DNA from: Ferrimonas kyonanensis DSM 18153
GTDB lineage: Bacteria > Pseudomonadota > Gammaproteobacteria > Enterobacterales > Shewanellaceae
Assembly: GCF_000425405.1 (NCBI RefSeq)
Contig: NZ_AUDJ01000014.1
Location: 62,001-126,000, forward strand
DNA: 64,000 nt
Direction: 5' to 3'
The translations under genes and the position numbers were made by a program. This document shows positions 1-64,000 of the stretch, one piece after another (within the stretch, counting starts at the first letter, position 1; each line of letters starts with the position of its first letter). A model generated the notes under the pieces. That model did not search any database. It had not been told where the DNA came from and was given only the letters and a program-made list of their open reading frames with translations.

Positions 1-1765
1 CAAACAGGATGGAGACCTTACCATCATCGATGCGCTGACGGTGTTCGGCAATCAGCTCCGAGCGGGCCTTTTCACCTTGCACCAGGATCGGCAGCTTCTT
101 GTGCATCCTCAGGGTGTCGGCCACCGCTTCCATCTGTCGGTAGGAGGTAAACAGCACCAGGCTGGCGGTTTCCTCCTCCAGCAGTTCGGGGATGGTCTTG
201 ATCAGCATGTCACCAAAGCGGTCGTCGCTGGGTTCAACGCTGACTTTAGGCAGAAACAGGGTGGCGCTCTGCTGGTAATCAAAGGGGGAGGGCAGGGCGG
301 TATAGCGGGTGCCGTCGTTATTGCGCAGCCCGACCTGATGGCGGTAGTGATCAAAACTGCCCAGGGCCATCAACGTGGCCGACAACAGGGCAACGCCGGC
401 GGCCTTGCTCCACAGCATCTCCTCCAGCATAAAGCCGATCTCGATGGGGGAGGTGCACACCAGGTAGTCGGCCCGCTGCTGATACTCCACCCGCTCTATC
501 CAGCGCGCCAGTGGCGCGCCGCTGCTGGGGGTCTCCCGGGCCATCATCAGCCACAGCTGCGACAAGCCCTCCAGCCGTTGCAGATGAAAGCCGGTGTCGG
601 CCACCAGAGGCTCAGCCTGCCAGCCTTTGATGTCGCCGTCTTTCACCGACTCCATCAACTGTTGCTGCAACTTGGTCAGGCGCTTCAGGGCCTGATTGGT
701 GGCAAGCTTGAGATTTTCAGCCAGGGTGATCAGCACCGGCGGCAGTTCGCCGCCTTCGAACCGGTGCCTGAGCTCTGGATTGTCAAAGATGGCCGGATTG
801 GCTTCGCAGAATTCCACCACCTGGCCAAGGCCATCGCCAATGGCTTCGATGTCGCTGGTAAGCTCGGTGGCCTGATTGGTGGCGCGATCACTGCGCAGTT
901 CTCGGGCCAGCTTATGGGCAGACTTTTCCAGTTTTCCCAGCCAGTCGGCGGTGCTCTTCATATTGGCGCTGGCAGCAGAGAAGTCGCGGGTGACCTGAGG
1001 CAGGTGGTGGGCCTCATCGATGATGTAATACATGCTGTCGGGATCGGGCAGGATTTTGCCGCCGCCCAGTTCGAGATCCGCCAGCAACAGGCTGTGGTTG
1101 ACGATCAACACGTCCCAGCTGTCCATGTCGTCGCGACTCTTGTGGAACGGACAATCCCGGTGGGCGGCCAGCTGTTTGTTGCAGCTGTGCTTGTCGGAAC
1201 CAATCTGCTGCCACAGGTAATCCGCGACCGGCTCAGGAACACTGTCGACCTCGCCGTTCCATTTGCCGTTGTGGTAGGCCTGATGCAATCGCTTCAGCAG
1301 GGCGATGTCGGCGCTGGCCGGTTTGCTTTCCCACAGCGCCTGCTGCCCCTGCTCATTGTCGCCGGCTTCACCGGCCAGCAGTTCCAGCTTGGATAAGCAG
1401 ACGTAGCGCTGGCGTCCCTTGGCCAAGCCGAATTTAAACTCCATGCCGCTGTGGCGCTGCACCAGAGGCAGATCCTTGTACATCAACTGTTCCTGCAGGG
1501 CGACGGTGGCGGTGGCGATGCAGACCTTGTTGCCGGATGCCAGTGCCTGAGGAATGGCGCCCAGGCAGTAGGCCAGTGACTTACCGGTGCCGGTGCCGGC
1601 CTGAACCACCATGATGCGGCGCGACTTTTCATATTCACCGGCCAGGGTCTTGGCGATTTCGGCGATCAGGAAATTCTGCTCCTTGCGGCGGACGAAGTTC
1701 GGGATCGCTTCCGCAATGCCGTTATAGGCCTGGCGGGTCATTTTTTTGGTTTTGTCACTGAGCAT
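1..1765 (-). CDS. dinG: ATP-dependent DNA helicase DinG (3' end cut by window edge)
   Basis: Superfamily 2 iron-sulfur helicase that unwinds R-loops, D-loops and replication-blocking structures and is SOS-induced in E. coli. Reading leftward from the ATG at 1765, the frame stays open to the window edge (588 codons). It shows Walker A AGTGTGKS (about residue 57), the DEAH box IIDEAHHLP and the motif-III region LLSATLMALGSFDHY. The start has MLSDKTKKMTRQAYNGIAEA and aligns with E. coli DinG from its N-terminus. Oddity: in the Fe-S cluster region I find RYVC and then SCNKQLAAHRDCPF. That is three cysteines, where E. coli DinG as I remember it has four, with SCLNRNCYYYRECPF at the same place. The C-terminal motifs V-VI lie outside the window. 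It is divergent from polB, with 63 bp between the starts and a LexA-type box in that gap. Confidence 0.95.
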   Translation of the reverse strand, partial: MLSDKTKKMTRQAYNGIAEAIPNFVRRKEQNFLIAEIAKTLAGEYEKSRRIMVVQAGTGTGKSLAYCLGAIPQALASGNKVCIATATVALQEQLMYKDLPLVQRHSGMEFKFGLAKGRQRYVCLSKLELLAGEAGDNEQGQQALWESKPASADIALLKRLHQAYHNGKWNGEVDSVPEPVADYLWQQIGSDKHSCNKQLAAHRDCPFHKSRDDMDSWDVLIVNHSLLLADLELGGGKILPDPDSMYYIIDEAHHLPQVTRDFSAASANMKSTADWLGKLEKSAHKLARELRSDRATNQATELTSDIEAIGDGLGQVVEFCEANPAIFDNPELRHRFEGGELPPVLITLAENLKLATNQALKRLTKLQQQLMESVKDGDIKGWQAEPLVADTGFHLQRLEGLSQLWLMMARETPSSGAPLARWIERVEYQQRADYLVCTSPIEIGFMLEEMLWSKAAGVALLSATLMALGSFDHYRHQVGLRNNDGTRYTALPSPFDYQQSATLFLPKVSVEPSDDRFGDMLIKTIPELLEEETASLVLFTSYRQMEAVADTLRMHKKLPILVQGEKARSELIAEHRQRIDDGKVSILF

Positions 1766-1791
1766 GCTGCGGCTTATATGGGGAAAGTCAG

Positions 1792-1807
1792 CTGTACATA
1801 ATACCAG
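1792..1807. promoter_or_regulatory. LexA (SOS) box shared by dinG and polB
   Basis: CTGTACATAATACCAG fits CTG-N10-CAG, the core of the gammaproteobacterial LexA operator, with an AT-rich centre. It sits 27 bp before the dinG start and 22 bp before the polB start. Both genes are LexA targets in E. coli, so one operator could repress both. The motif is seen directly; LexA binding is inferred. Confidence 0.7.
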
Positions 1808-1828
1808 TGTTTACGTCAGAATGCCTGT

Positions 1829-4156
1829 ATGACCGATTCAACTCCCTCCCGTGGCTGGTTATTAAGCCGCCATCAGCACAGCGGCCCTGGCGGCCTGTCA
1901 TTGGTTTACTGGCTGGCAACCGATTCCGGGCCGTACCGACTGGAGGTGGCCGGGCAAGGGTTTTTGGGGTTTGTGCCCCAGCAGCAACAGGCGGCGTTGC
2001 GCCAGTGGTTGTCTCCCTGGCCAGCCAGCCAGTGGTCGCTGGCCGCCATTGAGCTGATCAGTTTCGATGGTCAGCCTCAGTGTGCCCTCTACTGTTATTC
2101 CCACAAACTGTGGCTGCAGCTGCAGAAATACTGTGCCAGCCGGGGGATTCGGTTGCTGGAGAGTGATGTGCGCAGCTGCGACCGGTTTCTGATGGAACGC
2201 CGGGTGACGGCTGCGCTGGAGTGGAAACAGGGCCCCAAGGGGGTTCAGTTAAGGCCGCTGCAGTGGCGCCCCAGCCTGAAGGTAGTGTCCCTGGATATCG
2301 AGTGTTCTCGAGACGGAGAGCTGTACTCCATCGGTTTGTACGCCGACAGCGATAAGCGGGTGTTGATGCGAGGCGCTCTCCAGCCCCAGTCGCCTGAGTA
2401 TCTCTCCTGGTACTCAAATGAGAAAGCCCTGCTGCAGGCCTTACTGCTGTGGTTTGAACGCCACGACCCCGACGTCATCATTGGTTGGAATGTGGTGGGG
2501 TTTGACCTTAAATTATTGCAACGCCGGGCTGAACAGCATGGAATGGCGCTGACGCTGGGCCGAGGCCAGACCGAACCCAGGTGGCAACAGGAGGCCGGGC
2601 CGGGGCGTGGCTACGGCCTGGAAGGCCGAGTGGTGCTCGATGGCATCGACTGGCTGAAAGCGGCGTTCTACCATTATGACAGCTACGCCCTGGATAACGT
2701 TGCCCAAGCGTTGCTGGGAGAAGGCAAGGCTTGCCAGAATAGTGGTAACCGCATGGCCGAGATTGAGCACAACTTTCATCATGACCCGTTGGCGCTGGCC
2801 CATTATAACCTGATGGATTGTGAGCTGGTCTGGCGTATCTTCGAGAAGCTGGATCTGCTGGCGTTTGCCTGTAGCCGAGCCCAGTTGACCGGATTGGAGA
2901 TGGACCGGCTTGGCGGATCGGTGGCGGCATTTAACAATCTCTATTTGCCTGAACTGCACCGAGCCGGCTATGTGGCTCCGGATCTGAACGAGGCCGATAT
3001 CGCCCCCAGCCCAGGGGGCTACGTGATGGACTCGGTTCCCGGGCGTTACCGCAATGTACTGGTGTTGGATTTTAAAAGCCTGTACCCCAGCATTATTCGC
3101 ACCTTCCTCATTGATCCCATGGGCATGGCGGCGGCGGAGTCGGCGCCGGATGAGGCCCGCATTCGCGGATTCCGCGGCGCTTTTTTCCATCGCCATCAAC
3201 ATCGGTTGCCGGCCATCATCGAAGCGTTGTGGCGCCAGAGGGAGTTGGCTAAGACCAATAACGATAAACCGCTGTCCCAGGCCATTAAGATTTTGATGAA
3301 CTCCTTTTACGGTGTGCTGGGGGCGGCCGGTTGTCGTTTTCATGACCCCAGGCTCGCCAGTTCCATCACCATGAGAGGCCACGAGATCATGAAAACCACC
3401 CGTGCCTGGATCGAAGAGGCCGGGTACGAGGTGATCTATGGGGATACCGACTCCACCTTTGTTCATGTCGGCCAATGGGCGACGCGGGCGCAAGCCAATG
3501 GCATTGGCCGTGAGCTGGTCACCCTCATCAACCGGCGCTGGCAGCAAAAGCTGCAACAGGAGGCCGGGCTGGAGAGTGTCCTGGAGCTGGAGTTCGAAAC
3601 CCTGTTTGAACACTTCTTTATGCCCACCTTGCGCGGTGCCGAAACGGGCTCGAAGAAGCGCTACGTTGGTGCGGTCGGTGACGGCGAGTCTCTGACCCTG
3701 GTGTTTAAAGGGATGGAGACCGTACGCAGCGACTGGACGCCGTTGGCCAGGCAGTTTCAACAGCGGTTGTACCAAAGCTGGTTTGAGGGGCGGCCGGTCG
3801 AGGCGTTGATTCGCCAGCAGGTGCAGGCGCTGATGGCCGGGGAGTGTGATGAGTTGCTGGTGTACCGGAAGCGACTGAGGCAGTCCCTGGAAAGTTATCG
3901 TTCCAGGGGCCCGCACGTCATCGCCGCCGAAAAGGCGAATACACTGGCTGGGCGGGCGCGTTATCACAAGGGCAGTCAAATAGCCTATATAATGACCTCT
4001 CAGGGAGCGGAACCAGCAGAAAATTGCGTATTAACGCCGGATTACGGCCATTATTTGGAAAAACAGATACAACCTATTGTTGAGCCGATATTGGCCCATT
4101 TAACGCCACCAACCACACTGGAGCGATTATTAATGGGGCAATTAGGTCTGTTTTAA
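1829..4156 (+). CDS. polB: DNA polymerase II (family B)
   Basis: SOS-inducible proofreading family B polymerase used in replication restart and translesion synthesis. It has 775 residues, against 783 in E. coli. The 3'-5' exonuclease motif I DIECSRDGE lies at about residues 156-164. Polymerase motif A DFKSLYPSII starts near residue 414, motif B KILMNSFYGVLG near 486, and motif C YGDTDS near 537 with both catalytic aspartates. The exonuclease and polymerase active sites therefore look intact. The chosen ATG follows a weak Shine-Dalgarno but gives a normal N-terminus. The gene is divergent from dinG under a shared LexA-type box. No clear terminator follows it. Confidence 0.97.
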   Translation: MTDSTPSRGWLLSRHQHSGPGGLSLVYWLATDSGPYRLEVAGQGFLGFVPQQQQAALRQWLSPWPASQWSLAAIELISFDGQPQCALYCYSHKLWLQLQKYCASRGIRLLESDVRSCDRFLMERRVTAALEWKQGPKGVQLRPLQWRPSLKVVSLDIECSRDGELYSIGLYADSDKRVLMRGALQPQSPEYLSWYSNEKALLQALLLWFERHDPDVIIGWNVVGFDLKLLQRRAEQHGMALTLGRGQTEPRWQQEAGPGRGYGLEGRVVLDGIDWLKAAFYHYDSYALDNVAQALLGEGKACQNSGNRMAEIEHNFHHDPLALAHYNLMDCELVWRIFEKLDLLAFACSRAQLTGLEMDRLGGSVAAFNNLYLPELHRAGYVAPDLNEADIAPSPGGYVMDSVPGRYRNVLVLDFKSLYPSIIRTFLIDPMGMAAAESAPDEARIRGFRGAFFHRHQHRLPAIIEALWRQRELAKTNNDKPLSQAIKILMNSFYGVLGAAGCRFHDPRLASSITMRGHEIMKTTRAWIEEAGYEVIYGDTDSTFVHVGQWATRAQANGIGRELVTLINRRWQQKLQQEAGLESVLELEFETLFEHFFMPTLRGAETGSKKRYVGAVGDGESLTLVFKGMETVRSDWTPLARQFQQRLYQSWFEGRPVEALIRQQVQALMAGECDELLVYRKRLRQSLESYRSRGPHVIAAEKANTLAGRARYHKGSQIAYIMTSQGAEPAENCVLTPDYGHYLEKQIQPIVEPILAHLTPPTTLERLLMGQLGLF

Positions 4157-4260
4157 AACCGGTCAATAGTTAATGCGTTGTAAAAGTTGTGCGGTTATAG
4201 TGATAACGTTTGTGATTTGAAGGTGTAAAAGGCAGATAAATTCAATCTGACCATCAAAAG

Positions 4261-4276
4261 TGTGATCGTGATCTAT
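4261..4276. promoter_or_regulatory. weak CRP/FNR-like half-dyad before porin
   Basis: TGTGATCGTGATCTAT matches the CRP pattern TGTGA-N6-TCACA in the left arm and only TC in the right arm. It lies 109-124 bp before the porin start. Such a site could couple the porin to carbon or respiratory state, but the match is weak enough to be chance. Confidence 0.25.
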
Positions 4277-4384
4277 ATGTGCTCTGAGAAATTCTTGCTA
4301 GTCTCGTCTGCCTTCACTGGATGAACGATGCTCGCTACGGATTGGGAGACATATTAAGAATCAGACACACAAAGGTTAGGTTAG

Positions 4385-5416
4385 ATGAAAAAGTCACTTC
4401 TTGCAGTTGCTGTTCCAGCGTTATTGGCCGCTCAGGCTCAAGCCGTTGAGTTGTATAACGACGGTGTCAATTCCGTTTCCATGGGCGGTTACCTGGCCAT
4501 TCAGCTGGATGACGCTTCAGGTGACGCAGAGATTAATGATAACTCTCCTCGCATCAACTTTGGCTTTGTGAACCAACTGGGCAATGGTTATGTCCTGGAT
4601 GCCAAGCTGGAAACCTCCATCAACCTGGTTGAAGGTGGCGAGAGCTTTAAATCCCGACTGGGTTACATCGGCATCGGTCATGACGATTACGGTCGTGTGT
4701 CTGTAGGTAAACAGTGGTCTGTTTACTATGACGTTGCTCTGGTTACCGATTACCCGTACGGCTTTGCTGCCGACCACCTGGGTATCTACTCGTTCGGTAA
4801 AGACGGCGGTGAATCTGGCCTGGGCCGTGCCGACAAGGCGCTGCAATACCACAACACCCTGAGCCTGGGTAACGCCGGCGATCTGACCCTGGGCCTGCAG
4901 TGGCAGGGCGCCGACAACGGTCTGGACGATCGCATGGGCGGCAGCCTGGTCTACACCATTGGTGAGATCCGTCTGGGTGCCGCCTACTACGGTGGCGACG
5001 TTGACGGCAGCTTTGACGCCAGCAGCAGCGTGCAACTGGCCGACGGCGAAAGCCTGGAAGCGACCATCGTGTCCGCCAGCTACGGTACCTGGGGTAAAGG
5101 CCTCTACGGTGCGGTTGCCTACATGCAGGGCGACAACGTTGAAGCCGGCTACCGCTTCGAAGGTGAGTCCGAAGGTTTTGAATCCATGGTCTCCTATGGT
5201 TTCGAAAACAGCACTAACCTGTACGGTCAGTACCGTTTCGTTAAATCCGATGAAGTCATCGCTGAACTGGGTCGCAAGTTCGACGAATCTCAGCTGATCA
5301 CCGGTGTGGGCTACAACCTGTCCAGCAATGCCACCGTGTACGGCGAATACAAATTCGGCCTGGGCGACGACAACGATGACAACGCATTTGCCATCGGTAT
5401 CCGCTACTACATGTAA
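4385..5416 (+). CDS. general porin, outer membrane beta-barrel
   Basis: Gram-negative trimeric-type porin for passive diffusion of small solutes. The 343-residue protein starts with a signal peptide (MKKSLLAVAVPALLAAQAQA). VELYNDGVNSVSMGGYLAIQL is the usual first porin strand. Alternating aromatic and Gly-rich strands follow (GRVSVGKQWSVYYDVA and similar), and it ends in IGIRYYM, which fits a barrel C-terminal strand. A good Shine-Dalgarno (AGGTTAG) precedes the ATG. It is monocistronic, with its own promoter region (4157-4384) and a strong terminator. Substrate preference cannot be read from sequence. Confidence 0.9.
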   Translation: MKKSLLAVAVPALLAAQAQAVELYNDGVNSVSMGGYLAIQLDDASGDAEINDNSPRINFGFVNQLGNGYVLDAKLETSINLVEGGESFKSRLGYIGIGHDDYGRVSVGKQWSVYYDVALVTDYPYGFAADHLGIYSFGKDGGESGLGRADKALQYHNTLSLGNAGDLTLGLQWQGADNGLDDRMGGSLVYTIGEIRLGAAYYGGDVDGSFDASSSVQLADGESLEATIVSASYGTWGKGLYGAVAYMQGDNVEAGYRFEGESEGFESMVSYGFENSTNLYGQYRFVKSDEVIAELGRKFDESQLITGVGYNLSSNATVYGEYKFGLGDDNDDNAFAIGIRYYM

Positions 5417-5437
5417 TTCCTGAGCGGGTTACATAAG

Positions 5438-5466
5438 AAAAAGCCACCGCTTGCGGTGGCTTTTTT
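5438..5466 (+). terminator. rho-independent terminator of porin gene
   Basis: A 13-bp perfect stem (AAAAAGCCACCGC / GCGGTGGCTTTTT) with a 2-base spacer and a T run, 22 bp after the porin stop. Confidence 0.9.
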
Positions 5467-5988
5467 GATCGTGATTTTGACTTTTTGTTGGAGGTGATAG
5501 TGCCGTTTTAAAAGGGCGGTTTTGCGCCTGTTTTAATAGCGATAAAAAAATCTGACTATTTTTTATGCAGAAGTGAATTTGCTGACTATGCTTACTTTGG
5601 TTGGCGACAAACTCATGTGTTTCTTTTGTTGTGAACATTGTTTGGCAAATGTTATTGCAAATTGTCAATGAACGGATTTTGCACACTCTTGTGTCGAAAT
5701 TGTTATGACTGAACAATTTGAACGTCTGTGGTGTTTTTTTGTCATTGGCTGGCCTTATGGTCTGCTTTGGCTGTGGTTTTGCAGTGCCTTTCTCTAATTA
5801 TTTCTCCTTACACTTCTTTTTGAATTTCCTTTCTGTGTCCATCTCGTGATGCTGGGGTTGCGTATTTGTTGCGGCATTGATTAGTATCTTGCTTGCAACG
5901 GGGCCAGCCCCAAGCCGCAGTGTCAGATAGGAAAAACTGACGTGACGGATAAAACAATAAACACATTGATGTGTCTAGGGAGATAAAC
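5467..5988. other. long AT-rich leader before TonB receptor 1
   Basis: About 520 bp with no credible gene. A 95-codon minus-strand frame (5429-5716) overlaps the porin terminator and has no family features. The stretch must hold the promoter of the TonB receptor at 5989, but I could not pick a convincing -35/-10 pair or a Fur box. Confidence 0.6.
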
Positions 5989-8937
5989 ATGCAAAGCAGC
6001 ATCGTTTCAAAAGCTGTTCGATTAGCAATGATTACCGGCGCTTCCGCTGCAGCCTTGACTGCTCCGGCTGTCTGGGCTGAAGAAGAAGATGTAGAGCGCA
6101 TTGAGGTTACCGGTTCCCGCATTAAGCGTGCCGACATTGAAGGTGCCAGCCCTGTTTCCGTGATTACCGCAGAACAACTACAAGCAACCGGTATTGTGAA
6201 AGTTTCTGACGCACTGCAGCAGTTGAGTGCGGCTCAGGGGGGTATCACTACCGCCGTCAACAACGGTGGTGAAGGTAAGTTGTCTATCGACCTGCGTGGT
6301 CTGGGCGCCAAGCGTACTCTGGTTCTGGTGAACGGTCGCCGTTTCGTGAACTCTGGTACCGGTGCCAACGACTCTGTGGATTTGAACAACATCCCGGTTT
6401 CCATGGTGAAGCGCATCGAAGTCCTGAAGGACGGTGCGTCAGCGGTGTACGGCTCTGACGCCATCGCCGGTGTGATTAACGTTATCACCAAGAACGACTT
6501 CGAAGGCTTCGAGTTCTCCGCTCAATACGGTGAAACCACCGAAGGCGATGGTGATGAGTACGAGTTGAGCGCCACTTTCGGCTCCAACTTTGAAAAGGGT
6601 AACGTCGTTGTTAACGTCGGTTACTACAACCGTGGCGAAGTTCGCCAGGGCGACCGCTCGTTCTCCGCATGTCCTCTGTCTGAGAACGCCGATGGCACTT
6701 ACTGTGCCGGTTCGGCCAACTCCATCGGCATGGGCGCCTTTGTCAACGGTAGCGAAGGCCTGGCCATCGGCTCCGACGGTAACTTCTTCGGTTACATCGG
6801 CGACACCAAGGTCAGCGATCCGAACTCCGACGATCCGGATGCCACCACTTACGAGATCTTTGACCAGGCGGGGACCGCCATCGGTCACTTGTCGGATGAG
6901 GGCGTAAGCTCCTATGAGCCATGGCTGCAGTTCGAGCCAGGCGGTGACGGTTCCTCTTCCGACAAGGGCTACCACCCATTTAGTGATGCCGACCGTTACA
7001 ACTACGCGGCAGTCAGCTACCTGTCCACCCCGGCAGAGCGCGCTAACTTCTCCGTTAACGGTACTTACGAGTTCAATGATGACCTGCGTTTCATCAGTGA
7101 AAACAGCTTCGTATGGCGTCACTCCAATCAGCAGATGGCTCCTCAGCCAATCAACTACACGCTGAATAACTGGACCCTGCCAGCCAACTACCCGTACGCG
7201 CAGAACTACAGCTTCCTGCCAGACGGCATCACTGCCGGTACCATCAACCCGGTTACCGGTGAAGCGGTGACCGGTCAGGATCAACTGTGGCCTCTGCGTC
7301 GTATGACCGAGGTGGGCCCACGGATCTTCGAGCAGACCGTGTACACCTGGCGTACCGTGGTCGGCTTCGAAGGCACCCTGGCCGATGAGTGGCAGTGGGG
7401 CGTGTCTTACATGGCCGGTCGTAACGACGCCAAAGACGTCTCTGACAACTACATCAACATGGACCGTGTGGTTAAGTCCGTTACTGAAAACTGTGAAGGC
7501 GTAAGCCCAGACGGTACCGGTAACAACCCGGACGCGCCTTGTATCAATTACTTTGGTGAAGGTTCGCTGACGCCAAATGATGTGAAGTACATCGCCTACA
7601 CCGACCAAGGCACCGGCTTTAACCAGCAGGAGATCATCGAAGCGCACATCTCTGGTGATGCGTTTGATATGCCAGCGGGCGCCGTCGGCATTGCTGCCGG
7701 TATCGAGCACCGCCGTGAAAGCGCCGGCTTCCAGCCTGACGCACTGACGGTTGCGGGTCTGGGTTCAGGTAACGCACAGGACCCAACCTCCGGTCGTTAC
7801 GACGTTTCCGAAGCCTTCGTTGAATTAGCGATTCCTGTTGTCGCTGACGCTGGTTTCATCGAGAACTTCGATATTGAAGCGGCGGTTCGTTACTCCGATT
7901 ACAGCACCTTTGGCAGCGACACCAACTACAAGATTGGTGCCACCCTGCGTACCGGTGGCGGCCTGATGCTGCGCTCTGTAGCCTCTACCGCATTCCGTGC
8001 GCCTACCGTAAACGAGCTGTTCGGTGGTCAGTCTGACTCGTACGAGAACTACGCCGATCCTTGTAGCAACGCCGATGCCAACGCCACGGTCAAGGCTAAC
8101 TGTATTGCCGATGGTGTGACTCCAGGTACCCCGCAGCAGAACCAACAGACCCGTGCCAAGGTGGGTGGTAACCCAGATCTGCAGGCAGAAACTGCCGATA
8201 CCTTTACCGTGGGTCTGGTGTATGAGCCAACCTTCATCGAAAACCTGAGCATGACCGTTGATTACTATGACATCGAGATTGAAGATGCCATCAGTAACGT
8301 TGACGTGAACACTAAGGTCGACGTGTGCTACAACTCCGCCAACGGTGGTGTTGACGGTACCGGTACCTTCTGTAACGACATCGGTCGTGATGCGGTAGGT
8401 CAGATTGACGGCGTTATCGCCACTCTGGAAAACGTTGCGAACATTCAAACCAGCGGTCTGGATTTCAACGTGGCCTATAACTTCGATGCGGCTGGCCTGG
8501 ACTGGCGCGTAGATTACGAGTCCACCTACCTGCTGGAGTACGATTTCACTCCTTATGCCGGAGCGGATCCGTTTGACTACGTTGGTCAGGTGTTCTCCTC
8601 CGGTGGCTCCTACGTTGAGTGGAAGCACTCCTTCAACGCCGCTGTACGGGGTGACACCTGGGCCTTCAACTACCAGATGCGTTACCTGGAAGGCCTGGAT
8701 CGCTTCGAAGCGGACCCTGCCAAGCCTAAGCTGGGTGACAGCACCGATGCGGTTATGTACCACGACATCTCCGGTAGCTACTTCGTCAACGATTACGTGA
8801 CTGTAACCGCGGGTATCGATAACCTGTTTGATGAAGAGCCTCCATACGTCACCAACGGTATCGACGGTAACACCGATACCTACACCTACGACGTACTGGG
8901 CAGCCGTTGGTATGTTCAGACCATCGTTAAGTTCTAA
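5989..8937 (+). CDS. TonB-dependent outer membrane receptor 1
   Basis: Energised outer membrane transporter of 982 residues. I chose the ATG at 5989 because AGGGAGA lies just upstream; a GTG at 5971 would put that Shine-Dalgarno inside the gene. The signal peptide ends at AVWA. A TonB-box-like stretch VERIEVTGSRIKR follows, then the plug domain (IDLRGLGAKRTLVLVNGRR, then RIEVLKDGASAVYGSDAIAG) and a long barrel ending in YVQTIVKF. There is no N-terminal signalling domain, so no FecIR-type control is expected. It is one of four paralogues in the window. Receptors of this type often import peptides, glycans or metal complexes; the substrate here is unknown. Confidence 0.93.
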   Translation: MQSSIVSKAVRLAMITGASAAALTAPAVWAEEEDVERIEVTGSRIKRADIEGASPVSVITAEQLQATGIVKVSDALQQLSAAQGGITTAVNNGGEGKLSIDLRGLGAKRTLVLVNGRRFVNSGTGANDSVDLNNIPVSMVKRIEVLKDGASAVYGSDAIAGVINVITKNDFEGFEFSAQYGETTEGDGDEYELSATFGSNFEKGNVVVNVGYYNRGEVRQGDRSFSACPLSENADGTYCAGSANSIGMGAFVNGSEGLAIGSDGNFFGYIGDTKVSDPNSDDPDATTYEIFDQAGTAIGHLSDEGVSSYEPWLQFEPGGDGSSSDKGYHPFSDADRYNYAAVSYLSTPAERANFSVNGTYEFNDDLRFISENSFVWRHSNQQMAPQPINYTLNNWTLPANYPYAQNYSFLPDGITAGTINPVTGEAVTGQDQLWPLRRMTEVGPRIFEQTVYTWRTVVGFEGTLADEWQWGVSYMAGRNDAKDVSDNYINMDRVVKSVTENCEGVSPDGTGNNPDAPCINYFGEGSLTPNDVKYIAYTDQGTGFNQQEIIEAHISGDAFDMPAGAVGIAAGIEHRRESAGFQPDALTVAGLGSGNAQDPTSGRYDVSEAFVELAIPVVADAGFIENFDIEAAVRYSDYSTFGSDTNYKIGATLRTGGGLMLRSVASTAFRAPTVNELFGGQSDSYENYADPCSNADANATVKANCIADGVTPGTPQQNQQTRAKVGGNPDLQAETADTFTVGLVYEPTFIENLSMTVDYYDIEIEDAISNVDVNTKVDVCYNSANGGVDGTGTFCNDIGRDAVGQIDGVIATLENVANIQTSGLDFNVAYNFDAAGLDWRVDYESTYLLEYDFTPYAGADPFDYVGQVFSSGGSYVEWKHSFNAAVRGDTWAFNYQMRYLEGLDRFEADPAKPKLGDSTDAVMYHDISGSYFVNDYVTVTAGIDNLFDEEPPYVTNGIDGNTDTYTYDVLGSRWYVQTIVKF

Positions 8938-8972
8938 GCTCTGAGCCGTCTCAGATAACAGAGCGATAGTGA

Positions 8973-9005
8973 AGGCCACCCTGAAGGTTTGGGGTGGCCT
9001 TTTTC
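8973..9005 (+). terminator. terminator after TonB receptor 1
   Basis: AGGCCACC pairs with GGTGGCCT across a 12-base loop and is followed by a T run. Confidence 0.8.
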
Positions 9006-9157
9006 ATGGCTGACTGTCTGGATTTGACCGCGTTGTTCGATAGGAAAAGCCGTTATGGCTGGTATATAGTAGTGAACCTGTGAGATGACCCAGGGAGTGG
9101 GGACCACTCCGGACCAAGGTGTCTGGTCATCCGGGTGTCAGTGTTCAGGGACGTATT

Positions 9158-9799
9158 ATGAGTCAATTACAATTATTTCCGGCTTTTGCCGTGCCAATGG
9201 CGACCGCTACTCTGGAGGGCGCCGAGCAGCTAAACCCCCAACTTAAAAAGCGCTTTTTTGAACTGGAACAGGCCGGTTTTGAAGAGACCCACACCCCGAC
9301 CACCCGGGTGAATATTTTTGAAAGTAACATGGACCTGTTTACCCTGCAGGATCCTCCTTTACAGCAGCTTCGGCAGTTTTGTCTCTCCTCAATCATGTCC
9401 ATTGTCGCCAGCACGACCCGTAAGAGTGCCGATGAGATGCGACAGTTGAAACTGAAAAACCATGCCTGGTTTCACATTACCCGCAAGCATGGCTACATCG
9501 CCTACCACAACCATCCGCTGGCGTCCTGGTCGGCGGTGTATTACGTCGATGTTGGCGAGGCCAACCCGGACTACCCCGAGTCCGGGCAGATTCGGTTTTT
9601 TCATCCCAGTTCCTCTAATCAGATGTTTATGGACGCGGGAAACACCAGCTTTTCAGCACCTTTTCATCAAGGAACCCTCTCTTTTGAACCAAAAGCCGGC
9701 CAGTTGCTGATTTTCCCCTCTTATCTGATGCACGAGGTGGCACCGTTCATGGGGGAAGGTGAGCGAATCTGCGTGGCAATGAACTGCTGGTTTGAGTAG
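9158..9799 (+). CDS. putative 2OG-Fe(II) oxygenase (TIGR02466-like)
   Basis: 213 residues from the ATG at 9158, which follows AGGGA at good spacing; an upstream in-frame ATG at 9119 lacks one. The sequence resembles the 2-oxoglutarate/Fe(II) oxygenase family 5. Candidate iron ligands are YHNHP (H117/H119), followed by SAVYYVD, and a distal histidine in FPSYLMHEVAP (H192). An arginine in GERICVAMN (about R203) could bind 2-oxoglutarate. The substrate is unknown. Oxygenases of this kind, like PKHD-type hydroxylases, often sit beside TonB receptors, and this one lies between receptor 1 and the TonB2 operon. It is probably cytoplasmic, as no signal peptide is seen. Confidence 0.8.
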   Translation: MSQLQLFPAFAVPMATATLEGAEQLNPQLKKRFFELEQAGFEETHTPTTRVNIFESNMDLFTLQDPPLQQLRQFCLSSIMSIVASTTRKSADEMRQLKLKNHAWFHITRKHGYIAYHNHPLASWSAVYYVDVGEANPDYPESGQIRFFHPSSSNQMFMDAGNTSFSAPFHQGTLSFEPKAGQLLIFPSYLMHEVAPFMGEGERICVAMNCWFE

Positions 9800-10523
9800 G
9801 CGCTGATGTTGATGGTGCCCCCTGGCTTCAGACCGAAGCACAATAAGTTATTCGAATCGCGATAGCTTTGAACCGGTGACTGCCGGTGGTTAAGGACGAC
9901 AGTGGTTGCACGATTTTGGGCCGTTTTCTGAGCATCTGTGGACGCAGAAAGGAGTCGCTGGCTACCCAGGGCCTCTGTTCAAAGCTGATGCCAACACCGG
10001 GATAAAACTCTGCCCGAACCTGGGGTGGAAAAATTTAGTTACATCAACAGCTAACTATGAGGTGACGTTATCGATTCATCATCATCAAAGATGGTGAAAT
10101 CCCGCTCTCAAACGGCGATGTTGATTTCGTTTATGTAAACAGATTTGATGGAGTCATCATCTGGGCATAGGGGTATGGCGATACATTATCCTGCTAAGGG
10201 GTGGGTCTGGGCGCAGTATAATCCAATCGCAACGGACTATTTTTTGAGGAAAAATAGGGAAAAATCCCGTTTTGAGCGAATATTGCTCAATCCTTTTTGT
10301 TTACACAATCTTAGTGCCCTGCGAGTGTTAGTAACACGGTTGACACACCTTGGTAAACTGTGGAAAGATGCGAGTGCGCTCACCTTTATATAGGAAAAGA
10401 GAGCAAGGGATATATAAAAAATAGACCAATAAAGTAGGACTGGCTCTGGCGCAATGCTTAGCGAACACACTGGAAATTGAAGTGTTCAGAGTCGCAAACT
10501 CACAACAAGACTGGTTGGGAACT
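9800..10523. other. long non-coding interval before TonB2 operon
   Basis: About 720 bp without a supported gene; short frames of 63-96 codons here have neither Shine-Dalgarno nor family features. It contains a 6-bp inverted repeat, TTGAGC-N7-GCTCAA (10272-10290), followed by CCTTTTTG, which could be a weak terminator or an operator. A TTGACA at 10340-10345 could be a -35 for the TonB2 operon, with only a poor -10 (AAAGAT) 18 bp downstream. No Fur box was evident. Confidence 0.5.
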
Positions 10524-11300
10524 ATGTCCGTGATTAGTAAAAGAACCGCACTAGCAACTGCCTTTGCAATGACATTGGCAGGAACAGGCGTCGCTTCGGC
10601 AGCCGATTTGGCTGGCATTCAGAAAGCTGATGCCCAAATTCAACAAGATGCAGTTAAGTCTCAGAAGAAGATTAACAAGCTGTATGACCAAGCTCAGGAC
10701 ATGCTGTTCGACTACCGCCTGGTTGTTGACGAGTATGAAACCCTGAAGTCTTACAACGATTACTATGCCGGTCTGGTAGCGGATCAAGAAGCCAACATCG
10801 CTTCTCTGCAAACTCAGATTGGTGGTATCGAGAAGACCAAGCAAGGTGTTATTCCACTGACTTTCAAGATGATTGAAACCATGGACCAGTTCGTTGAACT
10901 GGACGTGCCTTTCTCCATCGACGAGCGTCGTGCCCGTGTGGCCCGCCTGAAAGAAGTGATGGGTGACTCCAACGTTTCCACTGCGGAGAAGTACCGTTTG
11001 GTTCTGGATGCGTACCAGATCGAAAACGAGTACGGCAACAAGATGGCCGCTTACGAAGGTAAGTTGAACATCGAAGGCAAAGAGCTGACCGTGGATTTCT
11101 TCCACCTGGGTCGCGTGGTGTTCCTGGCCCAGTCTCTGGACCAGAAGAACGGTTGGGTATGGGATAATGCATCCCGCGGCTGGAAAGCCCTGCCTGATGA
11201 GTCCATGCGCAGCGTTGCCAACGCAATCAAGATGGCGCGTAAGCAAGCCGCTCCTGATCTGCTGAAATTGCCTGTTCGTACCGCGGAGGGAGCAGAATAA
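10524..11300 (+). CDS. DUF3450 periplasmic protein of the TonB2 system
   Basis: 258 residues from the ATG at 10524, preceded by GGGA; the upstream in-frame ATG at 10482 would mask the signal peptide. The signal peptide is MSVISKRTALATAFAMTLAG up to about VASA. The mature protein is largely helical, with a coiled-coil-like N-terminal half (Q/K/D-rich, residues about 30-110). DUF3450 proteins are regularly encoded first in TonB2-TtpC operons of Vibrio and Shewanella relatives and are thought to assist energy transfer to receptors; their mechanism is not established. The stop overlaps the next start by one base (TAATG), so translation is coupled. Confidence 0.88.
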   Translation: MSVISKRTALATAFAMTLAGTGVASAADLAGIQKADAQIQQDAVKSQKKINKLYDQAQDMLFDYRLVVDEYETLKSYNDYYAGLVADQEANIASLQTQIGGIEKTKQGVIPLTFKMIETMDQFVELDVPFSIDERRARVARLKEVMGDSNVSTAEKYRLVLDAYQIENEYGNKMAAYEGKLNIEGKELTVDFFHLGRVVFLAQSLDQKNGWVWDNASRGWKALPDESMRSVANAIKMARKQAAPDLLKLPVRTAEGAE

Positions 11301-12661
11301 TGAAAAAGTTAATCTCTACCGCTATGGTAGCGGCCGCCCTGTCTTTCAGTGGTGCCGCCCTGTCTGCCGAAGCGCCGAAAGCCGTGTCTCTGGATCAACT
11401 GCTGAACCAGGTTAAGACCGAGCGTCAATCCGATGCCAAGCTGAACAAGAAGCGTGAGTCCGAGTTTACTTCTGAGCGTGCCGATAAGGCGGCGCTGCTG
11501 AAGAAAGCCAAGGCGCAACTGGCTGCTGAAAAGCAACGTGGTGAAGATCTGGTTCGTCGCTTCAGCGACAACGACCAGACCATCAACCAGTTGAACAAGG
11601 ACCTGGAAACCGCCAAAGGTGACCTGGGTGAGATGTTCGGTGTGGTTCGTCAGGTGTCCAACGACACTGCCGGCCTGATCGATGCTTCTCTGATCAGCGC
11701 TCAGTACCCTGGCCGTGAAGACCTGATGTTCAAACTGGCTCAGGCTAAAGAACTGCCTACCATCAAAGAGCTGGAAGAGCTGTGGATCTCCCTGCAAACT
11801 GAGATGACTGAGTCTGGCAAGGTGGTTAGCTTCAACGCGCCGGTTACCGATTCCAACGGTAACGTGTCCGAGCAGAAAGTGACCCGTGTTGGTCCCTTCA
11901 CCCTGCTGGCCAACGGCGAGTACCTGAGCTACAACGCCGAGACCGGTACCGTACTGGAACTGCCTAAGCAGCCAGAAGGCTTCAAGGTTGCGACCGTTAA
12001 GAAGTTCCTGGGCGCGGGCGCCGGTGAAGTCACCGACACCTTCGTGGATCCTTCTAAAGGCGCACTGCTGGCGGTGTACACTCAGAAAGCCTCTCTGGAA
12101 GAGAAGTTCCACCAGGGTGGCACCGTGGGTTACATCATTGCAGCCCTGCTGGCCTTTGGCCTGCTGATTGCCGTATGGAAAGTGGTTTCCCTGACCGCAA
12201 CTTCTGCCAAGATTCGTTCTCAAATCAAGAACGTGGATAACCCAGGTAACAACCCTCTGGGCCGTATTCTGAAGGTTTACAAAGAGAACACCAACGTTGA
12301 CGTTGAAACTCTGGAACTGAAGATTGACGAAGCGATTCTGAAAGAAACTCCGAAAATTGAACGTGGTGTACCACTGATTAAGGTACTGGCGGCCATTGCT
12401 CCTATGCTGGGTCTGCTGGGTACCGTAACCGGTATGATCAAGACCTTCGAGAACATCACCCTGTTTGGTACTGGTGATCCGAAGATCATGGCCGGTGGTA
12501 TCTCCATGGCTCTGGTTACAACTGTTCTGGGTCTGATTGCAGCACTGCCTCTAATTCTGACTCACGCTCTGGTTGCCGGCCGTGCTCGCGCGGTAGTGGA
12601 TGTACTTGAAGAGCAAAGCGCCGGAATTGTAGCAGCACACGCTGAAACAAGGAGCAAGTGA
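11300..12661 (+). CDS. ttpC: TonB2-system accessory TtpC (MotA/TolQ/ExbB family with periplasmic extension)
   Basis: 453 residues, two to three times the size of a simple ExbB. A signal peptide (MKKLISTAMVAAALSFSGAA) precedes a long periplasmic helical region rich in charged residues (about 25-270). A transmembrane segment (VGYIIAALLAFGLLIAVWKV) follows. The proton-channel domain carries PMLGLLGTVTGMIKTF and MAGGISMALVTTVLGL. This matches TtpC, which Vibrio TonB2 complexes require for receptor energisation. It starts on the last base of the DUF3450 stop, with GGAGG just upstream, and ends 1 bp before exbB2. Confidence 0.92.
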   Translation: MKKLISTAMVAAALSFSGAALSAEAPKAVSLDQLLNQVKTERQSDAKLNKKRESEFTSERADKAALLKKAKAQLAAEKQRGEDLVRRFSDNDQTINQLNKDLETAKGDLGEMFGVVRQVSNDTAGLIDASLISAQYPGREDLMFKLAQAKELPTIKELEELWISLQTEMTESGKVVSFNAPVTDSNGNVSEQKVTRVGPFTLLANGEYLSYNAETGTVLELPKQPEGFKVATVKKFLGAGAGEVTDTFVDPSKGALLAVYTQKASLEEKFHQGGTVGYIIAALLAFGLLIAVWKVVSLTATSAKIRSQIKNVDNPGNNPLGRILKVYKENTNVDVETLELKIDEAILKETPKIERGVPLIKVLAAIAPMLGLLGTVTGMIKTFENITLFGTGDPKIMAGGISMALVTTVLGLIAALPLILTHALVAGRARAVVDVLEEQSAGIVAAHAETRSK

Positions 12662-12662
12662 T

Positions 12663-13187
12663 ATGCTTTACCTGATAGAGCTCTGGGAATCTGTCAGGGA
12701 CTTCATGGCAACAGGCGGTGACGTTCTCTGGCTTGTAGCAGGTGCCCTCTTTTTGATGTGGGTACTGATGCTGGAACGTTACCTCTACCTCAGCTTTGTG
12801 TTCCCTAAGGTGCGCAAAGAGGTGGTAGACAACTGGCACGCCCGTGAGGATAAAACCTCCTGGCATGCTCACCGAATCCGTGAAGCATGGCTTTCCCAGG
12901 CCAAAGAACAGTTAACTGCCCGAATGGGACTTATCAATGCGCTGGTGGCCATCTGTCCAATGCTCGGCTTGCTCGGTACCGTTACCGGCATGATCGCAGT
13001 ATTTGAAGTGATGGCAGTACAAGGCACAGGTAACCCCCGCTTGATGGCAGGTGGTATCTCGATGGCAACTATTCCGACTATGTCGGGCATGGTGGCAGCA
13101 CTGTCAGGGGTATTCTTCAGCACCAGGCTGAACGCATCCCTGAAGGTGTCTGCTGAGAAACTGCAAGATAGTTTGTCACACCACTAG
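12663..13187 (+). CDS. exbB2: ExbB2 proton channel subunit
   Basis: Inner membrane proton channel subunit that, with ExbD2, powers TonB2. It has 174 residues, shorter than E. coli ExbB (244), as usual for ExbB2. Transmembrane segments are VLWLVAGALFLMWVLML near residue 20 and two more around INALVAICPMLGLLGTVTGM and SGMVAALSGVFFS. The MotA/TolQ/ExbB signature is conserved (PMLGLLGTVTGMI, MAGGISMA). AGGAG precedes the start, and the gene lies 1 bp after ttpC in the operon. Confidence 0.94.
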   Translation: MLYLIELWESVRDFMATGGDVLWLVAGALFLMWVLMLERYLYLSFVFPKVRKEVVDNWHAREDKTSWHAHRIREAWLSQAKEQLTARMGLINALVAICPMLGLLGTVTGMIAVFEVMAVQGTGNPRLMAGGISMATIPTMSGMVAALSGVFFSTRLNASLKVSAEKLQDSLSHH

Positions 13188-13199
13188 AGAGAGTTTTTT

Positions 13200-13604
13200 A
13201 TGGCACGCAAAAAGCATGCAAGCGCCTCTGAGGGTGCGGAAGTCGATATGACGCCGATGCTGGACATCGTTTTCATCATGCTGATCTTCTTCATTGTAAC
13301 GACCTCGTTCGTGAAGGAGTCTGGTATTGACGTCAACCGTCCTAAGGCGCAACAGGCGAGTAAGAAGCCTTCGGCTAACATCTTTATCGCAATTAACGAA
13401 GCTGGCATCGTTTACATGGAGAAACGGGAAGTCGACATTCAACGCGTACGTGCAAACGTAGAGCGGATGTTGGCCGAATCGCCAGAAGCTTCTGTCATGA
13501 TCCAGGCAGACAAGGCCGCCAAACACGGCGTCGTTGTTAAGGTGATGGACCAGGTGAAAGCCGCCGGTATCAACACCATTTCTGTCGCAGCGAAGGAAGA
13601 GTAA
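13200..13604 (+). CDS. exbD2: ExbD2 biopolymer transport protein
   Basis: 134 residues. The single transmembrane helix carries the conserved proton-responsive aspartate in MTPMLDIVFIMLIFFIVT (D28 region). The periplasmic domain follows (VFIAINEAGIVYM, then VMIQADKAAKHGVVVKVMDQ). It works with ExbB2 as the proton-motive-force motor. It lies 12 bp after exbB2 and 2 bp before tonB2. Confidence 0.95.
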   Translation: MARKKHASASEGAEVDMTPMLDIVFIMLIFFIVTTSFVKESGIDVNRPKAQQASKKPSANIFIAINEAGIVYMEKREVDIQRVRANVERMLAESPEASVMIQADKAAKHGVVVKVMDQVKAAGINTISVAAKEE

Positions 13605-13606
13605 TT

Positions 13607-14227
13607 ATGCAGCGATCACTGTTAGCCCTAATTCTCGGCGCAGCGGTGACCTTCGCTCTGTTCTCTTTCATGGCGTTTTTGATCGATGGTGGCGCCAAGC
13701 GCGCCGCCAATTCAGTCGACCTGCCGCCAATTGAGATTGTGATGGATCGCCAGGACGCGAAAGCCCAGAACCGAGACCGGCCTAAGCCTAAACCGCCTAA
13801 GCCGCCGGAAAAGCCGCCAGAGCCTATCGATCTGCAACCTGAAACCAATGACGTTTCAGATGCTGTATCCATTAATGTCCCAAGTGTAGACCTGGGTAAC
13901 GTTAATGCCGGTATGGGTGATGTGGGCGGCGCCATGATGCGTGACGGTGATGCAACTCCGATTGTTCGAATGGAACCTAAGTGGCCGATGAAAGCGCTCC
14001 GAGAGGGCAAAGAAGGTTACGTAGTGATGAAGTTCACCATCAACGAGTTGGGTCAGCCAGAAAACATCGTGGTCATCGAAGCTGAGCCGAAGCGCCTGTT
14101 CGATAAAGAAGCGAAGCGCGCCCTGCGTAAGTGGAAGTACAAGCCGAAAATTGTTGATGGCAAGCCGGTTAAACAGCCTGGCATCACGGTTCGTCTGGAC
14201 TTCAAACTGAATAAAGACCAAGGCTAA
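13607..14227 (+). CDS. tonB2: TonB2 energy transducer
   Basis: 206 residues. It has an N-terminal membrane anchor (LLALILGAAVTFALFSFMAF), a Pro/Lys-rich linker (RPKPKPPKPPEKPPEP, about residues 63-80), and a TonB C-terminal domain starting at RMEPKWPMKALREGKEGYV and running through LRKWKYKPKI to the end. The domain contacts TonB boxes of outer membrane receptors. The short linker is typical of TonB2 as against TonB1. The four receptors within 15 kb are natural partners, though this is inferred from position. Confidence 0.95.
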   Translation: MQRSLLALILGAAVTFALFSFMAFLIDGGAKRAANSVDLPPIEIVMDRQDAKAQNRDRPKPKPPKPPEKPPEPIDLQPETNDVSDAVSINVPSVDLGNVNAGMGDVGGAMMRDGDATPIVRMEPKWPMKALREGKEGYVVMKFTINELGQPENIVVIEAEPKRLFDKEAKRALRKWKYKPKIVDGKPVKQPGITVRLDFKLNKDQG

Positions 14228-14239
14228 GGAGGAGGTATC

Positions 14240-15493
14240 ATGCGCATGAAAAGCAAACTGCTGCCTGCTCTGTTGCTGGCAACCCTAGGCGCCGGCGCGG
14301 TAGCGCCTGCAGCCCTGGCAGCAGAAAAGTGCCCCGCCGATGAGCGCAAGACCAAAGTGGTCTCTGAGCGAGTCGGTAAGAAGATTCAGAAAGCGTTCGA
14401 GCTGTACAGCGCCGATCAGCTGGATGAGGCTTTGGCGCTGCTGCTGGAGATCGACCCTCGGAAGGACTTTGACAAAGCCTACGTCAACCGCTTTATCGGC
14501 AACATTTACGCCGGCAAAGAGGGTAAGGCCCAAGTCGCCATGAAGCACCTGCAGTTGTCTGTGGATGCGGACCTTCTCGGCGGAACCGATCAGGCTCAGG
14601 CGATGCGTCTGCTGGCCGACCTGCGTATGCAGGAGAAGAATTACAAGGCGGCTCTGAAAGGCTATGAAGACTGGATGGCGTTTACCTGTAAGGAAGACAT
14701 GAATGTCTACCTGCGCATGGGTAGTGCCCAGTTTGAGCTGAAGCAGTTCGATAAAGTAATTCCTCTGGCTGATCACGCCATTCGGTTGCAGAAGAAGCCG
14801 AGTAAAAACGCTTACGTTCTGAAGATGGGCTCCTACTATGAGTCCAAGCAGTACAAGAAAGCGGCGGCAGTCGTCGAAGATATGGTGGAGCTGTTCCCGG
14901 AAGAGAGCAAGCTGTGGGTTCAGTTGGCTCAGATGTACATGCTGAGCGAAAACTACACCAAGGCCCTGTACACCATGGACGTCGCTTATCGCCAGAATCT
15001 GCTGGAGAAGCCATCTCACTATAAGATGCTGGCTCAGCTGTACGCTCAGAACGAGATCCCTTATAAGTCGGCCGTGATTCAGGAGCAGTACCTGAGCAAC
15101 GGCATGGTAGAGAAAGATGAATCGGCATTGTCGATGCTGGCCAACACCTACCACCAGGCTAAAGAGATTGCCAAAGCGGCCAAGTACTACGGCGAAGCCG
15201 CGGCTCTGACCAACAACGCCAAGCATTACACCAAGCAGGCGGCCCTGCTTCTGGAATCCCAGAAGTACAAGGCGGCACAGGCTGCGGGTAAGAAGGCGTT
15301 GAAGGCGGACGGTTTGAAGAGTGCCGGTCAGGTTCAGATGATTCTGGCTCAGGCGTACTTCTATAACGACCAGTTCAAGGAAGCGTACAAGGCCTGTAAG
15401 GCAGCGACCAAGGATAAGAAAACCAAGAAGGCTGCGACCAGCTGGTTGTCTTATATCGAGGACACCGCCAAGCGGAAAAAGGTTTCCATCTAA
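14240..15493 (+). CDS. TPR-repeat periplasmic protein of the TonB2 operon
   Basis: 417 residues with a signal peptide (ending near PAALAAEK). Helical tetratricopeptide-like repeats fill the rest, for example YKAALKGYEDWMAF, YKKAAAVVEDMVELFPEE, YTKALYTMDVAYRQN, AKAAKYYGEAAALT and YKAAQAAGKKALKA. It is the last gene of the DUF3450-ttpC-exbB2-exbD2-tonB2 operon, with a very strong Shine-Dalgarno (AAGGAGGAGG) 12 bp after tonB2. TPR proteins occupy this place in related genomes and may act as a scaffold for the Ton complex; the role is inferred. Confidence 0.85.
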   Translation: MRMKSKLLPALLLATLGAGAVAPAALAAEKCPADERKTKVVSERVGKKIQKAFELYSADQLDEALALLLEIDPRKDFDKAYVNRFIGNIYAGKEGKAQVAMKHLQLSVDADLLGGTDQAQAMRLLADLRMQEKNYKAALKGYEDWMAFTCKEDMNVYLRMGSAQFELKQFDKVIPLADHAIRLQKKPSKNAYVLKMGSYYESKQYKKAAAVVEDMVELFPEESKLWVQLAQMYMLSENYTKALYTMDVAYRQNLLEKPSHYKMLAQLYAQNEIPYKSAVIQEQYLSNGMVEKDESALSMLANTYHQAKEIAKAAKYYGEAAALTNNAKHYTKQAALLLESQKYKAAQAAGKKALKADGLKSAGQVQMILAQAYFYNDQFKEAYKACKAATKDKKTKKAATSWLSYIEDTAKRKKVSI

Positions 15494-15496
15494 ATT

Positions 15497-15522
15497 AAAA
15501 GCCCCGCTTGCGGGGCTTTTTT
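15497..15522 (+). terminator. terminator of TonB2 operon
   Basis: AAAAGCCCCGC / GCGGGGCTTTT stem with T run immediately after the TPR gene; it ends the six-gene unit. Confidence 0.92.
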
Positions 15523-15566
15523 CATTCCCTTCCAGCCCATGGAATAACAATAACAAGGAGCCCTTC

Positions 15567-17393
15567 ATGAGAATGGCACAACTGGCCCTGGCGGTGACCC
15601 TGACCATTGGACTCGGGGGCTGCAACCCCTCCGCCAGTCCAGAGTCTCAAGCCCCGTCTCCTGCCTCCCAAGTTTCTCAGTCAGCCGACCAGCAGTATAT
15701 GCAGCTGGTGGAGCGCTATTTTGATGATCAATTGGCGCTGAACCCCATCAACGCCACCTTTGTGGGTCGCAGCGAATACAACCACCTGTTTGGTAACGAG
15801 CTGTCAGAGGAGTACCTGAAACAGCGTCATGACCTCAATACTCAGATGCAATCGGATCTGGCTCGAATTGAGATTGAGTCGCTGTCACCTCAGCATCAAA
15901 TTGGCTATCAGGTGATCGGCTATGACGTGCAGATGGCGCTGAAGGACGAGACTTTTCCATCACGATGGCTACCCTTGAACCAGTTTTACAGCAAGGTGTT
16001 TACCCTGGTGCAGCTGGGCAGTGGCGAATCGGCTCAGCCGTTTGAGACTGAGCAGGATTTCGATAACTTTATCGGCCGGATGAATGGGTTTTCCCAGTGG
16101 GTCGACAGCGCCATCGAGCGGATGCAGCAGGGTATTGACTCAAAAGTGGTGTTGCCTCGAGTGCTGGTTGAACGGATGATTCCTCAGATTGAGGCTCAGT
16201 TGGTGACACAACCGCAAGACAGCATCTTTGCTCAGCCTTTGCAGCAGTTGCCAGACAACCTGACCCCGGCGCAGCAGCAGGCGCTGCAAAGCCGTTATAA
16301 CGATGCCATCATGACGGTTTTGATGCCGGCATTGCAGAAGTTGAATACCTACCTGAAGCAGGAATACCTGGCCGCCTCCCGCGGCTCTCACGGTTGGTGG
16401 GGACTGACCAATGGCAAGGCCTGGTATCAGCATCTGGCCAACCTGCACACCACCACCACCATGCCGGTGGAGGAGATTCACGAGTTGGGGCTGCAGGAAG
16501 TGGCTCGAATCCTGGAAGAGATGGATAAGGTTCGGCAAAAAGTCGGTTTTGACGGTGACCTGGCCGCGTTTTTTGAGCACCTGGGCTCTGACCCGGAATT
16601 TTTCTTCGAGGATAAGCAGGGACTGGTCGATGGCTACATGACCCTGAAAACCAAGATCGATGCGGTGCTGCCGAGTTATTTCGATGTGTCGCCGAAGGCC
16701 GATTACGTGGTCAAGCCGGTGGAGCCGTTCCGTGAACGCTCTGCCGCCGGCGCCAGTTACGAAGCGCCAGCACCGGACGGCAGCCGTCCCGGCGTGTTTT
16801 ACGTTAACACCTACAACCTGAAGGCTCAGCCCAAATGGGGGATGACCACGCTGTCGTTGCATGAGGCAGCACCGGGCCACCATTTTCAGATCGCCATTAA
16901 GCAGGAGCTGGACGATGTGGCCAGTTTCCAGCGTTTTGGGGGCTACACCGCCTTTGAGGAGGGCTGGGCACTGTATGCCGAGTACCTGGGCATAGAGATG
17001 GGGCTGTTCAGTGACCCCTATCAGTACTTTGGTAAGTTATCCGACGAAATGCTGCGCGCCATGCGTCTGGTGGTGGATACCGGTTTGCATGCCAAGGGGT
17101 GGAGTCGTGAGCAGGCGATTCAGTACATGCTGGATAACAGCCCCATGGCGGAGTCGGATGTTACCGCCGAAGTTGAGCGCTACATGGCGATACCCGGTCA
17201 GGCGTTGTCCTACAAGGTGGGGCAATTGAAGATTCTGGAGTTGCGTAACTATGCGCAGCAGCAGTTGGGTGACAAGTTTGATATCAAGTCATTCCACAAT
17301 CAAGTGTTGACTTCCGGATCACTGCCGATGGCGGTATTGGAACAAAAAATTTACTTGTGGGTCGACAATCTGCGAGCCCAGTCAAAAAAATAG
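15567..17393 (+). CDS. DUF885 metallopeptidase-like lipoprotein
   Basis: 608 residues. The N-terminus is a lipoprotein signal with lipobox LGGC (Cys near residue 19), so the protein should be anchored in a membrane on the periplasmic side. The DUF885 domain shows HEAAPGHHFQ at about residues 432-441, an HExxxGH zinc-binding motif. GGYTAFEEGWALYAEYLG lies about 20 residues further on and would supply the glutamate ligand. Family members are putative zinc peptidases. AAGGAG precedes the ATG and the gene is monocistronic. Its place between the TonB2 operon and three TonB receptors hints at processing of an imported peptide, which is speculative. Confidence 0.88.
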   Translation: MRMAQLALAVTLTIGLGGCNPSASPESQAPSPASQVSQSADQQYMQLVERYFDDQLALNPINATFVGRSEYNHLFGNELSEEYLKQRHDLNTQMQSDLARIEIESLSPQHQIGYQVIGYDVQMALKDETFPSRWLPLNQFYSKVFTLVQLGSGESAQPFETEQDFDNFIGRMNGFSQWVDSAIERMQQGIDSKVVLPRVLVERMIPQIEAQLVTQPQDSIFAQPLQQLPDNLTPAQQQALQSRYNDAIMTVLMPALQKLNTYLKQEYLAASRGSHGWWGLTNGKAWYQHLANLHTTTTMPVEEIHELGLQEVARILEEMDKVRQKVGFDGDLAAFFEHLGSDPEFFFEDKQGLVDGYMTLKTKIDAVLPSYFDVSPKADYVVKPVEPFRERSAAGASYEAPAPDGSRPGVFYVNTYNLKAQPKWGMTTLSLHEAAPGHHFQIAIKQELDDVASFQRFGGYTAFEEGWALYAEYLGIEMGLFSDPYQYFGKLSDEMLRAMRLVVDTGLHAKGWSREQAIQYMLDNSPMAESDVTAEVERYMAIPGQALSYKVGQLKILELRNYAQQQLGDKFDIKSFHNQVLTSGSLPMAVLEQKIYLWVDNLRAQSKK

Positions 17394-17427
17394 CCCCGGC
17401 GAATTTTCCCAACGTTTCAACTCTCAC

Positions 17428-17460
17428 AAAACCGTGATCTCGATCACGGTTTTGTTTTTT
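17428..17460 (+). terminator. terminator after DUF885 gene
   Basis: An 11-bp stem AAAACCGTGAT / ATCACGGTTTT with CTCG loop and a T run. Confidence 0.9.
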
Positions 17461-17751
17461 GCCGCGAGCGAGTTGTTAAACTGACTTAACGGTCGGATTC
17501 TCTGCATAAAACTCCACGACCCAGTGGATTAGCCTCCTTTCGCAAGCAAATTAACTGTAAATAAAGTATGCGCATGCGGATGTCACACCAAACGCAATTT
17601 ATGTTTAACAAGGTCGCTACACCAGCATAGCACTCTGTTTCTTGATCTTATTCATGGTGTTTAACACTATCGTGGGGTGGTTCGCAGAATATTAAACAAA
17701 TAACGGCGGACCGTTAACGATTACAACAAAAAGCACATTAGGGAGTAAGGG
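17461..17751. other. leader before TonB receptor 2
   Basis: About 290 bp with no gene. It holds a perfect 11-base palindrome GTGTTTAACAC (17657-17667), a possible operator about 85 bp before the receptor start, and AGGGAGTAAGGG as Shine-Dalgarno. No regulator can be assigned. Confidence 0.4.
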
Positions 17752-20268
17752 ATGAAGAATCAGACGATTCTGGCTAGAGCCGTGCGTTTGGGAATGGTGG
17801 CCGGTGCCATGGCGCCGGTGATGGCGGTGAGCATGGCCAATGCCGAAGAGGGCATGGAGGATGTGGAGCGCATTCAGGTCACTGGTTCTCGTATTCAGCG
17901 CCAGGACATGGAAACCGCGTCACCGGTAACGGTGATCGATTCTGCCACCATTAAAGCCGAAGGTTACACCTCGGTGGATCAGGTGCTGCAATCTCAGCCA
18001 TCGATGGCTGGGGCAGCGGTAGGCTCGACCACCAACAATGGCGCCGATGGCGTGGCTCAGGTGGATTTGCGTGGCATGGGTGCCAACCGCACCTTGGTGT
18101 TGCTCAATGGTCGCCGTATGGTGAATTCCGGCTCTGGCGCCGACAGTGCCGTGGATCTGAATACCATCCCGGTCGCCATGATTCAACGTATCGAAGTGCT
18201 GAAAGATGGCGCATCTGCGGTGTATGGCTCTGACGCCATTGCCGGGGTAGTGAACATCATCACCAAAACCGACTTCGAAGGCTTCCAATTTGATGTTAAC
18301 GGCGACATTACCGAAGAGAGTGACGGCGAGAACATCGAGATCTCCGCACTGTACGGTACCTCTACCGACAGCGCCAACTACACCGTGGGTTTCTCCTACA
18401 CCGATCGCGGTGAAGTGATGCAGGCCGATCGCGCCTGGGTTCCGCCTGGATCAAGCTCTTTTGTGCCTGGTGGCAACCTGGGCGGTTACGTGCCTAATGA
18501 GGATGGCACCTGGAAAGAGCGGGACAGCGGTTACGATTATACCGAAGACAGCTATCTGCAGACCCCCAGCACCAAGTACAGTGTGTTTGCCAACACCACT
18601 CAGGAGTTGGACAACGACATGGTGTTTACCGCTGATGTGCTGTATACCCGCCGCGAATCCAGCCAGCAGATGGCCCCGCAGCCGGCAGACGTGATGTTGG
18701 ATGTGTGTGGCGAAGCCGGTGCGGACCCGGATCGTTGCATCACCCTGACCGATGAGATGCTGGCTGCCGGCATCACCGCCGATGACACCGGCCGGGTTAA
18801 CTACCGTCGCCGTATGGTGGAAGCTGGCCCACGTATCTATGAGCAGGAAACCGATACCATTCGTGCTTCCGCCGGGTTGTCTGGTGTGGCGGACATCAAT
18901 GAAGGCATGGACTGGGATTTGTCCTACACCTATGGCCGTAACCGTGCCGATACCAGGGTAAAGAACTCCATCAATGCGGTTAAGATGGAAGACTCCATCT
19001 ACGCCAATCAGGATGATTGGTTCAGTGGCAATCCCGATGACATCGCCGGTTACATTGATGATATCTCTTTTGTTGAAACCAACGACGGTGGCAACGATCA
19101 GCACATCGTCGCCGGTGTCATCAGTGGCGATCTGTTTGAAGTGGATGCCGGTATGGTGTCGTTCGCACTGGGCGCCGAGTACCGCTATGAAAGTGGCTAC
19201 TACAACCCGGATCCGGTGATTGTTGCCGGTGAAGGCACCGCGGCACAGCAGGATCCCACCGACGGTGATTACAACGTTTTCTCCATCTATGAAGAGGTGG
19301 CGATTCCGGTAACCGACTCGCTGACGGCGGAATTTGCGCTTCGCTACGATGAGTACAACACCTTTGGTGGTGCCACCACCTGGAAAGTGGGTCTGACCTG
19401 GGAAGCGACCGATGACTTGATGCTGCGTAGCGTCGTCGCCACCGGTTTCCGTGCCCCTAACGTTTCCGAGCTGTACGGCGGTAATACCGGTTCCTACGAT
19501 TACCTCATCGACCCATGGGGCAATGCCCAGGATCCGCAGATTCTGGTTAATAGAACCTCGGATGAGGATCTGCAGGCGGAAGAGTCCGACTCGTTGACGG
19601 TCGGCCTGGTGTACGCACCCAGCTATGTGGATGGCCTGTCATTTACCCTGGACTACTGGTCGTTCAAGATCGATAACGCCATTGCCCGTATGGATGTACA
19701 AGCCGGTTTAAACGCGTGCCATGATGGTGATGTCAGTGCCTGTGAAACCTTCAACATTACCCCAGATGGCAACCTGGAGAACCTGACCAGCCCGCTGACC
19801 AACGTTGGCTATCAGGACACCAGCGGTGTGGATTTCAATGCTCACTACAACTTTGAGGCATTGGGTCTGGACTGGCGCATTAACAACGATCTGACCTATC
19901 TGATCGAGTTTGAGCAGGATGGTGTCGATTACACCGGTACCGTTGGTGGTATGTTCGGTGGCTACGCGGAGGTAAAGAACAACTTCACCCTGACCGCGGC
20001 CTACGACGATTTCTCGGTGCTGTATTCGGCTCGCTACATCGGCTCCATGGACGAACTGAACTCTGGTGAGAAGATTGACTCCATTACCTATCACAATGTG
20101 TCCGGTACCTACTTCTTTACCGATTCGGTCAGCGCCACCATTGGTGTTCGTAACCTGACCAACGAGGAGCCGCCAATGGTTCCAAATGGCAACGATGCGG
20201 GCACCGTGCCTGAGGTGTATGAGACCATCGGTCGCACCTACTTCGGTGGTGTATCGGTTCGTTTCTAA
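17752..20268 (+). CDS. TonB-dependent outer membrane receptor 2
   Basis: 838 residues, the shortest of the four paralogues. The signal peptide ends near SMANAEE. A TonB-box-like segment VERIQVTGSRIQRQ is followed by the plug (VDLRGMGANRTLVLLNGRR, RIEVLKDGASAVYGSDAIAG) and a barrel ending in YFGGVSVRF. A cysteine pair in DVCGEAGADPDRC suggests a disulfide-closed extracellular loop. It is monocistronic, with its own Shine-Dalgarno and terminator. Substrate unknown; no signalling domain is present. Confidence 0.93.
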   Translation: MKNQTILARAVRLGMVAGAMAPVMAVSMANAEEGMEDVERIQVTGSRIQRQDMETASPVTVIDSATIKAEGYTSVDQVLQSQPSMAGAAVGSTTNNGADGVAQVDLRGMGANRTLVLLNGRRMVNSGSGADSAVDLNTIPVAMIQRIEVLKDGASAVYGSDAIAGVVNIITKTDFEGFQFDVNGDITEESDGENIEISALYGTSTDSANYTVGFSYTDRGEVMQADRAWVPPGSSSFVPGGNLGGYVPNEDGTWKERDSGYDYTEDSYLQTPSTKYSVFANTTQELDNDMVFTADVLYTRRESSQQMAPQPADVMLDVCGEAGADPDRCITLTDEMLAAGITADDTGRVNYRRRMVEAGPRIYEQETDTIRASAGLSGVADINEGMDWDLSYTYGRNRADTRVKNSINAVKMEDSIYANQDDWFSGNPDDIAGYIDDISFVETNDGGNDQHIVAGVISGDLFEVDAGMVSFALGAEYRYESGYYNPDPVIVAGEGTAAQQDPTDGDYNVFSIYEEVAIPVTDSLTAEFALRYDEYNTFGGATTWKVGLTWEATDDLMLRSVVATGFRAPNVSELYGGNTGSYDYLIDPWGNAQDPQILVNRTSDEDLQAEESDSLTVGLVYAPSYVDGLSFTLDYWSFKIDNAIARMDVQAGLNACHDGDVSACETFNITPDGNLENLTSPLTNVGYQDTSGVDFNAHYNFEALGLDWRINNDLTYLIEFEQDGVDYTGTVGGMFGGYAEVKNNFTLTAAYDDFSVLYSARYIGSMDELNSGEKIDSITYHNVSGTYFFTDSVSATIGVRNLTNEEPPMVPNGNDAGTVPEVYETIGRTYFGGVSVRF

Positions 20269-20285
20269 GCTGAGATTTGATTGGC

Positions 20286-20312
20286 AGGGGCAGCAGACGC
20301 TGCCCCTTTTTT
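20286..20312 (+). terminator. terminator after TonB receptor 2
   Basis: AGGGGCAGC / GCTGCCCCT stem with AGAC loop followed by TTTTT. Confidence 0.9.
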
Positions 20313-20964
20313 ATGTGTACAGGTAGGTGGAGGTAAAAAACACCAAGGCGGTTCGAAATTCACCCAGTGCGTGCATAGATCTCATATTTCGCCAGTGTGT
20401 GATGTTGGTTCGGTAGGGGTTTATGGTGCCAAACCTGCTTATTGGATGCCCGTTTTTATTCTTTTGAAGTCGTTGATAGTTAATATTCCTGCTGGCTTTT
20501 TCTACCGCCGGCGGTTCTCTATAGTGATTTCTCCTTTCATTTCAGTTCATACGCGAGATCCTTCCGCGCTCACACTCTCCAGCAAATATTAGATCTTGAT
20601 CACGCTTGCTTTTTGGGCGTAATCGTCTGATGTAGCGAATAACTAGTCAATTATCCAGTTCGAGAAATTTACATAAAAAAAGCGATCTTTTTTGTTGCGC
20701 AAATGTTGCTGGTAATGCGGGCGAAACTGACGTTTTTTACCCCCTACATTCGATTTTGTGAGGTTTAACTCAATTTGATGGGGTAATTACTAATCTGTTA
20801 AAAACAATTCTCATACATTTTTAACATTTGTGAAACTGTCATCAGGTTGACACAATGTTGCCTGTCGGTGCAGCATTTAACAAAGAGTGAATAACTCTTT
20901 ATCAACAAAAATGAATAAGTAGGCGCTTTCGTTAACTGAAAAGTGCTGTTCAGGGAGAATTATA
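20313..20964. other. long AT-rich leader before TonB receptor 3
   Basis: About 650 bp without a supported gene. A 103-codon frame from 20281 overlaps the preceding terminator and looks random. It contains a TGTCA-N6-TGACA dyad (listed separately) and a weaker CRP-like match around 20590-20605. The receptor's Shine-Dalgarno is AGGGAGA. Confidence 0.5.
20837..20852. promoter_or_regulatory. TGTCA-N6-TGACA dyad upstream of TonB receptor 3
   Basis: TGTCATCAGGTTGACA has perfect inverted arms with a 6-bp spacer. The arms equal those before hypA-cooFS (56759-56774). It is centred 120 bp before the receptor start. It could be a site for a CRP-family regulator such as CooA, or simply a -35 TTGACA with a chance partner. 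Confidence 0.35.
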
Positions 20965-23745
20965 ATGACAACCCATTCGACTGTTTCTAAGGCAGTTCGT
21001 CGCGCCATGCTGGTTGCAGCCGGCGCAACAGCATTTACTGGTTTTACTACCGTAGCTGCTGAAGGCGAAGACAGTGTTGAACGTATTGAAGTAACCGGCT
21101 CTCGCATTAAGCGTGCCGACATGGAAGGATCCAGCCCGGTTACCGTGATTGATTCATCCGCCATCTCTGCATCTGGCGCCACCTCCATTGATGGCGTACT
21201 GCAAACCTTGACCGCCGCCGGCGGTGCCATGACCAACCCCGGCATCAACAACGGCTCTGGCGGTAACTCCCGCATTAACCTGCGCGGCCTGGGTTCTCAG
21301 CGTACGCTGGTTCTGGTTAACGGTCGTCGTATGATTGCGTCCGGTACCGGTGCGGCCTCCACTGTGGATCTGAACACCATCCCCGTTTCTATGGTTCAGC
21401 GCATTGAAGTACTGAAGGACGGCGCTTCTGCGGTTTACGGTACCGATGCGGTTGCCGGTGTAGTGAACATCATCCTCAAGCGTGATTTCGAAGGCTTTGA
21501 GATGAACGCTCAGTACGGCATGTCCGGTGAAGGCGATGCCAAAGAGTCCAGCATCGACTTTACCCTGGGTACTGCTTTCGACAAAGGTCACCTGGTATTG
21601 GGTGTTCAGTACACCGACCGCGGTGAAGCGTCTCAGGCCGACCGTGATTTCTCAAAATGTCCGCTGAACGAAGCTGGCGACGGTAGCGCACCTTACTGTG
21701 GTGGTAGCTCCTACGCCGAAGGCGGTCACATCTGGGGCGACAACAACTTTGGTATTGTCGGTACTGGCCCTGATGGCGCCTATGCCATTGGCGATTCTGG
21801 CACTTACGGCGGTTATGTCGCCAAGCTGGATGATGCTGGTAACCCGGTACTGGACGACGATGGCAATCAGATTCCGGTATTCGAGTACCACGATGGCATG
21901 AGTGAAGCGGACCTGAGTGGCCGTGGTGGCGAATACCACGATTTCACTAACGCCGACAAATACAACTACTCGGCGACCAGCTACCTGTTCACCCCCATGC
22001 AGCGCATCAACGTAACGGCCAACGGCTCTTACGAGGTGGCGGACAATGCAACCTTCTTCTCCGAAGTGATGTACACCAAGCGTTGGTCCGAGCAGCAGAT
22101 GGCGCCTCAGCCTATCTGGAACAGCGAAGCGTGGGTCTATGATCCAATCAGCGCCGGCGGTTGGATGACCGACGACCTGCTGCCTTGGGTCCAGCCTGGT
22201 GAAGAGCTGAGCTACGGCCGTCGTATGAGCGATACCGGTAACCGTGAATTCTCTCAGACCGTCGATACCTTGCGTGTTGTTGTCGGCTTTGAAGGTGAGT
22301 TCGACAATGGCTGGGGCTGGGACGTGTCCTACAACAAGGGCCGTAACGACTCCATCGATACCCTGGCGAACCTGCACAACATCGGTGCCATCAACGACGC
22401 CGTACAGGCGGGCGATTTTGACCCCTTCCTGCAGTCCTCCTGGCAGGGTGAGAGCATCGCGCCGTTCATCTACACCGAGCTGAATGCCGGTAGCAGTGAG
22501 ATGGACATCGTGGCCGCCACACTGAGCGGTGAGCTGTTTGAACTGCCTGCGGGTTACGTGGGTTTTGCCACCGGTTACGAGCACCGCCGTGAGTCTGCCA
22601 AGTACACTCCGGATTCTCTGACCGCACAGGGCCTGGCCAACGATCCGCGTGTTGAGCCAACTTCAGGTTCTTTCACCGTTGACGAAGCCTACGTTGAATT
22701 CCTGGTTCCGGTTCTGTCCGACATGTTCCTGGCCGAAAACGTTGAACTGAGTGCAGCGGCACGTTACTTCGATTACAGCACCTTCGGTGATGATTACACC
22801 TGGAAGCTGGGTCTGACCTGGCGGGTAAACAGCGACCTGATGGTTCGTGGTGTGGCGTCTACCGCTTACCGTGCTCCGACCGTTGATGAGCTCTACGGAG
22901 GTAAGTCTCCTTCGTTTGACCAGATCACTCACCCGGCAACTGACCAGACTCAGGCCGAAGTGACCGTGGGCGGTAACGAGTTGCTGACTCCGGAAGAAGC
23001 CGACATCTACACCGTCGGTGTGGTGTATGAGCCAAGCTTTGTTGACGGTCTGTCTTTGACACTGGACTACTACAACATTGAAATCTCCAACGCCATCAGC
23101 TCCGTGGATTCCAACTACATTGCTAACCAGTGTATGGATGCCGGCGGTAACCTGATCAACGCGTCTACCGCCCTGTGTCAGGCGTCGAACATTGCCATCG
23201 ACGGCAGTGGTCGCATCAGTTTTGACAACGGCCTGCAGAACCTGGGTGGTGCCTTGACCTCCGGTTACGACATCAACATTGCGTACGCCTTCGAAGCCGC
23301 GGGTCTGGACTGGCGTGCCAGCCTGGATACCTCCATCCTGGATGAGTTCGAAGAGCGCGATCAGGATGGCAACATCCTTGATTACACCGGTTACATCACG
23401 TCTGGCAGCGGTGCTTACGCCGAGTTCAAGAGTAACTTCACTCTGACTGCCGCCGGCGATGACTGGAGCGCCAACTACGAGCTGCGTTACATCGATGGCA
23501 TGGATTCCTTCAGCTGTAAGGATGATCCGAGCGACTGTTACGCGCCGAGTGTGGATTCCATCGTCTACCACGATATCTCAGGTGCGTATCATGTGACCGA
23601 TACCGTGACCATCTCCGGTGGTATTAACAACCTGTTGGATGAAGAGCCTCCATACTACTCCGGCAACAACGACTCCAACACTGACCCGTACACCTACGAC
23701 GTACTGGGCCGCTACTTCTACGTGAAGGCCGGCGTTAAGTTCTAA
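20965..23745 (+). CDS. TonB-dependent outer membrane receptor 3
   Basis: 926 residues. The signal peptide ends at about TVAAEGED. A TonB-box-like VERIEVTGSRIKR follows, then the plug with INLRGLGSQRTLVLVNGRR and RIEVLKDGASAVYGTDAVAG, and a barrel ending in YVKAGVKF. It is close to receptor 1, sharing long segments including QADRDFSKCPLN and the strand DNLFDEEPPY/NNLLDEEPPY, so the two look like duplicates. AGGGAGA precedes the ATG. It has a long AT-rich leader with a CooA/CRP-type dyad. Substrate unknown. Confidence 0.93.
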   Translation: MTTHSTVSKAVRRAMLVAAGATAFTGFTTVAAEGEDSVERIEVTGSRIKRADMEGSSPVTVIDSSAISASGATSIDGVLQTLTAAGGAMTNPGINNGSGGNSRINLRGLGSQRTLVLVNGRRMIASGTGAASTVDLNTIPVSMVQRIEVLKDGASAVYGTDAVAGVVNIILKRDFEGFEMNAQYGMSGEGDAKESSIDFTLGTAFDKGHLVLGVQYTDRGEASQADRDFSKCPLNEAGDGSAPYCGGSSYAEGGHIWGDNNFGIVGTGPDGAYAIGDSGTYGGYVAKLDDAGNPVLDDDGNQIPVFEYHDGMSEADLSGRGGEYHDFTNADKYNYSATSYLFTPMQRINVTANGSYEVADNATFFSEVMYTKRWSEQQMAPQPIWNSEAWVYDPISAGGWMTDDLLPWVQPGEELSYGRRMSDTGNREFSQTVDTLRVVVGFEGEFDNGWGWDVSYNKGRNDSIDTLANLHNIGAINDAVQAGDFDPFLQSSWQGESIAPFIYTELNAGSSEMDIVAATLSGELFELPAGYVGFATGYEHRRESAKYTPDSLTAQGLANDPRVEPTSGSFTVDEAYVEFLVPVLSDMFLAENVELSAAARYFDYSTFGDDYTWKLGLTWRVNSDLMVRGVASTAYRAPTVDELYGGKSPSFDQITHPATDQTQAEVTVGGNELLTPEEADIYTVGVVYEPSFVDGLSLTLDYYNIEISNAISSVDSNYIANQCMDAGGNLINASTALCQASNIAIDGSGRISFDNGLQNLGGALTSGYDINIAYAFEAAGLDWRASLDTSILDEFEERDQDGNILDYTGYITSGSGAYAEFKSNFTLTAAGDDWSANYELRYIDGMDSFSCKDDPSDCYAPSVDSIVYHDISGAYHVTDTVTISGGINNLLDEEPPYYSGNNDSNTDPYTYDVLGRYFYVKAGVKF

Positions 23746-23761
23746 TTAACGTTGAGTGTTT

Positions 23762-23790
23762 AAAAAGGCGACCTTCGGGTCGCCTTTTTT
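23762..23790 (+). terminator. terminator after TonB receptor 3
   Basis: AAAAAGGCGACC / GGTCGCCTTTTTT hairpin closed by a stable TTCG tetraloop. Confidence 0.92.
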
Positions 23791-24283
23791 ATGATGAGAA
23801 GGTCGATCTGGTTTGTACTTAATATGTAAAACAGTATGACTAAATAAACGGGAGCGATATCAAGCCGAGAATATTTCGAATGAAAAACAAATCACCTGTG
23901 GTTGGAATGTGACCGAATTCAGATCCTCAATGCCATTAGTGACAAAGAAAGTTCTTTTCATTCAGGCTAAAAAAGCAGCACTTAAATTTCGAATCTGATT
24001 TATTTTTTTCTACACCCCGTCTTCAACTCATCAATAATTAACTTTTGATTAACGCACTTAATTTGTAGATGCGTTCGTCGTTGTTGCCTGTTTTTCCGCT
24101 TTAAAAATAGCGGCGACTTTACATTGTGGTGACAGATTCAACCTTTTGTTAATAAATTGAGTGTGATTTGGATCACTGACAGGAGGTGGTATTAAATGCA
24201 GCATCATCGTGAGGTTGGAGTAACCTTTGCATAACAATTAATCAGATGTATTAGCGCAAAGTCGCTAAATGGAGATAATAACG
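23791..24283. other. AT-rich leader before TonB receptor 4
   Basis: About 490 bp with no gene-like frame. Its main content is a strong CRP/FNR-type dyad at 24162-24177 and the receptor's Shine-Dalgarno GGAG (24271-24274). Confidence 0.5.
24162..24177. promoter_or_regulatory. CRP/FNR-type site before TonB receptor 4
   Basis: TGTGATTTGGATCACT matches TGTGA-N6-TCACA in 9 of 10 positions, and its core GTGAT-N4-ATCAC is a perfect dyad. It lies about 107-122 bp before the receptor start. This would place the receptor under CRP (carbon state) or possibly FNR (anaerobiosis). Confidence 0.6.
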
Positions 24284-26983
24284 ATGATGATGCAATCGAT
24301 TGTGTCACGAGCAGTTAAGGGAGCGTTGCTGGGCACTTTGGCAACCGCAACTTTAGTGAGCGGCGTGGCTGTTGCTGAAGAAGAAGTAAGTCAAGACGTA
24401 GAACGCATTGAAGTAACCGGTTCACGCATTAAGCGTACCGACATGGAAACCGCTTCTCCGCTGGTGGTTATCAGCTCAGAGAGCATTGAAAAGGGCGGTT
24501 TCAACTCCGTTCAGGATGTACTGGACAACCTGTCCCAGAACTCCGGCGGCTCCATGAGCCAGCAGGAAGTGCATGGCTTTACTCCTGCAGCCTCTTCCGT
24601 AAACCTGCGTGGTGTGGGTGCCGGTCGTGTTCTGACCCTGATCAACGGCAAACGTGTGCCTAAATACCCATTCGCAGCGGGTGGTACAGACAACTTTGTT
24701 GATACCGCCAATATGCCGCTGGGTGCCATCGAACGTATTGAGATCCTGACTACCGGCGCCTCGGCGATTTATGGTTCCGACGCCATGGGCGGGGTAATTA
24801 ACATCATTTTGAAGAAAGATGTTGATGAAACCACGGTTAAGTATCGCTTCAGCGATACCGAAGACGGTGGAATGCAGCGCAACAACATCTCCTTCCTGAC
24901 CGGTACCAGTAATGACACCTCTAACGTCACCTTCTTCGTGGAATACGATGATCGGGAAGCGTTGAAGGGCACCGATCGCCCAGAGTGGGGCACGGATCTC
25001 ATTCCTGGTGCAGCCTATGCCGGCTACAGTACTTATGGCGCGACCCTGTACAAGGATATTCCTGCCACAACAAATGATGAAGTGCTCAAGACTCTGAGCG
25101 AGCAAGAATGTACCGATCGTGGCATGAAGTATCATAGCGACCGCTGTGGTTTCGATCGTTCCGCCATGCGTGATTTCATGCCGGAGCAGCAGCGTCTGTC
25201 CACCATGATCAACTTCACCCGTGAGCTGAATGCGGATCACCAGCTGTATGGCCGCATGGATTACACCCACTCCGAGGTGTACACCGAGATCGAGCCGGCG
25301 ACCTTTGGTAACAACGACTTTTTGTTTAATGTGGTTGGCGACGACGTGATCGTTAAGTCTCAGGCCTTCCCTGACATGCAGCAGACCATTACTGGCGCGG
25401 CAGCAGCAGGCTCTACCGCCTTCGGTGGCGATTTTGCCGGTTTTGACGATGGTCAGTACTACTACACCCGTCGTTTGTTGGAGATGGGCCCACGCCGTAC
25501 CGACTTTGAGACCAACAACTTCTCCTTCCTGACAGGACTGGAAGGTTACCTGACCGAAGACATCGAATACGATCTGAGCTGGTCTTTTGCCCGCCAGAAA
25601 GTCAACACCGTCAGCGAAGGCAGCCCGACGGTTCAAGGCATGTTTGATTACATCGTTTCCGATGGCGGTCAGTCTATTCTGAACGAGATCTCCGCGGAAG
25701 ACGCGGCGGCCATAGGCTACCAGGGCAATAAGCGCGGTGAGTCTACCCTGAGCGTGATCTCCTTTGGCATCAGCGGTGAAGCATGGGAGTTGCCAGCCGG
25801 TCCTATCGCCTACGCCGCCGGTGTGGAATACGGCCGTGAGTGGTTCTTCAGCGCCGATGACTCCTTCACCTCTGTTGGTGGTGTGCTGGGTAAGGGCGGC
25901 AGCTCTGCCGAAGGTGCTCGTAAGCAGTACGCCGGTTACGCCGAATTTGCCATTCCAGTGATCGATGAGCTGGTGGTGACCGCTGCAGGTCGTTACGACT
26001 ACTATGACGACCTGTCTGATGTGGGCGGCCGATTCACTCCTCAGGTGTCGTTCGAGTACCGTCCGATGGATGAGTTGCTGCTTCGCGGCCTGTTCGCGGA
26101 AACCTTCCGTGCTCCGGACATGCAGCGCCTGTTTGGCGACCCCACCCGGGCTTATGCTGGTGTTGTCGATACCCCACGTTGTGAAGCCAGTGGCGATCCA
26201 AACTCTCCTGAGTGTCAGAAGATCGATTCCCTGCCTATCACCATTGGCGCCAACCCGAACCTGAAAGAGGAAACCGGTACCAACTGGAACCTGGGTGTGG
26301 TGTGGGATTACGAAGGCTTGAACATGAGCGTCGATTACTGGAACGTAGAAATTGACGATCTGGTGAGCGATCCTACCGCTCAGTACATTCTGGATCACGC
26401 TGATGTATATGCCGATAAGATCGAGCGCGACGCCAATGGTCAACTGGTGCAGGTCAACACCCAGGCCATCAACATGTCCAGCCAGGAAACCTCTGGTATC
26501 GACTTCAGTGTCTCTTACCTGCTGGAAGCCGGTAACCTGGGCGACTTGAAGTTCTCTCTGGACGGGACCTTCCTGACCAAGTGGGAAGAGCAGCTGACTG
26601 CCGAGTCTGACCCTATCAACAAACTGGGTGGTGAAGATTCCGCACCGAAACTGCGTGCCAACTTCAACACCGGTTGGACCTACGATGACATCGGCGTCAA
26701 CCTGCTGGTTAAGTACATCGACAGCTACCACGCCGAAAACAAGGACAGCTTCCTCGAGTGGGGCATTCAAGACGAGTACGACGTCGAAGTGGACAGCCAT
26801 GTTGAAGTGAACCTGATGGGCAGCTACAACTACGATGCCTGGCGCTTCACCGGTGGTATCAACAACCTGTTTGACGCCGAGCCGGAAATCGATGCCACTC
26901 AGAAGAGCTGGCCTCACTACAATCGCGGTTACTACAACGTGATTGGCCGTGAGTTCTACCTGTCTGCCGAAGTCACTTTCTAA
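24284..26983 (+). CDS. TonB-dependent outer membrane receptor 4
   Basis: 899 residues from the ATG at 24284, the first of three consecutive ATGs and 9 bp after GGAG; the ATG at 24269 overlaps that Shine-Dalgarno. The signal peptide ends at GVAVAEE. TonB-box-like VERIEVTGSRIKRTD precedes the plug (VNLRGVGAGRVLTLINGKR, RIEILTTGASAIYGSDAMGG). The barrel ends in FYLSAEVTF. It diverges more from the other three, especially in the plug (TTGASAIYG instead of KDGASAVYG). The CRP/FNR-type site upstream is its own. Substrate unknown. Confidence 0.93.
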   Translation: MMMQSIVSRAVKGALLGTLATATLVSGVAVAEEEVSQDVERIEVTGSRIKRTDMETASPLVVISSESIEKGGFNSVQDVLDNLSQNSGGSMSQQEVHGFTPAASSVNLRGVGAGRVLTLINGKRVPKYPFAAGGTDNFVDTANMPLGAIERIEILTTGASAIYGSDAMGGVINIILKKDVDETTVKYRFSDTEDGGMQRNNISFLTGTSNDTSNVTFFVEYDDREALKGTDRPEWGTDLIPGAAYAGYSTYGATLYKDIPATTNDEVLKTLSEQECTDRGMKYHSDRCGFDRSAMRDFMPEQQRLSTMINFTRELNADHQLYGRMDYTHSEVYTEIEPATFGNNDFLFNVVGDDVIVKSQAFPDMQQTITGAAAAGSTAFGGDFAGFDDGQYYYTRRLLEMGPRRTDFETNNFSFLTGLEGYLTEDIEYDLSWSFARQKVNTVSEGSPTVQGMFDYIVSDGGQSILNEISAEDAAAIGYQGNKRGESTLSVISFGISGEAWELPAGPIAYAAGVEYGREWFFSADDSFTSVGGVLGKGGSSAEGARKQYAGYAEFAIPVIDELVVTAAGRYDYYDDLSDVGGRFTPQVSFEYRPMDELLLRGLFAETFRAPDMQRLFGDPTRAYAGVVDTPRCEASGDPNSPECQKIDSLPITIGANPNLKEETGTNWNLGVVWDYEGLNMSVDYWNVEIDDLVSDPTAQYILDHADVYADKIERDANGQLVQVNTQAINMSSQETSGIDFSVSYLLEAGNLGDLKFSLDGTFLTKWEEQLTAESDPINKLGGEDSAPKLRANFNTGWTYDDIGVNLLVKYIDSYHAENKDSFLEWGIQDEYDVEVDSHVEVNLMGSYNYDAWRFTGGINNLFDAEPEIDATQKSWPHYNRGYYNVIGREFYLSAEVTF

Positions 26984-27003
26984 GTCGATTTTTGTTTGAT
27001 GGT

Positions 27004-27031
27004 AAAGCCCCGACCAGGTCGGGGCTTTTTT
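27004..27031 (+). terminator. terminator after TonB receptor 4
   Basis: AAAGCCCCGAC-CAG-GTCGGGGCTTT with T run. Confidence 0.92.
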
Positions 27032-27263
27032 CTGTTTGCGGCTTGTAATTAAATGCTGTTCATTTTGGATTTTGGGCAAATAACCAGCACTTTTCACCAT
27101 TCAGTTGACACTATCGTCTAAAACATCAGCTCTGATGTGTTTTTGCTTTCAATTCTGAAAGTTTTGTTCATAATTGCCGCTCTGTTTGAGATGCGTTCAG
27201 CTCCGATTCAGGGGTGAATGCCAGAGAGTCCCGTGATGGGAAGCCCAGAGACGGAAACCACCT

Positions 27264-29174
27264 ATGTTTAATCTGCACAACCTGACCATTCAAAAACGGC
27301 TGATGATGATCGTGATCGTGGCGGTCCTGGCCTCGACGGTGGTGATCGGCGCCATCAGCCAGTTCGAAGCTCGCAAGCTGCTGGTAACCCGGATGCAGCA
27401 GTCTGAACTGCCGAGCCTGTCACTGCGCATTCGCAATGCCATCGACCGCGAGATCAGCGTGATGAACGCCATCTCCTACAGCATTGCCAGCAACGAGTTC
27501 GCCCTGCAGGCCTTAGAGCAAGGGGCCGATGCCCTCGACGAACAGCAACTGGTGGCCTATCTGGGCCGCATTGCCCAGAAATACGATCTCAGCAATGCCA
27601 GTTTTGGCGACCGCCAGACCGCAGATTACTGGAATCAGCAGGGGTTCCTGCGTCGTCTGCAGCGCGATCAGCTGGATGGTTGGTTTTACGCGTTTCGTGA
27701 CAGCGGCAAGGCCAGCCAGGCTAGCCTGTACACCTACCCGGAAGGCAACACCGATCTGTTTGTTAACTATCAGCAGTTGAATGGACGCGGCTTCGCCGGT
27801 ATCTCCCGCTCCTTCGATGACATGCTGACCTATCTGAATCAGTTTCGAATTGAGAAAACCGGGTTCGTCTACCTGGTGGACGCCCAGGGTGAGGTGATGG
27901 TGCATCCGCAGAAAACCGGCAGCAACTCCCTGAGTCTGGCAGGCCTGCACGGTAACGTTGACTGGCAGCAGTTGCTCAACCGACAGGAGTTTGGCTTTGT
28001 CGAAGACGATGAGCGCATCATCGCCTCCAGTTACGTCGACAGCCTGGGGTGGTACCTGATCTCCGAGGTGCCTAAGGCAGAGTTGTATGCCGAACTGAAT
28101 GCGTCGCGCAATACCATTGCCTTGTGGGCCCTGTTGGTTCTGGTGGCGTGTTCTGCCCTAGGCGTGGTGCTGTCCCGCTCTCTGTCCCGTCCCATCAACC
28201 AATTGGCCGATGTGTTCCATGACATGGGAGAGGGGGAAGGGGACCTGCGCCATCGCCTCAGCGATCAGGGCCGTTCTGAGCTGGCCCGGGTCGGTGCCGG
28301 TTTTAACAGCTTTATTGGCAAGATTCAGTTGGCCATTGGCGAGGTGTCAGAAACCTCCAGCCTGCTGCGCACCGCCGCAGGAGAGGTCTCGGCCAGTGCC
28401 CAGACGACCAGAGAAGACAGTGAGACGCAGCGTGATGAAACCATCGTAGCCGCGTCCGCCATCGAAGAGATGGGGCTGACCATTGGCGAGATCGCCCGCA
28501 ATGCCGCCGAGGCCGCCGATGTAGCCGAACAGGCTAACCGGGAAGCCGGTGATGCCATGGTGGTGGTGGAGGAGTCCAGCACCACCATCAACACCATGGC
28601 GGCCGAGATGGAGCGCGCCAGCGAGGTGATCGAATCCCTTGCCCGCCACAGCAATGACATCGGCTCGGTGCTGGAGGTGATTCGTTCGGTGTCAGAACAG
28701 ACCAACCTGCTGGCCCTGAACGCGGCCATCGAAGCGGCTCGGGCTGGGGAGCAGGGACGTGGCTTTGCGGTGGTGGCCGATGAGGTTCGCAACCTGGCAC
28801 AGCGAACCAACGAGTCCACCGAAGAGATTCAGCAGATGATTGGCACCCTGCAGAGCGAAGCCGGCCGGGCGGTGGACGCGGTGGCCAGCGGTCGCCAACA
28901 GGCCGTCGATGGCACTCAGGCGGCGCAGCGCACCCGTGAATCTCTGACCCAGATTGCCGAGCAGATAAGGGCCATCGCCGACCTCAATGTTCAGGTGGCT
29001 ACCGCTACCGAGGAGCAGTCCAGCGTCGTGACTCAGATTACCGAACACGTCACCAACATCAACGATGGTACCGAGCGTAACACTCGCACCGCGGCCGAGA
29101 TGGCTAGTGCCAGTCAGGCCTTGTCGGACCAGGCCGGAGATTTGGAACTGCTGGTCGGTCGCTTTAAAATCTGA
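27264..29174 (+). CDS. methyl-accepting chemotaxis protein with periplasmic Cache-type sensor
   Basis: Inner membrane chemoreceptor of 636 residues. The first transmembrane helix is at about residues 12-33 ([19 protein letters not shown]). A periplasmic sensor of about 250 residues with Cache-like features follows ([29 protein letters not shown]). The second helix is near 285-305. HAMP ([16 protein letters not shown]) precedes the signalling domain, whose tip is [20 protein letters not shown]. There is no C-terminal CheR/CheB pentapeptide. The ligand is unknown. It lies next to four nutrient receptors, but it has its own terminator and no clear operon link. Confidence 0.93.
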
Positions 29175-29214
29175 CCATAACGGTTATCGATTGACTGCCT
29201 ATTCAGTCTGAATC

Positions 29215-29244
29215 GCAAAAAGCCCACTTTGGTGGGCTTTTTGC
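29215..29244 (+). terminator. terminator after chemoreceptor
   Basis: Perfect 13-bp stem GCAAAAAGCCCAC / GTGGGCTTTTTGC with a 4-base loop. Confidence 0.93.
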
Positions 29245-29413
29245 TGCATTTCTGCTCAGTTCATCCGTTATTTACCTTTCTGTCACAGTTCGTTACCAAA
29301 GAGTGTTAACTGCTTCACAAGCGGCTGCTGAGAATCCGCCGGGGGATTGTTACCCTTAATGAGGCGCGTTTTGCGTAGCACCAACAACAAGCAATCAACT
29401 TAGGCCCATAACA

Positions 29414-30487
29414 ATGAAAAAAACAATCGTTGCCGGAGTACTGCTGAGCCTGGCGTTAGGCTCAGCGGTGTATTACAAGGAAAGCGGCAAGGCGGATCCC
29501 GGCCAGCGAGGCCAACGTCCCATGCCCTCGGTGGTGGTGACTGACGTAGTAAGGGAGCCGATGCGGCGGGAAGTGGAAGCCCTGGGAACGGTCAAGGCCC
29601 GGGAGTCGGTGGTGTTGTCGGTGAAAGTCACCGAGACCGTAGAGGCGGTGCACTTCGAAGACGGCCAGATCGTCGAGGCCGATACCCTGCTGGTGACCCT
29701 CAGAGACGGAGAGCAGCAAGCCAAGTTGCGCGCCGCCAAGGCCAACCTGCAGGAGCAGAACCGCGAATACAACCGCATTAAAGGCCTGGTCAAGGCCAAA
29801 ACCATCGCCAGTTCCGAGCTGGATAAGCGGGCCACCTCCATCGATGTGGCCCGGGCGACGCTGGCACAGTATCAGGCGGAGCTGGATGCCCGCTATCTGC
29901 GCAGCCCTTTCAAGGGGGTACTGGGGTTTAGAGAGGTCAGCCCCGGCGCCCTGGTGACTCCGGGAACCGAGGTCACCACCCTGGATGACATCGACGTGGT
30001 GAAACTGGACTTTCCGGTACCGGAAAGGTTCCTGTCGCGGCTGAAAAAAGGCCGCGAGGTAGAAGCCACCGCCGCCGCCTTCCCCGGGCGGGTGTTTACA
30101 GGTACCGTCGCCAGTATCGACAGCCGCATCGATCCGGTGACCCGAGCGCTGGTGGTTCGGGCCAACATCGATAACCGCGACCTGGCACTGCGCCCCGGAA
30201 TGTTGATGACCCTAAAGTTAATTACCGAGCAGCGGGACACGCTGGTGGTGCCGGAAGAAGCGATCATTCCCCTGCAGCAGCGTCACTACCTGTTTGTGGT
30301 CAATGCCGACAATAAAATTGAACAGCGTGAAGTCGAGGTGGGCCTGAGGGTTCGCGGCAAGGTGGAAATCCTCTCCGGCGTGGACGGCGGCGAGCAGGTG
30401 GTCACTCGGGGCATTATGAAGGTGCGTCCCGGTCAGGAGGTCAAGACCCGGACCAGTGAACGCTTCAGCGTCCAGGGAGTGGGCTGA
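29414..30487 (+). CDS. RND efflux periplasmic adaptor subunit (membrane fusion protein)
   Basis: 357 residues, anchored by an N-terminal hydrophobic segment (IVAGVLLSLALGSAVYY). It shows the adaptor order: barrel-sandwich half (VKVTETVEAVHFEDGQIVEADTLL), helical hairpin (residues about 95-150), second half (LRSPFKGVLGFREVSPGALV), beta-barrel and membrane-proximal domain (DTLVVPEEAIIPLQQR). It links an RND pump to an outer membrane channel. It overlaps the next gene by one base (stop/start TGATG), so the two form an operon. No outer membrane factor is encoded here; a TolC elsewhere is likely used. Confidence 0.93.
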   Translation: MKKTIVAGVLLSLALGSAVYYKESGKADPGQRGQRPMPSVVVTDVVREPMRREVEALGTVKARESVVLSVKVTETVEAVHFEDGQIVEADTLLVTLRDGEQQAKLRAAKANLQEQNREYNRIKGLVKAKTIASSELDKRATSIDVARATLAQYQAELDARYLRSPFKGVLGFREVSPGALVTPGTEVTTLDDIDVVKLDFPVPERFLSRLKKGREVEATAAAFPGRVFTGTVASIDSRIDPVTRALVVRANIDNRDLALRPGMLMTLKLITEQRDTLVVPEEAIIPLQQRHYLFVVNADNKIEQREVEVGLRVRGKVEILSGVDGGEQVVTRGIMKVRPGQEVKTRTSERFSVQGVG

Positions 30488-33400
30488 TGGTATTAACGGA
30501 TCTGTCGGTCAAGCGGCCGGTATTTGCTTCGGTGATCAGCCTGCTGCTGATCGCCTTCGGCCTGGTCTCCTTTGATAAGCTGCCACTGCGGGAGTACCCC
30601 AACATCGACCCGCCGGTGGTGGACATCTCCACTAACTACCGCGGCGCTTCGGCGGCGGTGGTGGAAACCCGGATTACCCAGATCATCGAAGACCGCATCG
30701 CCGGTATCGAAGGGATCAAGAACATCACCTCATCCAGCCGTGACGGTCGTTCGTCGGTGACGCTGGAGTTCAACATCGAGCGGGACATCGATGCGGCGGC
30801 TAACGACGTTCGGGATCGGGTCTCTGGACTGCTCAACAACCTGCCGGATGAGGCGGATCCCCCGGAGGTGCAAAAGGCTTCTGGCAGCTCGGAAGTGATC
30901 ATGTGGCTCAACCTGCAGTCAGAGCGCATGGACACCCTGCAATTGACCGATTATGCCCGCCGTTACCTGGTGGACCGGTTGAGTGTCATCGACGGTGTGG
31001 CCAACATTCGCGTTGGCGGCGGCAAGGTGTACGCCATTCGAATCTGGGTGGACCGCCAGGCGCTGGCCGCCCGAAGTTTAACGGTGGCGGACATCGAGAC
31101 CGCGCTCAGGGCGGACAACGTCGAACTGCCCGCCGGTAGCATCGAGTCTGAGAATCGCCACTTTTCGGTGCGGGTTCAGCGCAGCTTTATTGCCCCGGAA
31201 GACTTTGCCAAGCTGGTGGTTGGCCGCGGTGACGATGGGTATCTTATCCGCCTGGCGGACGTGGCTCACGTGGAGCTGGCGTCGGAGGAGGAGCGGATTG
31301 CGTTTCGGGGCAATACCGAGTCGATGATCGGCTTGGGGGTCAGTCGCCAGTCCACCGCCAACACCCTGGAGGTGGCCCGGGCGGTGCACAAGCTGGTGGC
31401 GGAGCTGAACCAGACGCTGCCGGATGGAATGGCCATTAAGCGCTCCTATGACGCGTCGGTGTTTGTGCAGGCCTCCATTGACGAGGTGTACACCACCCTG
31501 GGCATCGCCATGCTGCTGGTGATTGTGGTGATCTATCTGTTTCTGGGTAGTGTGCGAGCGATGTTGATTCCGGCGGTCACGGTGCCGGTATCGCTACTGG
31601 CCACCTTTGTGGTGCTGTATGCGCTGGACTTTTCCATCAACCTGTTGACGCTGTTGGCGCTGATTCTGGCCATCGGCATGGTGGTGGATGACGCCATCGT
31701 GATGTTGGAAAACATTCACCGCCGGGTCGAGGAGGGGGAGTCGCCCCTGAAGGCGGCCTTTCTCGGAGGCCGTCAGGTGGCGTTTGCGGTCGTGGCCACC
31801 ACTTTGGTGCTGATCTCGGTATTTATGCCCATTGGTTTCCTCGAGGGGGATCTTGGCAAGCTGTTTCGAGAGTTCTCCATCGCCATGAGCGCGGCGGTGG
31901 CATTTTCCTCACTGGTGGCGTTGACCCTGAGTCCGATGATGTGTTCCAAACTGCTGCAGCCGGCGGATCAGGAGCCCTGGTTGGTGAAAAAGGTCGACCA
32001 GGCGGTGGAAGCGGCCAAGGCGCGCTATCGGCGTTCGCTGGAGCAATGGCTCAAAAACCCGCTGTTGGTGGTGACCATAGTGATCGTGGCCATGGCGGGC
32101 AGCGGCTTTCTGTTTTCCAAGGTGCCGTCGGAGTTCGCGCCGAAGGAGGATCGGGGCTCGATGTTTGTGTTTATCAACGGCCCCCAAGGCGCCAGCTACA
32201 CCTTCATGAAAGACTATATGGACGAGATTGAGCACCGGTTGATGCCACTGGTGGAAGCTGGTGAAATCAAACGGTTGCTGATTCGCGCCCCCCGTGGCTG
32301 GGGCAGCATCGCCGATTTCTCCGGTGGCATGGCCATCATCAATCTGGAGGACTGGGGCAGCCGTCGCAGTGCCTTTGAGATCATGGCCGATATTCGCAGT
32401 CGCCTGGCAGACCTCAGTGGAGTGCGGGCGTTCCCGATCATGCGCCAGGCCTTTGGACGGGGCGTGGGCAAGCCGGTGCAGTTTGTGATCGGCGGCGGCA
32501 GTTATGAACAGCTGGCCCAATGGCGGGACTTGATCCTGGCCGAGGCCAAGAACAACCCCAACCTCATCGGCCTGGATCACGATTACAAGGAAACCAAGCC
32601 GCAGTTGCGGGTGGTGATTGATCGGGATCGGGCCGGCGATCTCGGCGTGTCGGTGAACACCATCGGCCGGACGCTGGAGTCGATGCTGGGGTCGCGGGTG
32701 GTGACCACCTTTGAGCAACAGGGCAAGGAGTACGACGTTATCATCGAAGGGCAGCGGGACAACCAGAACACCGCGGCCGACATGAGCAATCTGTACGTGC
32801 GTTCCGGTTCAACCGGTGAATTGATCCCGCTGGCCAACCTGGTGAGGGTAGAGGAGTACGCCGATGCGCCTAGGCTGAATCGCTATAACCGCATGCGCGC
32901 CATCACCATCGAGTCCAACCTGGCCGATGGTTACACCCAGGGGGAGGCGCTGGCCTACCTCAATGGCCTGGTGAACGAATTGCTGCCCATCGATGCGGTG
33001 GTCAGCTACAAGGGTGCCTCGCAGGACTACGAGGAGTCGGGCGACGCCGTGGTGTTCGTCTTTGCCCTGGCGCTGGTGGTGGTGTTCCTGGTGCTGGCGG
33101 CTCAGTTTGAAAGCTACATCCATCCGCTGGTGATCATGTTGACGGTGCCACTGGCGACCTTTGGCGCCTTGCTGGGACTCTATTTTACCGACCAAAGCCT
33201 CAACATCTACTCCGAGATTGGCATCATCATGCTGGTGGGACTGGCGGCGAAAAACGGCATCCTGATTGTCGAGTTTGCCAACCAGTTGCGGGACAAAGGG
33301 GTGAAGTTTGAGCAGGCGATCATCGACGCCTCGGTGCAGCGACTGCGGCCGATTCTGATGACCGGCATTACCACTGCGGCAGGCGCCATTCCGTTGGTGA

Positions 33401-33615
33401 TGGCGTCCGGAGCCGGCTCAGAAACCCGCTTTGTGATTGGGGTGGTGGTGTTGACCGGCATTCTGGTGGCCACCTTTTTCACCCTGTTGGTGATTCCGGT
33501 GGTGTACAACCTGCTGGCGCGCTATACCCAGTCGCCGGAGTTTGTGGCCAGGCAACTGGACAGCGAGTTGGCGGACGACGATGTGTATCTGCTGAAGCGG
33601 CGTGGTAATCGTTAG
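30487..33615 (+). CDS. RND efflux permease (HAE1/AcrB type)
   Basis: 1042-residue proton-driven multidrug exporter with 12 predicted transmembrane helices. The proton-relay double aspartate is present in LAIGMVVDDAIVMLEN (helix 4, about residue 400). MVGLAAKNGILIVEFANQ in helix 10 carries the lysine of the relay. Large periplasmic loops lie in both halves. It resembles VexD/MexK-type pumps that pair with an adaptor but lack a linked channel gene. Substrates cannot be read from sequence. Confidence 0.95.
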   Translation: MVLTDLSVKRPVFASVISLLLIAFGLVSFDKLPLREYPNIDPPVVDISTNYRGASAAVVETRITQIIEDRIAGIEGIKNITSSSRDGRSSVTLEFNIERDIDAAANDVRDRVSGLLNNLPDEADPPEVQKASGSSEVIMWLNLQSERMDTLQLTDYARRYLVDRLSVIDGVANIRVGGGKVYAIRIWVDRQALAARSLTVADIETALRADNVELPAGSIESENRHFSVRVQRSFIAPEDFAKLVVGRGDDGYLIRLADVAHVELASEEERIAFRGNTESMIGLGVSRQSTANTLEVARAVHKLVAELNQTLPDGMAIKRSYDASVFVQASIDEVYTTLGIAMLLVIVVIYLFLGSVRAMLIPAVTVPVSLLATFVVLYALDFSINLLTLLALILAIGMVVDDAIVMLENIHRRVEEGESPLKAAFLGGRQVAFAVVATTLVLISVFMPIGFLEGDLGKLFREFSIAMSAAVAFSSLVALTLSPMMCSKLLQPADQEPWLVKKVDQAVEAAKARYRRSLEQWLKNPLLVVTIVIVAMAGSGFLFSKVPSEFAPKEDRGSMFVFINGPQGASYTFMKDYMDEIEHRLMPLVEAGEIKRLLIRAPRGWGSIADFSGGMAIINLEDWGSRRSAFEIMADIRSRLADLSGVRAFPIMRQAFGRGVGKPVQFVIGGGSYEQLAQWRDLILAEAKNNPNLIGLDHDYKETKPQLRVVIDRDRAGDLGVSVNTIGRTLESMLGSRVVTTFEQQGKEYDVIIEGQRDNQNTAADMSNLYVRSGSTGELIPLANLVRVEEYADAPRLNRYNRMRAITIESNLADGYTQGEALAYLNGLVNELLPIDAVVSYKGASQDYEESGDAVVFVFALALVVVFLVLAAQFESYIHPLVIMLTVPLATFGALLGLYFTDQSLNIYSEIGIIMLVGLAAKNGILIVEFANQLRDKGVKFEQAIIDASVQRLRPILMTGITTAAGAIPLVMASGAGSETRFVIGVVVLTGILVATFFTLLVIPVVYNLLARYTQSPEFVARQLDSELADDDVYLLKRRGNR

Positions 33616-33633
33616 CGCGGCCCAGGAAGAGTG

Positions 33634-33663
33634 AAAAAACGCCACCGTTTCGGTGGCGTTTTT
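33634..33663 (+). terminator. terminator of two-gene RND operon
   Basis: AAAAACGCCACCG-TTT-CGGTGGCGTTTTT, a 13-bp perfect stem, 20 bp after the permease stop. Confidence 0.93.
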
Positions 33664-33798
33664 GTGACTGCTCCCCCCGTTGTTGGTTCGGCCTGCGTAT
33701 CCCTTTGTTTGGCGATTAGCGCCGTACTTATTCCTTCTTGGTCTAGCCTTACTAGACGGCGCCCGTTGGGGCATCGGTATAGCCGCGGAGGAGTAGCG

Positions 33799-35346
33799 AT
33801 GAGACAGTGGTTGATGGCTTTGGCGCTGATGGCAGTGCCAGCGGTGATGGCAACACCGGTGCCTCTGATTGGCGATACCCTGAGTGATGAGGCGTTCCGG
33901 CAGCGGCTGAATGACCATCGCCAATCGGTGCCCATGCCAACCCCCTCGGTGGCGGCGGCCAACCATCGCCAGGTGGATCTGTTGGTATTTGTCCCTTCCT
34001 GGGCGCAGCCTCGTCTTAGCTACGAACAGATGCTGGTGATTGCTCAACAGGGAGTGGCGGCCACCAATCAGGCGTTTATCACCTCCGGCGCTCAACTGCA
34101 GCTGAGGCTGCGGGCATTGCTGCCGGCGTCGGCGGTGCCGATGTCGACTCAGGCGGCCAGCCTGTTGAATCTGTTTGCCGACGACCTTCAGGTCCAGGCG
34201 GCACTGAATCGTTACTACGGTGCGGATCTGGCCATGCTGTTGGTGCCGGCCATGGACGATGCCGCCGGCATTGCATTTTTGCCGGGGCAAGCATCGGTGG
34301 TGTCCTACCAGGGCTTTGCCGATTCCATTCGCAATGCGGTGTTCGCCCATGAACTGGGGCATAACTTTGGCGCCGGTCACGAGGGGGAGGCCAATGGCTT
34401 GTTTCCTTACAGCCATGCCATTGATTGTGGCTTTGGCCGTACCTTGATGTGGTCGTTTGTCAGCAATGCCACCTTGGCCAGTTTCTCCTCTCCGGGGTTG
34501 TCTGCGCCTCTGGGCTGCGGCGATGCGGTGACCGCAGACAATGGCCGCACCCTGAGTGAGTCTGCCGACTTTATCGCCGATCAGGCGCAGCCGCTGACGG
34601 AGCGGGGCACCCTGGCGTTTGTGGCCGCCAGGCTGCAAGCCGATGAGGGCAGTGCGGTTTCAGTACCGGTACGGCGAACCGACGTCAGCCAGGTTGCCGC
34701 TGCGGCGGTGCGGGTCAGCGGCAACGGCTATCAGGGGCCGGCGTTGTTGGCACTGACCTTTGAGGCCGGTGTGGAAGAGGCCATGGTTGAACTGGTTACC
34801 TCGGTGGATGGCATCAACGCCGACAGAGAGTTGCTGTTGGAATTGTTGTGGCCGTCGGGCAGTGGCGTCGGTGCCCAGAGTACGACGGTGGTCGCTCTGG
34901 CGGACGCGGATGCCAATGGTGGCCCGGGAAGCATCGTGTTTTCCCAAAGCCTCTATCAGGTCTCTGCGGGTGAGCTTGTTCAGGTTGGCTTGTCCCGGAT
35001 TGGCGGCAGCCAGGGATTGTTGACCGTGCGGCTGCAGACCATCGCGTTGACCGCCGTGGCGGGGCAGGACTATGCGCCTCTGGATACCACGGTGACGTTC
35101 GCCGAGGGTGAGGTGTCAAAGAGCGTCGATGTGACGACGTTCAGCGGTGATCAGGACAGCGCCTTGCTGCTCAGGCTGACGTCGGCCGGGGGCCAGCAAT
35201 CGGAGGTGCGGCTCGAACTGACGGCCACTTCCGCACCGGATTCTGGTGGCGGCGGTGGCGGTTCGTTAGGGTGGTGGGGGCTGTGGGTCGGCCTTACCCT
35301 TGTTTGTCGTCGCCGGATTCAGAGTCTGGCTTCGAATCGGGTTTAG
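33799..35346 (+). CDS. secreted reprolysin-like metallopeptidase with Calx-beta region and GlyGly-CTERM tail
   Basis: 515 residues from the ATG at 33799, preceded by GGAGGAG; a frame opening at 33631 runs through the upstream terminator and is unlikely. The signal peptide is MRQWLMALALMAVPAVMA. A zinc site HELGHNFGAGH (HExxHxxGxxH, about residues 184-194) marks a metzincin of the M12 reprolysin-like type. Calx-beta-like sequence follows (AVAGQDYAPLDTTVTFAEGEVSKSV in two parts). The C-terminus is a glycine run, SLGWWGLWVGLTLVCRRR and a basic tail. This is the GlyGly-CTERM layout cut by rhombosortase and exported by the type II system. Its 3' end overlaps a small minus-strand gene by 53 bp. Confidence 0.85.
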   Translation: MRQWLMALALMAVPAVMATPVPLIGDTLSDEAFRQRLNDHRQSVPMPTPSVAAANHRQVDLLVFVPSWAQPRLSYEQMLVIAQQGVAATNQAFITSGAQLQLRLRALLPASAVPMSTQAASLLNLFADDLQVQAALNRYYGADLAMLLVPAMDDAAGIAFLPGQASVVSYQGFADSIRNAVFAHELGHNFGAGHEGEANGLFPYSHAIDCGFGRTLMWSFVSNATLASFSSPGLSAPLGCGDAVTADNGRTLSESADFIADQAQPLTERGTLAFVAARLQADEGSAVSVPVRRTDVSQVAAAAVRVSGNGYQGPALLALTFEAGVEEAMVELVTSVDGINADRELLLELLWPSGSGVGAQSTTVVALADADANGGPGSIVFSQSLYQVSAGELVQVGLSRIGGSQGLLTVRLQTIALTAVAGQDYAPLDTTVTFAEGEVSKSVDVTTFSGDQDSALLLRLTSAGGQQSEVRLELTATSAPDSGGGGGGSLGWWGLWVGLTLVCRRRIQSLASNRV

Positions 35347-35467
35347 GCAGGTTGGGTTTACCAAACTGCGGCATCTTAAAGTTAGCCGTGTGCTTGATGA
35401 CCATGATGTTGCTGACAATGATGCCGAGGATCAGGGCGATCAGAAGCCATGCTTGCCAATTTTCCAT
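35294..35467 (-). CDS. DUF2897 small membrane protein (57 aa)
   Basis: A 57-residue frame on the minus strand. It starts MENWQAWLLIALILGIIVSN, one transmembrane helix, followed by IMVIKHTANFKMPQFGKPN and a charged tail ending DSESGDDKQG. This closely matches the DUF2897 family of small gammaproteobacterial proteins as I remember it, especially the KHTAN-KMP stretch. Function unknown. Its 3' end overlaps the GlyGly-CTERM peptidase gene tail-to-tail by 53 bp. The Shine-Dalgarno is weak. It lies just downstream, on the same strand, of the tripartite efflux operon, separated from it by a strong hairpin. Confidence 0.8.
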   Translation of the reverse strand: MENWQAWLLIALILGIIVSNIMVIKHTANFKMPQFGKPNLPKPDSKPDSESGDDKQG

Positions 35468-35510
35468 GAGGACTCTGTCTGTGGGAACCTTGGTTCAAGT
35501 GTACCACAGT

Positions 35511-35536
35511 GGTGCCCGCCGGGAAGGGCGGGCACC
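35511..35536 (-). terminator. strong hairpin downstream of tripartite RND operon
   Basis: GGTGCCCGCC and GGCGGGCACC form a perfect 10-bp stem with a 6-base loop, 10 bp after the outer membrane factor stop. There is no T run, so it may act as an mRNA-stabilising end or a weak terminator; DUF2897 begins 44 bp further on. Confidence 0.6.
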
Positions 35537-35545
35537 CAGTTGCCA

Positions 35546-36991
35546 TTAGCCTGGCTGAGGCCAGCGTCCCCCAAGAGATTTGTACAGTGCCACCACCAGC
35601 TGGGCATGTTGAGTCTGTGCCTGCAACAGTTCAAGGTCCGCCTGATGACCGGCGCTTCTTGCCTTGAGGCGGTCGATGCCGCTGGCCAGGCCGCTGCTGG
35701 CCAGGGCGTCGGTGCGCGTGACCGCTTCTCTGGTCTGAGCCCTGGCCTGAGACAGCGACTGCAGGTGGGCCTGGCTGTTGCCGTAAGCGTTCAGCAGGGT
35801 TTCCACTTCACCAAAGGCGGCCAGCAGTGTGCGTTGGTACTCCAAGGCGGCGATGTCGACCTGTGACTGCGCCACGGCTTGCAGTGCATCCCTCAGGCCA
35901 CCGTCAAACAGGCTCCAGTTCACGCCAGCCCCGAAGCTCCAGGCACTGGCGCCGCTGGCAAACAAGTCACCAAAGTCGCTGGCCGCCACACCCGGGGCGC
36001 CGGTCAGGTAGAAGCTGGGGTATTGGTTGGCAATGGCGACCCCTAACTCGGCATTGGCGACCTTCATCTGCCGTTCGGCAAACCGAATGTCCGGTCGGCG
36101 TTGCAACAACTCCGACGGCAGCCCCACCGGAATCACACCGCTAACCTGGGGCAGAGGCTGCGGCGAGGCCAGACTCGTTAGCAGAGCCGATGACGGCTGG
36201 CCGGTTAAGATGGCCAGCCGACGACTGTGGGCATCGATGACACTGTCAAACTGGGGCAGTACCGCTTGCAGTTGCGCCTGCTGGGCGCGGACTTGTGCCG
36301 GTTCGATCCCCGAAGCCAGACCGCTGTCATAGAGGCTCTCCACCCGCTGTAACAGGGCCTGCAGATCCTGTTGCTGGCTGAGGACAATCCGTTGTTGTTG
36401 TTGGGCACTGCGCAGTTGCAGGTAGTTATTGACCACGGCACTGACCACCAGCATGCGTGTGCCATCGGCAACGATGGCAACTTGATCGGCCCTGGCCTGA
36501 GTGGCTTCCACCAGGCGGGCGGTTTTACCAAACAGATCCGGCTCCCAGGCGGCACTCAAGCCTAGGTAAGACGCCTGAAAGTGTCGGCTGGCCAGAGGCA
36601 TGCCTAGGGGCTGGCCCCCCACTGAGGGGTGACGAAGTGGCCCGCCGATTGGCCCCTGTTCGCTAAGCATGCCGGCGCTGAAGCCGCCGCCGATGCCCAC
36701 CTGAGGCAGGGAGGTGGCGGACACGGCCTGACGGTAGCTGTCCGCCAACTTGACCCGCTCCTGGGCAGCCAGTACGTGCAGGTTCTGGGACAGTGCCTGT
36801 TGCACCAGTTGGTTGAGCATCGGATCGTTGAACTGTTGCCACCAGCTTAACTCGATGCTGGCCGATTGAGTCGAGGCCGACGTCTGCCAGCTGTCGGGTT
36901 GTCCACTGTGAGCGCCTGGGCCGTGATAATCCGGGCCGACGGCGCAGCCACTCAGAAGCAGCGCCAGAGTGAGGGGAATCAGCTTACGCAT
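35546..36991 (-). CDS. RND outer membrane factor, NodT/TolC-type lipoprotein
   Basis: 481 residues from the ATG at 36991, after AGGAG; an upstream ATG at 37033 would bury the lipobox. Signal peptide MRKLIPLTLALLLSGC with Cys16 as lipidation site, then AVGPDYHGPG, the classic NodT start. Two repeated helical halves follow, with conserved FDSVIDAHSRRLAILTGQ and ELLQRRPDIRFAERQM. It forms the outer membrane channel of the pump encoded just upstream, whose permease stop overlaps its start by 8 bp. Confidence 0.94.
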   Translation of the reverse strand: MRKLIPLTLALLLSGCAVGPDYHGPGAHSGQPDSWQTSASTQSASIELSWWQQFNDPMLNQLVQQALSQNLHVLAAQERVKLADSYRQAVSATSLPQVGIGGGFSAGMLSEQGPIGGPLRHPSVGGQPLGMPLASRHFQASYLGLSAAWEPDLFGKTARLVEATQARADQVAIVADGTRMLVVSAVVNNYLQLRSAQQQQRIVLSQQQDLQALLQRVESLYDSGLASGIEPAQVRAQQAQLQAVLPQFDSVIDAHSRRLAILTGQPSSALLTSLASPQPLPQVSGVIPVGLPSELLQRRPDIRFAERQMKVANAELGVAIANQYPSFYLTGAPGVAASDFGDLFASGASAWSFGAGVNWSLFDGGLRDALQAVAQSQVDIAALEYQRTLLAAFGEVETLLNAYGNSQAHLQSLSQARAQTREAVTRTDALASSGLASGIDRLKARSAGHQADLELLQAQTQHAQLVVALYKSLGGRWPQPG

Positions 36992-39900
36992 TGTGTTGCT
37001 CCTGTTGTGCGGGCACCCGATACAGCACCGCATAGAAAACCGGCATAATCAGCAAGGTTAAAAAGGTGGCCACCGACAAGCCGCCGATGATGGTGGCCGC
37101 CATGGGCCCAAACAGCGGATCCCACCACAGCGGAATCATCCCCAGCACGGTTGTTAAAGCGGCCATGCTGATGGCCAGAGTACGATTGACCGCGGCCTCC
37201 ACCAGGGCATCGAAGGCACTGCGGCCATTGGCAATCTCCATGTTGATCTGGTCCATCAACACGATGCCGTTTTTGATGATCATCCCCGACAGGGCGATGA
37301 CCCCCACCAACGCCATAAATCCAAAGGGCATGTTGGCCATCAGCAGCATGGGGATCACCCCCATCAACGCCAGCGGAATGGTCATGACGATCACCAAGGG
37401 TTGTCGCAGGCCGTTGAACATGGCCACCATCAGAATCAGCATCATTACTCCGGCCTTGGGCAGTTGCGCGAAGATGTCTTTGACCGAGCGATCTTCGTCG
37501 TAAAACTCGCCACCCCAGGCCATGGTGTAACCGTCCGGCAGTTCAATGGCGTCGATGGCATCGGCAATCTGCTGACGAGCCTGAGAGGCAAACATCCCTT
37601 CGACATCGGCTTGAACGGTCATGGTTCGAACCCGATCGCGGCGCCAAATCTGGCCCTCTTCGAAGCCGAGGTCAAAGCGGTCCACCACCTGCCCCATGGG
37701 AACCGAGTGTCCCCCCAGCAGCGGCTTGACCGGAAGTGTCAGCAGGGTGCTGAAATCATTGCGCTCGATGGGCGGTTGCCGCAACAGCACCGGAAGTCGA
37801 TCCTGGCCCTGATACAGGTTGGCCACCAGCAGCCCGTCAGTGGCGCGGGCCAACGCCAGATTGACATCGTTGCGAGTCACGCCAGCCAGACGGGCGTTAT
37901 CCTGATTAAACGCCGGGATCAGCACTTTGCTGGGCTGGCGCCAGTCATCGCGAATGTACTGCAGGTGGGGGTGAGCCTGCATGATCGCTTTAGCCTGCGC
38001 GGCAAGCTGGCGCAACACCAGTGGATCGGGGCCGGAAAAACGGGCCTCGATATTGAATTTATCCACCGTGGCCAGCTTCAGTGGTCGGAATCGAGGTTCG
38101 GCCTGGGGAAATTCGGCTTTGAGGAAGGCATTGCCTCGACGGCGCAATTCCGGAATCTGGTCGAATCGCTGCAGGCTGACCAGAATCTGACCATAGGCGG
38201 GATCATTCGGCTCCGGTTCATAGGTCACCGTGAAGCGGGGGGCACCGCCACCGATGAAGCTGGCAATGTGGGTCACCTCGGGTTGTTGCAGTAACCACTG
38301 TTCTATCTTGGCCATGTCGGCGGCGGTGTGCTGCAGGTCTCCTCCCTGAGGCAACCAGTAGTCGACAAAGGTAATGGCTCGATCAGAACCGGGCATGAAG
38401 TTGACCAGGATCTTGGTACTGAGCAGGCCGGTAGCCACCAGGGCCAGGGCCACTACGGCCAGAGTTCGTTTGCGATGAGTGAGAATCCGGGTGATCAACC
38501 GGCGCGAGTGACGCTGCCAGGCGGGCTCTGGCTGGGCATCGGCAGCGGGCTGATAAAACTGCCAACACAACAACGGCGTGAGGGTAACCGCGACGATCCA
38601 GCTGAGCATCAAAGAGGAGGCCATCACCTTGAACAGGTCAATGGCGAACTCCGCAGCCGACGTCTGGCTGAACAACACCGGCGTGGTGGCGGCGATGGCG
38701 ATGAGAGTGGCGGCCAGCAAGGGGATGGCGGTCTCTTTTACCGCTTCGGCCGCGGCTCGGTCACGGTCGGTGCCGGTTCTAAGCTTGGCGATAAACAGGT
38801 CGGTGATGACGATGGCGTTGTCCACCAGCATGCCCAAGGCCAGAATGAAGGCACCCACGGATACGCGGTGCAGATCCACCGCGCCTATCTTCATGTACAC
38901 CAGGGTGAGTAACAGGGTAACGGCAAGACTGGCACCGACAATGCTGGCGCTGCGCCAGCCCATAAACAGCCACAGTACCAGTACCACAATGGCGATGGAG
39001 CTGAGTAGATTGCCGACAAAGTTATTGACTGATTTTTGCACTTCGTCTGGCTGAAATACGATGGTATGAACCTGAACACCTGCGGGCATTCTGGCTTCGA
39101 AGTCGGCGATGGCCTGTTTCAGAGTATCGCCGATGGCGACGACATTGATGCCATTTTTCGGATTCACAGCAACGGTAATGGCTGCCTGGCCGTTGTATCG
39201 ACTCATGGACAGCGGGGTGTCGCTGTCCGCCTCATGCACCTTGGCCACATCACCAAGACGGAAGCGGTCGTCGCCCACTGGCCCGGCTCCGCCTCTTAGG
39301 GTCAGGTTTCGCAGTGCGTCAACGGAGTCAAGAGTGTCGGTCTGAGTGATGCGAATCCGCTCGTAGCCCAGGGTCATCTGTCCCGGGTGACTGACCAGGT
39401 TCTGGCTCTGCAGCTGATCAAACAGCTGTACCGGCGTCAGGCGGAATTTAGCCAGCTTGGCCTCATCGATTTCGATGTGGATGGATCGTTCACGCAGTCC
39501 CTGTAGCAGCACCTTGTTGACGCCGTTTACGGCCTTTAACTGGCGCTGCAGTTGGCGGGCATAGTGATTCAGCTCAAGTGCAGGAATGCCGTCGCCGCTG
39601 ACAGCAAACAGCATGCCATAGACTTCGGAGAACTCGTCAATCACCACCGAGACCTGAGCTTCCAGCGGCAGTTCCAGTTTCACGTCGTTGACTTTACGTC
39701 GCAGCAGATCCCAGTGCTGGGGTAACTCGGCGCCGGTGGTGGTTTCCACCAGTTCGACGAAAATCATCGACTGGCCGGGGCGGCTGACGGAACGCAGTTT
39801 CCACAGCTTGCCCATCTGCTGTAGTTTGCGCTCCATGACGTCGGTGACTCTGGATTCGACCTCTTCGGCGCTGGCACCTGGGTAGAGGGTAACCACGGCG

Positions 39901-40034
39901 GCGGTCTTTACCGTAAAGGCAGGGTCTTCCAGTTTGCCCATGGCGCTGTAGCCGTACAGCCCCAGCAAGCACAGCAGGGTAGTAAGAAAACTGGCAAAGA
40001 AGCGTTTGTTGATGGTTAGGGTAGCCGGATTCAT
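36984..40034 (-). CDS. RND efflux permease (second pump)
   Basis: 1016 residues from the ATG at 40034, preceded by GAGAGGA; a GTG at 40052 would place that Shine-Dalgarno inside the gene. It has 12 helices and two large periplasmic loops. Helix 4 reads LALGMLVDNAIVITDLF: one aspartate of the usual pair is asparagine, a variant common in non-AcrB RND subfamilies. Helix 10 has VALSGMIIKNGIVLMDQ with the relay lysine. The operon order adaptor-permease-channel with overlaps shows a complete tripartite pump. The substrate is unknown. Confidence 0.94.
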   Translation of the reverse strand: MNPATLTINKRFFASFLTTLLCLLGLYGYSAMGKLEDPAFTVKTAAVVTLYPGASAEEVESRVTDVMERKLQQMGKLWKLRSVSRPGQSMIFVELVETTTGAELPQHWDLLRRKVNDVKLELPLEAQVSVVIDEFSEVYGMLFAVSGDGIPALELNHYARQLQRQLKAVNGVNKVLLQGLRERSIHIEIDEAKLAKFRLTPVQLFDQLQSQNLVSHPGQMTLGYERIRITQTDTLDSVDALRNLTLRGGAGPVGDDRFRLGDVAKVHEADSDTPLSMSRYNGQAAITVAVNPKNGINVVAIGDTLKQAIADFEARMPAGVQVHTIVFQPDEVQKSVNNFVGNLLSSIAIVVLVLWLFMGWRSASIVGASLAVTLLLTLVYMKIGAVDLHRVSVGAFILALGMLVDNAIVITDLFIAKLRTGTDRDRAAAEAVKETAIPLLAATLIAIAATTPVLFSQTSAAEFAIDLFKVMASSLMLSWIVAVTLTPLLCWQFYQPAADAQPEPAWQRHSRRLITRILTHRKRTLAVVALALVATGLLSTKILVNFMPGSDRAITFVDYWLPQGGDLQHTAADMAKIEQWLLQQPEVTHIASFIGGGAPRFTVTYEPEPNDPAYGQILVSLQRFDQIPELRRRGNAFLKAEFPQAEPRFRPLKLATVDKFNIEARFSGPDPLVLRQLAAQAKAIMQAHPHLQYIRDDWRQPSKVLIPAFNQDNARLAGVTRNDVNLALARATDGLLVANLYQGQDRLPVLLRQPPIERNDFSTLLTLPVKPLLGGHSVPMGQVVDRFDLGFEEGQIWRRDRVRTMTVQADVEGMFASQARQQIADAIDAIELPDGYTMAWGGEFYDEDRSVKDIFAQLPKAGVMMLILMVAMFNGLRQPLVIVMTIPLALMGVIPMLLMANMPFGFMALVGVIALSGMIIKNGIVLMDQINMEIANGRSAFDALVEAAVNRTLAISMAALTTVLGMIPLWWDPLFGPMAATIIGGLSVATFLTLLIMPVFYAVLYRVPAQQEQHNA

Positions 40035-40048
40035 CGATGGCGTTCCTC

Positions 40049-41149
40049 TCACAACTGCGCCTGCTGGTCATCCAGCAGAACCGTGCCGACAGGAGCGCCG
40101 TCGTCAAAATAGGCGGCGCCGGAGATCACCAGTTGATCGCCCTGGTTCAGTGCGCCGTTAACCCGAATTTGGTCACTTTCTAAGCCACTGACCGTGACCG
40201 CAACCCGCCTCAAAGTCTGATGATCGAGGACTGCGACGTAGTGGTGTGTTCCGTCGCTTTGGACGGCACTGCTGGGCACCAGGTGGCCACTGTGATTGTC
40301 GATGGGCAGCGAGATCCGCAGCAAGCCGGTTTGCTCCGGCCACCCATGCTTGGGTTGGTCGTCGAGTCGAGCCGTGACTCGAAAACTTCGAGACAGCAGA
40401 TTGGCCGAGCGGCGAATTTCATGAATGGAGGCACTGAGAGACTGCTGTTGACCGGTGGCGTTAAAGCGAACCTTCTGGCCCGGCATCAGCCGCTGGGCGA
40501 TCTGTTCAGGCACGTCCATTTGCACCTCGTAACCGCTGAGTCCATGCAGGGTCAGCACCGGTGAGGTGGGAATCGCCTGTTCGTGGGGTTCAATGCTGAT
40601 GCTGGCGACGATGCCGTCAAACGGTGCATTGAGTACGCTGTAGCGTTTGGCATCGCGCATCATCTGCAGTCGCTGCTCCACCACGGTGACTGAGGCTTCG
40701 CTGCGCTCGACGGCGGTGTTGGCGCGATCCAGTTCGACTCGGGCAATGGCGTCTTCAGCATTGGCAGTAAGTACTCGCTTTCGCTCCTGGCGGGCTTGTT
40801 TTGCCTGCGCCTTGGCTTCTCTCAGTCGCGCCTGGTACTCGGTGATCTGGACATCGAAGTCATGAGGATCCAGTCGCATCAACGGCTGTCCCTTGGCCAC
40901 CATATCGCCCTCTTTGGCTCCGATTGCCGCGACAGGCCCGGGCACGCGAAACGCCAGTTCGGCGGTATCGATGGGAACCAGCATGGCGGGCAGGGTCAGC
41001 GTTTCCTGTTGCTGGGCCGCGGTCAGAGTGATGGCCCGAATGGGACGGGGGGTTTTGTCGGCGTAATGCGGGGCTTCGTGGCTGCAGCCTGCCAGAATCA
41101 GGCTCAGAGCCAGGCTGCTGAGGAGCATCGGAGTGGACAGGGGTTTCAT
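40049..41149 (-). CDS. RND efflux periplasmic adaptor lipoprotein
   Basis: 366 residues from the ATG at 41149. The signal peptide ends in lipobox LAGC (Cys22), so it is a lipid-anchored adaptor. It has the barrel-sandwich halves (LAFRVPGPVAAIGAKEGDMV and LNAPFDGIVASISIEPHEQA) flanking a helical hairpin. The longer frame opening at 41236 is rejected because it hides the lipobox. The Shine-Dalgarno is weak (AAAGAC). It is the first gene of the pump operon, and its stop lies 14 bp before the permease start. A 7-bp inverted repeat lies about 120 bp upstream. Confidence 0.92.
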   Translation of the reverse strand: MKPLSTPMLLSSLALSLILAGCSHEAPHYADKTPRPIRAITLTAAQQQETLTLPAMLVPIDTAELAFRVPGPVAAIGAKEGDMVAKGQPLMRLDPHDFDVQITEYQARLREAKAQAKQARQERKRVLTANAEDAIARVELDRANTAVERSEASVTVVEQRLQMMRDAKRYSVLNAPFDGIVASISIEPHEQAIPTSPVLTLHGLSGYEVQMDVPEQIAQRLMPGQKVRFNATGQQQSLSASIHEIRRSANLLSRSFRVTARLDDQPKHGWPEQTGLLRISLPIDNHSGHLVPSSAVQSDGTHHYVAVLDHQTLRRVAVTVSGLESDQIRVNGALNQGDQLVISGAAYFDDGAPVGTVLLDDQQAQL

Positions 41150-41554
41150 AGTGGTGTCTTTGATTGGGAATATTGGGGGCAAGTGTAAAGAGCGATGCGG
41201 CGCCGATGAACCGTCATCACAGAGAATTACTTTCACGATAATTGATAAAATGGGCCGGGTTCTCAGCGCCTATTGAACAGCTATTCAATAAAATCCGCGA
41301 CCAGGCAACGGCGGCGGCTGGGCGGCATCAACCGCTGAGCGCCGTTGCTGTGGCGGCTGGCGAGGTTGGCAGTCTTCACTGCCGACGATAGTTGCTACTG
41401 GCTGGTCTGACTGGGGCAGGGGAGCCCGGGCCGTGAACCTGAATCAATGCAGGGAGAGTGCACGGATTGGGGAGTTGATGATACACGACCCGGGATGGTG
41501 TTTATGGTAAGCCCGGAGCGACTCGGCATTAACCCTCTTTGAGCAGAATCACTT
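41150..41554. other. non-coding interval between LysR gene and efflux operon
   Basis: About 400 bp without gene-like frames. It must hold the efflux operon promoter. The notable element is the inverted repeat at 41271-41290. Confidence 0.5.
41271..41290. promoter_or_regulatory. inverted repeat, possible operator of the efflux operon
   Basis: TATTGAA-N6-TTCAATA is a perfect 7-bp inverted repeat. It contains the T-N11-A arrangement favoured by LysR-type regulators, and a LysR gene lies just upstream. It sits 122-141 bp before the adaptor start. Binding is inferred from position and symmetry. Confidence 0.4.
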
Positions 41555-42451
41555 TTACAGAATGTGATAAAGTGCCGGGTCGTTTTTGGTGGCGGTCAGG
41601 ATAAACTCGATGAAGTCCTTCAGCAGTCGGGTCTGCAGTTGCCGGCTGGAATAGATGAGCCAGATATCCTCACCAAAGCTGGGGTCGCCTTCAAACAGTT
41701 GAATCAGTTTGCCCTCTTGAATCAGAGGGAAGGCGATCAAGTTGGGTAAAAATCCGATGCCATGATTGCTGAGCAGTAAGTCACCGAGCAGCGATTGTTG
41801 GTTGACGATGAAGTCACCGCGAACCTTGACCCGATTGTGGGGGTCCACTTGCCAGTCGTCGTCCAGTTGGCCGTTGGGCATGCGGAACAGCACGCAGTTG
41901 TGCTGTGCCAGTTCCTCCGGGCGCTGGGGACGACCGTGCTTGGCCAGGTAGTCAGGGGTGGCCACCACCAGCCGGCGCAACTTCCCTGCCAGGCGGGCCA
42001 CCTGGCTGGAATCCCGCTGTTTGCCCAGACGCATGCCAAGGTCAAAGCCGTTCTCAACCAGATCCAGCTCTCGATCGGAAACCACGATGTCAAAGGTCAC
42101 CCCGGGATGAAGCTGCTGATACTGTTGAAGGAACGGCAGTATCAGGTTGGAGTCGGCAAACATCTGAATTCGCAGTCGGCCCTTAAGCTCCTGTTGGGCC
42201 CCTTGCAGCTCCTGCAGGGTGTTGTTCAGCTCATTGAGTAACGGGCGGGTGCGTTGATAAAACTGGTCACCGGCCTCGGTGATTCTCAACTGCCGGGTGG
42301 TGCGTTGAAATAACATGAAGCCGAGATCTTGTTCCAGCGCCTTGATGCGACGACTGACATTGGCCACCGGCAGATCGGAGATGGTGGCGGCCTGAGTAAA
42401 GCTCTGGCAGTCGGCGACCAGATGGAACAGGCTTAGATCTTCGGTTTTCAT
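41555..42451 (-). CDS. LysR-family transcriptional regulator
   Basis: 298 residues. The N-terminal winged helix-turn-helix is LSLFHLVADCQSFTQAATIS followed by VANVSRRIKALEQDLGFMLF and RTTRQLRITEAG. The C-terminal periplasmic-binding-protein-like domain senses a ligand. AGGGAGAG precedes the ATG. It is transcribed in the same direction as the downstream RND operon, 405 bp away, and divergently from miaE. It is a plausible regulator of the pump, but no ligand can be proposed. Confidence 0.93.
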   Translation of the reverse strand: MKTEDLSLFHLVADCQSFTQAATISDLPVANVSRRIKALEQDLGFMLFQRTTRQLRITEAGDQFYQRTRPLLNELNNTLQELQGAQQELKGRLRIQMFADSNLILPFLQQYQQLHPGVTFDIVVSDRELDLVENGFDLGMRLGKQRDSSQVARLAGKLRRLVVATPDYLAKHGRPQRPEELAQHNCVLFRMPNGQLDDDWQVDPHNRVKVRGDFIVNQQSLLGDLLLSNHGIGFLPNLIAFPLIQEGKLIQLFEGDPSFGEDIWLIYSSRQLQTRLLKDFIEFILTATKNDPALYHIL

Positions 42452-42613
42452 GAGGTTGCTCTCCCTATCGAACTCTGAATCATACCATTGATTTCTTATA
42501 GGCTACTGAACGTAGAGGCAGAAAGTGTCATAAGCTCGCCGCGGTGTCTTGGTCTTGTCTTATGGGGCGCAGCCGCTACCATGGGGCCAGTGTTAAGCTG
42601 GCAAGGGAGTGCT

Positions 42614-43402
42614 ATGGAATCGTTGCTGTTGCCCATCAGGCAGTTTTTGTGTTGTGCCACCCCGGGGGCCTGGATTGAGCTGGCACGTCAACCCCAGTCT
42701 CAGTCGTTGATTCTGCAGGACCATCTACTGTGTGAATTGAAGGCCGCGCAGTCGGCGGCCTGGTTGCTGCGTCGCTATGTGCTCGATGAGCGCAGCAGCC
42801 AGCGGCTGCAAGCCTGTCTCGCTCCTTACTCGGCCACCGTGTATCAGCCGCAGCGATTAGCCCAACTGCCTCGGCCCGAGCTCAGCGTGTCTGAGTTGTC
42901 GCGACGTCATGGTGGGGTCGGGTCTGAGGCGCTGCTGGAGAAGATGGTTCGGCTCATCAAAGAAGAGCTGCACCATTTTAACCAGGTACACCAGTTAATG
43001 CAGTCCAGGGGCATCGCTGTGCAGCCGCTGTCTGCCTCGCGTTATGCGTCGGGTCTGTTAGCGGAGGTGCGCACCTTTGAGCCCCAGGCGCTGGTGGATA
43101 AACTGATCATCGGTGCCTACATCGAAGCCCGCTCCTGTGAGCGTTTTGCGGCCCTGGCACCGCATCTGGACGGAGAGTTGCAGCGCTTTTACCTGTCGTT
43201 GCTGCGCTCCGAGGCGCGCCATTTCGAGGATTATCTGGTGTTGGCTCGGCAGATCAGCCCGGAGATCATCGACCCCCGGATCGAGGTCATCGGTGCACGG
43301 GAGCGTCAGTTGATCCTGTCGGCAGACACTCAGTTTCGGTTTCACTCCGGTGTGCCGACACCCAGCCGGTCACCAGCAGCAGTAACGCCGCAAAGTAGCT
43401 GA
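42614..43402 (+). CDS. miaE: tRNA-(ms2io6A) hydroxylase MiaE
   Basis: Di-iron monooxygenase that hydroxylates the isopentenyl group of ms2i6A37 in tRNA. It has 262 residues from the ATG at 42614, after AAGGGAG. Ferritin-like iron-binding motifs are seen as LIKEELHHFNQVH (about residue 117), IGAYIEARSCERFAAL, and LLRSEARHFEDYL. The C-terminus beyond IEVIGARERQLIL is a 20-residue low-complexity tail reading through the end of the convergent yhhN-type gene. The two genes overlap tail-to-tail by 116 bp. No other tRNA-modification gene adjoins it. Confidence 0.93.
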   Translation: MESLLLPIRQFLCCATPGAWIELARQPQSQSLILQDHLLCELKAAQSAAWLLRRYVLDERSSQRLQACLAPYSATVYQPQRLAQLPRPELSVSELSRRHGGVGSEALLEKMVRLIKEELHHFNQVHQLMQSRGIAVQPLSASRYASGLLAEVRTFEPQALVDKLIIGAYIEARSCERFAALAPHLDGELQRFYLSLLRSEARHFEDYLVLARQISPEIIDPRIEVIGARERQLILSADTQFRFHSGVPTPSRSPAAVTPQSS

Positions 43403-43967
43403 TGAATATGGTGCTCATCCCTAACTGGCTGTGCCAATAGAAGGTGTCGAAGGCGATAAGGCTGTCGGACAGCAGAAACAGCAGTGCGCCGGCTTGGGTG
43501 GCCGGATTGAGGTTGGCACGCAGGGCGCCCATGACCATGGCGGTCAGCAGCAGGCTGTAGAGGCCGATTAGGGGGGCTCGCCAATCGAAGAACGGCCACA
43601 ACAGCCACAGGAAGATCACCGTACCCACCGGCATTCCCAGCCACTGCCAGCTTGGCCGCCGGCCAGGACGGCGCCAAAACAGCCAGCACAACCCGAACTG
43701 GGTGATGGCAAAGGCGGCCAGGCCCAGATGCAGGTGGGAGTGGTGGCCAAAGTCCAGAAAAACATCACCAACGGCGGCGGCCAGCAGAGCGATGACCCAG
43801 GGGCTGCGGTCACGATGGGGCAAGTGCCTCAGGCAGTAGGCGGCCAAAAGCAGCGCCGGCAGGGCTTTGAGCAGGTAGCTGAGTGGGTAGGGGCGCCAGG
43901 CTTCCGTCAGGGTGTAGGCGACGGCGCAGGCCACGGCGGCGGTCAGCAGCCAGCGGGACTGATTCAT
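43287..43967 (-). CDS. yhhN: YhhN/TMEM86-family membrane protein (putative lysoplasmalogenase)
   Basis: 226 residues with about eight transmembrane helices and conserved polar residues in LAAAVGDVFLDFG, LLFLLSDSLIAFDTF and MSTIFISYFAALLLL. The family includes mammalian lysoplasmalogenase TMEM86B; the bacterial function is not established. AAGGAATGG precedes the ATG. The family core ends at LLLVTGWV, and the last 20 or so residues (SAHRSETETECLPTGSTDAP and onward) are hydrophilic and overlap miaE. This suggests loss of an original stop and extension into the neighbour. Confidence 0.85.
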   Translation of the reverse strand: MNQSRWLLTAAVACAVAYTLTEAWRPYPLSYLLKALPALLLAAYCLRHLPHRDRSPWVIALLAAAVGDVFLDFGHHSHLHLGLAAFAITQFGLCWLFWRRPGRRPSWQWLGMPVGTVIFLWLLWPFFDWRAPLIGLYSLLLTAMVMGALRANLNPATQAGALLFLLSDSLIAFDTFYWHSQLGMSTIFISYFAALLLLVTGWVSAHRSETETECLPTGSTDAPVHR

Positions 43968-44195
43968 TCCATTCCTTGAGAGTTATCAGGTTTACTCTTT
44001 TTTGACATACTTTTCAGTCGGTTCCAAGTTGGTGTTGCGATAGGGTGACAGTGTATTAGCCGCCACCTGGGGCGACGCTTATGTTGTTACCTTATGATTT
44101 TAAAGAAAATTTATCGTGGCGGCTGCCCCGGCCCAGGCGATTGAAGCGGAACACACTTTTTATCGTAAAATTGTCTGAAATTGGCCATTGATCCA

Positions 44196-44201
44196 GTACA
44201 A
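44196..44201 (+). promoter_or_regulatory. candidate -10 of fhs
   Basis: TACAAT, with CTGAAA 16 bp upstream as a weak -35, lies 37-42 bp before the fhs start codon. No riboswitch fold was evident in 43968-44237. Confidence 0.35.
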
Positions 44202-44237
44202 TGTCGGCGATTCTAGCGTGGTACCCGGAAAATAATA

Positions 44238-45980
44238 ATGAAATCAGACATTGCCATCTCTCAATCTGCTTGTTTATCCGCAATCACTGACGTTGCGGCC
44301 GCCGCTGGCATTCAGCCACAAGAACTGATCCCCCAGGGGCAATACAAAGCCAAATTGAGCTATTCACTGCTTCACCGTGCCAGCAACGCGCCACAGGGCA
44401 AGTTGGTGCTGGTGACGGCCATTACTCCCACTCCGTTAGGCGAAGGCAAAACGGTTACTACCATCGGCTTGTCTCAGGGGCTGAAGGCCATTGGCAAGAA
44501 GGTCATGGCGTGCATTCGCCAGCCCAGCATGGGGCCGGTGTTTGGCGTAAAAGGCGGTGCAGCCGGTGGCGGTTACAGCCAGGTGGCGCCGATGGAGGAG
44601 CTGAACCTGCACCTGACCGGCGACATTCATGCGGTGACGGCGGCCCATAACCTGGCAGCGGCGGCCATCGATGCCCGTTTGTATCACGAGCTGCGTCACG
44701 GCGAAGCGTTTGAAGCCAAAACCGGACTGACGCCGCTGGGGCTGCAAGCCGACTCGGTGGTGTGGGGACGTGTGGTCGACATGAACGACCGGGCCCTGCG
44801 AAAGATCAAGATAGGGCTTAACGAGCCGGGCAAGACCATTAACGGCATTGAGCGCGAGTCCGGTTTTGACATCTCGGCGGCGTCCGAATTGATGGCCATC
44901 CTGGCCCTGGCCAGCGACCTGAACGATCTGCGGGCTCGTCTCGGTCGTGTGGTCCTGGCCTACAGCAACACTGGCAAGCCGGTCACCGCCGAAGACATCG
45001 GGGTCGCCGGCGCGATGGCGGCGATTTTGCGCGATGCCGCTCAGCCGACACTGATGCAGTCTCTGGAAGGGGTACCAACCCTGGTGCACGCCGGTCCGTT
45101 CGCCAACATTGCTCACGGCAACTCCTCTATCATTGCCGATCGCATGGCCCTGGGGCTGGCGGATGTGGTGGTGACCGAAGCCGGATTTGGCTCCGACATG
45201 GGCTTTGAAAAGGCCTGCAACATTAAGGCGCGTGCCGCGGGGCGTGGACCGGATGCGGCGGTGGTGGTCGCCACCCTGCGTGGTCTCAAGGCTAATTCAG
45301 GTCGCTACGACCTGCGTCCGGGCCAGCCGCTGCCGGAGTCGATCTTCAACGAGGATGCCGAGGCCCTGGCTGGCGGTTTTGCCAACCTGAAATGGCACAT
45401 CGACAATGCCGCTCGTTACGGCGTGCCGGTGGTGGTGGCACTGAACCGATTCCCCGATGACAGCGATGCCGAACTGCAGTGGCTGGCTGACAAGGTCAAA
45501 CAGGCCGGTGCCCAGGTGGCGCTGTCCGAAGCGTTTGCCAAAGGCGGCGAAGGTGCCACCGAGCTGGCTCAGGCGGTGATGACTGCGCTCAGCCAACCGG
45601 CCGAGTTTGCCCCTCTGTATCGGTGTGACCAGCCGCTGGAGCACAAACTGCTGACCATGGCGGAAGTGGCCTACGGCGGTAACGGCATCGAGTTGTCGGA
45701 GCAGGCCAAGGCCGACATCGAACGCCTGACCGAGCTGGGCTATGGTGACTTGCCGGTGTGCATGGCGAAAACGCCGCTGTCCATCAGCCATGATCCGTCC
45801 CTGAAAGGGGTGCCGACCGACTTTGAGATCCCGGTCCGCGGCCTGCGCCTGTGCGCCGGTGCTGGATTTATCTATGTGTTGACCGGCAATGTGATGACCA
45901 TGCCCGGTCTGCCGGAAAAACCGGCCTACCTCAGTATCGACATCGATGAGCAGGGCAACATCGTCGGCATCGACGAATAG
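44238..45980 (+). CDS. fhs: formate-tetrahydrofolate ligase
   Basis: Makes 10-formyl-THF from formate, ATP and THF. It has 580 residues, close to the usual 555-580. The ATP-binding loop [10 protein letters not shown] is at residues 63-72. Conserved [20 protein letters not shown] and [13 protein letters not shown] follow. Many gammaproteobacteria rely on FolD alone, so its presence points to formate use, for example in anaerobic one-carbon metabolism. It lies 12 kb from the CO dehydrogenase, but no other Wood-Ljungdahl gene is seen, so a link is not supported. Monocistronic. Confidence 0.96.
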
Positions 45981-46105
45981 ACCATGGTGGCTGACGCTGC
46001 GGATTTCCGGGGCGTCGTCCTACTGTTGGATCGGCAACATTGGCACCGCAACCCGCGGCGGCTGTGATACTCTAAAGAGACTGATTTCGTCGAGTTTGTG
46101 TAGTT

Positions 46106-46753
46106 ATGAAATACCAGATTGTTCCTGTTACCCCGTTTCAGCAAAACTGTTCCTTGGTGTGGTGTTCGCAGACCAACAAAGGGGCGGTGATTGATCCCGG
46201 TGGCGATCTTGAGATGATTGAAGCCGCCATCGCTTCACAAGGCATTGAGATTGAGAAAGTGCTGTTGACCCATGCGCACATCGATCACGCCGGAGCTTCA
46301 CGGATGCTGGCGGATAAACTGCAGGTTCCTCTGGTTGGCCCTCATAAGGCCGACCAGTTCTGGCTGGACCAACTGCCTCAGCAGGCGCAGATGTTTGGCC
46401 TGGCCCTGACCCAGGCGTTTCAGCCGGACCGCTACCTGGAGGATGGTCAGGCGGAAACCGTGGGCAACCTGACCCTGAATGTGCTGCATACGCCGGGGCA
46501 TACGCCGGGTCATGTGGTGTTTCATGAGGCCGACAGCGGCACCGCCTTCGTGGGGGATGTGCTGTTCAGCGGTTCTATCGGCCGAACCGATTTCCCGATG
46601 TCTAATCATGGCGATCTGATCGCCTCCATCACTCAGAAGTTGTGGCCTTTGGGGGATGCGACCGAGTTTGTGCCCGGCCATGGGCCTAACTCCACCTTTG
46701 GTGCCGAGCGGCGCTCCAACCCGTTCGTGGCCGACGCCGTGTTGGCCGGTTGA
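46106..46753 (+). CDS. YcbL-like metallo-beta-lactamase-fold hydrolase, copy 1
   Basis: 215 residues of the glyoxalase II/YcbL branch of the metallo-beta-lactamase fold. The metal-binding HAHIDHAG motif (HxHxDH, about residues 54-59), HTPGHTPGHVVFH, the bridging aspartate in FVGDVLF and the terminal histidine in VPGHGPNS are all present. It lacks the C-terminal glyoxalase II substrate domain. The substrate is probably a glutathione or other thioester, but unproven. It is the first of two adjacent paralogues that agree at roughly half their positions by eye. Confidence 0.9.
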   Translation: MKYQIVPVTPFQQNCSLVWCSQTNKGAVIDPGGDLEMIEAAIASQGIEIEKVLLTHAHIDHAGASRMLADKLQVPLVGPHKADQFWLDQLPQQAQMFGLALTQAFQPDRYLEDGQAETVGNLTLNVLHTPGHTPGHVVFHEADSGTAFVGDVLFSGSIGRTDFPMSNHGDLIASITQKLWPLGDATEFVPGHGPNSTFGAERRSNPFVADAVLAG

Positions 46754-46775
46754 TGCTGACGACTGCGTGAACAAG

Positions 46776-46799
46776 AGCCGGCCTTGAGCCGGCTTTTTT
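46776..46799 (+). terminator. terminator after hydrolase copy 1
   Basis: AGCCGGC-CTTGA-GCCGGCT followed by a T run; it separates the two paralogues into two transcripts. Confidence 0.88.
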
Positions 46800-46941
46800 A
46801 TGACTGACGCTTAAATCCTGTTCAATGAGCGTGCTTCATTTGCCCGAGATCAAGCCGGAAGCCGTTGACGGTCTCCGTCGCCTCGAATCGGCCTGACATC
46901 GTGTTAGGCTGAGCCTTTTACCACCCTTACATGGAATCCAA

Positions 46942-47586
46942 ATGAAGTATCAGGTCGTACCGGTGACTCCGTACCGGACCAACTGCATCCTGTTGTGGTG
47001 CACGACTACGCTGCAGGCTGCGGTCATCGATCCCGGCGGCAATCACAATGACATTGTGAAGGCGGCTGAAGCCAACGGCGTGACGGTGACTCAGGTATGG
47101 CTGACCCATGGCCACATCGACCACGCGGGAGAAGCCAGAGTGCTGGCGGATCGCCTCAAGGTGGCGGTGATTGGGCCGCACCGGGATGACCAGTTTCTGC
47201 TGGACGATCTGGAGCAGGAAGCGAGAACCTACGGATTTCCGGTGCACCCCAAGGTCGTGCCGGATCGCTATCTCAATGATGGCGATCAGCTGAGTGTGGG
47301 CCAACTGAGGTTTGAGGTTTTGCACACGCCGGGGCACACGCCAGGGCATGTGGTGTTTCATCAACCCGATGCCGGTCTGGTGTTTGTGGGGGACGTGATT
47401 TTTGCCAGTTCGGTTGGCCGCACCGACTTTGAGGGCGGCAACCAGGTGCAGCTGCTAACCTCCATCACCGACAAGTTGTGGCCTCTGGGCAATGAGACCG
47501 AGTTTGTCCCCGGGCACGGAGCAAACTCCACCATTGGCCGCGAACGCCGACTGAACCCCTATGTGGCGGACACAGTGCTGGGCTGA
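46942..47586 (+). CDS. YcbL-like metallo-beta-lactamase-fold hydrolase, copy 2
   Basis: 214 residues with the same architecture as the gene before it: HGHIDHAG, HTPGHTPGHVVFH, FVGDVIF and VPGHGANS, so all metal ligands are conserved. It starts MKYQVVPVTPYRTNC, matching copy 1 (MKYQIVPVTPFQQNC). The substitutions are spread evenly, so the duplication is old or the second copy came from a relative. Each copy has its own terminator. Functional division between them is unknown. Confidence 0.9.
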   Translation: MKYQVVPVTPYRTNCILLWCTTTLQAAVIDPGGNHNDIVKAAEANGVTVTQVWLTHGHIDHAGEARVLADRLKVAVIGPHRDDQFLLDDLEQEARTYGFPVHPKVVPDRYLNDGDQLSVGQLRFEVLHTPGHTPGHVVFHQPDAGLVFVGDVIFASSVGRTDFEGGNQVQLLTSITDKLWPLGNETEFVPGHGANSTIGRERRLNPYVADTVLG

Positions 47587-47604
47587 CGACAAGCCAGAGA
47601 TGAA

Positions 47605-47633
47605 AAAAAACCGGCCCTGAGGCCGGTTTTTTT
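47605..47633 (+). terminator. terminator after hydrolase copy 2
   Basis: AAAACCGGCC-CTGA-GGCCGGTTTT with T run. The arms are A/T flanked on both sides, so it may also serve the convergent small gene ending at 47632. Confidence 0.9.
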
Positions 47634-47787
47634 ATGAATATTGCTGCCAGAGTTTGGGCTGGCGTTCGGTATTGACCATGTCGTAGAGCACGTAGGCCAG
47701 AAATGGCAGGCCGGCGGTCAGCATGATCTTGGCGACCAGCAGGGCATTGGGGCTGTCGAACAGCACTGGGCTGATTAAATCGGTCAT
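47632..47787 (-). CDS. small membrane protein of unknown function (51 aa)
   Basis: 51 residues from the ATG at 47787, which follows a good Shine-Dalgarno (AGGAGACTGAC). An upstream ATG at 47829 would add 14 hydrophilic residues and ignore that signal. One transmembrane helix is evident (LLVAKIMLTAGLPFLAYVLY), followed by a short basic tail (DMVNTERQPKLWQQYS). I do not recognise the family. Its stop codon lies in the T run of the convergent terminator. The start signal and hydrophobic profile favour a real gene. Confidence 0.55.
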   Translation of the reverse strand: MTDLISPVLFDSPNALLVAKIMLTAGLPFLAYVLYDMVNTERQPKLWQQYS

Positions 47788-48028
47788 GTCAGTCTCCTGA
47801 GTCTCAGGGCTGGCGACTCTCGTGTCCATTGGGAGCGCGGAGCGTGGGCCGATCGATGCGTCGGCTGTGACCCCTTCAGGGGCGGGTAGCCGTGACGCGT
47901 TTCCTTGTCAGATCGGTCTGTTTCGATTCGGGAGGGAGTATGGCGTAGCCCAGGTGTTCAGGCAACGATTGAGGCAATTCAATGCACGAGTGATTCAGTT
48001 TGGGTTAAGGCCGCGGCGTCGGGGGCAC

Positions 48029-48053
48029 AAAAAAGGCCGGCAATGCCGGCCTT
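48029..48053 (-). terminator. terminator of mtrA-mtrB unit
   Basis: AAGGCCGGC-AAT-GCCGGCCTT with A residues on the left, giving a U run in minus-strand RNA, 18 bp after the MtrB stop. Confidence 0.9.
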
Positions 48054-48070
48054 AATCACTGTCGTTGTGG

Positions 48071-50026
48071 TTACAACTTGTAGTTGAACGACAACATCAC
48101 CATGTGGGCGTTGTAGTTGCTGTTGAGATCACCCAGGGTGATCAGATCGGCAACGGTATCGGCCTCAACCACGGCATAGTCGGCATCCTGGTAGCGCTCA
48201 TAGCGGTAATCCAGGCGCAGCGACATGCTGGTGCTGAGGGCGTAATCGCCATACAGGTTGAAGTTGTGGCTGGTGGCGTAGTAGTCGTCGTACTCGCTGA
48301 AGCCAGACACGGTATCGCTGTTGGAGTCGGCGTACACGTAGTCGCCACCCAGCACCAGCTTATCGGCCAGCAAGCCGGTGTAGCTGAAGCCCAGGCCGGC
48401 ATTGAGGAAGTCATCCTCGATGGTGGCTTCCCAGACCGCAGGGCCGGTCACGGACCCGCCTTGCTCTGAGGTGATCCACTGTTGGCCAACAAACAGGTGG
48501 GTAGAGAACCGCTCGGTGTGCTGGAACGCCAGAGTCACGTCATAGCCGTAGTCTTCCGCTTCGGTCAGGCCCACATCGGACTTGTCGTAGTCGTCCAACG
48601 CATAGTGACCGGTGAAGTCCACTGACAGCTTGTCCAGTGGCGTGTGGCTGACACGCAGTTCCACTTCGGAGCGGTCACGATCGGCCAGGTAGTAACGACG
48701 CATCAGGTCGTTATTGTTACCGGTTACGCTGTAGCTGGAGCCGTCGCGGCTGCTGAATTCGCCTTTCAGGGCGATGTCCCAGGCATCGAATGCGGTGACA
48801 CGGAAACGACCCCAGACGGCGTCATCGGTGGTGTCTTCGCGATCCTGGCCGGTGCGGGTCACTTCCTTGCGGTCGTAACCGGCATCGACACGGTAGCCTG
48901 AGGCGATGCGATAGCTGCCGTTGACCTTATAGGTGGTGCGTTCGGTGTCGTAAGCCACATACTCACTGGCATTGCCGGAGTTTGGATCCAGAGCGATCTG
49001 AGTGGTCAGGACGGTCGACTTGTTGTCGCGGTCGCTGTAATCAACGCTGGCACCCAGGCGCAACTTGTTGGTCACCAGGGAGGTCACCTTGAAGTTGGCG
49101 TCCAAAGTTTCCACCTTGCCGTCGAAGCCGGTGATGCCGTTGTTGATGGACAGAAGATCGTCGTCCTGGGTCATCTCTCCGGTAGAGAAACGACCGGCCA
49201 GGTGGGTACGACCGATGCTGTATTGACCGTTCAGTAGCACCTGGTGGGCTTCGTTGCTTGGCGCATCCTGATAGGCACCGGCAAAGCTGCCGAAGTTTAG
49301 GGCACCGACGTTGTTGTCGTACTTGGAGCCGATGTAGGCCAGGCTGGTGAACCAGCGCTCACCGTTCAGCTTAACGCCGGCTTTCCAGTTGTCGGTGCTG
49401 CTGTCGACAGGCTTGGCGATGTTGGTCGGTGTGCCACCATAGATGGAGGCTTTCTGGCGACCGGTTTTGTCTTCGCGCTTGAAGCTGGCAAAGGTTTGCC
49501 ACATCTCACCGCCGAAATCGAACGCCATGCCATAACGCTCGCGTTCGGTCTTCAGTTCGACGTCGGTCAGGTCACCCTTCACCAGGGTGTCGCCCACGGG
49601 CAGGTACTCGGTCTGGGCGTTGGCGTTATCCACCCACACCAGCTTGCCGTATTCCAGCGCCACGTTCCAGGTATCACCGTGTCCGGCGGACAGGGTGGCT
49701 TCGCCATTGTCCATACCCAGGTTGCGGGCTTCCAGTGAAGCCTGGTACCCGGACTCGGCCAGGTAGTGCAGGTCGGAGTTAACGGCGCCAACGGCACCGT
49801 CTTCGGCACCAAAGGTGTTGGCGGAGCGCTCGTTATTGCTCTCTACCATGCCGGCGGCGATGCCGACCGAACCCCGGGTACCGTACTCGACGGTACAGCG
49901 TTTACAGGCCCACTTGTCGGTGTTGACCTTGTCAGTGTTGGCTTCCTGCAGGCTGTACCCGCCGGCCATGGCAACACTGGAGACACCGGCCAGGGCCAGT
50001 GTGATCAGATTTAAACGAAATCTCAT
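48071..50026 (-). CDS. mtrB: MtrB/PioB-family decaheme-associated outer membrane beta-barrel
   Basis: 651 residues. It forms the outer membrane pore that sheathes an MtrA-type decaheme and positions an outer-surface cytochrome in extracellular electron transfer. The signal peptide ends near SVAMA. A CxxC pair (C41, C44 in WACKRCTVEYG) in the N-terminus is a hallmark of the family. The rest is amphipathic strands rich in aromatic and Asp/Asn residues, ending in MVMLSFNYKL, a barrel terminal strand. AAGGAGAGG precedes the ATG. It lies 11 bp after the MtrA-type gene and is the last gene of the unit. Confidence 0.93.
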   Translation of the reverse strand: MRFRLNLITLALAGVSSVAMAGGYSLQEANTDKVNTDKWACKRCTVEYGTRGSVGIAAGMVESNNERSANTFGAEDGAVGAVNSDLHYLAESGYQASLEARNLGMDNGEATLSAGHGDTWNVALEYGKLVWVDNANAQTEYLPVGDTLVKGDLTDVELKTERERYGMAFDFGGEMWQTFASFKREDKTGRQKASIYGGTPTNIAKPVDSSTDNWKAGVKLNGERWFTSLAYIGSKYDNNVGALNFGSFAGAYQDAPSNEAHQVLLNGQYSIGRTHLAGRFSTGEMTQDDDLLSINNGITGFDGKVETLDANFKVTSLVTNKLRLGASVDYSDRDNKSTVLTTQIALDPNSGNASEYVAYDTERTTYKVNGSYRIASGYRVDAGYDRKEVTRTGQDREDTTDDAVWGRFRVTAFDAWDIALKGEFSSRDGSSYSVTGNNNDLMRRYYLADRDRSEVELRVSHTPLDKLSVDFTGHYALDDYDKSDVGLTEAEDYGYDVTLAFQHTERFSTHLFVGQQWITSEQGGSVTGPAVWEATIEDDFLNAGLGFSYTGLLADKLVLGGDYVYADSNSDTVSGFSEYDDYYATSHNFNLYGDYALSTSMSLRLDYRYERYQDADYAVVEADTVADLITLGDLNSNYNAHMVMLSFNYKL

Positions 50027-50037
50027 GTTACCTCTCC

Positions 50038-50979
50038 TTAGTGCTGCAGCGCTTTGCCAGAGGGGTGATTAGACCCGTGAATCTGGCTGTGGCAGTTCAA
50101 ACAGCTCTGGCCGGCGGTGAAGACGCTGGGCTTGCCGTTGATGTTGTTGCCGCTGTGAGGATTGGTGTGACACTGCTGACACAGCTGAGGAGCACGGTTT
50201 GTCAGCATGCCTTCGTTCACACTGCCGTGGGGGTTATGACAGGCTGAGCAGTCTTCTGCAACCGGGGCGTGCTCCCACAGGAAAGGGCCGCGCTTCTCGG
50301 CGTGGCACTCGTAACAGGTGTCGTTGGTGGAAACCTGATTTAACGCCGCTTCGGACATGGAACCGTGAGGATTATGGCAATCGGTACAGGTCATGTCGGC
50401 CCACTTCAGTGGGTGCGAAGAGCGCTTGTTCATATCGGCCTTCTGGCGAGTATGACAGGCGGTACAGGCGTCGACTTCGGTCACCTTGTCGAGGATCGGA
50501 TCCTTTTCAACGTGGACCTGGTGACAGGAGGCACAAGCCACCTCTTCCAGGTTGTGGGTGCTGGAGTGCCAGGCCATGCGCTCGCCGTCTTGGTGGCAGG
50601 ACAGGCAGACGCTGTTTTGCTTGGCCGCCGGTACCGGGGCGTCGGCGCCAAACTGGATCATCGGCTCCTTGCCACCGCGGTTGTGCTTGCCCTGAGGGCC
50701 GTGACAGGCTTCGCACTGCAGGCCAGCCATGGGGCTCTTACTGCTGGTGCTTTGACCGTGAACACCCTGGAAGATGCCCATGACCTGCTCACTCTTGCGG
50801 TGACACATCAGGCAGCCATCGGCGCCTTTCTTGGAGTATTTGCCTTCGGCAAACTTGGTGTCCAGAATCTGCTCAACCTCGGCGTCGGGCATTTTGTCCC
50901 ATGGTGCGGCGGTGGCACCAAAGCCGGCAACCAGCGCAGCGCCGGCCAGCAGGGTGGTTAACCATTTCATCTGTTTCAT
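50038..50979 (-). CDS. mtrA: MtrA/DmsE-family periplasmic decaheme cytochrome c
   Basis: 313 residues with a signal peptide ([20 protein letters not shown]) and ten CxxCH heme sites: CLMCH, CEACH, CLSCH, CASCH, CTACH, CTDCH, CYECH, CSACH, CQQCH, CLNCH. The repeated NPHGS elements after several hemes are typical of MtrA and DmsE. It would carry electrons from periplasmic donors such as CymA through the MtrB barrel to surface cytochromes. MtrA of Shewanella has about 333 residues. An MtrA role rather than DmsE is suggested by the adjoining OmcA/MtrC genes and the absence of a DMSO reductase. Confidence 0.94.
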
Positions 50980-51034
50980 AAAGGATTCCTAACTCGGGTC
51001 CACAGAAGGGGAGGGCCAGGCCCTCCCCATCGGC

Positions 51035-53050
51035 TTAGAACTTCACGTTGCTGTGGTCAGCCACATCAGGGGCGTGACAAACAAAGCAGTTCTCTGCAGA
51101 AACAGCCAGCTGGGCATCGGCTTTGTCGACGTCGTACACGCCGTTACCGAAGGTACCGCCGGTCATGTGGTCGATGGCGCTTGGGTAGCTGTGGCAGCTG
51201 GCACAGGTGGCCGTGATTGGCGTTCCGTACAGGCCGTCAGCGTAAGGGTTGGCGCCGGCACCGGTGTTGATTGGGCCTTTCTTAGCAAAGGCATTCAGGT
51301 TGAAGCTGGTGTGACACTGGGTACAGTCGTTGATGATGTTCTTATCACCGTGTACCACGTGCAGCTTCTGTTCCCAGGCGCCGTTGTTGTTGAAGGCGTA
51401 GGTGCCGTCAGGGGTGTGACAGGTCACGCAGCCGTCCAGGCCAATCACCTTGCCCTCTTCGTCGTGGGCAACCTGTTCGGTCATCACGAATCCGGAGTGG
51501 TAGCCTTTGTGAATCTGCCAGTTGTCGTTGTGGCAGCCTTCACACTTGCTGAACTCCAGCGAGTCGGTGTGGCGCTTGGATGGGGTAAAGCCGGACTTGG
51601 TCACGAACGCCATGTTGGCTTTCATGCCGGTGTAGTTGTCGGTGTTGTCCGGGTCGGCAACATCGGCACAGGCGACAATGGCATTGCCCTTGGAGCAGGC
51701 AGCCAGGCCGACGAAGGAGAAGGCGGTGTCGGCATCGGTGCCTTCGGCGCCGTATGGCAGACCGGTAATTGGCAGGACAAAGCTACCATCGACGATGGTG
51801 GTGTTGTTGGCCAGTTCACCGTTGCTGACGGCATCCAGATGGCTGCCAGCGCCGTAGCTCAGAACCGGGTAGTTCGGGCCGAGGTTGGTCAGCACTTCGA
51901 TGCGCTTGATCTGAGGCAGTACCTGATCGGCGGCCAGCTTCTGACCATTGGCATCGGTGATGGACACGGTTACCGTGGTGGTGTCGGTGTCGGCGAAGTA
52001 GGCCATCTCGACATCGCTGCCCCACTGGCTGATCACCTCGGCGGCATCGTTCCACTCACCCAGGTGTGCGTCGATGGTGCCCTTAACCACGCCAGTGCCT
52101 TCGGCGGTGTGGCAAGAGGCACAACGGGAGCTGTCAGCCTGTTCCATGATGTGGTTGTTGTCGGCGTGACAGCTGGCACAGTTTTCTTTGGACGGAACCG
52201 CAGACCAGTTGCCCCACTCGGTGATCGCCAACTCTTCCGCTGGAGCGGAGGTTTCGTGACAGACGTTACAGCTGCTCAGCTCAGTCGGGTACTGAATGTG
52301 ACCATCGGCGTCTTCGGCGGCGGCCACTTTGTGCACATCGTGTACCAGTACCGCAAAGGAGCGGTTGGTGCGGCCGCCTTCGGCTTTCAGGCCATCGTGG
52401 CAGGTGGCACAGGTTTCGGGTTCAACGTAGCTGCCGTGGTGAATGCCATTGCCTTCACCGTGACAGGCGGCGCAGGAGTCGGTGGCGACGATATTACGAG
52501 TGTAATCGGCGGCCGCGCCTGCTGCGTTGTAATCAAAGGAGGCCTGACCGTTTGGCACTTCGGTGGTGCCGTCAATCAGGGTACCGGCCGGAGACACGAT
52601 GTTCAGTCGGCGGGTAAAATTCGGATCCAGCTGGGCTTTATCCAGGCTGGTAAAGGTTACGGTGTAGTAACCGTTTTTCTGATCCACGATCTCTGCGGCG
52701 CCGTTGCGGCTGTCATCGCCGGCAAACTGCCACTTGGTGGGGTCGCCAACAACCTGGTGTCCGGCGGGCAGCAACTGGGCCACATTGACCTTCAGCCCCT
52801 GCAAGCCGACAACCGCTTCATCGTCTTCGTTGGTGGCCAGTAGGGTAAATACCGGCAAGCCGTTGCTGAAGCTGGCGTCAGTAACTTTCAGGTTCAGTGT
52901 GGATACGGAAGTGGCGGGCTCGCCACCGGGACGGCCATCTTCGCCGGAGTTACCGTCGTTGCCATCATCGCCGCCACAGGCGGTCAGCGCAGCACTCACT
53001 ACCGCAGCGGTAGCCAGCAGACGCCAGTTAGGTTTGTTCATCATCATCAT
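51035..53050 (-). CDS. OmcA/MtrC-family decaheme outer-surface cytochrome (second copy)
   Basis: 671-residue lipoprotein: four consecutive ATGs, then a signal with lipobox LTAC, then an Asp/Gly-rich linker (GGDDGNDGNSGEDGRPGG). It has ten CxxCH motifs in two groups of five: CAACH, CATCH, CNVCH, CASCH, CASCH and, after a beta-rich domain, CEGCH, CVTCH, CTQCH, CASCH, CFVCH. This is the OmcA/MtrC plan. It should sit on the cell surface and reduce Fe(III)/Mn(IV) oxides or soluble acceptors. AGGGAAAT precedes the start. Position next to the MtrA-type gene suggests it is the MtrC equivalent. Confidence 0.94.
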   Translation of the reverse strand: MMMMNKPNWRLLATAAVVSAALTACGGDDGNDGNSGEDGRPGGEPATSVSTLNLKVTDASFSNGLPVFTLLATNEDDEAVVGLQGLKVNVAQLLPAGHQVVGDPTKWQFAGDDSRNGAAEIVDQKNGYYTVTFTSLDKAQLDPNFTRRLNIVSPAGTLIDGTTEVPNGQASFDYNAAGAAADYTRNIVATDSCAACHGEGNGIHHGSYVEPETCATCHDGLKAEGGRTNRSFAVLVHDVHKVAAAEDADGHIQYPTELSSCNVCHETSAPAEELAITEWGNWSAVPSKENCASCHADNNHIMEQADSSRCASCHTAEGTGVVKGTIDAHLGEWNDAAEVISQWGSDVEMAYFADTDTTTVTVSITDANGQKLAADQVLPQIKRIEVLTNLGPNYPVLSYGAGSHLDAVSNGELANNTTIVDGSFVLPITGLPYGAEGTDADTAFSFVGLAACSKGNAIVACADVADPDNTDNYTGMKANMAFVTKSGFTPSKRHTDSLEFSKCEGCHNDNWQIHKGYHSGFVMTEQVAHDEEGKVIGLDGCVTCHTPDGTYAFNNNGAWEQKLHVVHGDKNIINDCTQCHTSFNLNAFAKKGPINTGAGANPYADGLYGTPITATCASCHSYPSAIDHMTGGTFGNGVYDVDKADAQLAVSAENCFVCHAPDVADHSNVKF

Positions 53051-53400
53051 CAATTTCCCTGCTTTTTTTTGGAGGGGGTTACGTAACGAAGTAACCACCT
53101 TGCCAATCAGTGCTTTAGTCTCGATTAAGATTCGCTAAAGCACTTCTACGAGGTAATTTATATCAACTTCCAGTGTCTATTACTGTGATGTGCATCAGTG
53201 ATTTACATTGCTTTACCCCAAAAGGGGTAAGGGACACATTTTCGTCTCCCTGCAATAACTTAGTTGTAAAAATTGCATTTGTGAACTGAATTCGCTGTCG
53301 GGGCTGAACCAGGCCTGAACCTGGCGGAAATGGCCATGGTTTTTGTTCGGAAATTTAAGAGGGGTTGGCGCGAAATATTCGAGTTTTATCGGGGAATAAA
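53051..53400. other. promoter interval between the two decaheme lipoprotein genes
   Basis: 350 bp without a gene between the second decaheme start and the terminator of the first. It contains an FNR/CRP-like dyad (53184-53199) and a GC-balanced stretch with no other structure I could identify. The presence of a terminator plus a dyad shows that the two cytochrome genes are probably separate transcripts. Confidence 0.6.
53184..53199. promoter_or_regulatory. FNR/CRP-like dyad before the mtrC-like gene
   Basis: TGTGATGTGCATCAGT contains TGAT-GTGC-ATCA, a perfect dyad that matches FNR's TTGAT-N4-ATCAA in 8 of 10 positions and CRP's consensus in 8 of 10. It is centred about 141 bp before the minus-strand start. 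In Shewanella, CRP controls mtr expression, which fits. Confidence 0.5.
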
Positions 53401-53424
53401 AAAAGCGGCCCGAAGGCCGCTTTT
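53401..53424 (-). terminator. terminator after first OmcA/MtrC-family gene
   Basis: AAAAGCGGCC-CGAA-GGCCGCTTTT, a perfect 10-bp stem 20 bp after the stop at 53445. It is bidirectional by symmetry. Confidence 0.92.
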
Positions 53425-53444
53425 ACACTGTGTTGTCATCGGTC

Positions 53445-55607
53445 TTAGTGACCGGTGCCCCAGTTGGCGTGAGCTTCCAGCAACTGGCTGTCGCTGTGAC
53501 AGGTTGCGCAGCTTTCGTTCACCTGAGCCGGGTATTGGCTGGCCGGTACACCAATGGTGTTGATGTCGCCGTCATGGTCGATAACGCCACCCATGCCCTC
53601 GATGTGGGCAACGGTGGAGGCACTGAGGCCATACGGAGGCATGTGGCAGCTTACGCAGGCCGCAGTCTGCGGGGAAACCACCAGTTGCTCATTGGTAGCG
53701 GGATCGAAACGCTGACCATCAGTGGTACCGAAGGCCACAGGCTGGGCATCGGTGGTGTTGGCGATGATGGACAGGGAGTAGCCGTTGTCACCGTGACAGG
53801 TGGCACAGTCGGTCTTCTTGAAGAAGTCGCCGATGTAGTGCTTGCTGTGCACAATGTACGCCAGGTTAGAGGAGCCAGTGCCCTTCTTATCCCGAGTACC
53901 GTTGTGGCAGCTGGCACAGCCGTCGATGTCGTTGGTGTAACGGTGAGTGATGGCGGTGGTGTGACAATCCTGACAGGCGCTCATCTCCGCGTGCTGAACA
54001 CGAGGGCTTTCGGCAACAGCGCTGCCGTCTTGAGCGAAGAAGTAGGTGTCGCTGACCAGGTAAGGGGCATCCTGACCGTCCAGGTTGCCTTCGCCGTCAA
54101 CCACGCAGTCGGCGCGCACACCTTTGCCTTCGAAGCAGACGTGCAGCTGGCTGCTCAGGGCGATGGTGGCACCGGCGTCAACCAGTTCCTTAACCTTGAA
54201 CGCACCGTCATTGATGACTGCCTGAATGCGACCGTCACTCAGCTGGGTAAAGTTGTCGAAGCCGACTTTCTGGTAGTTGACCAGGAAGTCATCGCCCAGC
54301 ACGCCGTTCAGAACGATGGCGCTGTTGAAGCCGCCGTACTTGTAGGGGCGAGGGTCAACTTGAGTCAGGGGTACCAGATCTTCGCCGTCCAGAATCTTGA
54401 AGGTGGTGGTGATGGATAGGCTGTCGGCAGCGACGGTCATCTCATCGAAGACCACATTCAGAGTGGTGGAACGAGCGCTGTCGTTCTGGGTGTAGTGACC
54501 GGCTTCGGCACCGCGGGCACCGTCGGCATTGTGGCAGGACACACAGTTGGTGTATTCCGGCTTAATCGCTTCGCCGCCCCAGTGCCAGCTTGGTACGCCG
54601 TAGGCGCTGTTGTGGCAATTCAGGCAGGTGGCGCTGTCCTTGTCGGCTTTCCAGTGGTCAGCCAGAGGCAGAGCCTCGTCGGCCTGGTGACAGGTCTGAC
54701 AGTTGGAGGCGTTCTGAGGGTAGATACCGTCGTCGGCAAAGAAGGAGTGGCTGTGAATGTCGTGAGCCATGCCCTTGATGGAGCCATCAAACACCATGGT
54801 GCCGGTGACATTGCCATCGGCGTCTTCAATGTCTTTGTTGTAGCTGTTGTAATCGGCGTGACAGAAAGTACAGGACTCCAGAGTCACGTGTTTGCCGCCG
54901 TGCATGGACAGGGCGCCATCATGGCCCGGACGGTGACAGCTTTGACAGGTGGTGTCGGCAATCAGCTCTTTCGGACGCGGCTGGGCCGTATCGGAAGAGG
55001 GCTGCCAGTAGTAGAAGCTGTTTTCGACCAGAGTGGCACCGGCGGCACCGGTCGCTTTCACGCCCAGGTAAATGCCGTTGGTGGCGTCGGCCTGGTAACC
55101 GTAGTCATAGCCCAGAGTATCGATGGCCATGTTCAGGGTCAGGCTGTAGGTGCCGTCCTGGTTGTCGGTCAGACAGTCTTCACAGCTGCTGCCCTTAAAG
55201 TAGGAGGAACCGGTGAAGTGGCCGTCGCCTTTGTCTTTGTTGAAGTAGCTCAACCAGATATCGCGAGGCTCACCCTCGATATCTGTGGTACCCACTTCAT
55301 CTTCATTACCCAAGCGGCCGAAGGAGACCGCACCGATGTCGGCGTTGGTCAGGCCATAAACCGCAACGCCATTGGCGTTGGCCAGGCTGAAGTTCAGTGT
55401 CAGGAACCCATCTTCGCTGACGGAAGCGGAGTTGACCGTGGCTTGCACAGAGGTGGCCTGGCCGATGGCGATGCCAACGGGACCGGGCTTGCCATCTTCA
55501 CCGTCGGAGCCATCAGATCCGTCGGAACCACAGCCAGCCAGGGCGAAAGCCCCGATTCCGGCAAACGCCATTGCGCGCCATAAGGCAGATTGTTTCATCA
55601 TCATCAT
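53445..55607 (-). CDS. OmcA/MtrC-family decaheme outer-surface cytochrome (first copy)
   Basis: 720-residue lipoprotein starting at the first of four consecutive ATGs, after AGGGAAAT. The lipobox is LAGC and is followed by a collagen-like GSDGSDGSDGEDGKPGPVG linker. Ten CxxCH sites in two groups of five: CQSCH, CTFCH, CQTCH, CLNCH, CVSCH, then CQDCH, CASCH, CATCH, CVSCH, CATCH. An extra CxxC without histidine (SSCEDCLTD) lies before the first heme and could form a disulfide. It should be a surface-exposed terminal reductase, OmcA-like by position upstream of the MtrC-like gene. It has its own terminator and promoter region. Confidence 0.94.
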   Translation of the reverse strand: MMMMKQSALWRAMAFAGIGAFALAGCGSDGSDGSDGEDGKPGPVGIAIGQATSVQATVNSASVSEDGFLTLNFSLANANGVAVYGLTNADIGAVSFGRLGNEDEVGTTDIEGEPRDIWLSYFNKDKGDGHFTGSSYFKGSSCEDCLTDNQDGTYSLTLNMAIDTLGYDYGYQADATNGIYLGVKATGAAGATLVENSFYYWQPSSDTAQPRPKELIADTTCQSCHRPGHDGALSMHGGKHVTLESCTFCHADYNSYNKDIEDADGNVTGTMVFDGSIKGMAHDIHSHSFFADDGIYPQNASNCQTCHQADEALPLADHWKADKDSATCLNCHNSAYGVPSWHWGGEAIKPEYTNCVSCHNADGARGAEAGHYTQNDSARSTTLNVVFDEMTVAADSLSITTTFKILDGEDLVPLTQVDPRPYKYGGFNSAIVLNGVLGDDFLVNYQKVGFDNFTQLSDGRIQAVINDGAFKVKELVDAGATIALSSQLHVCFEGKGVRADCVVDGEGNLDGQDAPYLVSDTYFFAQDGSAVAESPRVQHAEMSACQDCHTTAITHRYTNDIDGCASCHNGTRDKKGTGSSNLAYIVHSKHYIGDFFKKTDCATCHGDNGYSLSIIANTTDAQPVAFGTTDGQRFDPATNEQLVVSPQTAACVSCHMPPYGLSASTVAHIEGMGGVIDHDGDINTIGVPASQYPAQVNESCATCHSDSQLLEAHANWGTGH

Positions 55608-55710
55608 TACTATTTCCCTGCAATGTATTAAGGGTTGGCTATGCAAATATCTCTTTTGAGGTATGCACTTCCAACATCAGAAAGATAACTCAGAGTCGAA
55701 TGAATGCAAC

Positions 55711-55724
55711 GTGATCCAACTCAA
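55711..55724 (-). promoter_or_regulatory. FNR-like site before omcA-like gene
   Basis: On the minus strand TTGAGTTGGATCAC matches TTGAT-N4-ATCAA in 8 of 10 positions. It lies about 104-117 bp before the omcA-like start. The match is moderate; binding is inferred. Confidence 0.45.
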
Positions 55725-55955
55725 CATTCCCATATGAATAATCAAATATTCGACCTGTATCGGCCTTCTGGTTCAGTTTCGTACGAAATCTGTTAAGCAA
55801 CTGTAGTTCATCAGCAACATTCTGGTGGCTAACTGCTGATTTTTAATAGGTAATGTATCTGTCGTTACGCACTTGAAAACCGTCATGAAATCGCCCTGAA
55901 AAAGGATGATCTGGATCGCAGTGTGCGTGCCAATTTTGACCAGCAGTCGAAGAAC

Positions 55956-55971
55956 TGTGACTTGTATCATC
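55956..55971 (+). promoter_or_regulatory. CRP/FNR-like site before cymA
   Basis: TGTGACTTGTATCATC has a perfect CRP left arm and a partial right arm (TCA), centred about 99 bp before the cymA start. The FNR match is 7 of 10. A moderate candidate. Confidence 0.35.
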
Positions 55972-56062
55972 ACCTTCCAATTATGTGACAAGTAAAATTT
56001 GGAATTGAGAATTTGTGGCTCCTAATTTATTGAGCCACTGCTTTATTTCATGAGGATGAGAG

Positions 56063-56635
56063 ATGGTAGACAACAATCAACAGTCCGGTTGGGCTAAGTT
56101 GTGGAAGCAACCCAAATCAAAATGGTTGCTGGGTATTCCACTGGGCGCCTTCCTGGCCCTGGCTGTCGGTGCCGTAGGTACCGTTGGTTTTAACACCGTA
56201 CTGCACGCCACCAGCAGTGACGCTTTCTGCGTTAACTGTCACGTGCCGTCCTTTGCCGCTGAAGAGGTGAAGGTCAGCAAGCACGGCATGTCTAAGTCTG
56301 GCATGGTGGTTAACTGCGCCGATTGTCACGTATCCAAAGAGTTCGTGCCAAAAATGATTCGTAAGATCTCTGCCATGAAAGAGGTGTATCTGGAGCTGAA
56401 AGGCGAGATCACCACCAAGGAAGAGTTCCTGGCCTACAAAAAAGACGGTGCCGCTCGCATCATTGCTGAGATGAAGAGCAATGACTCCCGCGAATGCCGC
56501 ACCTGTCACGATGTGAACCGCATGAACTTCGACAAACAGAAGAAAGTGGCGGCCAAGATGCACCAGAAGATGGACAAGATGGGCAAGACCTGCATCGATT
56601 GTCACAAATACAAGGTGGCTCACAAGAAGCCATAA
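56063..56635 (+). CDS. cymA: NapC/NirT-family tetraheme quinol dehydrogenase CymA
   Basis: 190 residues, close to Shewanella CymA (187). One N-terminal membrane anchor (WLLGIPLGAFLALAVGAVGT, about residues 24-44) and four CxxCH hemes: CVNCH, CADCH, CRTCH, CIDCH. CymA oxidises menaquinol and passes electrons to periplasmic carriers, including MtrA-type decahemes. GAGGATGAG precedes the ATG. It is divergent from the OmcA/MtrC-family genes and separated from the CO dehydrogenase operon only by its terminator and 147 bp. It could instead serve fumarate, nitrate or DMSO reduction, as CymA does in Shewanella. Confidence 0.92.
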   Translation: MVDNNQQSGWAKLWKQPKSKWLLGIPLGAFLALAVGAVGTVGFNTVLHATSSDAFCVNCHVPSFAAEEVKVSKHGMSKSGMVVNCADCHVSKEFVPKMIRKISAMKEVYLELKGEITTKEEFLAYKKDGAARIIAEMKSNDSRECRTCHDVNRMNFDKQKKVAAKMHQKMDKMGKTCIDCHKYKVAHKKP

Positions 56636-56666
56636 ACGACTCAGCCAAAAGTTGAGTGGTTAAACG

Positions 56667-56694
56667 ACGCCGGGCATTGCCCGGCGTTTTTTTT
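56667..56694 (+). terminator. terminator of cymA
   Basis: ACGCCGGGC-ATT-GCCCGGCGT followed by eight T residues; separates cymA from hypA. Confidence 0.93.
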
Positions 56695-56758
56695 ACCTGC
56701 CCCTCATTTCTCCCTTTAATGTGCCCTCGAGCGCAGTTGCCAACTTTCCCTTCGCTAG

Positions 56759-56774
56759 TGTCATTCAGCTGACA
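56759..56774. promoter_or_regulatory. CooA-like dyad upstream of hypA-cooFS operon
   Basis: TGTCATTCAGCTGACA is a perfect TGTCA-N6-TGACA inverted repeat centred 75.5 bp before the hypA start. The known CooA target in Rhodospirillum rubrum is, as I recall, TGTCA-N6-CGACA, so this differs at one arm position. A class II layout would put a weak -10 (TTTCAT, 56796-56801) at the right place. No cooA gene lies in the window; a related CRP-family protein could bind instead. Confidence 0.6.
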
Positions 56775-56841
56775 GAATTCCCGCCATCGCTGGTGTTTCA
56801 TAGCCTCAGGTCAATGAGAAACCCACGACACAGGTAACGAG

Positions 56842-57180
56842 ATGCATGAAGCGGCCCTAACCCAAAGCCTGATAAAGGTGCTGTTGACCCAGGCTGAACG
56901 GGTTAAGGCGAACTCCATTTCTCGCGTTACGGTCAAAGTTGGCCAGTTAAAGGCGGTGGAGCCCCAATCCTTGAGTTTCTGTTTTGAGATGTTCGCAAAG
57001 GACACTCTGATTGAGGGGGCGCAGCTGGTTATCGATCACGTCCCCGCTCGGGCAACCTGCCATGGATGCCAGCGATCGTTCGATATTTCCCGGTTCTGTT
57101 TTCGTTGTGACACGTGCCAGAGCCGGGATATCGAACTGATTCAAGGCGAAGAGTTGTTCATTGAAAGCTTTGAGACCTAG
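56842..57180 (+). CDS. hypA: nickel insertion protein HypA
   Basis: 112 residues. It starts MHE, whose His2 is the Ni ligand. The zinc site is C73-x2-C76 and C89-x2-C92 (TCHGCQRS, CDTCQSRD), with an extra Cys86. HypA works with HypB to deliver nickel to NiFe hydrogenase, and in some bacteria to other Ni enzymes. Here it is the first gene of the CO dehydrogenase operon, 11 bp before cooF, and hypB lies at the far end. That placement suggests this pair is dedicated to CO dehydrogenase and/or a CO-linked hydrogenase. Confidence 0.94.
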   Translation: MHEAALTQSLIKVLLTQAERVKANSISRVTVKVGQLKAVEPQSLSFCFEMFAKDTLIEGAQLVIDHVPARATCHGCQRSFDISRFCFRCDTCQSRDIELIQGEELFIESFET

Positions 57181-57191
57181 AGGCTGAAGTT

Positions 57192-57770
57192 ATGAAACAA
57201 ACGGAGAACGTCATTATCTATGCCGACGCAGAGCGATGCCTGGGTTGTCATAGTTGTGAGTTGGCCTGTGCGGTCGCTCATGGTGGCGAAGGCGGCCTGG
57301 TGGGGTCGGTGGTCAAAGGACTGCCGCTTCACTCACGCACCAAGGTGGTGGTGGCGGATGAGGTAATGATGCCGATGCAGTGCCGCCAGTGTGAGAATGC
57401 CCCCTGCACCATGGTGTGCCCAACCGGCGCCTGTCGTCAGGAAAACGGTCAGGTGCAGATCGTCGAGGCCAACTGTGTTGGCTGCAAGCTGTGCGTGATG
57501 GTGTGCCCTTTCGGGGCCATCACCGTGCGGCGGGACAGCCTTCAACAGGAGCAAGACACCAACAATCAGGGGGTGGCACTGAAATGCGACCTGTGTACCA
57601 GCTGGTGTGCCGAGCAGGGCAAGAGTGAGACCGCCTGTGTCGAAGCCTGCCCGACCAAGGCGATCAGCCTGATAAACATGCAAACCTACCGCACCGCCCT
57701 GGTGCAGGCCAGGGCGAAAGAGCTGGCTCAATCTCAAAAACACATGACCCTGACCCTGAGGAGACCCTGA
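57192..57770 (+). CDS. cooF: CooF-type ferredoxin of CO dehydrogenase
   Basis: 192 residues with cysteine groups for four [4Fe-4S] clusters: CLGCHSCELAC, CRQCENAPCTMVCP, CVGCKLCVMVCP and CDLCTSWC plus CVEACP. CooF takes electrons from CooS and passes them to a membrane hydrogenase or another acceptor. The stop and the cooS start overlap by one base (TGATGG), which couples their translation. The length matches R. rubrum CooF (190). It could also resemble HycB/DmsB-type electron-transfer subunits, but the cooS neighbour decides the name. Confidence 0.94.
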   Translation: MKQTENVIIYADAERCLGCHSCELACAVAHGGEGGLVGSVVKGLPLHSRTKVVVADEVMMPMQCRQCENAPCTMVCPTGACRQENGQVQIVEANCVGCKLCVMVCPFGAITVRRDSLQQEQDTNNQGVALKCDLCTSWCAEQGKSETACVEACPTKAISLINMQTYRTALVQARAKELAQSQKHMTLTLRRP

Positions 57771-59680
57771 TGGAGATCATCGTAAAATCCAGCGACGAGG
57801 CCGTTGCAGCCTTGTGCCCGGTGGCAGAAAGCGAAGGCATTGCCACGGTGTTTGACCGTTATAAGGCCCAGCAACCTCAATGTGGTTTCGGTTCTCTGGG
57901 ATTGTGTTGTCGCATCTGCTGGAAGGGCCCTTGTCGGGTCGACCCCTTTGGCGATGGTCCCAGCGAAGGGATCTGTGGTGCCAATCGCGACACCATCGTG
58001 GCCCGCAATGTGGCCCGAATGATGGCGGCGGGGGCGGCGGCCCATTCGGAGCATGGCCGCCACATCGCCCTGGCGATGCAGCGGGTAGGCAAAGGCGAGT
58101 TGCCGGCTTATCAGATTCGGGACCCGAAAAAACTGACCGCCATCGCCGAGCGACTGCAGATTGATACCGGCGACAAATCCGTACTGCAACTGGCGCACGA
58201 GGTCGCCACCAAGACGCTGGAGGACTATCAGAACCAGGATCATCACAAAGGCTGTCACTGGATCAGTGCTTCGGTGCCGAAAAAGCGCCTCGACAAACTG
58301 GCCAAGCTGGGGGTGTTGCCGCACAACATCGATGCCACCGTGGCTCAGATCATGGCCCGCACTCACATCGGCTGTGACGCCGAACCGAGCAACGTTTTTC
58401 TCGGCGGGGTGAGAGGCGCACTGGCCGATTTCAATGGCATGTCGCTGGCGACCGAGTTGTCGGACGCCATGTTTGGCACCCCTGCGCCGGTGGTGACCGA
58501 AGCCAATATCGGCGTGATCGATCGTCAGTCGGTCAACATTGCCGTCAATGGCCATAACCCGCTGCTCAGCGAAGTGATCTGCGATGTCTCCCGCGAGATG
58601 AATCAGGCCGCCATCGAGGCCGGTGCGCCCGGAGGCATTAACATCGTCGGCATCTGCTGTACCGGCAACGAAGTCATGATGCGTCACGGTATTCCATTGG
58701 CGACCAACTACCTGTCTCAGGAGATGGCGATTCTGACCGGAGCCCTGGATGCCATGGTGGTTGACGTGCAGTGCATCATGCCGTCGCTGCCGCAAATTGG
58801 TGACTGCTTCCATACCGAAGTGATCACCACCATGGCCGACAACAAGATGCAGGGAGCGCGTCATGTGGACTTCTGTGAGGAGAACGCCAGTGCCACTGCC
58901 CGCAAGGTGATTCAGTTTGCCATCGATGCCTTTGGCCGCCGGGACCCCAATAAGATCAACATTCCTGACATCAAACGCACCGCCGTGGTGGGTTTCAGCG
59001 CCGAAGCGGTGATGGATGCGTTGGCACAGGTCGACGCCGAGGACCCACTGAAGCCACTGCTGGACCACGTGGTGGCCGGTAACATTCAGGGCATCGCCTT
59101 GTTTGCCGGCTGCAACAACACCCAGAGCGTTCAGGATGAAAGCTATCAGAAGATCGCCAAAACTCTGGCGGCCAACAACGTGCTGCTGCTGGCCACAGGC
59201 TGTGGTGCCGGCGCTTTCGCCAAAAATGGTTTGATGAATCAGCAGGCCACCGAGTTGTACGCCGGTGAGGGGCTGAAGGCGGTGTTGACCGCCGTCGGTG
59301 AGGCGGCCGGCCTCAATGGGCCGTTGCCTTTGGTGCTGCACATGGGCTCCTGCGTCGACAACAGCCGTGCCATTACCCTGGCAACGGCACTGGCCAATCG
59401 CCTGAATGTGGATCTGTGTGATCTGCCATTGGTGGCGTCGGCTCCGGAAGCGATGTCGGAAAAAGCGGTGGCCATCGCCTCCTGGAGCGTGGGCCTGGGG
59501 ATTCCGACTCATTTGGGCACCATGCCGCATGTGACCGGTTCTAAGGTGGTGACGGAGTTAATGACCGAAGGGGCTAAGGATCTGTTTGGAGGCTACTTCC
59601 TGGTGGAAACCGATCCGGATCTGGCCGGCGAAAAACTGGTAGAGGTGATTCGCAACAAACGCCTTGGCCTGGGAATTTAA
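57770..59680 (+). CDS. cooS: anaerobic Ni-Fe carbon monoxide dehydrogenase catalytic subunit
   Basis: Catalyses CO + H2O to CO2 + 2 H+ + 2 e-. It has 636 residues, the usual length for a monofunctional CooS. The D- and B-cluster cysteines are at C38, C46, C47, C50, C55 and C69, the exact spacing of Carboxydothermus CODH-II. C-cluster ligands are present: histidine in NGHNPLL (H262), and cysteines in GICCTGNEVM, VQCIMPS, AGCNNTQS, TGCGAGAFAKNG and HMGSCVDNSR. The active site therefore looks complete. It overlaps cooF by one base and is followed by a stable hairpin before cooC. No acetyl-CoA synthase gene is present, so the role is CO oxidation rather than acetogenesis. Confidence 0.97.
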   Translation: MEIIVKSSDEAVAALCPVAESEGIATVFDRYKAQQPQCGFGSLGLCCRICWKGPCRVDPFGDGPSEGICGANRDTIVARNVARMMAAGAAAHSEHGRHIALAMQRVGKGELPAYQIRDPKKLTAIAERLQIDTGDKSVLQLAHEVATKTLEDYQNQDHHKGCHWISASVPKKRLDKLAKLGVLPHNIDATVAQIMARTHIGCDAEPSNVFLGGVRGALADFNGMSLATELSDAMFGTPAPVVTEANIGVIDRQSVNIAVNGHNPLLSEVICDVSREMNQAAIEAGAPGGINIVGICCTGNEVMMRHGIPLATNYLSQEMAILTGALDAMVVDVQCIMPSLPQIGDCFHTEVITTMADNKMQGARHVDFCEENASATARKVIQFAIDAFGRRDPNKINIPDIKRTAVVGFSAEAVMDALAQVDAEDPLKPLLDHVVAGNIQGIALFAGCNNTQSVQDESYQKIAKTLAANNVLLLATGCGAGAFAKNGLMNQQATELYAGEGLKAVLTAVGEAAGLNGPLPLVLHMGSCVDNSRAITLATALANRLNVDLCDLPLVASAPEAMSEKAVAIASWSVGLGIPTHLGTMPHVTGSKVVTELMTEGAKDLFGGYFLVETDPDLAGEKLVEVIRNKRLGLGI

Positions 59681-59690
59681 CCAACATAGC

Positions 59691-59715
59691 CCCGGGAAGG
59701 CACGGCCTTCCCGGG
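59691..59715 (+). promoter_or_regulatory. intercistronic hairpin between cooS and cooC
   Basis: CCCGGGAAGGC and GCCTTCCCGGG form a perfect 11-bp stem with a 3-base ACG loop. It starts 10 bp after the cooS stop and ends 1 bp before the cooC Shine-Dalgarno (GGAGG). There is no T run, so it is more likely an mRNA-stability or processing element, or a brake on cooC translation, than a full terminator. Confidence 0.7.
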
Positions 59716-59727
59716 TGGAGGTGCAAC

Positions 59728-60525
59728 ATGAAGATAGCCATTACTGGAAAAGGGGGAGTGGGAAAGACCACCCTGGCTGGCTTGCTGGCCCGCAGTCTGG
59801 CCGAGGATAGCTTGCGGGTGCTGGCGGTGGACGCCGATCCCGATGCCAACCTGGCGGCGGCGGTGGGAATTGCTGCCGGGTCGCCGCAACCCTTGCCGTT
59901 TTCCAAGTTGACCGAGCTGGCCCGATCCCGCACCGGCGCCGATCAGAACAGCGGTGGCCTGTTTAAACTCAACCCCAGGGTGGACGACCTGCCGCAGCAA
60001 TTCTGGTTGGAGCATCAGGGGGTACGGGTGCTGAAAATGGGTACCGTCGACCATGCCGGCAGCGGCTGTGTCTGTCCCGAACACACCTTGGTGCGCAGCT
60101 TGATGCGACACCTGCTGCTGGACAGAGATGAGATGGTGATCATGGACATGGAGGCGGGCATTGAACATCTGGGCCGGGGCACCGCCGATGCCGTGGATCT
60201 GCTGGTGGTGGTGGTGGAGCCTGGCAGTCGCAGCGTGCAGACCGCCTTGCAGGTAGAGCAGTTGGCACAGCAACTGGCCATCGCCCGAGTGGGGTTTGTG
60301 GCCAGTAAGGTCGACGGTCCCGACGACCTGGAGTTTATTCGTCAGGCTCTGGGCCCGAAGCGAACCCTGCTGGGGCAATTGAGCTGGAGTGACACCCTGC
60401 GTCGTGCCGATAAGTCCGGCCAATCCCCGTTTGATTTTTCCGGCCCCTTCATCGAGGAAGTCGATGCCATCAAGCGGGCGCTGCTGGCCCTGGTACCGAG
60501 GATGGAGGAGGCGGCTCATGTGTAA
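59728..60525 (+). CDS. cooC: CO dehydrogenase nickel-insertion ATPase CooC
   Basis: 265 residues. MinD/ParA-type ATPase with the deviant Walker A GKGGVGKTTLAGLL starting near residue 6 and VDADPDANLA at the switch region. A C-x-C pair in GCVCPEHTL (C114, C116) matches the metal-binding cysteines at the CooC dimer interface. It drives nickel loading of the CooS C-cluster. GGAGG precedes the ATG. Its last 8 bp overlap cooT. Confidence 0.95.
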   Translation: MKIAITGKGGVGKTTLAGLLARSLAEDSLRVLAVDADPDANLAAAVGIAAGSPQPLPFSKLTELARSRTGADQNSGGLFKLNPRVDDLPQQFWLEHQGVRVLKMGTVDHAGSGCVCPEHTLVRSLMRHLLLDRDEMVIMDMEAGIEHLGRGTADAVDLLVVVVEPGSRSVQTALQVEQLAQQLAIARVGFVASKVDGPDDLEFIRQALGPKRTLLGQLSWSDTLRRADKSGQSPFDFSGPFIEEVDAIKRALLALVPRMEEAAHV

Positions 60526-60730
60526 CGTCAGTGTGATGCTGGTGACCCCGACGTCGGCAGAGACCATTGAAGAGGTCACCGGCATCGAAGTGCACGGAGA
60601 GGCCTTAGTGATCACCACTTTTTTTGATCCCCCGCGCCAGCTGTCTGGCTATCGGCTGGTGAGCGCCGATTTTCTTAAACGACAGATCGTGCTGGAACAG
60701 CCACAGAAATCAGGAGACAACCATGAGTAA
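60518..60730 (+). CDS. cooT: CooT nickel-binding protein
   Basis: 70 residues, starting MCNVSVML, in the overlap with cooC (8 bp) and ending in an 8-bp overlap with the next gene. R. rubrum CooT is about 66 residues, also begins with Met-Cys and binds Ni through Cys2. The body (IEEVTGIEVHGEALVITTFF, then GYRLVSADFLKRQIVLEQ) fits the small beta fold. Predicted role: nickel chaperone for CooS. The overlap on both sides fixes the start. Confidence 0.85.
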   Translation: MCNVSVMLVTPTSAETIEEVTGIEVHGEALVITTFFDPPRQLSGYRLVSADFLKRQIVLEQPQKSGDNHE

Positions 60731-60959
60731 CGAACGGCAAATTTTGCTGCAAAAAATGCAGCGGTTGCTGCCCCACTGGCAACAGCATAACGATGAGCAC
60801 ATCAATGAAATGGAGCGGTGGCAGCATCAGTTGCTGGCTCAGGAACTGACTGAGTTGGCACAGTCGATTGCCGATGTGGTGGTGCAGATGAAAACTACCG
60901 GTCAGCGCCTGCAGCAGGCTCAGGACACAGTGACCACTTACTCCGACAAGAGTGCCTAG
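60723..60959 (+). CDS. cooJ: short CooJ-like nickel chaperone without His-rich tail
   Basis: 78 residues, mostly helical and coiled-coil-like. It contains HWQQHNDEH (about residues 18-26), which fits the HW-x2-H-x3-H nickel motif described for the N-terminal domain of R. rubrum CooJ. The long His-rich C-terminal tail of that protein (about 115 residues in all) is absent: after QQAQDTVTTYSDKSA the gene stops. Its order after cooC and cooT is the same as in R. rubrum. It may be a reduced nickel carrier keeping only the dimer-interface site. It overlaps cooT by 8 bp. Confidence 0.75.
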   Translation: MSNERQILLQKMQRLLPHWQQHNDEHINEMERWQHQLLAQELTELAQSIADVVVQMKTTGQRLQQAQDTVTTYSDKSA

Positions 60960-60988
60960 TCGGTTCAGGAGGCAGAGGAGAGTCAGCC

Positions 60989-61729
60989 ATGTGCAATAAC
61001 TGTGGATGCAATGTGACGTCGGGCAATCGCCACCTGCTGGAGGCCGGGGGCAAACTGGAACACAGTCAGGGACGGCGAACCATTCAGGTGCTTGAGGGGT
61101 TGCTGGATGAAAACGATCATCAGGCGATGCACAACCGCGAGCACCTGGACCAGCATCGGGTCGTGGCCATCAATCTGATGTCTTCGCCGGGCAGCGGCAA
61201 AACCCGACTGCTTGAGGCCTGCCTGCCAGAACTGGCGAAGATGGGCATTCGGGTTGGGGTGATCGAGGGGGATTTGGAGACCGAGAACGATGCGGCTCGT
61301 ATCCGCAAGCATGGGGTGCCGGTGCTGCAAATCACCACTGGCATGGCCTGCCACCTGGATGCCCACATGGTGCACAACGCCCTGCATTATCTGCCGTTGG
61401 CGGAACTGGACCTGCTGTTTATTGAAAATGTGGGCAACCTGGTGTGTCCTGCCAGCTTTGATTTGGGTCAGCATCAGGATGTGGTGTTGCTGTCGGCCAC
61501 CGAGGGGGACGATAAACCCTGTAAGTATCCGGTGATGTTTCGCAGCGCCGATAGGGTGCTGATCTCCAAGGTCGATCTGTTGGCCCACTTCGATGACTTT
61601 GATGCCCACCGGGCGCAGGCCAATCTGGAGCAACTGGGGCTGGCGCAACCGGCGTGGCAGGTGTCGGCAAAAACCGGACAGGGATTGGAAGCGTGGTTGG
61701 CGTGGTTGGCAGAGTTAGTGAAGAAATAG
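60989..61729 (+). CDS. hypB: nickel incorporation GTPase HypB
   Basis: 246 residues. The N-terminal high-affinity Ni motif MCNNCGC (C2, C5, C7) is present but there is no His-rich stretch. The GTPase P-loop SSPGSGKT and the G-domain metal site in GMACHLDAHMV and NLVCPASFDLG are conserved, as is SKVDLL. It acts with HypA to hand over nickel. It is the last gene of the hypA-cooFSCTJ-hypB unit, 29 bp after cooJ with AGGAGGC nearby. The operon so brackets cooS with both general Ni chaperones. Confidence 0.95.
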   Translation: MCNNCGCNVTSGNRHLLEAGGKLEHSQGRRTIQVLEGLLDENDHQAMHNREHLDQHRVVAINLMSSPGSGKTRLLEACLPELAKMGIRVGVIEGDLETENDAARIRKHGVPVLQITTGMACHLDAHMVHNALHYLPLAELDLLFIENVGNLVCPASFDLGQHQDVVLLSATEGDDKPCKYPVMFRSADRVLISKVDLLAHFDDFDAHRAQANLEQLGLAQPAWQVSAKTGQGLEAWLAWLAELVKK

Positions 61730-61754
61730 GGTAAATTCACGGCAATGATTATCG

Positions 61755-61780
61755 GCGCCCAGGCTATATTGTGTGGGCGC
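61755..61780 (+). terminator. possible weak terminator after hypB
   Basis: GCGCCCA / TGGGCGC with a 12-base loop and TTATTG after it. It is too weak to be sure; read-through into the following gene is possible. Confidence 0.4.
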
Positions 61781-61857
61781 TTATTGTGCTGCCAAAAATA
61801 AAGTTATTTCTGTTTTTTTGCCTTTTTATTGTTTGTTTTCTTATGGGTTTTATTTTG

Positions 61858-61871
61858 TTGATCATGGTCAC
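61858..61871 (+). promoter_or_regulatory. FNR-like site before membrane polyferredoxin gene
   Basis: TTGATCATGGTCAC matches TTGAT-N4-ATCAA in 8 of 10 positions. It is centred about 54 bp before a perfect TATAAT (61916-61921), close to the class I activator distance of -61.5 from the start of transcription. Candidate for anaerobic control. Confidence 0.4.
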
Positions 61872-61915
61872 GAATAGACACTAAGCGATGAACGTTAAGA
61901 CTATTTTGAACTCAA

Positions 61916-61921
61916 TATAAT
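61916..61921 (+). promoter_or_regulatory. candidate -10 of membrane polyferredoxin gene
   Basis: Perfect TATAAT, 27-32 bp before the start codon, with no good -35 at 17 bp. This suggests an activator-dependent promoter and a transcript separate from hypB. Confidence 0.45.
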
Positions 61922-61947
61922 TACGACTTGTTATTAAGAACTGAATT

Positions 61948-63162
61948 ATGACTGTAATCGAATCCATCACTCTGATGTTCGGCCTGGTGTTTTCTTTAAG
62001 CCTGCTCTATTGGAGTAATCAGAAGTGGGGACTGTTGTTAACCGCCGCCTTGATGGTGACGGCGTTGGCGCTCACCTTGTACTGGCCGCTGTTGCTGGGG
62101 GCGGCGGTTGCCATGCTGGCGCTGGTCGCATTGCACCATTGGCGACCGGAGATTGCCCGTGGCCAGGGACGGGAGAATGGCCTAAGGGATTGGGTGCATC
62201 ACTCGATGTCCTTGGCGATGGTGTTGGTGGGCATCCAGTATGTGCTGTATTACAGTTTGCTGGGCCAGGGAGTGGAAACCGGATTGGGACGACCGGATGT
62301 GGTGGATGCGTTTTTGCCGATTGCCGGTGGCATCGAATTGAAAGCCATCATCATGTTGAACCTGTGGGACCAAAACCACCCAGCTGCGGCTGTTATGCTG
62401 ACCTCAGTATTATTAAGTGGATTGATTTGTAAGCGCGCATTCTGCGGTTGGATCTGTCCTTTAGGTCTGGCTGGTAAATATTTGTACGATTTGAGGGTGC
62501 GTTTTATTAAGGGCGCTTATTTGGCTCCAAAATGGTTGGATTGGCCATTAAGAATGCTGAAATACCTTTTATTATTGGGGTTGTTTTACATCGTAATTGG
62601 TATGCCAGCGGAATCTTTGCCCTATTATCTCGATGGCAACTATCAAAAGATAGCCGACCTTAAAATGGGACTGTTTTTTGCTAATCCCAGTGTGCTCGCT
62701 CTGGTGGTCATTGCTGTGATTCTGGGGCTGGCGGCTTGGCAACAGCAGGCATTTTGTCGCTACCTGTGTCCCTACGGTGCACTGTTGGGGCTGCTGAGCT
62801 TCCTCAGCCCGTTTAAGGTGCGACGGGACACCAACCACTGCCTGATTCAGTCCCGAGGGATGAAGTGCGATAAGTGCACTCGCGCTTGCCCTGCGCGAAT
62901 CCAGGTGCATACCGAGAGCACCGTACGTTCCGATGAGTGTCAGGCTTGCATGCGCTGCGTGGCGGCCTGTCCTAAGAAAGAGGCGCTGCAGGTGTCGACT
63001 CGCTGGGGGCAGACCCTGTCGGCTCGAGGGGTGCTGATCATCCTGTTGTTGCTGATGTTTGCAGTGCCATTGGTGGCCTATGTCGGCGGCTTCTGGCATA
63101 GCCAGGTCAGTGATGCCACCCGCATTGAGTTAATGAAATACATCCATCAGATAGGCCACTGA
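61948..63162 (+). CDS. membrane-bound 4Fe-4S polyferredoxin (NapH/YccM-like)
   Basis: 404 residues. Several transmembrane helices are interrupted by two cytoplasmic CxxxCP motifs (AFCGWICPLG and AFCRYLCPYG). Two ferredoxin clusters follow (CDKCTRACP and CQACMRCVAACP), then a final helix. This is the NapH/NosR/YccM layout, in which such proteins move electrons between quinol and soluble carriers. Its place between hypB and the proton-channel gene suggests a partner for CooF, linking CO electrons to the quinone pool. Codon use between about 62395 and 62690 is markedly more A/T-rich than in the rest of the gene and neighbours. The exact partner is not known. Confidence 0.85.
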   Translation: MTVIESITLMFGLVFSLSLLYWSNQKWGLLLTAALMVTALALTLYWPLLLGAAVAMLALVALHHWRPEIARGQGRENGLRDWVHHSMSLAMVLVGIQYVLYYSLLGQGVETGLGRPDVVDAFLPIAGGIELKAIIMLNLWDQNHPAAAVMLTSVLLSGLICKRAFCGWICPLGLAGKYLYDLRVRFIKGAYLAPKWLDWPLRMLKYLLLLGLFYIVIGMPAESLPYYLDGNYQKIADLKMGLFFANPSVLALVVIAVILGLAAWQQQAFCRYLCPYGALLGLLSFLSPFKVRRDTNHCLIQSRGMKCDKCTRACPARIQVHTESTVRSDECQACMRCVAACPKKEALQVSTRWGQTLSARGVLIILLLLMFAVPLVAYVGGFWHSQVSDATRIELMKYIHQIGH

Positions 63163-63204
63163 GCCTGATCCTCTTCGTTCACTGAGTGTTTCAATGTGAG
63201 CCTT

Positions 63205-63239
63205 GCCTGAGTCCCTGTGAAGGGGCTCAGGCTTTTTTG
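63205..63239 (+). terminator. terminator after polyferredoxin gene
   Basis: GCCTGAG-T-CCC pairs with GGGG-CTCAGGC, followed by TTTTTT. It ends the transcript before the proton-channel gene. Confidence 0.85.
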
Positions 63240-63313
63240 TGTTTGGCGGCCGAAACCCGCCTCCTCGGTAAAAGCGTGATGGGGGCAACGATTAGGCAAC
63301 ATACCGGCGCGGC

Positions 63314-63329
63314 TGTCGGCTCGCTGACA
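63314..63329. promoter_or_regulatory. CooA-like dyad upstream of proton-channel gene
   Basis: TGTCGGCTCGCTGACA reads TGTCG-N6-TGACA, flanked by C and G that extend the dyad. It is centred 70.5 bp before the start codon, nearly the same distance as the dyad before hypA (75.5 bp). A class II -10 would fall on GACACT (63351-63356), which is poor and so would need an activator. Confidence 0.55.
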
Positions 63330-63391
63330 GAAATCCCCTTCACCATACCGGACACTGCCCCTATGGCACTGTTGCTTGGATGAGGATTGCT

Positions 63392-64000
63392 ATGGGTGAG
63401 TTATCGGTGTGGGCCTGGGGAGGGGCCGCGCTGTTATTAATCGGAGAGTTATGGGCCTGGTTGCATTATCGCAATCTGGGGAAGTTGCTGCTGTTTTCCA
63501 CCGTCGCCGAGATGGGGTATCTGGGATTGGGCTTGGGCCTGGACACCACCCTGGGGGAGACCGGTGCCTGGTTCCACCTGTCGCTGCAGGTGGTGATGCG
63601 ACTGCTGGTGATCGTGGCGGCCTGGCGGTTGATTCGTCGCGCCGGAAGTGCCGATCTGACCGAGGTGGCCAAGGTGGCGCCGCAGTTACCCCTGACCCGA
63701 TTGATGTTGGGCTTTGGGTTGTTTTCTGTCATGGGGCTGTCGCCATTTAAAGGGGCATTCAGCAAGTTCATTATTTTGTATTCGGCGGTGGATCTGGGGC
63801 ACTGGGCTCTGGCCCTGACGGCGACGCTGGCCAGCGTGGTGGCGGCGGTGTACACCATCACGGTGATTCAGGCTCTGTGCTTTGGACCCCAGGCGGACGG
63901 TCAGCGCTGGCGAGAGTGGGCGTTTGGCAGTCGCTCCTGGTTGCTGATGGTGTCACTGGCGGCGATGACGGTGCTGCTGAGCCTGGATCCCGAGCCTTTG
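63392..64000 (+). CDS. ND5/ND2-like proton-channel subunit, probably of an energy-converting hydrogenase (partial)
   Basis: Open to the right edge (203 codons seen) from an ATG preceded by GAGGA. Hydrophobic protein of the NuoL/NuoN/MrpD/HyfB superfamily. LFSTVAEMGYLGLGLGL and GFGLFSVMGLSPFKGAFSKF correspond to the conserved helix pair with the half-channel lysine (SPFKG). In R. rubrum the CO-dependent hydrogenase begins with such a subunit (CooM), and a CooA-like dyad precedes this gene. A NADH dehydrogenase or Mrp antiporter subunit is the alternative. The missing genes to the right will decide. Confidence 0.8.
   Translation, partial: MGELSVWAWGGAALLLIGELWAWLHYRNLGKLLLFSTVAEMGYLGLGLGLDTTLGETGAWFHLSLQVVMRLLVIVAAWRLIRRAGSADLTEVAKVAPQLPLTRLMLGFGLFSVMGLSPFKGAFSKFIILYSAVDLGHWALALTATLASVVAAVYTITVIQALCFGPQADGQRWREWAFGSRSWLLMVSLAAMTVLLSLDPEPL

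Follow-up and report, generated by a model that had tools for sequence, protein, structure and literature searches.

A 64,000 nucleotide stretch of the Ferrimonas kyonanensis DSM 18153 genome (the window) carries two short inverted repeats, one upstream of a predicted CO dehydrogenase (CODH) operon, hypA-cooFSCTJ-hypB, and the other upstream of cooM, the start of a predicted energy-converting hydrogenase (ECH) operon, cooMKLXUH ( Table 1 ). The question raised by this arrangement is whether both operons answer to CooA, as CooA sites occur upstream of cooF and cooM in R. rubrum (cited in PMC6557876). The evidence gathered here makes it very probable that the dyads are CooA operators driving the two operons as a CO-triggered switch, presumably of class II.

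Table 1. Predicted regulatory sites and genes of the CO cluster in the window.
Feature	Coordinates	Strand	Remarks
CooA-type operator TGTCATTCAGCTGACA (predicted)	56759..56774	+	Upstream of hypA-cooFSCTJ-hypB; Ferrimonas conservation
Weak -10-like hexamer TTTCAT (4/6)	56796..56801	+	21 bases past 56759 dyad
hypA, first gene of CODH operon	56842..57180	+	Pfam HypA 4e-33
cooF, ferredoxin-type electron carrier	57192..57770	+	Named by 4Fe-4S domains and position
cooS, Ni-CO dehydrogenase	57770..59680	+	TIGR01702, 756 bits, cut-off 478
cooC, nickel-insertion ATPase	59728..60525	+	CbiA/MinD-type ATPase; named by domain and position
cooT	60518..60730	+	Pfam CooT 1.8e-6, 28.6 bits, cut-off 27
cooJ-like small ORF	60723..60959	+	Named by position; no family match
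hypB	60989..61729	+	cobW/HypB/UreG nucleotide-binding domain
NapH-like polytopic 4Fe-4S membrane protein	61948..63162	+	Between CODH and hydrogenase operons
CooA-type operator TGTCGGCTCGCTGACA (predicted)	63314..63329	+	Upstream of cooM; Ferrimonas conservation
Weak -10-like hexamer GACACT (3/6)	63351..63356	+	21 bases past 63314 dyad
cooM, start of energy-converting hydrogenase operon cooMKLXUH	63392..64000	+	Continues past window; then cooA

The gene content is that of a hydrogenogenic Ni-CODH/ECH cluster, namely CooS and CooF together with a CooMKLXUH group-4 hydrogenase, and the two CxxC motifs of CooH are both retained. Apart from CooS, CooH and CooK, the subunits were named from gene order and homology among loci. 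An earlier note on this DNA had expected the gene of a CooA-type sensor beyond the window, and a genome search for a CooA homologue, set beforehand as a refutation test, recovered it in the same cluster (contig C8:132766-133437), 6.8 kb past the window end and 85 bp after cooH. Because of this short distance, cooA and cooH are probably co-transcribed. The four best solved relatives of the encoded protein (2fmy, 2hkx, 1ft9 and 6cpb; E 1.6e-49 to 9.4e-32) are all CooA, with near full-length matches to C. hydrogenoformans CooA-1 (E 1.6e-49) and R. rubrum CooA (E 2.2e-44). These are followed by the Crp/Fnr sensor domain 4k8f (1e-20) and then by E. coli CRP from about 1e-8. Also, both a cNMP-binding-like sensor domain (PF00027) and a Crp-type helix-turn-helix (PF13545) score over cut-off. 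His77, a haem ligand of CooA, occurs in all 25 CooA proteins compared, that of F. kyonanensis included. The N-terminus (M-Q-S-K-M), a reading that depends on the chosen GTG start codon (8766 of L020), aligns at equal length with that of C. hydrogenoformans (M-A-T-Q-M), residue 2 being Gln versus Ala; the N-terminal amine (Pro2 in R. rubrum) is presumably the other haem ligand.

Re-inspection of the sequence found the coordinates of both dyads to be exact. Their centres, claimed to lie 70-76 bp from the start codons, are 75.5 bp from the hypA ATG (56842) and 70.5 bp from the cooM ATG (63392), or 58.5 bp if the in-frame ATG at 63380 is used. The absence of a good -10/-35 pair was likewise borne out, a consensus scan of 56640-56860 and 63165-63410 having returned no sigma-70 pair at either dyad. 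In each scanned region the sole terminator-like hairpin (56666-56688 and 63205-63232, respectively) lies upstream of the dyad. Just one arm of the 56759 dyad reads TGTCRGC, the left arm there being TGTCATT.

Counts of the dyad are of limited value as evidence. In the window, TGTCRN6TGACA occurs at three places (five strand matches), against a shuffle mean of 0.43 and with none of 100 shuffles reaching five. Genome-wide, TGTCRN6YGACA occurs at 16 places and the reversed pattern at 11; taken alone, the bare dyad is about as frequent as expected by chance, with no clear over-representation. A tighter pattern, TGTCRN4GCYGACA, chosen after the sites had been seen, occurs in the 4.93 Mb at the two CO promoters and nowhere else, yet its three strand matches in this genome equal those of the reversed control (3), so that the evidence lies in location and not in count. 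For these reasons over-representation was dropped as proof of CooA sites. The earlier note had held that chance occurrence of the dyad at many unrelated promoters would count against the proposal; the bare dyad is indeed found elsewhere at near-chance frequency, but its positions at the CO promoters are conserved. Given the near-chance frequency, it is position and conservation that carry the case.

The hypA-upstream dyad is present in all five CODH-bearing Ferrimonas and the cooM-upstream dyad in four of them, F. aestuarii (G374) having no dyad upstream of cooM. CooA and CODH co-occur in these same five genomes out of 14 Ferrimonas analyzed. Beyond the genus, the cooM dyad is also found in Photobacterium, Sodalis and Azospirillum, and dyads accompany 21 of 23 CooA-anchored loci, recurring upstream of coo operons in distant CooA loci. 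A set of 26 loci (window part 50001-62000, L020, L030-L033, L086-L104 and L036) contains 34 dyads versus 0 reversed controls, the 20 shuffles having a mean of 1.3 and a largest value of 3; L083-L085, L034 and L035, as places already represented, and L105 (22% match) were excluded from it. When 15 of the 16 dyad loci of F. kyonanensis were compared with F. sediminum, four aligned: the two CO sites, a site upstream of an Aer-like chemoreceptor gene and one inside a 624-aa ORF. Both CO-promoter dyads are thus conserved in position in F. sediminum, against two of the 13 other loci. An Rfam search of L086, L091 and L020 gave nothing over gathering scores.

A further regularity concerns the spacing between dyad and -10 element. 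A TA...T hexamer starts 21 or 22 bases past the dyad in 19 of 30 CooA-type promoters (16 at 21 and three at 22), and none of 2000 shuffles gave as good a peak at 21 bases. These promoters were hand-picked from the CooA-locus results, leaving out L083, L084 and L102 as duplicates of L030, L032 and L035; the lone Sodalis dyad, which sits between divergent cooM and hypA, was read towards cooM, and four Shewanella dyads discussed below were scored apart. In an 18-promoter subset without near-duplicates the hexamer lies at 21 bases in eight and at 22 in three, and again no shuffle of the 2000 matched the peak at 21 bases; the shuffles do not preserve relatedness. A hexamer start 21-22 bases after the dyad places the latter near -41.5, the position of a class II activator. 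Neither window promoter has TA...T at this distance; the weak hexamer of the hypA promoter ( Table 1 ) recurs with identical spacing in all five Ferrimonas. The 14 non-CO dyads of the genome give 28 scores when both of their sides are read at 20-22 bases; a single score is 4/6 and several are 3/6, equal to the window cooM site. As a single-site test the spacing is therefore weak, since probable non-CooA dyads attain such scores; it supports the family-wide picture and does not alone single out the two sites of the window.

Two other dyads were considered and set aside. The third one in the window (20837-20852), absent from the earlier finding, precedes a TonB receptor gene (20965); it was rejected as a CooA site as it has no TGTCRGC arm, is not among the loci shared with F. 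sediminum and, read towards the receptor, has no -10 match at 20-22 bases better than 2/6. Away from the receptor, TATGAG matches at 4/6, the single such value among the non-CO dyads. The Aer-like chemoreceptor dyad (TGTCAAAATRCYGACA, C1:310681) is conserved in G000, G399, G402, G391 and G398, and was rejected because no CooA (E <= 1e-25) and no CODH over cut-off was found in G398, and because 23 bp separate the end of the dyad from the start codon, with no -10 geometry.

The proposed switch would operate as follows. Ferrous CooA, a haem CO sensor of the CRP/FNR superfamily, would bind CO and then both dyads where, centred near -41.5, it would stand in for a -35 element and act on RNA polymerase in the manner of a class II activator. 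Both the Ni-CO dehydrogenase operon and the proton-pumping hydrogenase operon would thereby be switched on, their products together presumably converting CO and water to CO2 and H2 with formation of a proton gradient. Co-transcription of cooA with cooH would add positive feedback.

Alternatively, the dyads could be chance palindromes, or operators of the cell's own CRP or FNR, with the CO operons controlled otherwise. The genome-wide count close to that of the reversed pattern (16 versus 11) and the FNR-like and CRP-like proteins encoded in the same genome speak for this reading, which is nonetheless highly improbable, given that the dyad is held in place across Ferrimonas (five of five at hypA, four of five at cooM) and at distant CooA loci, that the -10 spacing recurs family-wide, and that the half-sites of CRP (TGTGA) and FNR (TTGAT) differ from TGTCR. 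Equally slight is the probability that the regulator is CooA by descent and in Ferrimonas responds less to CO than to redox or some other ligand. Such a shift might be read from position 75, Ser in Ferrimonas and Cys in both solved CooA proteins (C. hydrogenoformans and R. rubrum), and from Gln2, which is also unlike both. However, position 75 is Ser or Thr in all 25 CooA proteins compared, the Ferrimonas one included, many of them encoded beside coo genes; His77 is kept, and cooA shares its cluster with the CODH and hydrogenase genes. Cys75, a haem ligand of R. rubrum CooA, was not taken as family-defining.

It is also conceivable, although unlikely, that the CODH operon alone is truly CooA-driven and that cooM is expressed mainly by read-through or from a second promoter, a reading compatible with the CooA switch as the best explanation. 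It would account for F. aestuarii and for the poor hexamer (3/6) of the window cooM promoter; against it stand the terminator-like hairpin (63205-63232) that separates the NapH-like gene from the dyad and the presence of a cooM dyad in the other four Ferrimonas, Photobacterium, Sodalis and Azospirillum.

With both operons assigned to CooA, the system resembles the R. rubrum CooA regulon in its pair of CODH and ECH clusters and in its regulator family, and its sites fit the published consensus TGTCGGCnnGCCGACA (PMC545781). It differs from that regulon in having hypA and hypB at either end of the CODH operon, cooA after cooH and a NapH-like gene between the two operons, gene orders that were read in Ferrimonas alone. 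Citrobacter amalonaticus Y19, also a gammaproteobacterium, has two operons for CODH and CO-hydrogenase, the motif TGTC(A/G)N6(C/T)GACA and CO-dependent coo transcription; there the two operons run in opposite directions from a shared intergenic region, for which CRP overlap is predicted (PMC5371261), whereas those of Ferrimonas are in tandem with separate sites. The predicted Desulfovibrio regulon has the consensus upstream of cooSC and a weaker site upstream of cooMKLXUHF, and differs in operon composition and in an additional predicted HcpR site (PMC545781). A table of CODH-ECH genomes already lists F. futtsuensis, F. kyonanensis and F. sediminum, in a paper whose main text makes no mention of CooA (PMC6687684). 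Of 179 genomes with a putative Ni-CODH/ECH, 99 are reported to have CooA, RcoM or CorQR adjacent, in a study whose main text does not name Ferrimonas and whose tables may include it (PMC13077300). Nothing on CooA together with Ferrimonas was found in the open-licence PMC literature. The CODH-hydrogenase clusters of Ferrimonas, a CooA consensus and the CO-dependent transcription of coo genes in Citrobacter have all been published, and the CooA circuit adds a probable CO switch to these clusters. The system appears to be of an ordinary kind, a CO switch of the textbook type in a further bacterium, and comparison with its relatives supports it well. The promoter rule (dyad, 21 bases, -10) could help to read CooA regulons in several bacterial groups.

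CooA also occurs outside CODH operons. In four Shewanella, cooA is followed by a napH-like gene whose product is 60% identical to the NapH-like protein of the window. All four have the dyad TGTCAGCAAGGCGACA without variation, and 21 or 22 bases past it a -10-like hexamer, a CooA-like promoter that points at cooA-napH through a 0.57-0.8 kb leader; none has a Ni- or Mo-CO dehydrogenase over family cut-offs. Shewanella sp. M2 and R106 appear as CODH-ECH genomes (PMC6687684), so some members of the genus do have CODH. Tentatively, CooA may be uncoupled from CO metabolism in the four Shewanella, with CO serving as a cue for re-routing or protecting respiration, and the Ferrimonas NapH-like protein may take part in the CO response too, a reading that is less likely than not. 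The cooA-napH pair is the least ordinary by-product of the analysis and, together with cooA-cowN in nifH-bearing Shewanella, provides two leads on CooA outside CODH operons. The cooA-cowN pairing is known elsewhere; in L035, cowN starts at 6445.

Both CooA-like dyads that an earlier note had read from the sequence were re-found with arms, spacer and positions as written, and their measured distances to the start codons fall within the claimed 70-76 bp (table). A consensus scan of both regions gave no -35/-10 pair, in agreement with that note, and revealed a terminator-like hairpin upstream of each dyad. Given these hairpins and the lack of a -35/-10 pair, the two dyads probably each precede a separate transcript. 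The first operon consists of hypA, cooF, cooS, cooC, cooT, a cooJ-like ORF and hypB, with cooS matching TIGR01702 at 756 bits (cut-off 478). The gene formerly described as a proton-channel gene is cooM, of 1257 aa, with cooK, L, X, U and H downstream of it past the window end; the two CxxC motifs are kept in CooH. The NapH-like gene between both operons occurs inside the cluster in two of five Ferrimonas; no copy turned up in the 20 kb retrieved for the other three.

Features discussed in the text (unprefixed positions, window; L, fetched loci; G, genomes; C, contigs)
Feature	Position	Remarks
Dyad TGTCATTCAGCTGACA	56759-56774	centre 75.5 bp upstream of hypA
Dyad TGTCGGCTCGCTGACA	63314-63329	centre 70.5 bp upstream of cooM ATG at 63392
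NapH-like Fe-S membrane protein	61948-63162	between the two operons
MtrB-type porin, multihaem MtrA-like, MtrC-like and OmcA-like cytochromes, NapC-type cytochrome	48071-55646 (-) and 56063-56635 (+)	
cooA and NapH-like gene with putative CooA-like promoter	L086:9418-12036	same in L087, L089, L091
Distant cooA, dyad, cowN	L036:6549-7555 and L035:6152-7193	two nifH-bearing Shewanella genomes
Dyad TGTCAAAATRCYGACA	L006:1501-1516 = own genome C1:310681-310696	ends 23 bp before Aer-like PAS chemoreceptor
Dyad TGTCAGTCAGCTGACA	L044 (G401:C3:180000-180015)	Ferrimonas where CooA was not found

The CooA-type regulator predicted to lie outside the window is present on the same contig, 7 kb past the window end, being one of three Crp-type helix-turn-helix proteins over cut-off in the assembly. 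Its gene starts 85 bp downstream of the cooH stop. The best four solved relatives of the protein are all CooA (E 1.6e-49 to 9.4e-32). Behind them come 4k8f, a Crp/Fnr sensor domain without a name (1e-20), and further structures, E. coli CRP appearing from roughly 1e-8 onwards. His77 is kept, as in all 25 CooA proteins compared (this one included), and Cys75 is replaced by Ser; Ser or Thr occupies position 75 in all 25 and Cys in none, versus Cys in both solved CooA proteins. The N-terminus (M-Q-S-K-M) is as long as that of C. hydrogenoformans (M-A-T-Q-M), yet Gln2 should keep the initiator Met, which raises a small question over the second haem ligand. Counted from the likely starts, residue 2 is Pro in three CooA proteins (L094, L098, L104); the gammaproteobacterial coo/napH proteins and those of Azospirillum have Gln, Tyr, Arg or His there. 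In a 26-row tree, where the placement of long outgroup branches is unsure, the five Ferrimonas CooA group with those of Shewanella, Photobacterium and Sodalis (12 rows, 98/97).

Whether the dyad is also frequent at unrelated promoters received a divided answer: across the 4.93 Mb genome the bare dyad shows no clear excess (16 places versus 11 for the reversed pattern), while its position is conserved across relatives. What counts for these dyads is thus conservation, not the genome-wide count. CooA (E <= 1e-25) and CODH over cut-off occur in the same five of 14 Ferrimonas genomes; the dyad precedes hypA in all five and cooM in four, being absent before cooM in F. aestuarii. A scan of named genomes with a CooA alignment, whose peptide patterns cover the family incompletely (R. 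rubrum, for one, was missed), recovered 23 loci, from Ferrimonas, Shewanella, Photobacterium, Sodalis, Azospirillum, Geomonas and Citrifermentans, and from MAGs (two Desulfuromonadales-type, one Acidobacteriales, one Desulfovibrionaceae and one Pacebacteria). The dyad is found in 21, in four of which (Shewanella) it lies upstream of cooA-napH and not before a CO operon. The dyad-free loci are that of F. aestuarii, where the fetched stretch stops short of the hypA promoter, and that of Pacebacteria, with a 22% match and no coo match. Across 26 loci totalling 454,365 bases, 34 dyads were counted versus 0 reversed controls, and 20 shuffles gave a mean of 1.3 and a maximum of 3.

Across 30 promoters that carry the dyad, resemblance to TATAAT is highest 21 bases after it (mean match 3.53 of 6) and stays at or below 2.2 at every other offset from 5 to 49. 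A TA...T hexamer occurs at 21 bases in 16 promoters and at 22 in three more. Neither value at 21 bases was reached by any of 2000 shuffles, and a set of 18 promoters without near-duplicates also exceeded all 2000. If the hexamer is taken as -12 to -7, the dyad is centred on -41.5, the position at which CRP-type class II activators overlap the -35. Neither of the window's two promoters belongs to these 19: their hexamers are TTTCAT (4/6; identical in all five Ferrimonas hypA promoters) and GACACT (3/6, cooM). A -10 this weak, with no -35, would suit an activator-dependent promoter; spacing alone does not separate the cooM site from other dyads of the genome. We propose that CooA would bind CO and, so bound, activate both operons, and that cooA may be co-transcribed with cooH.

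The Desulfovibrio CooA consensus, TGTCGGCnnGCCGACA, is stated to conform to the known R. rubrum cooFSCTJ region (PMC545781), and R. rubrum CooA sites upstream of cooF and cooM are cited in PMC6557876. In Citrobacter amalonaticus Y19, also a gammaproteobacterium, both operons are described as being transcribed in a CO-dependent manner, and a TGTC(A/G)N6(C/T)GACA site is given (PMC5371261). A list of CODH-ECH genomes includes three Ferrimonas species, its main text not mentioning CooA (PMC6687684), and a 2026 survey reports CO-responsive regulators adjoining Ni-CODH/ECH loci in 99 of 179 genomes (PMC13077300). No open-licence PMC paper treating CooA and Ferrimonas together was found. The consensus, the CO-dependent coo operons and the Ferrimonas CODH-ECH are already known, and the Ferrimonas case is a further example.

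The least ordinary part is the putative CooA-like promoter, recognised by sequence, before cooA-napH in genomes with no CODH over the family cut-offs. In these four Shewanella (S. metallivivens, S. sp. KJ10-1, S. algicola and S. saliphila), cooA is followed by a NapH-like gene, and an identical dyad lies 0.57-0.8 kb upstream of cooA, within conserved sequence that holds no convincing gene. On the side facing cooA, a -10-like hexamer (4/6) stands 21 or 22 bases from the dyad, versus at most 3/6 in the opposite direction. Neither Ni-CODH nor Mo-CODH exceeded the family cut-off in any of the four, one assembly having a completeness figure. Also, in S. mangrovi and a second Shewanella (G301), both with nifH over cut-off, a distant cooA (35-37% identity) lies ahead of a dyad whose arms both read TGTCAGC, and cowN (PF20543) comes next; CooA control of cowN is described as likely in other diazotrophs (PMC8047169).

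A third window dyad, TGTCA-N6-TGACA (20837-20852) before a TonB receptor gene, was rejected as a CooA site because neither of its arms is TGTCRGC, the -10 spacing is absent in the direction of the receptor, and it does not belong to the dyad loci shared with F. sediminum. The dyad TGTCAAAATRCYGACA is conserved in five Ferrimonas, four of them with CooA and one in which no CooA turned up. Some 1.6 kb separates TGTCAGTCAGCTGACA from a weak match to the CODH/prismane family (178206-178409), possibly a candidate hcp. In the window, extracellular electron transfer genes directly adjoin the coo genes, making them neighbours of the CO oxidation genes.
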